From assembly GCA_017560095.1 (NCBI GenBank), contig JAFYOU010000040.1, positions 1 through 34,451 on the forward strand: DNA of 34,451 nucleotides, given 5' to 3'. The notes under the pieces are model-generated. The model had not been told where the DNA came from, ran no database searches, and saw nothing but the letters and a program-made list of their open reading frames with translations. Below, one piece after another: positions 1-34,451 of this stretch (positions within the stretch are counted from its first letter, which is position 1; every line of letters begins with the position of its first letter). Origin of the DNA: Candidatus Gastranaerophilales bacterium (lineage in GTDB: Bacteria; Cyanobacteriota; Vampirovibrionia; Gastranaerophilales; Gastranaerophilaceae). The position numbers and the translations under genes were made by a program.

Positions 1-1121
1 GGGTTCAAATTTCAAACAAGAAAATTGGTGTAACTCGCGCTCACTTAGAAGAAGATGCTGGCAAATTAGTCCATGCCGGTGCTGCTGGGCTTTATGGTTC
101 AAGCTATTCTTTGGTTGATTTAAATCGTGCAGGAACTCCATTATTGGAAATTGTATCAGAACCCGATATGAGAAGCTCAGAAGAAGCCCGTGAATATGTT
201 GAAAATTTAAGAAGTATTTTAAGATATATTGGTGTTTGCGATGGCAACTTAGAAGAAGGCTCAATGAGGGCTGATTGTAATATTTCAATTCGTCCAATTG
301 GACAAAAAGAATTTGGCACTCGTGCTGAAATTAAAAACGTGAATAGTTTCCGTTCTTTGGTTAGAGCTATTGAATATGAATTTGTTCGACAAGCAGAAAT
401 CCTGGAAGATGGTGGAAAAGTAGTTCAGGAAACTCGCCTTTGGGATGATAATGCTGGCATAACTTCTTCAATGCGTGGAAAAGAAGACGCTCATGACTAT
501 AGATATTTCCCAGAACCAGACTTAATGCCATTGGAAATTTCTCGTGAATGGGTTGAAGAAATTAGGGCAAAAATGCCTGAACTTCCAAATGAAAAAATGG
601 AAAGATATCAAAATGCTGGTTTAAGCGAATACGATGCAAGTGTTTTGGTTGCTCAAATGGATATGGCAATGTATTTTGATGAATTATTAAAACAAGATGT
701 TGATGCCAAAACTGCTTCAAACTTCTTGATGGGTGAAGTTGCGGCATTTTTAAAGGAAGAAAAAATATCAATTAATGAATCAAAATTGACTGTTCAAAAT
801 TTTGCAAAATTGTTAGGATTATTGAAAAAAGGTACAATATCAAACAATATTGCAAAATCATTAGTAATTGATATTTTAAATACTGGTAAAGATGCCCAAG
901 CTTTAGTTGAAGAAAAAGGCTTGTCGGTAATTTCTGATGAAAGTTCAATTTTACCTATTATTCAAAAAATTATTAATGATAATCCTGAACAGGTTGCAGC
1001 TTATCGTGGTGGTAAAGATAAATTGTTTGGTTTCTTTGTAGGTCAAGCAATGAAAGAAACCAAAGGAAGAGCTAACCCTCAAATGTTAAATAAATTATTA
1101 AAAGAAGAATTAGACAAATAA
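1..1121 (+). CDS. gatB: Aspartyl/glutamyl-tRNA amidotransferase subunit B, 5'-truncated
   Basis: The reading frame is open from base 3 and its start lies outside the window. GatB is the tRNA-binding and kinase subunit of GatCAB, which converts mischarged Glu-tRNA(Gln) and Asp-tRNA(Asn) to the amidated forms in the cytoplasm. The visible part has the family signatures IGVTRAHLEEDAGKLVH and DLNRAGTPLLEIVSEPDMRS, then CNISIRP and EIKNVNSFR. The C-terminal half is the helical YqeY/GatB tail, ending in a run NPQMLNKLLKEEL. Roughly the first quarter of a normal 470-480 residue GatB is missing. A tRNA-Leu gene follows on the same strand 49 bases after the stop. The family call is certain. Confidence 0.97.
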   Translation, partial: VQISNKKIGVTRAHLEEDAGKLVHAGAAGLYGSSYSLVDLNRAGTPLLEIVSEPDMRSSEEAREYVENLRSILRYIGVCDGNLEEGSMRADCNISIRPIGQKEFGTRAEIKNVNSFRSLVRAIEYEFVRQAEILEDGGKVVQETRLWDDNAGITSSMRGKEDAHDYRYFPEPDLMPLEISREWVEEIRAKMPELPNEKMERYQNAGLSEYDASVLVAQMDMAMYFDELLKQDVDAKTASNFLMGEVAAFLKEEKISINESKLTVQNFAKLLGLLKKGTISNNIAKSLVIDILNTGKDAQALVEEKGLSVISDESSILPIIQKIINDNPEQVAAYRGGKDKLFGFFVGQAMKETKGRANPQMLNKLLKEELDK

Positions 1122-1170
1122 TTTATTTGATAGTATTATAATTATATTGAAAATTAAATGGAATTAATTT

Positions 1171-1256
1171 GCCGATGTGGCGAAATTGGTAGACGCATCA
1201 GACTCAAAATCTGACGTGGTTCACCCCACGTGCCGGTTCGAGTCCGGCCATCGGCA
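1171..1256 (+). tRNA. tRNA-Leu (anticodon CAA)
   Basis: The acceptor strands GCCGATG and CATCGGC pair perfectly. The anticodon stem TCAGA/TCTGA encloses the loop CTCAAAA, giving anticodon CAA (reads UUG). There is a long variable arm (GTGG...CCAC), as expected for a class II leucine tRNA, and a T arm GCCGG-TTCGAGT-CCGGC. The discriminator is A1256, and no CCA is encoded. A short hairpin with a T run follows. Confidence 0.97.
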
Positions 1257-1270
1257 ATTAATTATAACTA

Positions 1271-1293
1271 GACCCTTAAATGGGTCTTTTTTA
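1271..1293 (+). terminator. Intrinsic terminator after tRNA-Leu
   Basis: The stem GACCC/GGGTC (1271-1275 with 1282-1286) encloses a 6-base loop and is followed by TTTTTT. It lies 15 bases after the tRNA 3' end. Confidence 0.75.
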
Positions 1294-1369
1294 TTGCCTT
1301 ATGCCGGAGCGACCTCAAGGGTCGCCCTCTCAGAAAACTCCTTCGGACTTTTCTTCGGCAGAGTGGCCA

Positions 1370-1421
1370 TCGGCAAATTTTTCATTAAAATTCTATTACT
1401 GCTCGTTGCCTCTGGCAAGCC
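1370..1421. repeat. Direct repeat A, copy 1 (52 bp)
   Basis: Identical by eye to 1481-1532. It begins TCGGCAAATTTTTCATT and ends CTCTGGCAAGCC. The bases just before it (GGCCATCGGCAA) also match the 3' end of the tRNA-Leu gene over 12 bases. Confidence 0.9.
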
Positions 1422-1425
1422 ACAC

Positions 1426-1493
1426 CCCAAGGGTGCTTCCATTTTCTACGGCTCATTCTTCGCCTAGAAAATTTAGGGCGTCGGCAAATTTTT
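1426..1493. repeat. Direct repeat B, copy 1 (68 bp)
   Basis: Identical by eye to 1596-1663. It contains an 8-bp inverted repeat, ATTTTCTA (1441-1448) with TAGAAAAT (1465-1472), so each unit can fold into a hairpin. Its last 13 bases are the first 13 of repeat A copy 2. Confidence 0.9.
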
Positions 1494-1532
1494 CATTAAA
1501 ATTCTATTACTGCTCGTTGCCTCTGGCAAGCC
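1481..1532. repeat. Direct repeat A, copy 2 (52 bp)
   Basis: Second copy of the unit at 1370-1421, offset by 111 bases. It overlaps the end of repeat B copy 1. Confidence 0.9.
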
Positions 1533-1595
1533 CGCCGTGAACGGCACTTCAATTCTGTACGATTCGCAAAGCTCATCTACACAATTTAGTCGCAT

Positions 1596-1663
1596 CCCAA
1601 GGGTGCTTCCATTTTCTACGGCTCATTCTTCGCCTAGAAAATTTAGGGCGTCGGCAAATTTTT
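1596..1663. repeat. Direct repeat B, copy 2 (68 bp)
   Basis: Second copy of the unit at 1426-1493, offset by 170 bases, with the same internal hairpin (1611-1618 with 1635-1642). It ends two bases before the stop codon of the small minus-strand ORF at 1665. Confidence 0.9.
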
Positions 1664-1664
1664 A

Positions 1665-1775
1665 TTATTCTTGAGCAATTTGGCTTAATCTATCAAGTTC
1701 TTCTTTTGTTTGCATATTTTCTTTTGATACACCACAAACCCCTAGTGAATTTGCCAACGTTTGTAATATATTCAC
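1665..1775 (-). CDS. Possible 36-residue ORF overlapping the upstream gene's stop (GTGA)
   Basis: A GTG codon at 1775-1773 overlaps the TGA stop of the 330-residue gene by four bases (GTGA), a usual arrangement for translational coupling. The frame then runs 36 residues. The C-terminal part, ENMQTKEELDRLSQIAQE, looks like a soluble charged helix. There is no separate Shine-Dalgarno sequence and the protein is not recognised. It could instead be the broken tail of a longer upstream protein. Confidence is low because the evidence is only the overlap and the amphipathic composition. Confidence 0.35.
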   Translation of the reverse strand: MNILQTLANSLGVCGVSKENMQTKEELDRLSQIAQE

Positions 1776-2764
1776 ACCTTTTTGTTATTTATTAATTGTT
1801 TTTTCGAAATTTTATCAGAAACCAATGTCGTAAATATTGGCATAAAACCATAATAAATAAGTGCAAAAATTACAGTAGGGCGAGCAACATTTAAACCTTC
1901 AAGATACTTAGATAATTTTGGATTATCAATATTTGCATTTTTGAAATTTTCAACAAAACTATTACCTAATTTTTGAATAATTTCATCAATAGCACATCCG
2001 CCAAAAATACTTATTACTGTAGATAAAATTTTGCTTATAATTAAAGGTTTTTTCTTATTTTCTTCGATTTTTTTCGAAGACGAAGTTGCAATCACACCAC
2101 CTGCGGTCAATAAAATATCAGTCATAACAGAAGCGTTTCTTGCTATATTTTTAGAATTTTTTGAATGCTTAATTGCAAAATTTTGTGCTGGTTCAGATTC
2201 AATTATTGAAGAAATTAAATTTGTTGCCAAATCACCTTTAAAACTTACGCTGTTTTTATAAGTTTCAAATCCTTGTTTTTCAAGACTATGCACTTCTTGC
2301 TCTTTTTGTTTATTAAGTAAACCCGCAATAATAGGAATTAAAGTAACGGTAGCAATAGATTTTGGAATCGCACTTAATAAATTAGAACCCAACTTAATTG
2401 ATTGAGTTAAAAAATCAAATTGCTTTTTAGAAAGATTTTTAAATGAATTATTTTTAAAAAGTTGATCTTGATTTTCTTTTATTTTGTTAACAGCACTTTC
2501 AATAGGCAAAGATATTCCAAGTGCAACAAGTAATTTTACAAAACCAGAGGCAATTGAATCTGCACTCAATATTTTTTTATTTTCCCTGTCTGCTTTTGGT
2601 GTCATAGAAATTGCAAGAGGTCTTAGTACAACTGCAGACAAAAAAGAAACTCCTGCAGCAAAACTTGCCCCATGATCTGCAATATGTTCTAAGCTTGATA
2701 GCAAAATTTTATTATTATATAACCCATTAAAATTTTGAGCATTTTTTATTTGATTAATCCTCAC
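1772..2764 (-). CDS. Hypothetical multi-spanning membrane protein, 330 aa
   Basis: I do not recognise a named family. The first residues, MRINQIKNAQNFNGLYNN, carry the NFNG version of an N-terminal motif seen in several proteins here. They precede a predicted membrane region with about six hydrophobic stretches: near residues 33-53, 72-90, 130-152, 213-228, 245-265 and 297-317. Two glycine/alanine-rich segments (HGASFAAGVSFLSAVV and TDILLTAGGVIATSS) may be packed helices. The start is GTG, sharing an intergenic strip with the divergent pnuC, and no Shine-Dalgarno sequence is visible. A small ORF overlaps its stop codon. Function unknown; the membrane location is inferred from hydrophobicity alone. 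Confidence 0.8.
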   Translation of the reverse strand: MRINQIKNAQNFNGLYNNKILLSSLEHIADHGASFAAGVSFLSAVVLRPLAISMTPKADRENKKILSADSIASGFVKLLVALGISLPIESAVNKIKENQDQLFKNNSFKNLSKKQFDFLTQSIKLGSNLLSAIPKSIATVTLIPIIAGLLNKQKEQEVHSLEKQGFETYKNSVSFKGDLATNLISSIIESEPAQNFAIKHSKNSKNIARNASVMTDILLTAGGVIATSSSKKIEENKKKPLIISKILSTVISIFGGCAIDEIIQKLGNSFVENFKNANIDNPKLSKYLEGLNVARPTVIFALIYYGFMPIFTTLVSDKISKKQLINNKKV

Positions 2765-2779
2765 ACTTTAAATTATAAT
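2750..2779 (+). promoter_or_regulatory. Sigma-70-type promoter for pnuC, apparently leaderless
   Basis: A -35 box TTGATT (2750-2755) is separated by 18 bases from a perfect -10 box TATAAT (2774-2779). Only six bases separate the -10 box from the ATG at 2786, so transcription should begin at or next to the start codon. The -10 region AATTATAATT is a perfect palindrome, so it could also serve the divergent gene, though no good -35 box is seen on that side. Confidence 0.6.
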
Positions 2780-2785
2780 TTAAAA

Positions 2786-3487
2786 ATGAAAATTAAAAGT
2801 TTTTTATCAAAAGAATTAGAATGCTTTAGTCTTTTTGAAAAAATATTTTTTCCGACTGTAATTATATTTTTAATTTTTTCTTCTTTTATTTTAAAAGATG
2901 ATAAAATAGCACTCATTAGTGCTATTTGTGGAACTAGCTATTCTTTTTTAGCTGGGAAAGGAAAAATTTCTTGTTATTATGTCGGAGCATTAGGTACTTT
3001 TTGCTATTGTTATATTGCATATAAAAATACTCTTTTTGGAAATTTAGCACTTTATGCTTTATTTTATTTTCCAATGTATATAATAGGCTACATAAATTGG
3101 TCTAAAAATTTAAACAAAAAATCAAGAAGTATAATTAAAACTCATTTATCAAAAAAAGAAAAATTAATTTATTTTCCACTTATGTTTATTTTAATAATTC
3201 TTTTTAATTTTGTCTTGATAACATTAGGCGGAAAATTAACTTTTATAGATTCAATAACAACAATTTGTTCTATTTTTGGGCAGATATTAACAGTTAAAAG
3301 ATGCTACGAACAATGGTATATCTGGATTATAGTTAATGTTTTAACTCTAATCATGTGGATTATTGCATATGCAAATGGTTCTAATTGTTTTGCGACAGTT
3401 ATTATGTGGTTTATTTATACTTTTTTTGCATTTTATTTTTTAATAAATTGGAGAAAAGAACTTATCTCCAATGAGGATAATATTTAA
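2786..3487 (+). CDS. pnuC: PnuC-family nicotinamide mononucleotide/riboside transporter
   Basis: A 234-residue integral membrane protein with about seven hydrophobic helices. The diagnostic PnuC region is near its C-terminal half: GQILTVKRCYEQWYIWIIVN, where a conserved Gln, the Lys/Arg pair and the W-x-x-W-x-x-x-N pattern line the substrate channel. An earlier helix has the family's GYINWSKN motif. It would import NMN or nicotinamide riboside for NAD salvage. I chose the ATG at 2786, not 2735, because a promoter -10 box lies directly before it and the longer start would overlap the divergent gene. Its last 26 bases overlap the convergent gene. Substrate is not determinable from sequence alone. 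Confidence 0.85.
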   Translation: MKIKSFLSKELECFSLFEKIFFPTVIIFLIFSSFILKDDKIALISAICGTSYSFLAGKGKISCYYVGALGTFCYCYIAYKNTLFGNLALYALFYFPMYIIGYINWSKNLNKKSRSIIKTHLSKKEKLIYFPLMFILIILFNFVLITLGGKLTFIDSITTICSIFGQILTVKRCYEQWYIWIIVNVLTLIMWIIAYANGSNCFATVIMWFIYTFFAFYFLINWRKELISNEDNI

Positions 3488-3968
3488 CAATAATTAAATC
3501 ATCTGTCTCAATATTGGCATCTCCACCTTTAATTAAATTTGTCAAACTTCCAACAAAAGGAATTGGTGTTAATGCCCATTTAATAGGATACACCATTAAA
3601 GCCCAACTTCTTCCTGCTTTAATGTATTCCCCCATTAAATGAGAACTTTCTACTCCATCAATTTTAAAATTATTTAAAATAATTTCAGCTGGAAATCCAT
3701 TCATGCCCTTTGTAATAATTGTTTCAATTCTAGCTGTAGCAATTGTGCCTTTTTTAACAAATAAGCAATCATGGCAATATACATTATTTCTAACTTTTAA
3801 TTTAATTTCTTGACCTTCAAAAATCTCATCACGTGTTGAAATTTCATTCAAAACAGTCAACTTAATTGGAACATATTCTGTTGCCTTATAATTATAATCC
3901 AACTCAGCAAAAGTTTGATTAATATTAAAGAAAAAAACCATCAAAATTAAAAATAAAATTCTATTCAT
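3462..3968 (-). CDS. Exported hypothetical protein, 168 aa
   Basis: A typical signal peptide opens the protein (MNRILFLILMVFFFNINQTFA, likely cut after FA near residue 21). The mature part is beta-rich: EGQEIKLKVRNNVYCHDCLF, a paired Cys-x-x-Cys, then KKGTIATARIETIITKGMNGFPAEI and a C-terminal IIVKYYPHWR. The pattern of an added 'too-small/too-large' beta domain with GMNGFPAEI loosely recalls the C-terminal domain of VirB10/TrbI proteins, but this is a weak resemblance. It starts inside the last eight bases of the upstream exported gene, so the two form an operon. Its 3' end overlaps the convergent pnuC. Probably secreted or anchored in the periplasm; role unknown. Confidence 0.8.
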   Translation of the reverse strand: MNRILFLILMVFFFNINQTFAELDYNYKATEYVPIKLTVLNEISTRDEIFEGQEIKLKVRNNVYCHDCLFVKKGTIATARIETIITKGMNGFPAEIILNNFKIDGVESSHLMGEYIKAGRSWALMVYPIKWALTPIPFVGSLTNLIKGGDANIETDDLIIVKYYPHWR

Positions 3969-4656
3969 ATTTGAGTGCCTTTGTTGATTTTGTTCTTATT
4001 TTTTCTTTCAACATGGCTCTATTGCTCAAAGATGTTAAAAGAAAATTTTGATAATATTTATTATTTTCATATTCATTATTTTCTAAAAATTCAGGATATT
4101 TATATGTAATATATTCATAAATTATAGCCATCCTTTTTGAAGTCAAATTACTTCTTGAAATCTTGTCACTTCTTTTTTGAGGACAAGTTTTATTTATATA
4201 CGTAATCAAAGCAACGGGATTATACTTTGCTTTAACCATAAAATCAACAGCTCTTTTATCTGCAAAAACTTCAAACTTCTTTGAACTTGTAGCAACTTGA
4301 AGCGCATCAAGCCTACCTCCCCATAGGCCATTATATGATTTTATAACAAGTGCAATTTCTCTTGCCAACATTGCAGCAAGTTCATTATCATCAGAAACAT
4401 TTTTATATTGCTCACCATAAACAACAACTTGTCGCTTTGTTAATTCATCATAAATATCCAACATTCTTTTTTTATCAACATCATTGTATGCAAAAACAAC
4501 TCTTTTAGGAATTTTATTATAATTTAAAATATCAACTCCAATACTATCAATTTTTGCTTGAATAGAATTATGCTTTTGCAATTCAGATTGAATTTCATTT
4601 GCAAAAATTGGCGTAAAAAGCATTATTAATCCCAAAATAAATAATTTTAATTTCAT
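3961..4656 (-). CDS. Exported M48-peptidase-like protein lacking the HExxH histidines
   Basis: The first ~19 residues are a signal peptide (MKLKLFILGLIMLFTPIFA). The segment DDNELAAMLAREIALVIKS (residues 89-107) aligns by eye with the zinc helix of M48 peptidases, normally ENELAAVLAHEIAHV. Here both zinc histidines are replaced (R99 and L103), while the catalytic-position Glu100 remains. The following E-V-F-A-D-K-R-A-V-D (129-138) corresponds to the third-ligand motif E-x-x-A-D, and KAKYNPVAL matches the family's 'AGYDP' loop. So the fold seems kept and the zinc site lost: a pseudo-protease, perhaps a binding or scaffold protein. A Shine-Dalgarno GGAG precedes the ATG, and it is co-transcribed with the 168-residue exported protein. 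Confidence 0.75.
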   Translation of the reverse strand: MKLKLFILGLIMLFTPIFANEIQSELQKHNSIQAKIDSIGVDILNYNKIPKRVVFAYNDVDKKRMLDIYDELTKRQVVVYGEQYKNVSDDNELAAMLAREIALVIKSYNGLWGGRLDALQVATSSKKFEVFADKRAVDFMVKAKYNPVALITYINKTCPQKRSDKISRSNLTSKRMAIIYEYITYKYPEFLENNEYENNKYYQNFLLTSLSNRAMLKEKIRTKSTKALKYE

Positions 4657-4673
4657 TGAAACTCCACAATAAA

Positions 4674-4715
4674 AAAATATGTTTTATGCTTTAATATTAG
4701 CATAAAACATATTTT
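4674..4715 (-). terminator. 17-bp perfect hairpin after the pyrophosphatase gene
   Basis: AAAATATGTTTTATGCT (4674-4690) pairs perfectly with 4699-4715 across an 8-base loop. It lies 19 bases after the stop of the pyrophosphatase gene and before the next gene's RBS, and reads as a terminator on either strand because A and T runs flank both sides. Confidence 0.75.
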
Positions 4716-4733
4716 TATTTATTATGTTACATT

Positions 4734-6620
4734 TTAACTATACGCTAATTTGATAACTTCTTTGAAAAATGGTGCAATTTGTTCTTTTCTTGAAGCTACA
4801 TTTGGGATTGCCAATATATCTCTTTCTTCCGTTTTGGAATCAGTTCCTATTTTTGTAATAAAATCAGCAATTCGTTGCCCAAGCGGTACTTCTGCAATAG
4901 CAGATAATACCTCTTTATAGGTTTTACTTTCTTCGCCCTCTCGAACTTTGATTTTTTTCGCTAAAAAGTCGCTATCAGCTTTTTTTAATGCTTGTTTAAC
5001 TATTCTTTGCATTTTCTTAGATACAATTAAATATGAACATTTTTTTGCTCTATCTGTAACAATCACAACGGAGCCAAGAAGCTTCTTGTTGTTCTCATCA
5101 AATTCTTCAAGGGCTGTTTTTAGTTCTTTTTGTTTTTCCCTAAGGAAAACGTCAGCGTCTCCAAGCTTAGTTTGCGCAATTTGGATACTGCCATATTTAC
5201 CCATTTCTACAGTCTTAGAATCGTTTTTGCTTACTATATTGTAAGGAGATAAGTTTAAAACTTCAGAATCATTTTTAGACAATAATTCTTTTGCAAATTT
5301 GTCCGTATTTTTAATTCCTGCTTTTTTGGCTAATTCTTCTGCTGTATCAATATCATCTTGAGTTGTTGTAAGAGAAGTAAAATTATCCGTATCTGAAACA
5401 ATTGCGCACCATAAAAGACCTGCCATTTTTGATGGTAACTCAACTCTATTTGCCCAATATGCTTGTGCAACATTTGTTGCGTTTGCACCACAAGTACCAT
5501 ATTGCATTGTAATTCTTTCAGGTGGCTTAATACTCATTTTATGATGGTCGACAATTCCATATACTTGATCAATTGTAACACCATCCGGAGATTCTGAAAT
5601 ATTGTTATGATCAACCAAAATAAAATTATGTTTCTTTTCGGGAGCAAGAATTTCTTCCCTTGATACAAGACCCATAAACTTGTTATTTTCATCCAAAACT
5701 GGGAAAGATCCATATTTATATTTTTTTACAGTATTTAAAGCTTCATCTAAAGTTTGCGTTGCATTAAGAGAAACAACAGTTGGGCTCATTATTTTAGAAA
5801 CAGGAAGAGCTTGCTTTAATAAGCTTACGATTTGATATGTAGGAAATTCTGAACGCAAAATAACAACATTTTTCTCTTGCGCTAAACTTGCTACTTCATC
5901 TGAAACATCATCATCATAGGCAATAATTAACATTTTAGCACCTTTATTAATTGCCTCTTTTTGAATTTCTTCTCTATCTTCAACAATCACAACCGCATCT
6001 TGTAAATTAAGTCCACTAAACTTTTCCTTGGTACAAGTAGCTTCTACAATATTCCCATTTATAGTGTTTTTATCTAAAAACTCTTTATCACCTACCCTAA
6101 CCTCAGCCTCAATTAATTCTTGAACAGTACTAAAAGAAATATTATATTCTTTTAACTTTGATAAACAACCACCTTTGGATGTTTGCCTAACAAAAGCAGA
6201 TAAACTCTGCGAAGTAACCATACCAACAACATGATTATCATCATCAAGAACAGCCAAAGACTTAACTTTGTTATCATCTGTTACGTTAATAAAATCACGA
6301 ATAGTGGAGTTCTGCTTAACTGATGTTTCACTAAAACTCTTATCTTTCATTACTTCTGCAACAGTCATTCTTAAATCAGTTTTTATTGATGGACTTGAAA
6401 GACCAAAAGAACTAAGAGCAAATTCAGCTTCTCTGTTGATTTTTCCAGCTGCGACCGCCTCAAAAGTATGTCCCTTGCCTTTTTTTGCATTCTCGGCTAA
6501 ATAAGCTATTGCAACAGAAGAGGCAACAGAATCAAGATCAGGATTTTTGTGTCCCGTAATAAAATAATGAGCTCTAAAAGCAATATTATTGGTTGGATAT
6601 TTAAAAATTGGTTTTATCAT
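4734..6620 (-). CDS. ppaC: CBS-domain manganese-dependent inorganic pyrophosphatase (family II, DHH/DHHA2)
   Basis: 628 residues, in order: a DHH motif I TGHKNPDLDS (His24, Asp28, Asp30 as metal ligands), a CBS domain (~84-145), a DRTGG-like domain (~150-265), a second CBS domain (~276-327), then LVDHN (Asp337), the DHH triad (358-360), VSDTDNF (Asp410), TTTQDD and a DHHA2 domain with the substrate-binding SRKEQ (610-614). All expected catalytic residues are present. This is the regulated CBS-PPase layout, in which adenine nucleotides control hydrolysis of pyrophosphate. Unusually, about 18 extra residues precede motif I and contain N-N-I-A-F-R-A, the recurring N-terminal motif in this window. 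The SD sequence AGGTG lies inside an inverted repeat. Confidence 0.95.
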   Translation of the reverse strand: MIKPIFKYPTNNIAFRAHYFITGHKNPDLDSVASSVAIAYLAENAKKGKGHTFEAVAAGKINREAEFALSSFGLSSPSIKTDLRMTVAEVMKDKSFSETSVKQNSTIRDFINVTDDNKVKSLAVLDDDNHVVGMVTSQSLSAFVRQTSKGGCLSKLKEYNISFSTVQELIEAEVRVGDKEFLDKNTINGNIVEATCTKEKFSGLNLQDAVVIVEDREEIQKEAINKGAKMLIIAYDDDVSDEVASLAQEKNVVILRSEFPTYQIVSLLKQALPVSKIMSPTVVSLNATQTLDEALNTVKKYKYGSFPVLDENNKFMGLVSREEILAPEKKHNFILVDHNNISESPDGVTIDQVYGIVDHHKMSIKPPERITMQYGTCGANATNVAQAYWANRVELPSKMAGLLWCAIVSDTDNFTSLTTTQDDIDTAEELAKKAGIKNTDKFAKELLSKNDSEVLNLSPYNIVSKNDSKTVEMGKYGSIQIAQTKLGDADVFLREKQKELKTALEEFDENNKKLLGSVVIVTDRAKKCSYLIVSKKMQRIVKQALKKADSDFLAKKIKVREGEESKTYKEVLSAIAEVPLGQRIADFITKIGTDSKTEERDILAIPNVASRKEQIAPFFKEVIKLAYS

Positions 6621-6625
6621 TTCAA

Positions 6626-6650
6626 CACCTGCATTGTTTTAAAACAGGTG
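6626..6650 (-). promoter_or_regulatory. Inverted repeat that could mask the ppaC ribosome binding site
   Basis: CACCTG (6626-6631) and CAGGTG (6645-6650) are 13 bases apart, directly before the ppaC start codon. On the mRNA, the copy next to the start (CAGGTG) contains the only Shine-Dalgarno candidate, AGGTG, six bases before ATG. Folding would pair it. It could equally be a protein operator. Confidence 0.45.
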
Positions 6651-6758
6651 AAAATTTATTTTTGCTATTTATATTTATAAAAAATTATTATTTGTTATTT
6701 TAAATTTTTTTTATAAATATGCATATTTTAATACAGCAATATAATATATACCAAACAC

Positions 6759-9236
6759 CTAGCGCCCAAAAATTTTGAATATTTCGTCAATATCGGTCTG
6801 CGGGCTTGAAGATTCTTTCATTGAGGCTATCATTTGTTCAAGCTCTGATACATCACTTAATTCATATTTTTGTTTAATAGCAGGTATTTTTCCTTTTAAT
6901 TTTTCCAATTCATTCAAATCAACTTTCTTGCCAGCTACAGGCGTCAATTCAAATTCACCATTGGAAAACGCAAGCTTAATTGTTTTAAATTCGTCAGGGT
7001 TAGTTAACACTTGTTTAATATCTATAAAACCAGGCACACTGCGCAGAATTCCATCTATATCAGTAAATTTTTCAGGGGCTTGATTTGCTTGGGGGATATC
7101 ACGCAATTGTTCACCCATATATATTTCATCTACCCCTAATTTTGGGTCAATTGGGTCTACAAGTTTAATATTTTTTGGATCTACTTTCAATACTACTTTA
7201 ACTTCTGCTCCATCAGCACTCGCCGAAACACTTCCATCAAACATTTCTAAATTTTTTTTACAATTTTCAAGCTCAGAAACGTCATACCCAGCTTTTTTAA
7301 GTATTTCTATTTGAGGTGTAATATCATCCGCCTTGTAAGGAAATTCTATTACTTGCATTGGTTGTTTTGGTTGAACAATAATTTTTTTACCTTTTAATGA
7401 AACATTATATTGCCCAAAAATACCTTGATCCAAAATTCTTTGTAAAGTATCTTTTTCAAGTTCACTAATATCTTCAGGGCCATCCCCTATCGCTTTAAGA
7501 AGTGCATTTTGATCATCATTAGCACTTGTTCCTCTATCTACAAGTGACCAATCAGATGAAACTTTACCTTGGCCTTCTAGCCCTGAATCAGGTACAATGA
7601 CACCACTTACAAGAGAATCAGAACTGCCTATTTGCGTAAGCTCAGTAAAATCACCTTTTCTAAGTTCATTTATCTTATCTTGAATTCCAGATGCATCAAT
7701 ACCGTGGTTCTTGCATTCTTCTAGAATTTCAGGTATCTTTTCCTCTAATTTTTTCAATTCATTTAAATCAACATTTGTTCCAGGCATAAGACACAAATCT
7801 AATTCGCCTTCATTAACTGCAAGTGCAAACGTTTTAAAATCGCGTGGCACATTTAAATTATCATATTTTGACTTACTCAATAAATTTGCAAATAAACCTA
7901 GTTCATCGCAATCAGCACTTTCATTTAAAGTATTTTTTGCAACCGGACTAGCAGCACTGGCGTCTGTGAAGAAACCAGGCTTGCCCCTACCTAACGCTTC
8001 AAGAAGCGCATCTTGATCAACATAAGCACCTGTTCCTGTATCTTTAAGTGGCCTATCAAATGAAACTTTACCTTGGCCTTCTAGCCCTGGATCAACTACA
8101 ATGGCATCACCTATAGGAGAACCAGAACAGTCTATTTCTGTAAGCTCAGCAAATTTACCTTTATCATCAAACAACGCAGATAGCTTTAATTCGGAAGGCA
8201 CTTCAACATCAAATCCAGTACTTTTAAGTCTTCTTAACTTATCAGTCAATTGTTTTGCCTCTTGACTATCAAATTCAACCTCGCCTTTTTTAAGTGTTAA
8301 AACAAGTTTTTTTGTTTCTTCATTAATTTTAACATCGCAAACGCGTTCCAACAAAGGATCTTTTAAAACGGCACTTAGAGCCCCTTCATGCCACAATTTG
8401 GTAATTTCCTCACCTGCATCATCAATTTTTATTCCAGCATCATGAAGGCTAGATAATTTTCCACCCAAAATATCCAGTTCTTCTAAATCAACAGGAGCAT
8501 CGTCAGATTTTGGTAATATTTTTACTGCGCCATCAATTAGTTTTAATTCCATTGTTTCAAGTTTTATAGCATCTACGGCTGCTTGTCTCATTTTAGTGCT
8601 TAATTCTTCGATTTGTTTTACTAAATCATCAGTATCGCATTTCGCTATAGATAATGATTGAATAGCCCCCAATACTTTATCCAATTCTTTTGGATCAACT
8701 TGAACGCCTTCTATTTGTTCTAGTTGTAATTTTCCATTTACAACTTCAAATTTAATTGTTTTAAAATTTGCTTTTTCATTTAATTTACTTACAATTTTTT
8801 TACCTTTACGTGTCACATTAGGAACAACTTCAGAAGCAGCATCAGAAGCAGCACTAGAAACAGCGGCTTTTGGTTTTTTGGTCTTAGGTGAATTAAAAAA
8901 TTCTTTTAATCTATTTAATAAATTTTTACCACCCAAGTCATCAGAATCAATATTAACAGACTTACCTTTTGCAAGATGTTTGACTGCAACCCCTAAACCA
9001 ACAATTGATGCAGCAAGTCCAGCTCCAAAGATTGCAACTTTTTTTATAATTTCATTTTTTCTTTTTTTATTATTATCTTCAAAAGTAGTACGATGTCTTC
9101 TTTGAAAAGTGTCTACTCTTCCAGCATTTCCAGTATTAATCCAATTCGTTAAAGAACCAGACATACCTAAAATCCTTTGTCCGCCAATATCTGCGGTTGT
9201 TTGTGGCCCTATATTTAAATTTCCTGATATACTCAT
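6759..9236 (-). CDS. Large membrane-anchored repeat protein, 825 aa, unknown function
   Basis: No named family recognised. Residues 1-63 are polar and end in a basic stretch (NNKKRKNEIIKK). Residues 66-87 form one transmembrane helix (VAIFGAGLAASIVGLGVAV). The rest is acidic and soluble and shows about six copies of a 40-50 residue unit near residues 158, 227, 309, 467, 608 and 750. Each unit is a beta pair followed by a helix; clear examples are FKTIKFEVVNGKLQLE, FKTFALAVNEGELDLC and FKTIKLAFSNGEFELT, each followed by a V-D-L-N-E-L-type helix. A second duplication covers residues 358-416 and 526-585, sharing GLEGQGKVS. With a single N-terminal anchor, the repeats probably form a surface or cytoplasmic scaffold. 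No catalytic motif is visible. Confidence 0.8.
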   Translation of the reverse strand: MSISGNLNIGPQTTADIGGQRILGMSGSLTNWINTGNAGRVDTFQRRHRTTFEDNNKKRKNEIIKKVAIFGAGLAASIVGLGVAVKHLAKGKSVNIDSDDLGGKNLLNRLKEFFNSPKTKKPKAAVSSAASDAASEVVPNVTRKGKKIVSKLNEKANFKTIKFEVVNGKLQLEQIEGVQVDPKELDKVLGAIQSLSIAKCDTDDLVKQIEELSTKMRQAAVDAIKLETMELKLIDGAVKILPKSDDAPVDLEELDILGGKLSSLHDAGIKIDDAGEEITKLWHEGALSAVLKDPLLERVCDVKINEETKKLVLTLKKGEVEFDSQEAKQLTDKLRRLKSTGFDVEVPSELKLSALFDDKGKFAELTEIDCSGSPIGDAIVVDPGLEGQGKVSFDRPLKDTGTGAYVDQDALLEALGRGKPGFFTDASAASPVAKNTLNESADCDELGLFANLLSKSKYDNLNVPRDFKTFALAVNEGELDLCLMPGTNVDLNELKKLEEKIPEILEECKNHGIDASGIQDKINELRKGDFTELTQIGSSDSLVSGVIVPDSGLEGQGKVSSDWSLVDRGTSANDDQNALLKAIGDGPEDISELEKDTLQRILDQGIFGQYNVSLKGKKIIVQPKQPMQVIEFPYKADDITPQIEILKKAGYDVSELENCKKNLEMFDGSVSASADGAEVKVVLKVDPKNIKLVDPIDPKLGVDEIYMGEQLRDIPQANQAPEKFTDIDGILRSVPGFIDIKQVLTNPDEFKTIKLAFSNGEFELTPVAGKKVDLNELEKLKGKIPAIKQKYELSDVSELEQMIASMKESSSPQTDIDEIFKIFGR
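7482..7661 (-). repeat. Internal duplication in the 825-aa gene, second copy
   Basis: Codes for residues ~526-585 (KGDFTELTQ ... GLEGQGKVS ... DDQNALLKAIG). It matches 7989-8165 in protein and still shows long identical DNA stretches, so the duplication is fairly recent. Confidence 0.75.
7989..8165 (-). repeat. Internal duplication in the 825-aa gene, first copy
   Basis: Codes for residues ~358-416 (KGKFAELTE ... GLEGQGKVS ... VDQDALLEALG). See the partner copy at 7482-7661. Confidence 0.75.
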
Positions 9237-9553
9237 ATATTAATAAAGTATTTTTTATAAAAAAAATTGCCATGAATTACATTTTATTTATAAAAAAACA
9301 AGTTATATTAAAGCAAAATTTTAATTGTGAAAATATATAACACATTCAATCACAATTATAGTACGACTTTTTACGACAGGACTATTAAAAACGTCTACCC
9401 GCCAAGCAAAGCTAATTGTACATCATAAAACGTTATTGCCTGATACTTAAATTTCAGTTATCCAATTTAAATATCAGACCATTAATGTGGCATTAATCAG
9501 CAAAACTCACAGTACCAATAGAGGTGTTGTTCAAAATCACAACTATTTGCAAC
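9237..9553. other. Intergenic region without a gene
   Basis: About 317 bases between the 825-aa gene start and the tRNA terminator. I find no protein-like frame. The half next to 9237 is extremely AT-rich and should hold the promoter of the 825-aa gene, but I could not place boxes with confidence. The only clear structure is the hairpin at 9440-9477. Confidence 0.6.
9440..9477. repeat. Imperfect inverted repeat in the intergenic region
   Basis: CTGATA-C-TTAAATT (9440-9453) pairs with AATTTAA-A-TATCAG (9464-9477): 13 of 14 positions pair, around a 10-base loop. There is no T run, so it is not an intrinsic terminator. It may be an operator or part of an untranslated RNA. Confidence 0.6.
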
Positions 9554-9580
9554 AAAAAAGAGAGCACTACTACTCTCTTT
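9554..9580 (-). terminator. Terminator after the CAT-anticodon tRNA
   Basis: On the minus strand AAAGAGAG and CTCTCTTT (9557-9564 with 9573-9580) form an 8-bp stem with an 8-base loop, followed by more Ts, directly downstream of the tRNA. Confidence 0.8.
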
Positions 9581-9582
9581 AA

Positions 9583-9657
<75 letters not shown>

Positions 9658-9715
9658 TTATGCTTATTTAATTTTAACAAATAATTAAATATTTTCAAGC
9701 AATAATTTACTTATC

Positions 9716-10630
9716 TTATTTATCAATATACTCGTTATCAATTTTTAAAATTCCTTTAATTAACATATGGGCCAAAATAAGCATATTTGAAGACAAATAA
9801 CCATCCGAAACAATCTTGAAATTTTGCACTCCTATTGCTGTGTGAGAAGTTTTTATTTCTTTAAAATCAAATGTTGCATATATAGTTGCTTCTTTCAATA
9901 AAACATTAATTATTCTTAAAAATTCGTCTTTCAAAAAAGTTTTCAGCGAAAAAACATCAACATAAAAATTGTTTTCAAATTCATTAATACAAATCAATAA
10001 ATTTGAAAAATTAATTGTTTCAATGAGAATGCTTAACTTTGATTTTTTAATTGCTTCTGCTTCATGTTCTTCTAACGTTTCATTATTTAAATTTTTATCA
10101 AAAACCGGCACATTTAAAGGAATATATAGAAGCAAAAATTCCCTAAGTGCATTCGCGCCATGTGAAGTATTTGCTTGAATAGCATTCAAAAAAACAAGTA
10201 CTTCTTTCAATTGTGCTGCATCTATTCCGGACTTTAAAGAAGATGAAATAGCTTGCATAATCCTAGATATTGCTTCTGTTGAATTTTGATTTATTAATTC
10301 AGACAAAGCTTTGACGTTAACAAGATTTTCAACCAATATTTTAACCAATTTAGAATTGATATTTTTATCATTCAGTTGATTCACAAATTTTTCAATTGAA
10401 TCCGGAAAATCAAATAATTTTTGCAAATATCTTAAAACAGTCTCATTATCCATTTTAGCTGCAAAAAAATCATACATGAAGTTGTGTTCAACTCTTAAAG
10501 AAGCAGCTTGTTGAATTTGGGGCTGAATTTGCGATTGAGTTTGCTGTAATAAATTTTGCGAATTATTAACAAGTCCAGCTTTTTGATTAGCTATATTATT
10601 TAAATTAAAGTTAACCGAATTAAATTCCAT
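9716..10630 (-). CDS. Hypothetical protein, 304 aa
   Basis: Not recognised. The first 45 residues are Asn/Gln-rich (NNSQNLLQQTQSQIQPQIQQ) and probably disordered. The rest is largely helical, with a distinct C-terminal part, IETINFSNLLICINEFENNFYVDVFS, that looks like a small alpha/beta domain. No signal peptide or membrane helix. The Gln-rich head followed by a compact C-terminal domain, near a flagellar rod operon, recalls FliK-type hook-length proteins, but no diagnostic motif supports this. Residues 6-10, VNFNL, partly match the N-terminal motif found in other proteins here. It is followed by a tRNA on the same strand. Confidence 0.75.
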   Translation of the reverse strand: MEFNSVNFNLNNIANQKAGLVNNSQNLLQQTQSQIQPQIQQAASLRVEHNFMYDFFAAKMDNETVLRYLQKLFDFPDSIEKFVNQLNDKNINSKLVKILVENLVNVKALSELINQNSTEAISRIMQAISSSLKSGIDAAQLKEVLVFLNAIQANTSHGANALREFLLLYIPLNVPVFDKNLNNETLEEHEAEAIKKSKLSILIETINFSNLLICINEFENNFYVDVFSLKTFLKDEFLRIINVLLKEATIYATFDFKEIKTSHTAIGVQNFKIVSDGYLSSNMLILAHMLIKGILKIDNEYIDK

Positions 10631-10802
10631 AATAGTATCTTAATTTAAAAATTTTATTTGGCATGCTTTTTCAAATAATTATTAAAAATAAAATTTTATT
10701 TTTAATAATTATTAAGTTTTTTTAAGCAGGTAAAACCATTACCATACCAAGATTTTCTATTATACGACACTTGTAAAATATTAATTAGTTGCTTAATTTG
10801 CA

Positions 10803-10831
10803 TTGCCTAAAATATTGGTTTAAAATATAAG
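10803..10831 (+). promoter_or_regulatory. Candidate promoter for an intergenic plus-strand RNA
   Basis: TTGCCT (10803-10808), a 17-base spacer, then TATAAG (10826-10831). No plus-strand gene follows, but an intrinsic terminator does about 50 bases later. Confidence 0.35.
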
Positions 10832-10837
10832 TGTAGA

Positions 10838-10911
10838 AGTTAAAAACTTTGGTTTATTATAAATAATTTTTTAATGGGGAAATGGGGGTTTTGATAACCT
10901 CCCTTTTTTTC
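10838..10911 (+). ncRNA. Candidate small RNA of about 75 nt
   Basis: Starts just after the promoter at 10803-10831 and ends in a hairpin, GGGGGTT with AACCTCC (7 bp including one G-U) followed by CTTTTTTT. The hairpin has a T run only on the plus strand, yet both neighbouring genes are on the minus strand, so it does not serve them. The transcript would carry purine-rich GGGGAAATGGGGG, able to pair with C/U-rich or SD-complementary targets. Purely a prediction. Confidence 0.35.
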
Positions 10912-10912
10912 C

Positions 10913-12580
10913 TCATCTTTCAGACTTAAGTATTTTTTCGCTTCTTATTAATTGAGCTTGATATCTTTTTACCAGTTCAACATCGCCAATTAAAACAGAA
11001 ATATCATAAGCTTGTTTTTTGTAGTTGATTTCGCCCTGATTTATTTCAATTGCTTCTTTTGCATAAAGCAATGCATTTTCATATTCTTTTAATCCGACAT
11101 ACGCTCTTGCCATTTGCGAATAATATTTAGCTTCAAGTGGATTAAATTTAATTGCAGTATATATTACTTTTTTGGCTTCATCAAATTGTTCTATATCATT
11201 TAAAATCAATCCTTTAAAATAATAAGTCTCAGGATTATTTTTATCTAATTTAAAGTACTCTTCAATCGAAACAAGTGCTTTTTCATAATTTTTCATGCGA
11301 TAAAAAATCCGCGCCAATGAATTATATATATTTGGACAATTTTGATATATCTTACTAAAATCATCAATCAAATCAAGAGCTTCATTATATTTTTTATCAT
11401 CAATCAATAAATCAATTATCTCTAATGTGTAATAAATTGAATCAGGATAATTCTTAAGCCCTTTTTTGTATACATCAATTGCTTTATTATACATTTTTAA
11501 TTCTTTGTAGCAAAAAGCAAGTGTATCGATTAAAATTCCATTTTCTTGTTCTTCTTTAAAAAACAATTCCAATTTTTGAATAGCGCTTGAAATATCTGTT
11601 TTTTTTATATTAACAACTTGTGCTAAAATTTGAGCTTTAGAGTACAACTTGGAATCCTTATTTATAGATTCAAGATTTAAAAGCGCTTTAGATAATTCAT
11701 TCTTTTTAATTAAAATCCAAGCTGAAAGAAAATATTTTTCATCAATATTTTCAAGATTATTTTTAGCTACAGATAGATTAATTGATTTTTTTAGAGAAAC
11801 TAACGCTTCATTAAACCAAGAAATATCTATATAAGTCTTTGCCAAATCCAAATAAAAATCATGTTCATCATTATCAAGCTCAATAGCCTTTAAATATAGC
11901 TCTATTGCTCTAGAATAATTTTTCTTACTTGCTTCAATCCTAGCAAGCAAATACAATGCTAAAGCGTTATCTTCGTCAATATTTAAACAATAAGGTATTA
12001 CTTTATCATAATTACCTTTATCAAATTCAATTAGAGCTAATCCTATATTTGCATCTACATGGCCCAAGTCAAGTTCAAGAATTTTCTTTAAAATAACTTC
12101 TTTTTTACTTTCATCGATTCCTGAAATTAAATATAAGATATCTACATCCATCTTAATTTGCTCATCAAGCATATTAAAAACTTCAATTGCATCTTGCTTT
12201 TTATCCATAGCAATAAGGGTTTTTATATGATTATAAAAGCTTTTTGAGCTTTTTGCATTTTCACACATACCAAGTGCAACCCTTAAAGCTTTATTTAATT
12301 GATTAGTTTTAAAATAAATTTCAAAACACTGTTGAGCACAATATTCGTGATTTGGATTCATTGATAAAGCTTTTTGAAAATGTTCCAAAGCTCTATCAAA
12401 ATTATTCATTAATACAGATAAATCACCTAATTGTGATAAAATTTCAATACTATCTTGCGTGTCGTTTTGAAATTCTAAAACTTTATAAAGCATCTCAATT
12501 GCGCTTTTATATTTTTTTTGATTCCGTAATTCAAAAGATTTTTTTATTAATTCAATTTTTTCTTGTTCATGATTTCCCAT
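10913..12580 (-). CDS. TPR-repeat protein, 555 aa
   Basis: Made almost entirely of 34-residue tetratricopeptide repeats, with typical W/L-G-Y-A-F-A-P spacing. Examples are ALEHFQKALSMNPNHEYC, ALYLLARIEASKKNYSRAIELY, SIYYTLEIIDLLIDDKKYNEAL and AKYYSQMARAYVGLKEYENA. I count around a dozen repeats, and no other domain, signal peptide or membrane helix. It is therefore a cytoplasmic protein-protein interaction scaffold. It is transcribed divergently from the flagellar rod operon, so a role in flagellar assembly is possible but unproven. There is no Shine-Dalgarno sequence; instead a strong promoter sits directly before the ATG, suggesting a leaderless mRNA. Confidence 0.92.
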   Translation of the reverse strand: MGNHEQEKIELIKKSFELRNQKKYKSAIEMLYKVLEFQNDTQDSIEILSQLGDLSVLMNNFDRALEHFQKALSMNPNHEYCAQQCFEIYFKTNQLNKALRVALGMCENAKSSKSFYNHIKTLIAMDKKQDAIEVFNMLDEQIKMDVDILYLISGIDESKKEVILKKILELDLGHVDANIGLALIEFDKGNYDKVIPYCLNIDEDNALALYLLARIEASKKNYSRAIELYLKAIELDNDEHDFYLDLAKTYIDISWFNEALVSLKKSINLSVAKNNLENIDEKYFLSAWILIKKNELSKALLNLESINKDSKLYSKAQILAQVVNIKKTDISSAIQKLELFFKEEQENGILIDTLAFCYKELKMYNKAIDVYKKGLKNYPDSIYYTLEIIDLLIDDKKYNEALDLIDDFSKIYQNCPNIYNSLARIFYRMKNYEKALVSIEEYFKLDKNNPETYYFKGLILNDIEQFDEAKKVIYTAIKFNPLEAKYYSQMARAYVGLKEYENALLYAKEAIEINQGEINYKKQAYDISVLIGDVELVKRYQAQLIRSEKILKSER

Positions 12581-12587
12581 AAAAGCT

Positions 12588-12616
12588 ATTATATTTTATT
12601 TTTTTTCTTAATTCAA
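12588..12616 (-). promoter_or_regulatory. Promoter of the TPR gene, apparently leaderless
   Basis: On the minus strand TTGAAT (12611-12616), 17 bases, TATAAT (12588-12593), then only seven bases to the ATG at 12580. The transcript should start at the initiation codon. Confidence 0.6.
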
Positions 12617-12695
12617 TCATAGATACATTTGACTTTTTAAAAATCAACCTTAAACGTAAATCATATGATGTATTTTTTTCTCTTCCGATAAAGAT

Positions 12696-12723
12696 TAAAG
12701 TACTTATGTCGTTGTCCTATAAA
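12696..12723 (+). promoter_or_regulatory. Possible sigma-28-like promoter of the flagellar rod operon
   Basis: TAAAGTAC (12696-12703) and CCTATAAA (12716-12723) are spaced much like the flagellar sigma factor consensus (TAAA ... GCCGATAA). They end 13 bases before the first gene's ATG. The match is partial and the sigma factor of this lineage is not characterised here. Confidence 0.35.
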
Positions 12724-12736
12724 AAAGAGGTATTCA

Positions 12737-13435
12737 ATGAAACTAGCAGCAGGAATAAACTTTGACGCATCAGGAATTGCTCAATCCATAAACGCTATGC
12801 AAATGAGCATGGATATTATGGGTATATTCAGCGAAAATGTTGTTGGTTTTGATAAAGTAGGATATCAAAGAAAAGAAGCTGTTATTTCATCTTTTGCGGA
12901 ATACATTGGAACAAATGCACTGTCTCACAGCACAGATGAACAAGTTGGGCGCTTAGCTTTAACACAAAATCCTCTCGATATCGCATTATCCGACAAAGGC
13001 TACTTTCAAGTTTTAAACAAGGATGGAAGTATAGAATTAACAAGAGATGGAAGATTTTGCATGAGCAAAAATGGTGAAATCATAACTCAAACAGGTCAAA
13101 AGGTTTTATCTAGTGGCGGATTGCCTATAGTTTTACCAGTAGTTCCAGATGGTATTGATAAAATCAAAATTGGACTTGATGGAAAAATTGGCGTTTTTGA
13201 TGAAAAAACAAGAGGCATGATTCCAGCAGGAACAATTGGTGTTGTATCAACTGATGGCAATCTAATTACATCAAATTGTGTTCGTCAAGGATATGTTGAA
13301 TCTTCAAATGTTCAATTAGAAAAAGAATATATGGAAGTTGCAAATTACAAAAGAAGCTTTGAAGCAAACAGACAAATGTTTAGACTTCAAAACAACAATC
13401 TTTCATCTGCAATTTCAAGGTTAGGACAAGTATAA
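12737..13435 (+). CDS. Flagellar basal-body rod protein, FlgF/FlgG family (first copy)
   Basis: 232 residues. It has the rod-family N-terminal helix (QSINAMQMSMDIMGIFSENVVG, then FDKVGYQR in place of ANVNTxGYK), the core NPLDIALSDKGYFQV followed by ELTRDGRF, and the conserved C-terminal helix RQGYVESSNVQLEKEYMEVA ... EANRQMF. It would be part of the proximal or distal rod that crosses the periplasm and is exported by the flagellar type III apparatus without a cleaved signal. The C-terminal tail is closest to FlgG. An AGAGG Shine-Dalgarno sequence precedes the ATG. It heads a four-gene operon. Confidence 0.9.
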   Translation: MKLAAGINFDASGIAQSINAMQMSMDIMGIFSENVVGFDKVGYQRKEAVISSFAEYIGTNALSHSTDEQVGRLALTQNPLDIALSDKGYFQVLNKDGSIELTRDGRFCMSKNGEIITQTGQKVLSSGGLPIVLPVVPDGIDKIKIGLDGKIGVFDEKTRGMIPAGTIGVVSTDGNLITSNCVRQGYVESSNVQLEKEYMEVANYKRSFEANRQMFRLQNNNLSSAISRLGQV

Positions 13436-13445
13436 AGGGTAATTT

Positions 13446-14162
13446 ATGGCATATAACTTACAAGGAATTATTAGAAAAGCTACAACAAATATGTCCGTTG
13501 AATTTGACAGACTTGCTTATATTACCCAAAATTTTGCAAATGTAAATACTAACGGATACAAAGCAGTTAGATTCGAAGACGTAATTGATGCAGACGGCTC
13601 AGTTCATGGAGTTGAAAGAGTAAACACAAAAACAGGAGAATACTTAATTACAAACAACCCGCTAGATATCGCACTTCAAGGAGCAGGCTATATTCCTGTT
13701 ACAACGCCATCTGGAGAAATAAGATACACAAGGGATGGGGGCTTTATGAAAGATAAAGACGGCTATCTTATAACAAAAACTGGAGATTTAGTTGGCTCTG
13801 GAATTAAAATTGATGGAAACTGTGAAAAAATCGAAATAAAAGCAAATGGGGATGTTTATACATATAAAAGAATTTTTGATAAACCTGATTATGTAGGTAC
13901 AATTCCCGTTGTACAATTTGAAAACCCTGAAGGTTTAAAAGATGTTGGCGCTAATGAATTTGTTGCAACTGAAACTTCAGGAAAAATGAGATTAATAGAA
14001 GAACATGATTACATAAAACAATATGGAATAGAACGTGCAAATGTTGATGTAATATCAGACGTGTATACCGTTTCAAGAATTAATGCTTCCATTTTAGCGA
14101 CAAATTCTTTAATGAAAGCAATTAACACTATGTATGATGAGGCAATTAACTTAACTCAATAA
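13446..14162 (+). CDS. Flagellar basal-body rod protein, FlgF/FlgG family (second copy)
   Basis: 238 residues with the canonical motif NFANVNTNGYKAVRFED near residue 30, then NNPLDIALQGAGYIPV and EIRYTRDGGFMKDKDGYLITKTG. The C-terminal part has RANVDVISDVYTVSRINA, a variant of the usual SNV..V.EMV.MI helix. It lies ten bases after the first rod gene with its own AAAGGG Shine-Dalgarno sequence. With the first copy it probably fills the FlgF and FlgG positions, but which is which cannot be settled by eye because both are shortened and divergent compared with enterobacterial proteins. Confidence 0.9.
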   Translation: MAYNLQGIIRKATTNMSVEFDRLAYITQNFANVNTNGYKAVRFEDVIDADGSVHGVERVNTKTGEYLITNNPLDIALQGAGYIPVTTPSGEIRYTRDGGFMKDKDGYLITKTGDLVGSGIKIDGNCEKIEIKANGDVYTYKRIFDKPDYVGTIPVVQFENPEGLKDVGANEFVATETSGKMRLIEEHDYIKQYGIERANVDVISDVYTVSRINASILATNSLMKAINTMYDEAINLTQ

Positions 14163-14173
14163 AGGAGTAAAAA

Positions 14174-14536
14174 ATGGGCTTAGTTCCAATGCATTTATTA
14201 AACGAACCGCAAAAAATGCTTAATATGATATCTCAAAGACAAGAGTGTCTTTCTGATAACATTGCAAATATGCACACAAAAGGCTACAAAAGAAAAGATG
14301 TTGATTTTTCGCAATATTTGAACAGCGGAATTTCATCTCGAATTGAAGCAAACCTAGTTGAAAAATACGGCCCAAGTCCAATAGCTTCCGGTACATACGG
14401 TGGTCAAAATATTACAACAGAAGAAGAATTAGCAAAAATGCAAGAAAATTACATGCTCTACAATGTGGCAGTAAGGCGCTTATCGAGTACAATAACAGAA
14501 ATAAAAACAGCATTAAATGTTTCAGCTAACGGGTAA
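14174..14536 (+). CDS. flgB: Flagellar basal-body rod protein FlgB
   Basis: 120 residues, the usual size for FlgB. The N-terminal helix ends with SDNIANMHTKGYKRKDVDF, the rod signature placed as in FlgB, and the C-terminal helix EELAKMQENYMLYNVAVRRL corresponds to the FlgB tail (E...M..N...Y......). FlgB forms the first layer of the proximal rod above the MS ring. It is translated from its own strong Shine-Dalgarno sequence (AAAGGAG). Here it follows the FlgF/G-type genes, whereas most bacteria place flgB and flgC first. Confidence 0.9.
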   Translation: MGLVPMHLLNEPQKMLNMISQRQECLSDNIANMHTKGYKRKDVDFSQYLNSGISSRIEANLVEKYGPSPIASGTYGGQNITTEEELAKMQENYMLYNVAVRRLSSTITEIKTALNVSANG

Positions 14537-14554
14537 ATAAAGAGGTAAAATTCA

Positions 14555-14989
14555 ATGGGCATAATGAACGCATTTAAAATAGGTGGCGAAGGTTTAACAG
14601 TACATGGCAAACGTGTTGAAATTGCTGCCAAAAACATCGCAAATATTGATACTCCTAATTACACAAGAAAAATACCAATTATATCATCCAACCAAGATCA
14701 AAGTTTTGCAACAGTCTTATCATCAATGGGCGTTGGAGCACTAGCGGGATCATCCTCTATGGGAGGCGTTAACTTTGATGGAATAGTTGAAGACCCAACA
14801 CCTGGAGCAAAAATATACAAACCAGGACATCCAGATGCAGATGAAAATGGATACATAAGGACATCAAACACAAATGCAATGGTTGACATTGCAGATGCCA
14901 CTATCGCACAAAGAGCATTTGAAGCTTCACTTGGTGTAATGTCTATTTCTAAAGCAATGGCTGTAGCATCTTTAGAAATTGGCAAATAA
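14555..14989 (+). CDS. flgC: Flagellar basal-body rod protein FlgC
   Basis: 144 residues. It begins with a helix leading into AAKNIANIDTPNYTRKIPI. A FlgC-specific centre follows: DPTPGAKIYKPGHPDADENG (compare D.sP...Y.PgHPdAd..G), then SNTNAMVDIADATIAQRAFE and a final helix. FlgC stacks with FlgB in the proximal rod. It is the last gene of the operon, and fliE, the usual neighbour, is not adjacent. The stop overlaps the 3' end of the convergent gene by 18 bases, and the operon's likely terminator lies inside that gene. Confidence 0.95.
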   Translation: MGIMNAFKIGGEGLTVHGKRVEIAAKNIANIDTPNYTRKIPIISSNQDQSFATVLSSMGVGALAGSSSMGGVNFDGIVEDPTPGAKIYKPGHPDADENGYIRTSNTNAMVDIADATIAQRAFEASLGVMSISKAMAVASLEIGK

Positions 14990-15433
14990 TTTAATCAATT
15001 CTTTAAATAACTTTAATATGAATTCTATAATTTGTTGCAAGCTATAGAATTCATTTGTTTTAACAGGCTCATTTGGTGGCAAAATAGACCATAATGAAAT
15101 ATTATATTGTTCACACAATGGCTTAATTTTATTAAAATACTTATAATCAGAGTTTTTTTCAATTATCAAAACAATCCCAGCATTTTTTCCAGACATTCTA
15201 GAATAATGTAAACTTTGACCAATTGCCTCAGCCCATTTTGAAGCAAAATCAAATTCAACAGCATGAGTTTGAGTTAAACAATCAATTCTTGTATTATCAA
15301 TTAACTTTACTTCACTTCTACCATTTTGTTCTTTGCACCACATATTTTGATAATATTTTTCAGGATATAAATGTTTAGCATCTGCAACGGATACAAAAAA
15401 TAAAAAAAAGAAAACAATTCTCAAAGCCATCAT
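14972..15433 (-). CDS. Exported small protein of a nuclease-like conserved family, 153 aa
   Basis: A signal peptide occupies the first ~19 residues (MMALRIVFFFLFFVSVADA). The mature part has a conserved pattern I associate with a widespread uncharacterised family: YYQNMWCKEQNGRSEVKL, then DNTRIDCLTQTHAVEFDFA, then KWAEAIGQSLHY and AGIVLIIE. The order D...E-x-D-x-A-x-K followed by an EAIGQ helix resembles a PD-(D/E)xK nuclease-like fold, but catalysis is not established. It ends by overlapping flgC on the opposite strand, and a hairpin that should terminate flgC transcription lies within its 3' coding region. Function uncertain; export and family membership are fairly supported. Confidence 0.75.
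   Translation of the reverse strand: MMALRIVFFFLFFVSVADAKHLYPEKYYQNMWCKEQNGRSEVKLIDNTRIDCLTQTHAVEFDFASKWAEAIGQSLHYSRMSGKNAGIVLIIEKNSDYKYFNKIKPLCEQYNISLWSILPPNEPVKTNEFYSLQQIIEFILKLFKELIKLFANF
15018..15061 (+). terminator. Likely terminator of the flagellar operon, inside the convergent gene
   Basis: ATGAATTCTATA (15018-15029) pairs perfectly with TATAGAATTCAT (15043-15054), followed by TTGTTTT. It begins 29 bases after the flgC stop and lies in the coding sequence of the opposite-strand 153-aa gene. Confidence 0.6.
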
Positions 15434-15462
15434 AAATACAGTTTATCACCAACAAAACAAAT

Positions 15463-15491
15463 AAAAAAACCGCCTTAGATAAGGCGGTTTT
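15463..15491 (-). terminator. Strong terminator ending the ribosomal cluster after rplR
   Basis: On the minus strand AAAACCGCCTTA pairs with TAAGGCGGTTTT and is followed by more Ts. It lies 16 bases after the rplR stop and separates the ribosomal cluster from the next gene. Confidence 0.92.
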
Positions 15492-15507
15492 AAGTATTTG
15501 CAATTTA

Positions 15508-15870
15508 CTAGAATTGAAGACCAGCTTCTCTTGCAGCATCTGCTAAAGCAGCAACTCTTCCGTGGAATAAGAAACCACCACGGTCAAATACAACGCCTTC
15601 AATACCTTTAGCTAATGCTTTTTTTGCAACATCCGCACCAACAACTTTAGCAGCTTCGATGTTTCCACCGTGTTTTAAGCCTAATTCTTTCACTTTTGAA
15701 GATGAAGAAACTAAAGTTACACCATTTACATCATCAATAACTTGAGCATAAATGTGTTTTGTTGAACGATATACAGCTAATCTTGGCCATTGAGCATCGC
15801 CTGAAATTTTAAGACGTACTCTTTGGTGTCTTTTTCTTGTTTGTTCTTTTCTGTTGATTTGTTTTAACAT
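15508..15870 (-). CDS. rplR: Large-subunit ribosomal protein L18 (uL18)
   Basis: 120 residues, normal length. The basic N-terminus ([19 protein letters not shown]), the core [18 protein letters not shown] and the end [24 protein letters not shown] are all typical of L18, which binds 5S rRNA in the central protuberance. It is the last gene of this cluster: rpsE, rpmD, rplO and secY, which normally follow, are absent, and a strong terminator comes instead. It is separated from rplF by an unusually long 206-base spacer. Confidence 0.97.
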
Positions 15871-16034
15871 TTTTCTTACCTTTCACCAAAACCAGTTCCG
15901 CTTAGACGGCTGATTTATATTGGCAACTTTACTAATTGTAATACATTCCGCCTGTCGGTATTTCGTCAAACTGGCTACTACTAACGTTGTCGCTCGTTGA
16001 CTCAATTATCCTACGGCGGTCATCGATAGCTTCA

Positions 16035-16057
16035 ATTCAAAACTCAATGTTTTGAAT
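16035..16057 (-). repeat. 9-bp perfect hairpin in the long rplF-rplR spacer
   Basis: ATTCAAAAC and GTTTTGAAT flank a 5-base loop, about 20 bases after the rplF stop. No T run follows, so it may slow decay or act as a processing or attenuation site rather than end transcription. No ORF is found in the spacer. Confidence 0.6.
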
Positions 16058-16076
16058 TTTCGCTCCGGCTTACGCC

Positions 16077-16616
16077 CTATTTTTTACCAGCTTTACCAGC
16101 TTTACGAGCAATATATTCGCCTTCGTACTTAACACCTTTGCCTTTATAAGGTTCTGGTGGTCTTTTTGAACGAATTAACGCTGCAACGTCACCTACCATT
16201 TGTTTGTTAGTACCAGAAACTGTAACTTTTGTGTTAGCTTCTACAGCAATTGTGATACCAGCAGGTGGTTCGATGACAACTGGATGAGAATAGCCCAAAG
16301 AAAGATTGATTGCAGTTCCTTGCATAGCAGCACGATAACCTACACCAACGATTTCTAGCTTTTTCTCAAATGGTGTATGAACACCGTTAATAGCATTTGA
16401 AATTAAAGTTCTAAATAAACCATGTAAGCTTCTAGATTTTCTATCATCAGCCTTACGATTTACCTCAACTTCATTTTCTTTAATTACTACTTCAATTTCA
16501 GAAGGAAATTCAACTGTTTCAGTACCTTTTGGCCCTTTTGCAGTTAAAACATTACCTTCAACTTTTACTTCAACTCCAGCTGGAATTGAAATTGGTAATT
16601 TACCGATTCTTGACAT
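16077..16616 (-). CDS. rplF: Large-subunit ribosomal protein L6 (uL6)
   Basis: 179 residues with the two-domain L6 layout. It starts MSRIGKLPISIPAGVEVKVEG and ends with the conserved RNA-binding tail RRPPEPYKGKGVKYEGEYIARKAGK (read here as KRPPEPYKGKGVKY). L6 binds 23S rRNA near the factor-binding site. It is translated from a GGAGAAAG Shine-Dalgarno sequence and follows rpsH by 79 bases in the detached downstream part of the cluster. Confidence 0.97.
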   Translation of the reverse strand: MSRIGKLPISIPAGVEVKVEGNVLTAKGPKGTETVEFPSEIEVVIKENEVEVNRKADDRKSRSLHGLFRTLISNAINGVHTPFEKKLEIVGVGYRAAMQGTAINLSLGYSHPVVIEPPAGITIAVEANTKVTVSGTNKQMVGDVAALIRSKRPPEPYKGKGVKYEGEYIARKAGKAGKK

Positions 16617-16695
16617 TTTCTTTCTCCTTTTGCTTTAAAAGCGGGAACGCATCGTATTTAAACGATTTAACCCTTAGTAATAACAAATTGCTACA

Positions 16696-17091
16696 TTACC
16701 AAACGTAGCAAAGTACTTCACCACCAAGCTTGTTAGCACGAGCAGCTTTTTCAGTCATTAAACCTTTAGAAGTTGAAATAACTGCGATACCCATACCATC
16801 AAAAACTCTTGGCATATTTTTAGCTTTAGAATATACTCTTAAGCCTGGTTTTGATACTCTTTTAAGACCAGTGATTACACTTTGTCCGTTTAAGTATTTT
16901 AAAGTTACATTGATAAATTTAAAACCATCTTTTTCTTCAACGGTGTAGCTATCAACATAACCTTCTGCTTGAAGAACTTTAATTAATTCTTCTTTAAGGT
17001 TTGACGCAGGCATAGAAACTGATTCATGTTTAACGATTTTAGCGTTTCTAATGCGAGTTAAAGCGTCAGCGATTGGATCATTGATTGTCAT
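16696..17091 (-). CDS. rpsH: Small-subunit ribosomal protein S8 (uS8)
   Basis: 131 residues. It begins NDPIADALTRIRNAK and ends with the signature KLGGEVLCYVW, and also has the STSKGLMT loop that binds 16S rRNA helix 21. In most bacteria S8 directly follows S14. Here 1.9 kb with two opposite-strand genes separates it from rpsN, so rpsH-rplF-rplR must have their own promoter in 17092-17287. S8 is the classical autogenous regulator of the spc operon in E. coli; whether that holds here is unknown. Confidence 0.97.
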   Translation of the reverse strand: MTINDPIADALTRIRNAKIVKHESVSMPASNLKEELIKVLQAEGYVDSYTVEEKDGFKFINVTLKYLNGQSVITGLKRVSKPGLRVYSKAKNMPRVFDGMGIAVISTSKGLMTEKAARANKLGGEVLCYVW

Positions 17092-17109
17092 GATTTTCCT
17101 TTCTACTTG

Positions 17110-17154
17110 CGAGAATTAATCTCGTAGTTTAGCTAAGTACGCACACAACTGTGC
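17110..17154 (-). promoter_or_regulatory. Two small hairpins in the rpsH leader
   Basis: CGAGA-ATTAA-TCTCG (17110-17124) and GCACA-CAAC-TGTGC (17141-17154), both perfect 5-bp stems, lie between the rpsH start and its expected promoter. They could form a ribosomal-protein binding leader, but the link is only positional. Confidence 0.4.
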
Positions 17155-17287
17155 AAAACTAATGATATTTCAAACATGTTTTTTATGCAAATTTTTATGA
17201 AGAATTGTTAAACATTTTAAAATTTATTATCAATTATTATTTTTATCAGTTTTATACAACTAAAACATTTTCAAAAGGAAAAATAAC

Positions 17288-18523
17288 ATGAGAATTACCC
17301 CGATTAATTACAATTATTTAAACAATAATTATAAAATTAATAATAATATCAAAAATAAACATATAGTACATTTTACTGGAGATAAAGCTGAAAATACAGA
17401 TGGAGAAGTCTTCGCAAAAGTAATGGCAGGCTGTGCGGCATTTGCAGCTGTTGTTACAACAATAGGGTGTTTTGGTTATAATTATTTAGCAGGGCAAAGC
17501 AATCAAGCACAAGAAAATCCCAATACGCCTTTTAATGACACAAGTTTAGTTCAATTTGTCCCATCAAATGAAAGAACTCCTGAATATCATAACGTTAAAA
17601 GCGGTGATACATTATCAAAAATTGTAAAACACTATGCGCAACTTCCAGATGATTATCCAAACGAAATGCTTGAACCATACTATTTAATTCTTGAAAATGA
17701 TAATCCTAATGCCTGGGAAGACAGAAATATAATTAAAGCAGGTATAACTATAAGGGTAGATGGTATTTGCCCAGAAAATGTTTATCTTGATGGTATCGAT
17801 CCAGCAGCAAAAGCAGACGAAACCGAAGAAAATGATATTAGATACGAAAAAGTAACAATAAATGAGTTGACATTTACATTTGATATTGGAACAGTTTCAA
17901 AAGAATTTCTCGGAAGATACGAAGGACGAGAAAATGGAAAATTTAAAACTATTGATAAAACATTGTCTGGAGACATTATAGTTACTAATTATCTTGGTTC
18001 CACTCCCAAAGATGGCGTCAAAAATGAAATAACTTACAATAAAGAAGGTCAAATTATTAAATATGGAGAACGGGACCCAAAAGGAGAAAGGTATTGGAAA
18101 TATTTTGTAACATACGAATACACTGGTGATACACTAATTGAAACATTAAGCCCAGATAGAGCAATTAGTGATTTTTATAGAATTACAACAAAATATGACC
18201 GAGAAGAAGATATTGTCTTTTTGAAAGAATTTTCAAATGACGAAAAAGTTGTTGCAAGGGTCGATTTTATTTCAGGCATAGCTGAAATTGGCGGAGAAAC
18301 TTGGATATTTGATGAAGGCACATTTAAATATAATAAAACCGATGATGAAATTGGATATTATAGCGGAACTATTAATGGACAACGTGTGATTATCGAACCT
18401 TCTAAATCTGGATTTTCAGTTCAATTTTTTGCAGATGGTGAAGTAGAAACAGTATTAGAATTCAATACAGACGGAGAAAAAATTACTCCAAAAGGCGAAG
18501 GGATTTGGCCTTGGCAACGATAA
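17288..18523 (+). CDS. LysM-domain membrane protein, 411 aa, inserted in the ribosomal cluster
   Basis: An Asn/Tyr-rich N-terminus carries the motif H-I-V-H-F-T-G (25-31). One transmembrane helix follows (~46-68), then a LysM domain (~99-157: YHNVKSGDTLSKIVKHY ... LENDNPNAWEDRN ... AGITIRV), expected to bind peptidoglycan. Residues ~180-411 form a beta-rich tail with repeated YD-like hairpins such as YNKEGQIIKYGERD and FNTDGEKITPKG. The protein thus probably sits in the inner membrane with its LysM domain in the periplasm. Shine-Dalgarno AAAAGG precedes the ATG. It lies on the strand opposite to the ribosomal genes on both sides, between rpsN and rpsH, and is followed by the 118-aa gene. Confidence 0.88.
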   Translation: MRITPINYNYLNNNYKINNNIKNKHIVHFTGDKAENTDGEVFAKVMAGCAAFAAVVTTIGCFGYNYLAGQSNQAQENPNTPFNDTSLVQFVPSNERTPEYHNVKSGDTLSKIVKHYAQLPDDYPNEMLEPYYLILENDNPNAWEDRNIIKAGITIRVDGICPENVYLDGIDPAAKADETEENDIRYEKVTINELTFTFDIGTVSKEFLGRYEGRENGKFKTIDKTLSGDIIVTNYLGSTPKDGVKNEITYNKEGQIIKYGERDPKGERYWKYFVTYEYTGDTLIETLSPDRAISDFYRITTKYDREEDIVFLKEFSNDEKVVARVDFISGIAEIGGETWIFDEGTFKYNKTDDEIGYYSGTINGQRVIIEPSKSGFSVQFFADGEVETVLEFNTDGEKITPKGEGIWPWQR

Positions 18524-18573
18524 AGATTAATTAATATTAGTAAATTAACAATATTTTAAAAGAAAGGAAAAAT

Positions 18574-18930
18574 ATGCAACCTATTAGTTTTGGCGCTATG
18601 CTACGCATAAAAGGAACCCCAGCAGAATTGTGGGAACAAAAAGGCGAAGATAATTATAAAAAAACTGGAACATATGTAGAAGAATCCATATATATCAACC
18701 CAGATCAAGTTACTAGGGTAGAAACTCAAATAACCCGAGAAGATGTATACCATAATGATGGATGCTGTATGGGTATGCTTCGTGGCATAGTTATAGGAAA
18801 AGGTGGTGCAATTATTCATCTATCAGATGGTGAAGAAATAGAATTAGATAGCCCCGCAGAGAAAGTTATCGATGCACTATATGAAGCACAACAAGCAACA
18901 GATAGACCTTATATTGATTTTACAGCATAA
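18574..18930 (+). CDS. Hypothetical protein, 118 aa
   Basis: Not recognised. It starts MQPISFGAMLRIKGTPAELW, so the I-S-F-G-A form of the recurring N-terminal motif lies right after the initiator. The rest is a small alpha/beta protein: YINPDQVTRVETQITREDVY, a G-rich turn GMLRGIVIGKGGAIIHL, then SDGEEIELDSPAEKVIDALYEA. A Cys-Cys pair precedes the turn. No signal peptide or membrane helix. The pattern 'residue-wise beta hairpin then SPAEKVIDAL' looks like a small regulatory or adaptor domain. It follows the LysM gene by 50 bases with its own AAAGGAAA Shine-Dalgarno sequence and ends at a bidirectional terminator, so the two form one operon. Confidence 0.8.
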   Translation: MQPISFGAMLRIKGTPAELWEQKGEDNYKKTGTYVEESIYINPDQVTRVETQITREDVYHNDGCCMGMLRGIVIGKGGAIIHLSDGEEIELDSPAEKVIDALYEAQQATDRPYIDFTA

Positions 18931-18970
18931 TAAATACAAAAAATTTTTAAACAAAATATGTTTTAACACA

Positions 18971-19000
18971 AAAACACTCCCCAACAAAAGGGAGTGTTTT
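18971..19000. terminator. Bidirectional terminator between the 118-aa gene and rpsN
   Basis: AAAACACTCCC (18971-18981) pairs perfectly with GGGAGTGTTTT (18990-19000). It ends the plus-strand LysM operon and, on the minus strand, lies 17 bases after the rpsN stop, so it also ends the upstream half of the ribosomal cluster. Confidence 0.92.
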
Positions 19001-19016
19001 AATTCAATTTTCCTTA

Positions 19017-19223
19017 CTACCAAGAAGCTTTTGTAACGCCTGGTAATAAGCCACGATGTGCCATTTGTCTTAGGCAAATTCTGCAAATACCGAAATCTCT
19101 ATGGAAACCATGAGGACGGCCGCAGATGGAACAACGATTGTGCAATCTTACAACTGGATATTTTCCTTTTGCTGCAAGTTCACGTCTTGTTTGTTCTTTG
19201 TTTATCATTGCTTTTTTAGCCAT
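19017..19223 (-). CDS. rpsN: Small-subunit ribosomal protein S14, zinc-binding type (uS14)
   Basis: 68 residues with two Cys-x-x-Cys pairs ([11 protein letters not shown] and [11 protein letters not shown]), the zinc-ribbon short form. The end, [13 protein letters not shown], is standard. The N-terminus is a few residues longer than the usual 61. True cyanobacteria mostly carry the longer zinc-free S14 elsewhere, so this copy inside the cluster points to a non-photosynthetic relative or another phylum. It is the last gene of the upstream part of the cluster and is followed by a terminator. Confidence 0.97.
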
Positions 19224-19247
19224 TGTTAAAGTTTTCTCCTATATTTA

Positions 19248-19802
19248 TTATTTTGTTTTAAAAGGCATACCTAAGTGTTTCAATAAAGCTCTTGCTTCAT
19301 CATCAGTTGTAGCAGTTGTAATAATTGAAACATTCATACCTTTTACAATATCAACTTCATCATAATGGATTTCTGGGAACAATGATTGTTCTTTTAAACC
19401 GAATGTGTAGTTACCACGACCATCGAAACTTTTTGGGCTAACACCTCTAAAGTCACGAATACGAGGTAATACAACACAAACTAATTTTTGGAAGAAATCA
19501 TACATTCTTTCGCCTCTAAGAGTAACCATAGCACCAACTGGCATACCTTCTCTTAGTTTGTATGAAGCGATTGATTTTTTAGCTTTAGTTGAAAGAGCTT
19601 TTTGACCAGCAATTTTTGTTAATTGATTAACAATTGTTTCTGCTAATTTTGAATTGTGTGATGCTTCACCAACACCCATATTCAAAACGATTTTAGCCAT
19701 TTTAGGAATTTGCATATCATTTTTATAAGCAAATTCTTCTTTTAATTTAGCTCTTACTTCGTTATTGTAACGGTCTTTTAAATTACCGGTTGTTTTAGAC
19801 AT
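19248..19802 (-). CDS. rplE: Large-subunit ribosomal protein L5 (uL5)
   Basis: 184 residues, normal length. Key segments: [16 protein letters not shown]-like [17 protein letters not shown], the loop [25 protein letters not shown] that contacts 5S rRNA and P-site tRNA, and the end [21 protein letters not shown]. It is co-transcribed with rpsN (24 bases downstream) and rplX (75 bases upstream). Confidence 0.97.
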
Positions 19803-19877
19803 AACGTTTTTCCTTTTCTTAGCCTTTGAAATTCTGCCTTATCAGCCTGTCGAATTTCAATGCCCCACTATTGTGGT

Positions 19878-20213
19878 CTATACATCAATTGTTTCGCCGC
19901 ATTTTTGACAAACGCGAACTTTTTTACCATCTTTCACAACATGACCTACACGAGTTGCTTTTTCGCAAGATGGACAGCAAATCATAACTTTTGAAGCATT
20001 TAAGGGTTTAGCAATTTTATTTAAGCCACCTTGAACGCCTGCCATAGGATTTGCTTTTTGAGCTTTAGTTACAACATTCACACCGTCAACTAAAACTGTT
20101 CCTTTAGCTAAGTTAACGTCTTTTACGTTTCCTTGTTTACCTTTGTCTTTACCAGAAACAACGATAACACGGTCACCTACTTTTGTGTGAAGTTTTTTGT
20201 TAGTTTTCGCCAT
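19878..20213 (-). CDS. rplX: Large-subunit ribosomal protein L24 (uL24)
   Basis: 111 residues. The KOW motif VGDRVIVVSGKDKGKQGNVK near residue 12 and the C-terminal zinc ribbon CCPSCEKATRVGHVV ... VCQKCGETIDV are visible, with four cysteines in two pairs. L24 initiates 50S assembly by binding the 5' end of 23S rRNA. In canonical position between rplN and rplE. Confidence 0.97.
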   Translation of the reverse strand: MAKTNKKLHTKVGDRVIVVSGKDKGKQGNVKDVNLAKGTVLVDGVNVVTKAQKANPMAGVQGGLNKIAKPLNASKVMICCPSCEKATRVGHVVKDGKKVRVCQKCGETIDV

Positions 20214-20233
20214 TTTCCTATATTCCTATTTTA

Positions 20234-20602
20234 TTATATTACTTCTGGAGCAAGAGAAATAATTTTCATGAAATTCTTTTCTCTTAATTCACGAGCAACT
20301 GGGCCAAATACACGAGTTCCTTTTGGGCCACCATCTTTGTTGATGATTACTGCAGCGTTGTCGTCAAAACGGATAACTGAACCGTCTTTACGTTTGATAT
20401 CAGCTTTTGTTCTAACTACTACTGCAGAAACAACGTCAGATTTTTTAACTGCCATATTTGGAGTTGCATCTTTAACGGTAGCAACGATAACGTCACCAAC
20501 GCTAGCATATTTTTTATTACCAGAGCCCATAACACGGATGCAAAGAAGTTCTTTAGCACCTGTATTATCAGCAACTTGTAATCTTGTTTCTTGTTGTATC
20601 AT
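20234..20602 (-). CDS. rplN: Large-subunit ribosomal protein L14 (uL14)
   Basis: 122 residues, exactly the usual length. It begins [20 protein letters not shown] and has the conserved strand [18 protein letters not shown] and the end [13 protein letters not shown]14 forms an intersubunit bridge with 16S helix 14 and is the ribosome silencing factor's docking site. In canonical order after rpsQ. Confidence 0.98.
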
Positions 20603-20626
20603 ATCTTGTTACCTTATTTCTTTAAA

Positions 20627-20872
20627 CTACTGAGCAACGCTTACAACTTTATCTAATGTCCATCTGATAGAACCAGATAGTGGTTTAGATTCAACAATTG
20701 TAACAACGTCACCAACGTGGCATTGATTTTCCATATCACGAACTTTGAAGTTCTTTGTGAATGTCATTGTTTTTTTGTATTTTTTGTGAGCTTTCTTTTC
20801 AGCAACTTGAACTACAATTGCTTTTTCCATTTTATCGCTCACTACTGTTCCTTGTTTTACTTTTTTAGGCAT
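20627..20872 (-). CDS. rpsQ: Small-subunit ribosomal protein S17 (uS17)
   Basis: 81 residues, normal length. OB-fold pattern with GTVVSDKMEKAIVVQVAEKK, KKTMTFTKNFKVRD, CHVGDVVTIVESKPLS and the end RWTLDKVV. It binds 16S helix 11 and the 5' domain. It follows rpmC by 12 bases. Confidence 0.97.
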   Translation of the reverse strand: MPKKVKQGTVVSDKMEKAIVVQVAEKKAHKKYKKTMTFTKNFKVRDMENQCHVGDVVTIVESKPLSGSIRWTLDKVVSVAQ

Positions 20873-20884
20873 TTCGTTTTTTCC

Positions 20885-21082
20885 TTACGCTTGTAGCTCT
20901 TTTTGTCTTAAAACAGTTTTTGCTCTAGCAATTAATTTTTTTGTATTTTTAATTGAAGCAGTATTTTCAAGCTGTTTTAATTTATTGTGACCCATTCTTA
21001 AAGTGAATAATTCTTTTTTGGATTCAAGAATTAACTCTTTTAATTCGTCAACTGATTTTTCTTTTATTTCTTGAAGTTTCAT
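20885..21082 (-). CDS. rpmC: Large-subunit ribosomal protein L29 (uL29)
   Basis: 65 residues forming two long helices. Signatures are KEKSVDELKELILESKKELF, then LRMGHNKLKQLENTASIK and KKLIARAKTVLRQKE. It sits at the polypeptide exit near trigger-factor contacts. It lies ten bases after rplP. Confidence 0.97.
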   Translation of the reverse strand: MKLQEIKEKSVDELKELILESKKELFTLRMGHNKLKQLENTASIKNTKKLIARAKTVLRQKELQA

Positions 21083-21091
21083 TTTGTCTAC

Positions 21092-21496
21092 CTACTTTTC
21101 TATTACTCTTAATTTGATAGGCAATTTTTGAGCAGCTAGTTCTAGAGCTTCAACAGCTTCATTTCTGTTTTCAAAAGCTACTTCAAATAAAACTCTGCCC
21201 GGTTTAACAACCGCTACCCAATATTCAGGGTTACCTTTACCTTTACCCATACGAGTTTCAGCAGGTTTAGCAGTAATTGGTTTATCTGGGAATATTTTAA
21301 TCCAAACTTCACCGCCACGTTTGATTTTTCTTGTAATAACACGACGTGCAGCTTCAATTTGTCTTGACGTAATCCAAGCAGGTTCTAGCGCTTGAAGACC
21401 ATATTGACCTAATTCAAGAGCGCAACCTCTTGTCTCTGTTCCCTTCATGTTGCCTTTCATTTTTTTACGAAATTTTGTCTTTTTAGGCATTAACAT
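21092..21496 (-). CDS. rplP: Large-subunit ribosomal protein L16 (uL16)
   Basis: 134 residues, close to the usual 136-140. It begins [15 protein letters not shown] (the initiator could be either Met1 or Met3) and contains the highly conserved [20 protein letters not shown], the [15 protein letters not shown] strand and [19 protein letters not shown] with the tRNA-contacting loop. L16 lies beside the A-site tRNA elbow and the peptidyl-transferase centre. Confidence 0.97.
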
Positions 21497-21525
21497 TGTT
21501 ATATTTCTCCTAATTTTTTCCTAAG

Positions 21526-22266
21526 TTATGCTTGTTCAGCTTGTGGTTGTTCTGAACGTTTTGGACGTCTTTGAAAACGAGTGTTTTCTTTTGAAGCTGG
21601 TTTTTTAACTTTAATGTTTTGATCAGCTTTTTCGCCTGGAAGTAATTCGCCTTTGCAAACCCAAACTTTTACGCCGATTTTACCCATTACTGTATCAGCT
21701 TCAGCGAAACCGTATTGAACGTCAGCTCTTAAAGTTTGTAGAGGAATTCTACCTTCTTTAGCCCATTCGCTACGTGCAATTTCTGCACCACCTAAACGAC
21801 CAGATACCATAACTTTGATACCTTGAACGCCAGCGCGCATTGTTCTTTGCATTGCTTGTTTCATAGCGCGTCTGAAAGCAATACGTTTTTCCAATTGAAG
21901 AGCAATGTTTTCAGCAACTAATTGAGCATCAACATCGATTCTTGCAACTTCTACAACGTCGATTGTAACAGTATTTGTTTTGATTAATTTTTGTACAGCA
22001 ATTCTTAATTCATCAATTCCTTGACCGCCACGACCTACAACGATACCAGGTTTCGCAGTAACTACTGTAATATTTACATTATTAGCTTTTCTTGCAATAT
22101 TAATTCTTGATACGCCAGCAGTGTATAGTTTTTTCTTAATGAATTTTCTGATAACTGCATCTTGTGCGATATTAAGAGCATATTGACCTTTTTTAGCAAA
22201 CCATGTAGAAACCCATGGTTCAATTATCCCTACTCTAAATCCGGTTGGATGTGTTTTTTGTCCCAT
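21526..22266 (-). CDS. rpsC: Small-subunit ribosomal protein S3 (uS3)
   Basis: 246 residues. It begins MGQKTHPTGFRVGIIEPWVS. The KH domain's loop is PGIVVGRGGQGIDEL, with the GxxG motif as GRGG. The C-terminal domain holds RTMRAGVQGIKVMVSGRLGGAE and PLQTLRADVQYGFAEA. A lysine-rich, probably flexible tail of about 35 residues (after VCKGELLPGE) extends the protein. S3 forms part of the mRNA entry channel and its helicase activity. Confidence 0.98.
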   Translation of the reverse strand: MGQKTHPTGFRVGIIEPWVSTWFAKKGQYALNIAQDAVIRKFIKKKLYTAGVSRINIARKANNVNITVVTAKPGIVVGRGGQGIDELRIAVQKLIKTNTVTIDVVEVARIDVDAQLVAENIALQLEKRIAFRRAMKQAMQRTMRAGVQGIKVMVSGRLGGAEIARSEWAKEGRIPLQTLRADVQYGFAEADTVMGKIGVKVWVCKGELLPGEKADQNIKVKKPASKENTRFQRRPKRSEQPQAEQA

Positions 22267-22275
22267 GTCTTTCTC

Positions 22276-22611
22276 CTAGTCCTTTGCTACTTTCACTGTT
22301 AAATGAGATGTTCTTTTTAATCTCTTATACATTCTACCTTGAGCTCTTGGTCTTACTCTTCTGTAAGTTGGAGCTTCATCAGCGAAAATTTCAGAAACTT
22401 TAAGAACTTCTGCTGTTGCACCAAATTTTTCTGATGCATTAGCGATAGCAGCATTTAAGTTTTTCTCAACTATTCTAGCTGCAAAGTAAGGCATAAATTT
22501 AAGCATTCTTTGTGCTTCAGTTGCCTTTTTACCACGGATTAGATTAATTACTCTGCGAATCTTTCTAGCCGTCATTTTAATATCTGTTTGTTTTGATATA
22601 GCTTCTTGCAT
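22276..22611 (-). CDS. rplV: Large-subunit ribosomal protein L22 (uL22)
   Basis: 111 residues. The pattern ARKIRRVINLIRGKKATEAQ, then AARIVEKNLNAAIANASE and the C-terminal hairpin YRRVRPRAQGRMYKRLKRTSH is typical; the hairpin lines the peptide exit tunnel and is where macrolide-resistance changes occur in other species. Sixteen bases separate it from rpsS. Confidence 0.97.
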   Translation of the reverse strand: MQEAISKQTDIKMTARKIRRVINLIRGKKATEAQRMLKFMPYFAARIVEKNLNAAIANASEKFGATAEVLKVSEIFADEAPTYRRVRPRAQGRMYKRLKRTSHLTVKVAKD

Positions 22612-22627
22612 TTTTCTATTTCCTTAG

Positions 22628-22906
22628 TTATTTCTTCTTAGCTGTCTTATCAGCGGCGTGGCCTCTGTAAGTTCTTGTTAGTGCAAATTCACCTAATTTA
22701 TGACCAACCATTTGTTCAGTAACATAAACTGGTACGTGAGTTTTACCATTGTGAACTGCAATTGTGTGACCAAGCATGTCAGGCACAATCATAGAAGCTC
22801 TTGACCAAGTTTTAATAACTTTCTTTTCGTTTTTTTCATTCATCATCGCAACTTTTTTCTCTAAAGATGGATGGATGTATGGACCTTTTTTTAATGAACG
22901 AGCCAT
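22628..22906 (-). CDS. rpsS: Small-subunit ribosomal protein S19 (uS19)
   Basis: 92 residues, normal length: [19 protein letters not shown], then [40 protein letters not shown] and [12 protein letters not shown]19 sits in the 30S head near the A and P sites and binds S13. Canonical place between rplB and rplV. Confidence 0.98.
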
Positions 22907-22920
22907 CTATTTATGTTCTC

Positions 22921-23748
22921 CTATTTTTTTCTTCTTCTTACTATCAACTTGCTAGAGGCTTTTTTCTTGTTACGAGTTTTGTAACCAAGAGCTGGTTTAC
23001 CCCATGGAGTTTTTGGATTTCCACCAGGACCAGTTTTACCTTCACCACCACCGTGTGGGTGATCAACAGGGTTCATAGTAACACCACGAACTGTAGGTTT
23101 GATACCTAAGTATCTAGTTCTACCTGCTTTACCAGTTGATAAGTTTTTGTATTCAGAGTTACCTAAAACACCGATTGTTGCATAACAATCTTTTCTTACC
23201 ATTCTCATTTCTGAAGATGGAAGTTTTAATGTAACATAGTTACCTTCTTTAGCCATTACTTGAGCTGAGTTACCAGCACTTCTAGCCATTTTGCCACCTC
23301 TGCCTGGTCTTAATTCAATATTATGAACTAAAGCACCAAGAGGAATGCAGTCTAAAGGTAGTGCATTACCAGTAGCGATTTCAGCTTCTGGACCAGAAAC
23401 AACTCTATCGCCTACGTTAATACCTTCTGGGCAAAGAATATATCTTTTTTCACCATCAGCATAATTTACTAAACAGATTCTAACGTTTCTATTTGGATCG
23501 TATTCGATAGTCATGATTGTTCCAGGAACGCCCATTTTATCTCTTTTGAAATCAATAACACGGTATGCTCTTTTATGTCCGCCACCAATGTGACGAGTTG
23601 TGATTCTACCTGTATTATTTCTTCCGCCTGATTTAGTTAAAGATTTAACTAAAGATTTTTCAGGAGTAGAAGTTGTAATTTCAGCGTAGTCTGGTCTTGT
23701 CATACCACGTTGACCAGGGGATGTTGGATTAATTTTTCTAGTTGCCAT
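22921..23748 (-). CDS. rplB: Large-subunit ribosomal protein L2 (uL2)
   Basis: 275 residues, full length. Central RNA-binding segments [20 protein letters not shown] and the peptidyl-transferase-proximal [19 protein letters not shown] (with the invariant His of the HPHGGGEG motif) are intact, and the end has [20 protein letters not shown]2 is needed for subunit association and transferase activity. Confidence 0.98.
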
Positions 23749-23752
23749 AATC

Positions 23753-24061
23753 TTATACTCCTGTCAATTCTTCGATAGGATCGCCAACTATTGTAACAAT
23801 AGCTTTCTTTCCTGATTGAGTTCTACCAAATTTCATGCCCATTCTTTTTTGATGAGAAGGCATATAAACCGTTCTAACTTTCTTAACTTTGCGGTTTGGA
23901 TAAGCTAATTCAATAGCTTGTGCAATTTCAACTTTTGTAGCATCTTTTTTTACTTCAAAAGTGTATGTATTATTTACAGTTGCCATCATTGATTTTTCAG
24001 TAATAATAGCGCCTTTAATAACGTCATATAGTCTTTCTTTGTTGGTATTTGTGTTTGTCAT
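23753..24061 (-). CDS. rplW: Large-subunit ribosomal protein L23 (uL23)
   Basis: 102 residues. [20 protein letters not shown] is the conserved TEK.. start of the domain, then [20 protein letters not shown] and [19 protein letters not shown]23 surrounds the exit tunnel and docks trigger factor and SRP. Its ATG shares one base with the rplD stop (TAATG), an arrangement for coupled translation. Confidence 0.97.
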
Positions 24062-24708
24062 TATTTTGCCAACCTTTCAGTGATTGAGTTGATTGCAGCT
24101 TCTGTAGCGATAATTGAATCTGCTTCAACTAAATCTTTTACGTTCAAGTTTGATGGTAATAATAATTTAACGCTTGGAATATTTCTTGCAGCTAGTACTA
24201 AATTTTTATTTTCTTCACTAGCCAAATCAGCGATAATTAATACTTTCCCAGTAGCTTTTAAATCAGCTAATGCTTTAACCATAACTTTAGTTTTAGCTTC
24301 TGTGATTTCAGAGAAATCCTTAACTACTGTCATGATTTCTAATTTTGCAGACAATGCAGATTTAAGAGCTAATTTTCTTGCTTTTTGTGGAAGAGCAGTT
24401 TCATAGCTTCTTGGTTTTGGTCCAAAAATAACACCGCCACCTCTGAACAATGGGCTTCTTAAAGAACCAGCTCTAGCTCTACCAGTACCTTTTTGTTTCC
24501 AAGGTTTTTTTCCGCCGCCAGATACTTCAGCTCTTGTTTTTGCACATGCTAAACCAGCACGAGCATTGTTTAATTGTCTTTTAAGAGCCAAATACATAAC
24601 GTGCATATTTGGTTCTACGCCAAACACTGAACCTTCTAAGTTCATTTGGCCTAATTCAGAACCTTGAGTTGATAAGATTTTTACTGTTTTATTTTCTGTA
24701 GTCATCAT
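24061..24708 (-). CDS. rplD: Large-subunit ribosomal protein L4 (uL4)
   Basis: 215 residues. The long tunnel-lining loop contains ARAGLACAKTRAEVSGGGKK, then PWKQKGTGRARAGSLRSPLF and GGGVIFGPKPRSYE. The end of the domain has VLIIADLASEENKNLVLAARN. Two adjacent ATG codons exist; the second (24705) has better spacing to the AGAGGTG Shine-Dalgarno sequence, so the protein may be one residue shorter. In E. coli L4 represses its own operon. Confidence 0.97.
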   Translation of the reverse strand: MMTTENKTVKILSTQGSELGQMNLEGSVFGVEPNMHVMYLALKRQLNNARAGLACAKTRAEVSGGGKKPWKQKGTGRARAGSLRSPLFRGGGVIFGPKPRSYETALPQKARKLALKSALSAKLEIMTVVKDFSEITEAKTKVMVKALADLKATGKVLIIADLASEENKNLVLAARNIPSVKLLLPSNLNVKDLVEADSIIATEAAINSITERLAK

Positions 24709-24714
24709 GCACCT

Positions 24715-25353
24715 CTAATTCCATTTAGTCCTAGTTGGTTTTACAGTAACTAATTTGCCTTCAGGACCAGGAATAGCACCTTTAATTAGCAATAAGTTTT
24801 TGTCAGCGATAACTTTTGCAACAGTTAATTTTGTAACTGTAACTTTTTCGTTACCCATGTTTCCAGCCATTCTCTTACCTTTTACAACACGGCTTGGAGT
24901 TGTACCAGCACCGATTGAACCAGGAGCTCTATGGTTTTTAGAACCGTGGCCCATTGGTCCTCTAGAGAAATTATGTCTTTTAACAGTACCTTGGAAACCT
25001 TTACCGATTGAACGACCTGTAACGTCAACTTTTTGAACATTAGCAAGAACTTCTTCTAAAGAGATTGCTTGACCAACTTCAAATTTAGAAGCGTCTTCAA
25101 CTCTGAATTCTTGTAAATGTCTGAAGTTTTCTAAGTTGTTTTTCTTAAAATGACCAATTTGTGCTTTTGTTAAGTGTTTTTCTTTAGCAGAAACTACGCC
25201 AACTTGAATAGCTTCATAGCCATCTGTTTCTTTAGTTTTTACTTGAGTTACAACAGCTTTTTCAACAGCAACAACGGTAACAGGGATACAAGACCCTGTT
25301 TCGTCATATATTTGTGTCATTCCAAGTTTTGTTCCAATAACACCTAATGTCAT
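24715..25353 (-). CDS. rplC: Large-subunit ribosomal protein L3 (uL3)
   Basis: 212 residues. GVIGTKLGMTQIYDETG at the start, then VDVTGRSIGKGFQGTVKRHN, SRGPMGHGSKNHRAPGSIG and KGKRMAGNMGNEKVTV, including the W-finger-region loop that reaches the peptidyl-transferase centre. It is separated from rpsJ by 148 bases rather than the usual few, with an inverted repeat in between, so it may have its own leader. Confidence 0.97.
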   Translation of the reverse strand: MTLGVIGTKLGMTQIYDETGSCIPVTVVAVEKAVVTQVKTKETDGYEAIQVGVVSAKEKHLTKAQIGHFKKNNLENFRHLQEFRVEDASKFEVGQAISLEEVLANVQKVDVTGRSIGKGFQGTVKRHNFSRGPMGHGSKNHRAPGSIGAGTTPSRVVKGKRMAGNMGNEKVTVTKLTVAKVIADKNLLLIKGAIPGPEGKLVTVKPTRTKWN

Positions 25354-25418
25354 GTTAAACCTTTCTGTTGTGAGAGCTACTTTTTAAAGTGTTTCTCTTG
25401 TTTGTACTTACTGGCTTT

Positions 25419-25436
25419 GTTTATCGTGCGATAAAC
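25419..25436 (-). promoter_or_regulatory. Perfect 8-bp inverted repeat in the rpsJ-rplC spacer
   Basis: GTTTATCG and CGATAAAC are separated by two bases within the 148-base gap. With a two-base loop it is better seen as a protein-binding dyad or an opened-loop hairpin than as a terminator, and no T run follows on the minus strand. Confidence 0.5.
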
Positions 25437-25501
25437 TCTGCCTTTCTAAATAGATCACATTAATATTCAATTGTCATGTGTCTGAGTGATGTTGATATCG
25501 A

Positions 25502-25819
25502 TTATAGTTTTACTTCGATATCTACGCCTGAAGGAAGATCCATTCTAGATAATTCTTCAGTAGTTTGTTGAGTTGGATCATAAATATCAATAATTCTTTT
25601 ATGAGTTCTCATTTCAAAATGTTCACGAGATTTTTTATCTACGTGAGGTGAACGAAGAACACAATAAACTCTACGTTTTGTAGGCATTGGGATAGGACCA
25701 GCTACAGTTGCACCTGTTCTTTTTCCAGTTTCTACAATTTTAAGAGCAGAACTATCGATCAATTGATGATCATATGCTTTTAAGCAAACTCTAATTCTTT
25801 GTCTTTTTGTAGTGCTCAT
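25502..25819 (-). CDS. rpsJ: Small-subunit ribosomal protein S10 (uS10, NusE)
   Basis: 105 residues: [60 protein letters not shown] and the end [13 protein letters not shown]10 is a 30S head protein and the NusB partner in antitermination. It opens the ribosomal cluster, behind a strong promoter. The str operon genes (rpsL, rpsG, fusA, tuf) that often precede it are absent; tsaB lies upstream. Confidence 0.98.
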
Positions 25820-25863
25820 TTTATACCTTTTCTTAGTATTCTAATACGTGCATATCATAGCGT

Positions 25864-25890
25864 ATTATAAACAAAATCGCTCGTCAACAA
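25864..25890 (-). promoter_or_regulatory. Promoter of the S10 ribosomal cluster
   Basis: On the minus strand TTGTTG (25885-25890), 15 bases, TATAAT (25864-25869), about 45 bases before the rpsJ ATG. TTGACG overlaps it two bases further but at only 12 bases from the -10 box. Confidence 0.55.
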
Positions 25891-25957
25891 GTTTTTTGCG
25901 TTTGTTTTTAATTTTGTTTACATATCTTTAAAAATGGTGAATAAAAAAAGTTGCGCA

Positions 25958-26566
25958 CTAAAACACTGGTGGCGTTTGTATATAATTTGCTTGAAGTTTC
26001 AAATAATTAATCTGCTCTTTATTCTCAGTTTTATTATATTTTTCAAGCGCAAGGTTAATCATTATCTCGCCCAATTTTTTATTTTCATCTTCAAAACAAA
26101 TTGAATTATTAAAAATTTTTGAAGAATTTTTATCACATAATATTGTCTTGTTTTTTATTTTTTCTTCAATTTTATCCTTATAAACTAATTCAATATTATT
26201 TTTTGTGCCAACAAAAAACATATCTCGCCTTGCATCCATCAAAAGAATTTCTTTGTCAAATGCGTTTAATAAAATCTCAGCAGTATTTAAACCAATTAAA
26301 GGGGTGTTTAATTCTCCAGCCATAACTTTTGCTACGCTCATTGCTACACGAATTCCAGTAAAACTACCTGGGCCACAATTAACCGCTATTGCATCAAACT
26401 CATTTAATTTAATTAAATGCATATCGCAAATTTCTTTAATTTTAGATATTAAATACAAGCTGTGATAATTTTCGTCACTCAAAATTATTTCATCAAATAT
26501 CTTGTTGTTATATTTAATAGCCAAATAAGAATTATTTAATGCCGAGCAAATTGCCAAAATATTCAT
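25958..26566 (-). CDS. tsaB: tRNA threonylcarbamoyladenosine biosynthesis protein TsaB
   Basis: 202 residues with an ASKHA fold. The hallmark is AIAVNCGPGSFTGIRVAMSV (residues ~61-80), and it has YHSLYLISKIKEICD and PLIGLNTAEILLNAF. TsaB pairs with TsaD and, with TsaE, makes the t6A modification at position 37 of ANN-decoding tRNAs, a cytoplasmic essential pathway. Its ATG overlaps the tsaE stop by four bases, so the two are translationally coupled. The C-terminal third is short and divergent. Start has no clear SD, consistent with coupling. Confidence 0.95.
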   Translation of the reverse strand: MNILAICSALNNSYLAIKYNNKIFDEIILSDENYHSLYLISKIKEICDMHLIKLNEFDAIAVNCGPGSFTGIRVAMSVAKVMAGELNTPLIGLNTAEILLNAFDKEILLMDARRDMFFVGTKNNIELVYKDKIEEKIKNKTILCDKNSSKIFNNSICFEDENKKLGEIMINLALEKYNKTENKEQINYLKLQANYIQTPPVF

Positions 26567-27042
26567 TTGTTAACCCTTTTTGCAAGTTTATCCAAAAATA
26601 TATCATTGCCTTTATTTTGCGAAGAAAAAGTAAAATATCTAATATCTAAATTTTCCTCATCATATTCAACATTAATGTTTAATGCAACATCAGGCACTTC
26701 ATTTAACCCAAACTCAGCCCATTCAATAAAAGTCAACTTGCCAATTTTAGAATATTCTCTCAACTCATCAATCATTGATGATAGACCTTTTTGTTCAAGC
26801 CTATATAAATCAAAATGATAAATTGGACACAAAGAAGACTTATATTCATTTAAAATGACAAAACTTGGACTGGTAACTTTTTCTGACACATTTAAATATT
26901 CCAAAACATAACGAACAAATTGAGTTTTCCCAGCGCCAATATCGCCTGTCAAAGTGACAAAAAGTCCATTCTCGTCCAAACATTCAGCAAAAATCTTGGC
27001 TAATTTTTTAGTATCTTTAAGGGTTTCGGTTTTTATTTTCAT
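26563..27042 (-). CDS. tsaE: tRNA threonylcarbamoyladenosine biosynthesis ATPase TsaE
   Basis: 159 residues. The P-loop is GDIGAGKTQFVRYVL (residues 33-47). It is followed by SPSFVILNEY (switch I-like), PIYHFDLYRL and LTFIEWAEF, all family signatures. TsaE binds the TsaB-TsaD dimer and uses ATP to reset it after t6A transfer. Upstream partner of tsaB in a two-gene operon running toward the ribosomal cluster; divergent from the 52-codon gene. Confidence 0.96.
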   Translation of the reverse strand: MKIKTETLKDTKKLAKIFAECLDENGLFVTLTGDIGAGKTQFVRYVLEYLNVSEKVTSPSFVILNEYKSSLCPIYHFDLYRLEQKGLSSMIDELREYSKIGKLTFIEWAEFGLNEVPDVALNINVEYDEENLDIRYFTFSSQNKGNDIFLDKLAKRVNK

Positions 27043-27159
27043 ATTTAAATATTACATTAAAAATTTGTTAAAAAATGTAAACAATTAATTTAAATTCTAA
27101 AGAATATCATCAAACATGTCGATATCTATATTGAGGTTAGTACAAATAAGGATGATAAA

Positions 27160-27318
27160 ATGAACTACGAAAAAGATTTGGAATTATGTGAATATAACCC
27201 TGTTAGTTTAGCTCATCAAGAAGAATTAAGAACTTTAGCAAAATTAATTGAAGCACCAACAATGAGTCTATTTCAAAAATTAATGAAGAAAATCGTGGTA
27301 GCCCACGGAACAAATTAA
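27160..27318 (+). CDS. Small protein of 52 aa, unknown
   Basis: ATG at 27160 preceded by a Shine-Dalgarno AAGGA eight bases away, and the stop TAA at 27316-27318 is followed 23 bases later by a textbook terminator, so it is a self-contained transcription unit. The protein (MNYEKDLELCEYNPVSLAH...) has an acidic N-terminal half and a basic amphipathic C-terminal half: SLFQKLMKKIVVAHGTN. The last segment could lie on a membrane surface. No family is recognised. It is divergent from tsaE. The combination of RBS and terminator makes a real gene likely despite its small size. Confidence 0.7.
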   Translation: MNYEKDLELCEYNPVSLAHQEELRTLAKLIEAPTMSLFQKLMKKIVVAHGTN

Positions 27319-27341
27319 AAAGTGAAGAAACAACAAATTTG

Positions 27342-27366
27342 AAGCCTCAGGAAACTGAGGCTTTTG
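27342..27366 (+). terminator. Terminator of the 52-codon gene
   Basis: AAGCCTCAG (27342-27350) pairs perfectly with CTGAGGCTT (27355-27363) around a GAAA tetraloop, followed by TT. Confidence 0.92.
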
Positions 27367-27384
27367 GGTATTTTAATTATCAAT

Positions 27385-27406
27385 AAAAAAATGGGGCTTG
27401 CGCCCC
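27385..27406 (-). terminator. Minus-strand terminator without an obvious gene before it
   Basis: On the minus strand GGGGC-GCAA-GCCCC, then A and seven Ts. The neighbouring pseudopilin transcript already has a strong terminator at 27504-27537, so this second one suggests a separate short transcript. Confidence 0.7.
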
Positions 27407-27447
27407 AAATTGTCTGGAATTAAGAATAGCTGGAAGTATGAAAAAGA
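27386..27447 (-). ncRNA. Candidate small RNA of about 60 nt
   Basis: A minus-strand promoter-like pair, TTGTGA (27479-27484), 18 bases, TATATA (27455-27460), precedes this stretch, and the GGGGC/GCCCC terminator ends it. No ORF longer than a few codons lies inside. It could instead be leftover readthrough protection. Prediction only. Confidence 0.35.
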
Positions 27448-27503
27448 TTATCTATATATAACCTTTAAACTCAGAGATTCACAATTGCCCAACTTACTAA
27501 ATT

Positions 27504-27537
27504 AAAAACCCTTATGGGCTAATCCATAAGGGTTTTT
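27504..27537 (-). terminator. Terminator of the tandem pseudopilin operon
   Basis: AAAAACCCTTATGG (27504-27517) pairs perfectly with CCATAAGGGTTTTT (27524-27537), 14 bp with a 6-base loop, three bases beyond the stop codon. Confidence 0.93.
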
Positions 27538-27540
27538 ACA

Positions 27541-28200
27541 CTAATCTTTCTTTCTTACTTCTTGCGACCTCAAATATTCGGCTTCTAAAGAATTTGGCAC
27601 AACTCTAGCCCTGCCGTCAAAGTCAACTATAATAAAAAACCTATCTCTTTCATCCAGTGGGCCAATATTTTCTTCGTTAAATATCTGAGCAATTCTTTCT
27701 TCAAGAACAGAACCATTAAACGCAGAAACCTGACAATTTGGACTATTTGGGCCTTTTTCCCCATTTACATCAACCATTATAATTTGTCTCCCAGTAGCCC
27801 TGCCAGCAAGATTTTCACCACCAACTCCCCATTTAATACCGTCAGTTGTTTCAAATCCATAATATGTAGCAAATATTCTAGAAGGCTCTTCAACAAGATT
27901 TAATCTTCTAGCAAAAAACATCTGGAACTTTGAAGCACCTTCATAGCACTCTGTATTATTTCCCAAAACACACGCTCTTTCTGTATTTTTAAAACCTATG
28001 TTTTCGGGGTCATACGGATAAATACTTTCATCGTTTGCCAGCTCCTGCGACACACGCTCTACTACACTGTATGCCTTTTTGAACATGATTTTATTTTTTT
28101 CAGGCTGCATATTACCAAAAGAATATATCGTAACCAATATTATAATAGCAGTAATAACTAAGACCACTACAATTTCAGATAATGTAAATGCTTTTTTCAT
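27541..28200 (-). CDS. Type IV pilin-like (pseudopilin) protein, second of a tandem pair
   Basis: 219 residues. It starts with a class III prepilin leader, MKKA|FTLSE, then a hydrophobic helix (IVVVLVITAIIILVTIYSF). Glu5 of the mature protein is present; the -1 residue is Ala rather than the usual Gly. The next region, KNKIMFKKAYSVVERVSQEL plus NDESIYPYDP, is nearly identical in the upstream paralogue. DVNGEKGPNSPNC recalls the calcium-site D-x-N-G-x-x-G-P-N of type II secretion major pseudopilins. Prepilin peptidase would process it and it would join a pilus or secretion pseudopilus. No assembly ATPase, secretin or peptidase gene is nearby. Confidence 0.9.
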   Translation of the reverse strand: MKKAFTLSEIVVVLVITAIIILVTIYSFGNMQPEKNKIMFKKAYSVVERVSQELANDESIYPYDPENIGFKNTERACVLGNNTECYEGASKFQMFFARRLNLVEEPSRIFATYYGFETTDGIKWGVGGENLAGRATGRQIIMVDVNGEKGPNSPNCQVSAFNGSVLEERIAQIFNEENIGPLDERDRFFIIVDFDGRARVVPNSLEAEYLRSQEVRKKD

Positions 28201-28212
28201 ATAATCAACCTT

Positions 28213-28899
28213 TTAATTTCTTCTTGTTGTTTCATGTGATTTTAAATATTCAGCTTCGATGGAATTTGGCAAAACCCTAACCCGGCCGTCAAAGCCAACC
28301 AAGATAAATAAACGATCTCTTTCCCTATTTAGATCATTTGGTATACGCTCTTCAAACCTATCGCCATAATAAATCATGGGACTTTGCATTTCTGGTATAT
28401 TTGGACCATTGTCCCCATTCACATCAACGATAACAAGCCAAGAATTGTTATTAACAGAATTAAGAATAGTCCATTTGAGTCCATCCGTTGTTTCAAACAT
28501 ACTGAAATATTCAGGTGAGCCAAGAGCAGGGGCACCAATAATATTTAACTTCCTTGCAAAAAATTGCATAAATTTTAATTTTCCGAGGCCACCACCGCCA
28601 AAACATCCCCCCTGAAATTCAGTACTTGGCACACAATCATCACACTCTTCTCTAGTTAAACCAGAAATACAAGCTTTATCAGTGTTTCTAAAACCAAGCC
28701 TGTTTGGATCATATGGATAAATGCTTTCATCATTAATAAGTTCACCAACTACACGCTCTGTAATAGAATAAGCCTTTTTAAACATAATCTTATTTTTGTC
28801 CGGTTGCAATTTATTAAACGTGCTTAACATAAGCATTGCTATAAATGCTATAATAATCAATACTATCATTGACTCTGCTAGCGAAAGTGCTTTTTTCAT
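28213..28899 (-). CDS. Type IV pilin-like (pseudopilin) protein, first of a tandem pair
   Basis: 228 residues, with leader MKKA|LSLAE and a long hydrophobic helix (SMIVLIIIAFIAMLMLSTF). It shares LQPDKNKIMFKKAYSITERV, NDESIYPYDP, DVNGDNGPN and FDGRVRVLPNSIEAEYLKSHE with the downstream copy, so they arose by duplication. The middle differs: it has a Cys-rich insertion (CVPSTEFQGGCFGGGG) that the other lacks, so a disulfide-bonded loop is likely. Position +1 is Leu, not the usual Phe. Twelve bases separate the two genes. Confidence 0.9.
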   Translation of the reverse strand: MKKALSLAESMIVLIIIAFIAMLMLSTFNKLQPDKNKIMFKKAYSITERVVGELINDESIYPYDPNRLGFRNTDKACISGLTREECDDCVPSTEFQGGCFGGGGLGKLKFMQFFARKLNIIGAPALGSPEYFSMFETTDGLKWTILNSVNNNSWLVIVDVNGDNGPNIPEMQSPMIYYGDRFEERIPNDLNRERDRLFILVGFDGRVRVLPNSIEAEYLKSHETTRRN

Positions 28900-29005
28900 A
28901 TCTTATCCTCTTTTTAAATTATCCCAATAATTATACGTTACTTCTAATTACTTAATACGGACAAAAAATAAAATTCTTTAATTATATAAAAGATTTTAAC
29001 TATAA

Positions 29006-29680
29006 CTATTTATCCAATTTCATAAAATCAACACGCCCTGAATCAAGATGATAATAAGCAGGAACAATTTTTACATTATGTTTATCCATATATTTTACAA
29101 GATCAATATCTTGTTCTAATAATTCTTTAATATCTTGCATAACATGTGCTTTGACAACATTATCTGAATTTATTTCTAATCCCTTACATTTACAATCTTC
29201 AATTGCAGGCTTAATAGAATCTTCCAATGCTTGAATATACTTTGTTTCTGAAACGCCAGATAAAGTTGCAGCAATTGCGCCGCAATCTTGATGCCCCATT
29301 ATAACTATCAACTTAACCCCGCAGTGCATAACCGCATACTCAATACTTCCAATAACGTGTTCATTTAAAACGTTTCCAGCATTTCTAATTTCAAAAATAT
29401 CACCTAAACCTTGATCAAAAATTAATTCAGGAGGCACGCGAGAATCAGAGCAAGAAAGAATAACAACAAAAGGATGTTGCCCTTTTAGCATTTCTTTTTT
29501 TCTTTCTTTAGATTCATCAGGATGCTGTGCTTTATTCGAAATAAATCTTTTATTTCCTTGTTTTAGTTTTTGAATTGCCTCTTTTGCAGACAAATTCTCA
29601 ATATCATGGCTTGCAAAACTACAATTACAACTGAAAAATAAAGCAAAAGCTAAGGATGCTATAAATACATTTTTTTTCAT
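29006..29680 (-). CDS. Exported beta-class carbonic anhydrase
   Basis: 224 residues from the ATG at 29680, chosen because a GGAG Shine-Dalgarno sequence lies six bases upstream and a signal peptide begins there (MKKNVFIASLAFALFFSCNC); a longer frame to 29785 would overlap the PhzF gene. The mature enzyme has all beta-class residues: Cys77 and the Asp79-Arg81 dyad in LSCSDSR, and His130 and Cys133 in MGHQDCGA. It interconverts CO2 and bicarbonate. The N-terminal sequence FFSC followed by NCSFA is either a weak lipobox or a plain signal cleaved after FA. Periplasmic location is inferred. Confidence 0.93.
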   Translation of the reverse strand: MKKNVFIASLAFALFFSCNCSFASHDIENLSAKEAIQKLKQGNKRFISNKAQHPDESKERKKEMLKGQHPFVVILSCSDSRVPPELIFDQGLGDIFEIRNAGNVLNEHVIGSIEYAVMHCGVKLIVIMGHQDCGAIAATLSGVSETKYIQALEDSIKPAIEDCKCKGLEINSDNVVKAHVMQDIKELLEQDIDLVKYMDKHNVKIVPAYYHLDSGRVDFMKLDK

Positions 29681-29765
29681 AAACAACTCCACTATTTTTA
29701 CAAAACTAGAGTAACTCTTAAAAAAGCAAAAGCAAGAATTTTTTAATATCAACAATAAAGTAATA

Positions 29766-30614
29766 TCACAAAGCAATATCAACACTATTTACAGTATAAC
29801 CATACCCACCAACTTGAACAAAATTAATTTCATCTAATGTATAGTCTAACTTGACTGTAATCTCTGAAACACTCTTCAAATTATAACCTTGTTCAAAAAT
29901 ATATTCCTTCTTTTTAATTCCAATTCTATGTAAATAGCAAGCAAGAGCACAATTTGCAGTTCCCGTTGCAGATTCTTCATTAATTCCATACAATGGTGCA
30001 AAATTTCTACATATTGCAACTTTTTCTTTATCATCAAGCAAAGTAAAAGCATGTATTCCAACAGTATTGTATTTTTTTGTTATATTTATCATTTCATTAA
30101 AATTTATAGTCATATTATTTAAACTATCCAAATTTTTAATCGGAAGAATAATATCTCTAAGACCAGTTGAGACTATTTGTATTGGTTTAGTGTTATCAAT
30201 CAAATAAATGTCAATACAGTTTTCAAACAGATCAGGTTTTAATATCTCGCCATATTGAGGCCTATTTTGTTGCATATAAATTAATCCATCAGGAAAAATT
30301 GAAATATTTAATATCCCAGAGCCAGTTTCTATATTGCAACTTGAAAATTTAAGCATATTTAACTTATGCATCAAAGAAAATGCCGCAATTGTTGCATGCC
30401 CACACATTGGCACTTCAGCTTCCGGAGTATAATATTTAAATTTATAATCAGCCTTTTTGGATGAAGACACAAAAACTGTTTCGCTATACCCTAAATAACG
30501 TGAGATTTTTAGCTTTTCTTCTTTTGATAAGTTAAACTCATCAAAAACAATACCTGCCAAATTTCCACCTTGATTATTTTTTGAAAATGCACTTTGAGAA
30601 TAAGCTTTTATCAT
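29766..30614 (-). CDS. PhzF-family isomerase/epimerase
   Basis: 282 residues, the size of PhzF proteins. YSETVFV holds the catalytic-position Glu45, and FKYYTPEAEVPMCGHATIAAF is the family's signature (usually FTP..EvplCGHat.a..). Near the C-terminus ESATGTANCALACYL corresponds to the second half's E-D-P-A-T-G-S motif. Members isomerise or epimerise small acids in varied pathways (PhzF itself acts in phenazine synthesis); no phenazine genes are nearby, so the substrate is unknown. There is no clear Shine-Dalgarno sequence. It precedes the carbonic anhydrase gene on the same strand. Confidence 0.93.
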   Translation of the reverse strand: MIKAYSQSAFSKNNQGGNLAGIVFDEFNLSKEEKLKISRYLGYSETVFVSSSKKADYKFKYYTPEAEVPMCGHATIAAFSLMHKLNMLKFSSCNIETGSGILNISIFPDGLIYMQQNRPQYGEILKPDLFENCIDIYLIDNTKPIQIVSTGLRDIILPIKNLDSLNNMTINFNEMINITKKYNTVGIHAFTLLDDKEKVAICRNFAPLYGINEESATGTANCALACYLHRIGIKKKEYIFEQGYNLKSVSEITVKLDYTLDEINFVQVGGYGYTVNSVDIAL

Positions 30615-30711
30615 AAAATAATTATGTCACTAATTAAATCAAAAACCAATACATCTATTTTATACAAAAAACATTTAAGCATTATTTCAAAGCAACATCT
30701 AATACAAAAAA

Positions 30712-31689
30712 TTATTTTGAAAGCCTCCAAACATTTTCCATATGTTCACTAGTTCTATTTAATGGCTCAAATCCAAATTCTTTAAAAACTTCTCCTACAA
30801 TATCTATATTCGGCATTTGCAAAGCTTCTTCTTCTCCCAATACAAATATGCCACCAGGATTTAAATTTTCTTTAACATTTTTTGCAATAGTTCTTACTAT
30901 TTCATCCAAATTTTTTTTAGGTATTCTCTGCATTCTGACACATGAATTGACAGTTGTTAAATGATACATGGCGTTAGAAAAAGTGATTACGTCTGCTTTT
31001 TTACCACCAGTAACACCAGAAAGATTCAAAATATCACCTACCTGAAAAATACAGTTTTCAAATTTTCCATTTCTGGCTTTTATTATTTTGCCATCATATT
31101 TTGGCATTGGGATTCTGAATATATTTTCTGTACACCAACGTTTCGCTTTTAAAAATAAAGACTCTTGCTCACAATAAACCTCAGGCGTAACTTCAAAAAA
31201 TTCATCAAATAACTTTTTTTGCTCCAACTGTTCGGAAGTTAAAGGTTTTTTAGAAGCAAAACACAAAAATGAATCCCCAAGGGAAGATGAATTTTCCATT
31301 AAAAGCTTTCCAGTATCAGCCTGTTCTATTATTTTTTCAGATATATCAAATCCTAAAATAGAAAGTCTTGATTTTAATGAATCTAAAAGCATTGAATAAG
31401 TAAACACTTCTTCACCCGAAGAGCAAGCACCAACGACCATCTTAACATCAGGTTTATTAGAAAAATTCTCAAAAATATACTCACGTACAAAATTCTTAGT
31501 TTGAATATCTCTAAAAAATGCCGTTTCATGTATTAAACGCAATATACCACTTTTTTTCGGCATTTTTTCAAAACGAAAATGTCCTGTAAATGAAACTGTA
31601 TCATAAGATGAACTAAAACTTTTGCACTCATTAGCACACACTGTGGTTTTATATAATTGAGTTTTTTGAGTTGTTTGCAATATATACAT
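30712..31689 (-). CDS. CheR-like SAM-dependent methyltransferase with an atypical N-terminus
   Basis: 325 residues. Residues 55-61, ETAFFRD, then MVVGACSSGEEVFTYSMLL (84-102) and LGFDISEKIIEQADTGK form the CheR catalytic region (usually ETSFFRd, ..GCSSGEEpYS.., a-DIs...l..A..G). C-terminal VLGEEEALQMPNID is the last part of the fold. CheR methylates glutamates of chemoreceptors. The usual N-terminal helical domain is largely replaced by ~45 unrelated residues with T-V-S-F-T-G-H-F (31-38). No chemoreceptor or other che gene is in the window, so its substrate may be something else. Confidence 0.88.
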   Translation of the reverse strand: MYILQTTQKTQLYKTTVCANECKSFSSSYDTVSFTGHFRFEKMPKKSGILRLIHETAFFRDIQTKNFVREYIFENFSNKPDVKMVVGACSSGEEVFTYSMLLDSLKSRLSILGFDISEKIIEQADTGKLLMENSSSLGDSFLCFASKKPLTSEQLEQKKLFDEFFEVTPEVYCEQESLFLKAKRWCTENIFRIPMPKYDGKIIKARNGKFENCIFQVGDILNLSGVTGGKKADVITFSNAMYHLTTVNSCVRMQRIPKKNLDEIVRTIAKNVKENLNPGGIFVLGEEEALQMPNIDIVGEVFKEFGFEPLNRTSEHMENVWRLSK

Positions 31690-32002
31690 ACTAACTTAAA
31701 AACTATAAGTATTAAAAAATGTCCAAAATTGTAACAATATTAATTTTTGTAACAAAGCATTTTTGTAGCTATTAAAATCTTTTCTACAAAAGCCAAACAA
31801 AAATTAGACTCTATGCAAGAAATTAGACAAATTATTAACATGATAGCGAAAATCAGTTGAACATGTACGTTTAGCAAATTTTTGTTCTTTGTTCATCACA
31901 AAATCCCAAACCTTCAGTTTGCTTGTGCCCGAACTCACAGCGAGGCACCAGGCTTATGCTAATTCTCTTTATTGTGTACATTTTTGAAAAAAAATTAATA
32001 AA
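31690..32002. other. Intergenic region between the CheR-like gene and tmRNA
   Basis: 313 bases. The strip near 31690-31800 is AT-rich and should hold the promoter of the CheR-like gene; it contains an inverted repeat TTTTGTAG (31761-31768) with CTACAAAA (31784-31791). The part 31890-31990 is less AT-rich, downstream of tmRNA, and has a short CAAAC-TTCAG-type dyad at 31907-31921. A 30-44 codon minus-strand frame here has no RBS. No gene is supported. Confidence 0.5.
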
Positions 32003-32394
32003 TGGAGATGGCGAGAGTCGAACTCGCGTCCGAAATGATACCGCAAGGATATCTACATTCATAGGTACTTTTAATCTTAAATTCTAACAGGAAAATTACC
32101 ACAACCAATTAAAATTCAAAGATATTTTCAAAGAATATCAACTTCATCTAGCTAAAGCTTGACGTATGTCGCTAAATGAAAACATACGCTGTACTTGCAT
32201 AATTGACCCAGCTAACCGGCAAGTTGGGCTAGATGAGTGGCTGTCGCGCGATTCTTACGCAGCGATTGCTCTTGGAGCAAAATCAGCTTTTACAACGTTA
32301 TTAGCGTTTATTTTTTTGAAAAGTTTAACAAGTTATTCAGCTTGAAATGCAACCCAGACGATAAACTTCACCCCGTCGAAACCGTTACATCCCC
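32003..32394 (-). ncRNA. ssrA: Transfer-messenger RNA
   Basis: 392 nt, standard one-piece tmRNA. The 5' end GGGGATG pairs with CATCTCC at the 3' end (one G-U), followed by discriminator A with no encoded CCA. The tRNA-like D-arm segment and the T arm GCGAG-TTCGACT-CTCGC are visible. The mRNA-like part reads from a GCT resume codon (32303-32305) to TAA (32255-32257) and encodes the tag ANNVVKADFAPRAIAA. The ANN start is characteristic of cyanobacterial-type tags; the usual ALAA end is AIAA. It rescues stalled ribosomes with SmpB and marks proteins for proteolysis. Confidence 0.97.
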
Positions 32395-32421
32395 ATATTT
32401 AATTTTCAAAGTACTTATCTT

Positions 32422-32449
32422 ATTATAACACTCTTTGCAAGCTTTTCAA
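32422..32449 (-). promoter_or_regulatory. Promoter of ssrA
   Basis: On the minus strand TTGAAA (32444-32449), 16 bases, TATAAT (32422-32427). It predicts a leader of about 20 bases that RNase P would remove from the tmRNA precursor. Confidence 0.7.
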
Positions 32450-32468
32450 TATTAGTTAACTATTGGGA

Positions 32469-32502
32469 TTGTCAATTTTATAAATTATTATAAAATTGAC
32501 AA
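32469..32502 (+). promoter_or_regulatory. Perfect 15-bp inverted repeat immediately before the thioredoxin RBS
   Basis: TTGTCAATTTTATAA (32469-32483) and TTATAAAATTGACAA (32488-32502) flank ATTA. The right arm ends right before the Shine-Dalgarno sequence GAAAGGA. No T run follows on the plus strand, so it is not a plain terminator; a transcription-factor operator overlapping the promoter is a good fit. Confidence 0.7.
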
Positions 32503-32515
32503 GAAAGGATAAAAT

Positions 32516-32818
32516 ATGATAGTAGAATTAAACAACGAAAACTTTACAAAAGAAACAAGTCATGGGCTTAAATTAGTTGATTTTTACACAACATGGTGTA
32601 CATATTGCAATAATCAAAATCCAATTTTAGAAGAGTTAAGCGAAAATGGCATGTGGATTGGAAAATTGGATTGTGATAAATATCCGGATATTGCTAAAAA
32701 ATATGGTATATCGGGTTTTCCAAGTTTTATTTTATTCAAAGAAGGGGTTGCAAGCGCACAATTTGCAGGTTTTCACACAAAAAATCAAATGCTGAATAAA
32801 CTGACAAGCTATTTGTAA
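32516..32818 (+). CDS. Thioredoxin-fold protein with a WCTYC active site
   Basis: 100 residues, nearly the length of thioredoxin. The N-terminal strand-helix VELNNENFTKET and KLVDFYTTWCTYCNNQNP (18-35) put the redox pair at Cys28 and Cys31 in WCTYC, where thioredoxin has WCGPC. The cis-proline loop is GFPSFILF (Pro69). CxxC changes of this kind shift redox potential, so it may serve a specific partner. There is no signal peptide, so it acts in the cytoplasm. Shine-Dalgarno GAAAGGA precedes the ATG by five bases, behind a long dyad. Confidence 0.95.
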   Translation: MIVELNNENFTKETSHGLKLVDFYTTWCTYCNNQNPILEELSENGMWIGKLDCDKYPDIAKKYGISGFPSFILFKEGVASAQFAGFHTKNQMLNKLTSYL

Positions 32819-32904
32819 TTCCTACCAAAGATTGATTTTATATTTAAAAAAGCATGTGCTATAATAAATTATCAAAAGACAATTTTTCTTTTGCAGGGGT
32901 TTTG

Positions 32905-32910
32905 TATAAT
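32905..32910 (+). promoter_or_regulatory. -10 box of the 61-aa gene
   Basis: A perfect TATAAT 21 bases before the ATG at 32931. A clear -35 hexamer is not visible at the right spacing, so only the -10 element is proposed. Confidence 0.4.
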
Positions 32911-32930
32911 TGTGTTGTAAGGAGAAATAA

Positions 32931-33116
32931 ATGATTCCAAGACTTTCATCAAATGTTTCATTTAAGGCAAACGAGATTGGTTCAGCTCGAGAAACATACG
33001 AGACTCTAATGGCTAACAATAACAAAATTGCACAAACACAAAGCAATATGGCTGCCAAATTTATGAACCAAGTTCCAATGCAAGGAACAGCTCAAAAACT
33101 TGATATTATTGCTTAA
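32931..33116 (+). CDS. Small protein of 61 aa with the N-terminal motif VSFKA
   Basis: It starts MIPRLSSNVSFKANEIGSA, where V-S-F-K-A (9-13) matches the motif found near the N-terminus of several proteins here. The remainder is helical and polar (ARETYETLMANNNKIAQTQS then NMAAKFMNQVPMQG). A strong Shine-Dalgarno sequence, AAGGAG, is seven bases before the ATG, and a hairpin follows within the 3' end of the convergent gene. Not recognised; no signal or membrane segment. With nothing but the motif plus one helix, it could be a minimal carrier or partner of the tag. Confidence 0.75.
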   Translation: MIPRLSSNVSFKANEIGSARETYETLMANNNKIAQTQSNMAAKFMNQVPMQGTAQKLDIIA

Positions 33117-33124
33117 ATGCATTA

Positions 33125-34078
33125 TTAAAGTTGTATTAATTTATGCGCAAAAGTCTTAATGATTTTTGCGCATACTTTTAAATTTACACAAAAAACCACT
33201 GTATAAAACATCTTTAAATAATTAATTTTATTATATCTTTCAATCAATTCTTCTCTATTTTTAATAAACATCTTAATTGTATCTAGTCGCAATTTTTTAT
33301 TCCAAGCTATCAGCTTTTTAACATAACCTTCACTTAAAAATTTTTTATTTCCAGTAGTAAGCGTTGTTTGCGAATTGTTTTCACTATGATGGCGATATAA
33401 ATAATTAATACTAGTTATATTCGCTGACCCTCCAACTAAATGCAAAAAAGAAAAAATAACTTTGTCTGCACCGGTTTTCCAATAACTCTTATCAGGGAAA
33501 AATTCTAAAATATCTAAAGCACTTTTTCTGAACATAGCAGAACTGCTTGGATTCCAGCTCCAAAGACCAAACGGCTCTTTTACACGTCTAATTTCAAAAG
33601 CATTACTTTCTTTAAATAAATTTTCGATTTCTTGATAGTTAATATCTTTAAAATCATTGACTCTATAAGATGTGACTTCATTTTTATGATTTATCTCACC
33701 GCAACCGCAACTTATCAAAGCAAAATTATGATTTAAATGAGCATACAAAAGTGTTTTCAAGTAATTTGGAAGCAAAATATCATCAGCATCAATCATGCAT
33801 ATAAATTCGCCAGATGCATATTTAACCCCTTCTAAAAACGAAAGAAGCTGACCTTTGTTTTTATCAAGATTAACTATTTTTACTTTTTCAGAATAAATGT
33901 TTTGTAAAATATTTGAATTTTCTTCATTAGAACAATCATTTACAATTATTATTTCGAAATTTTGATAAGTTTGATTTAAAATTGATAAAATACAATCTTG
34001 AATATATTTTCCAAGATTATAATATGTAACAATTAGGCTTATTTTTGGCTCTTTAACAAGATTGCTATCAATAATCAT
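33125..34078 (-). CDS. Family 2 glycosyltransferase
   Basis: 317 residues. A GT-A fold starts at KISLIVTYYNLGKYIQDCIL; SILNQTYQNFEIIIVNDCSN follows, and the metal-binding DxD is IDADD (residues 96-100). The part after ~200 has LVGGSANI and the RHHSENNSQTTL loop, so the acceptor side is less conserved. It would transfer a sugar from a nucleotide donor to a cell-surface polysaccharide or protein in the cytoplasm. No polysaccharide locus surrounds it. The 3' end contains a hairpin that may terminate the convergent 61-aa gene. Confidence 0.92.
   Translation of the reverse strand: MIIDSNLVKEPKISLIVTYYNLGKYIQDCILSILNQTYQNFEIIIVNDCSNEENSNILQNIYSEKVKIVNLDKNKGQLLSFLEGVKYASGEFICMIDADDILLPNYLKTLLYAHLNHNFALISCGCGEINHKNEVTSYRVNDFKDINYQEIENLFKESNAFEIRRVKEPFGLWSWNPSSSAMFRKSALDILEFFPDKSYWKTGADKVIFSFLHLVGGSANITSINYLYRHHSENNSQTTLTTGNKKFLSEGYVKKLIAWNKKLRLDTIKMFIKNREELIERYNKINYLKMFYTVVFCVNLKVCAKIIKTFAHKLIQL
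33143..33173 (+). terminator. Possible terminator of the 61-aa gene inside the convergent glycosyltransferase
   Basis: ATGCGCAAAA (33143-33152) pairs with TTTTGCGCAT (33164-33173), followed by a weak ACTTTT tail. It begins 27 bases after the stop codon and lies within the last codons of the opposite-strand gene. Confidence 0.5.
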
Positions 34079-34129
34079 AATGTAATTTTACCATGTTTAA
34101 CAATTTTTAAAAATTTTTTAAAAAAAGAC

Positions 34130-34156
34130 TTGATTATTTTTTTTGTTTTGTATAAT
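34130..34156 (+). promoter_or_regulatory. Promoter of tRNA-Ala
   Basis: TTGATT (34130-34135), 15 bases, TATAAT (34151-34156), about 30 bases before the tRNA. The same TTGATT -35 variant occurs before pnuC. Confidence 0.6.
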
Positions 34157-34188
34157 ATCATAATTGTCCTTAAGGGATATGACCTCGT

Positions 34189-34264
34189 GGGGGTTTAGCT
34201 CAGCTGGTAGAGCACCTGCTTTGCACGCAGGGGGTCAGGAGTTCGAATCTCCTAACCTCCACCA
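34189..34264 (+). tRNA. tRNA-Ala (anticodon TGC)
   Basis: GGGGGTT and AACCTCC form the acceptor (one G-U), with an encoded ACCA. The anticodon stem CCTGC/GCAGG encloses TTTGCAC, anticodon TGC at 34222-34224. The T arm is CAGGA-GTTCGAATCTCCTA-type with TTCGAAT. Confidence 0.97.
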
Positions 34265-34273
34265 ATTAAAGAT

Positions 34274-34295
34274 AAGAGCCGAAAGGCTCTTTTTT
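34274..34295 (+). terminator. Terminator after tRNA-Ala
   Basis: AAGAGCC pairs with GGCTCTT around a GAAA tetraloop, followed by a T run. The next 148 bases up to the last start codon hold no feature I can support. Confidence 0.93.
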
Positions 34296-34443
34296 ATGCG
34301 TTTTAGACGTTATAAATTGACAACGATATTGAGAAAAAGTGACAGGGAGTTTTGAGAAAAATCACCTATTATTAATAAAAATTGTTTATTTGAAAAATGT
34401 ACTCTAATGCATGTTTATGTTACCTTAAAAATGGGGAGTAAAC

Positions 34444-34451
34444 ATGAAAAA
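34444..34451 (+). CDS. Start of a further gene, cut by the window edge
   Basis: ATGAAAAA at the window end, preceded by a good Shine-Dalgarno sequence GGGGAG about six bases upstream. Only the first Met-Lys codons are visible, so the product cannot be named; an initial Met-Lys-Lys would fit a signal peptide or prepilin leader. Confidence 0.45.

Follow-up and report, generated by a model that had tools for sequence, protein, structure and literature searches.

A two-block N-terminal peptide shared by unrelated proteins of Gastranaerophilales, a possible docking or sorting label

Unrelated proteins in the order Gastranaerophilales carry the same kind of N-terminal peptide, here called the tag, which is conserved in several families, occurs in all six genomes of the order that we scored and sits on proteins without Sec-type starts. 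As defined from orthologues, it consists of a start block, approximately M-[KNQRI]-[IV]-x-[PSN]-[IV], a linker of variable length, and an end block [IV]-[SNH]-F-[KTSGRNC]-[GAS]. Judged from the sequences, tags would mark roughly one to five percent of the proteins of this bacterium, irrespective of the body of the protein. We propose, at about even confidence, that the tag serves as a short linear label for docking or sorting, which acts in the cytoplasm via a putative receptor.

The window, i.e. the whole stretch of DNA analyzed, comprises 34,451 nucleotides of contig JAFYOU010000040.1 of a Candidatus Gastranaerophilales bacterium. A first-pass annotation had named six peptides of the form hydrophobic-x-F-x-(G/A) near the N-termini of unrelated proteins, and all six are present where it placed them. 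Its description lacked the start block (M-[KNQR]-I-x-P-I) and the mid-protein copy in the 330-aa family. The idea of a single signal appended to the N-termini of unrelated bodies is supported by enrichment in held-out genomes, by orthologue conservation in all six cases and by near-absence from the other families of the class that were sampled. The features are:

2234..2248, minus strand: second motif copy of the 330-aa protein, VSFKG at residues 173-177, in the linker that joins its halves (24/24; low pLDDT)
2723..2764, minus strand: tag of the 330-aa helical protein, residues 1-14, MRINQIKNAQNFNG (F-x-[GS] in 21/24 aligned)
6570..6620, minus strand: tag of the CBS/DRTGG/DHH pyrophosphatase, residues 1-17, MIKPIFKYPTNNIAFRA (congeneric orthologues tagged)
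17288..17380, plus strand: tag of the LysM protein, residues 1-31, MRITPINYN...VHFTG (4/4 orthologues tagged)
18574..18597, plus strand: tag of the 118-aa protein, residues 1-8, MQPISFGA (single orthologue found, start MQPVSFGAMLRI)
31582..31689, minus strand: tag of the CheR-like methyltransferase, residues 1-36, ending VSFTG (conservation and low pLDDT)
32931..32969, plus strand: tag of the 61-aa protein, residues 1-13, MIPRLSSNVSFKA (ribosome-binding site; F-x-[AGS] in orthologues)
32970..33116, plus strand: remainder of the 61-aa protein, C-terminus QGTAQKLDIIA (similar end in most orthologues)

Occurrence of the tag against chance and across the class

The genome to which the window belongs (G000; 58 contigs, 2.07 Mb) was sampled to about one third, at first 0.61 Mb with the window included and later 0.67 Mb, and 518 proteins were scored. 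Genes were called with a simple caller, in which coding score and ribosome-binding site determined the choice of start. Alternatives as far as 60 residues upstream were also considered, with the same start choice applied to the shuffled control.

The pattern suggested by the first-pass annotation, [IVN]xFx[GA] within the N-terminal 45 residues, occurs in 38 of 462 proteins compared to a shuffled mean of 22 (maximum 35 in 300 shuffles). As its internal rates are also just slightly below the N-terminal rate, the expression is too loose to be informative alone, and it was retained as a baseline only. If the pattern is tightened to [IV][NSTHQ]F[KTGRNS][GA], which was done after the window had been seen, 10 of 462 proteins match versus 1.4 in shuffled sequences (maximum 6), and the density is 0.48 per 1000 positions N-terminally versus 0.00-0.15 further in. 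A slightly wider strict pattern gave 14/465 in the own sample, yet 0/157 in G008, 0/55 in G034 and 4/94 in G111. These uneven results led to the adoption of a model of both blocks, which prefers Ser, His or Asn before the Phe, Cys, Lys, Gly, Arg, Thr or Ser after it, and then Gly, Ala or Ser. The linker is acid-poor, rich in Asn, Gln, Ser, Pro and Tyr, and poor in Asp, Glu, Gly, Leu and Trp.

As a fairer test, the held-out model, trained on 13 tags from other genera, matches 12 of the 518 G000 proteins with a score of at least 8, compared to 0.19% of shuffled sequences and 0.05% of internal-Met windows. This test is not perfectly blind, since the form of the model was fixed after the window and the orthologues had been seen, and the tags from other genomes that served for training had been selected with a first model exposed to all genomes. 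Three of the 12 matches lie in the window; outside it 9/475 remain. Among the window proteins the held-out scores are 19.2 (LysM), 15.4 (CheR-like), 10.4 (118-aa), 4.3 (61-aa) and below 4 (pyrophosphatase), while the 330-aa protein was unscored, its GTG start being absent from the candidate starts. With the full model, which is circular, all six score between 10 and 24, and the own genome yields 27/518 as an upper figure.

Two high-scoring proteins, an Era-like GTPase (L146, sequence read by eye) and a DuOB protein (L058, also among the 27), were rejected as native starts of known families. They were left in for the full-model and held-out counts, and were removed before the counts of Sec-type starts, internal density and Cys. 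The 43 tagged proteins kept include doubtful ones, for example L123:3103 with its putative Phe inside a hydrophobic segment, L062 (FPY) and L034 (FQE). In Pfam and NCBIfam no family above its curated cut-off spans a tag, DuOB in the dropped protein excepted. The match INFDA in the first flagellar rod protein scores 2.7 and is thus probably due to chance, as had been supposed from the start.

Across six genomes of the order the held-out model finds 24 matches in 1322 proteins (G000 12/518, G008 3/180, G147 3/258, G099 4/169, and G034 1/105 and G030 1/92, which are little informative singly), with controls of 0.00-0.22% for shuffled sequences and 0.00-0.33% for internal-Met windows. Six genomes from other families of the class give 1/470 pooled (G111 1/96, G112 0/106, G117 0/104, G125 0/48, G123 0/46, G114 0/70; the last three scored with the full model, whose training set contained no outgroups). 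The difference between the two groups has a Fisher p of 0.005, pooled from three scoring runs. In the outgroup genomes measured for it, G+C is higher (0.43-0.50 vs 0.26-0.37 in the order), so that composition differs. The sole match in G111 is probably a Sec-type protein (L117:2565). The anticipated restriction to the lineage shows as near-absence of the tag from the other families sampled.

A possible reading of these data is that the peptides have no common function and reflect A-rich start codons, disordered tails rich in Asn and Lys, and chance occurrences of F-x-G. The barely enriched loose pattern and the G+C-richer outgroups are in line with it, as are the weak unbiased residue-pair counts (FxG z 3.3 and FxA 0.0, neither of them top-ranked; IxP z 5.7). 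Against it stands the held-out enrichment, which was obtained versus composition-preserving shuffles, and the behavior of the central residue: in the first 60 residues Phe gives 8 matches, whereas Tyr, Leu and Ile give 0, 1 and 0 (further swaps: Met 1, Val 1, Trp 0, Ala 1, Lys 2, Glu 0). We regard this reading as already disfavoured and give it hardly any credit. Over 1033 proteins the core motif has a frequency of 0.40 per 1000 within the N-terminal 45 residues, compared to 0.18 in the central part and 0.12 within the C-terminal 45. Inside proteins the Phe form is not specific to the order (0.69 per 1000 Phe vs 0.84 in outgroups), tagged and untagged proteins do not differ in how densely the strict motif occurs internally (0.22 vs 0.23 per 1000), and extra motif copies inside tails (8/43; 4.2 expected, maximum 11) are in the range of chance.

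Conservation and structural setting in the window families

The 61-aa open reading frame (32931-33116) is preceded by a ribosome-binding site and has matches in 25 of the 29 genomes of the genus, own included. Among the 25 loci fetched one (L018) was unreadable; all 24 readable copies, own included, possess Phe with Ala, Gly or Ser at +2. Both Phe codons are used (TTT 16, TTC 7, in 23 copies) and the +2 residue is encoded by several Ala, Gly and Ser codons, which argues for selection on the protein and speaks against a lack of common function. Most orthologues terminate in PMQG..QKLDVIA or similar, and the protein shares the end QKLDI[IM]A with a separate 60-aa protein (L143:2484-2666). Immediately upstream of the start, GTGTTGTAAGGAG is present in several orthologues.

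In the 330-aa family (window 1772-2764) the N-terminal F-x-[GS] is kept in 21 of 24 aligned sequences, own included, whereas L200, L201 and L207 have lost it or carry a changed form; the GTG start is backed by orthologues starting at the same place. The internal copy (K-N-S-V-S-F-K-G) shows F-x-[GA] in all 24, a constancy equally hard to reconcile with chance. In the structural model pLDDT falls below 50 only at residues 1-9 and 153-176, so that the N-terminal NFNG (11-14) itself has moderate confidence in the model (mean 71 over its block). The two halves of the protein, each preceded by the motif, may have arisen by tandem duplication. This is only suggested by the weak alignment of the halves, whose score of 55 exceeds the shuffled mean of 37 and stays below the shuffled maximum of 60. 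The two motif copies are separated by three hydrophobic peaks, and if all of these cross the membrane the copies would come to lie on opposite sides. A fold search of the model against the PDB returned nothing at E 0.001. Similar internal copies were noticed in an M16 peptidase (residue 515) and a nucleotidyltransferase (residue 192).

The CheR-like alignment took 10 of 13 genes from four families of the order (window copy plus nine), the remaining L088, L092 and L094 having F-x-[AS] by eye. Met1 and Phe34 are invariant in 10/10 and are the sole invariant columns before residue 58, while the linker is scrambled. In L089 the aligned Phe lies in AAFER, and a better motif, VSFKN, is found at residues 8-12; the invariance of the Phe is thus partly the choice of the aligner. 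Residues 1-36 are the only stretch of the model with pLDDT below 50 (about 30, with no helix modelled, in one model only). The tag ends with F34-T-G and the first strand starts from residue 39. In this model the peptide lies outside the family fold, as the first reading of the sequence had it: it is predicted to be disordered and stops where the fold starts.

The same claim had been made for the pyrophosphatase, and the homologues are in line with it. All three congeneric orthologues are tagged (MINPITKFPRYNISFCS, MINLISSKYNLSFLG, MINPISKFSISFLG) before the fold, as is the window copy, and two homologues from Moranbacteria begin at the fold with MSK[IL]IIVGHKNPD, without a tag. At 1e-40 the protein has no match in 78 other genomes, none of them congeneric, and on this ground was likely gained from outside. 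In the LysM protein a hydrophobic segment (about residues 41-59) follows behind the tag.

Apart from their tags, the genes for the 330-aa protein, the pyrophosphatase and the LysM protein share one contig in G012 (C8) as well as in the window (1772-18523), and the first two lie on one contig in G018 (C14). Viral contigs contained no relatives of the CheR-like and 330-aa families. An 825-aa protein of the window (6759-9236) shows no Pfam domain above cut-off and has, by eye, apparent repeats (FKTIK...ELTPVAG-like).

Carriers and candidate functions of the tag

No Pfam match at E 0.01 was found for 23 of the 40 tagged proteins scanned. Those with a match include a glycosyltransferase, a helicase, HTH and endonuclease-like proteins, an M16 peptidase, a ribonucleotide reductase barrel, a 5'-nucleotidase, a nucleotidyltransferase, CheR-like and EF-hand proteins; in closer terms, the carriers include a starch-synthase-like transferase, a DEAD helicase and HNH-like proteins. 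Outside the window, the helicase orthologues possess F-x-[GSH] in 7/7 genomes with a match. For the starch-synthase-like transferase a tag-like start is found in 6/6 genomes with a match (score 2.7 in G012), and F-x-[GAS] in three of these only (G000, G093, G103).

A Sec-like start, i.e. a hydrophobic segment beginning within about the first 30 residues, occurs in none of the 43 tagged proteins compared to 205 of 1261 untagged ones (Fisher p = 0.0006). Transmembrane-like segments are absent from 35 of the 43; in four (LysM, L056:11745, L140:918, L075:1617) such a segment follows soon after the tag, in three it lies far downstream, and in L123 it overlaps the putative motif. A 629-aa carrier has, by eye, a lipobox-like LTGC behind its tag, where weak matches to lipoprotein models are also found. 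The Cys content of tagged soluble proteins (1.21%, 0.97-1.47), next to 1.34% (1.26-1.41) for untagged soluble and 0.92% (0.71-1.16) for Sec-like proteins, is not decisive.

The proposed label could work as follows. A disordered N-terminal tail would hold two weak anchors, the start block M-[KNQR]-[IV]-x-P-[IV] and the end block [IV]-[SNH]-F-x-[GAS], with the polar, acid-poor linker between them. A putative receptor made by the order would bind the tag in the cytoplasm and might bring unrelated proteins together at a single site or on a common scaffold, among them soluble enzymes, membrane-anchored proteins with the anchor behind the tag, and tiny helical proteins. We infer the receptor, the destination and the cytoplasmic site of action; the disorder of the tag is predicted, fully in the CheR-like model and partially in the 330-aa model.

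The first-pass annotation had offered a sorting tag, a docking peptide or a processing site, and of these docking or sorting fits best and processing less well. An argument for docking or sorting is the held-out enrichment on unrelated carriers, together with orthologues that keep the tag while the linker scrambles. The CheR-like protein, with disorder and a fold starting just behind the tag, also favors a docking label, as do the lack of Sec-like starts and the pyrophosphatase tag, which the two Moranbacteria homologues do not have. The second conserved copy, in a disordered linker inside the 330-aa protein, is more easily understood in a docking peptide than in an obligate N-terminal signal. 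As expected of docking motifs, the conserved residues sit in tails or linkers that are predicted to be disordered and lie beside folds. Several observations point the other way. Given its start block, the tag would be read from the N-terminus, a requirement of export signals but not of docking peptides; the pyrophosphatase motif abuts the fold and leaves little room for a bulky receptor; and in the 330-aa protein NFNG is modelled with moderate confidence, and membrane peaks separate its two copies.

A different proposal, which we consider unlikely, is that the tail is a secretion signal for flagellar-type (type III) export and that tagged proteins leave the cell. The tail is start-anchored, polar and acid-poor, and the missing Sec-like starts fit as well. 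An export gate is at hand: one or more FlhA-type (FHIPEP) matches were obtained in each of the 58 genomes of the order searched, also where the copy closest to the family model is missing (e.g. G029, G030, G031, G034, G035). PMC4040986 reports full flagellar gene sets in 3 of 9 Gastranaerophilales genomes only. A protein similar to the cytoplasmic domain of FlhA alone was present in 12/12 family genomes examined; outside the order such matches are partial only among those listed (G114, G136, G138; weaker in G113, G118, G131). In addition, five of the six window families are patchy in the genus (2, 3, 4, 5 and 17 of 29 genomes, at differing thresholds), and effectors are often patchy in distribution.

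Export is opposed by the outgroups G112, G117, G125, G123 and G114, which own a full-length FlhA-type gate and yet have no tags in the stretches read. The single FHIPEP match in G030 and G031 implies that the short FlhA copy is missing there, and G030 nonetheless has a tagged protein. As a receptor of the tag, the short FlhA-like protein is a weak candidate, since these two genomes lack it. Furthermore, the rod proteins of the window (named by eye) lack the tag, a conserved motif copy sits inside the 330-aa family, although most carriers have the motif at the N-terminus, and helicase and nucleotidyltransferase families are among the carriers. The chaperone CesT was found in none of 16 genomes, with control genomes likewise without a match. 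The own genome has three FHIPEP (FlhA/SctV) relatives (C54:96406-98391, C21:49998-51974, C51:46108-47139). One is near fliP, fliQ, fliR and flhB, the G008 counterpart of another is near flhB, fliE and fliF (genes named by eye), and the third, of 486 aa, matches the cytoplasmic part of FlhA only.

Processing would mean that a protease of the lineage cuts at or near F-x-[GA] and thereby frees a propeptide or splits domains. In both the CheR-like protein and the pyrophosphatase the fold begins right after the motif, which is compatible with this, and so are the copies between or before domains in the 330-aa family, the M16 peptidase and the nucleotidyltransferase. A cut site alone leaves the start block unexplained, and we judge this role to be rather improbable. 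Still more doubtful is a role of the peptide as N-terminal degron or as regulatory tag recognized by a Clp-, Lon- or FtsH-type protease or adaptor. The N-terminal position and the disorder, on soluble and some membrane proteins, would suit it; the conserved internal copy of the 330-aa family would not, and selection for such a tag on an apparently acquired enzyme is hard to explain.

Returning to the docking or sorting label, we tentatively suggest, somewhat short of even confidence, that the order uses a proteome-scale address label which directs dozens of unrelated proteins, soluble as well as membrane ones, to a single site defined by a receptor, and that newly acquired enzymes receive this label too. 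A sorting or docking code would imply that common uncultured gut bacteria possess a so far undescribed receptor and perhaps also a compartment or scaffold that is equally undescribed. If the tag were an export signal instead, many secreted proteins of these bacteria would be listed in one stroke. With either reading, many proteins annotated without function in Gastranaerophilales, the non-photosynthetic gut relatives of cyanobacteria, gain a shared testable property.

Comparison with known targeting signals

We know of no signal of this two-block form, and the literature searched, which covered few subscription papers, contained no description of such a motif. To our knowledge bacteria do not put one N-terminal address peptide on some percent of their proteins outside secretion routes, and a cytoplasmic sorting code in bacteria would have no known counterpart. 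The tag looks like a docking motif.

The N-terminal signals of type III secretion are disordered and polar, sit on unrelated bodies and have no shared consensus. The tag is similar in its N-terminal, polar and predicted disordered tail on unrelated bodies, but differs in the conserved [IV]xFx[GAS] block and the internal copy. YSIRK-G/S motifs and extended signal peptide regions resemble it as extra N-terminal motifs adding an address to unrelated proteins; they belong to Sec signal peptides, whereas none of the 43 tagged proteins is Sec-like. Organelle transit peptides likewise have N-terminal tails that are polar and poor in acidic residues, with a short motif directly ahead of the mature fold, in contrast to which the host here is a bacterium without a known importing organelle. 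Encapsulation peptides of microcompartments, which are amphipathic helices, and the cargo peptides of encapsulins bring soluble cargo into shells. Like the tag they are short peptides added to unrelated enzymes; the tail described here differs in that the single model to cover it in full predicts no structure for it, and in that some of its carriers have membrane segments.
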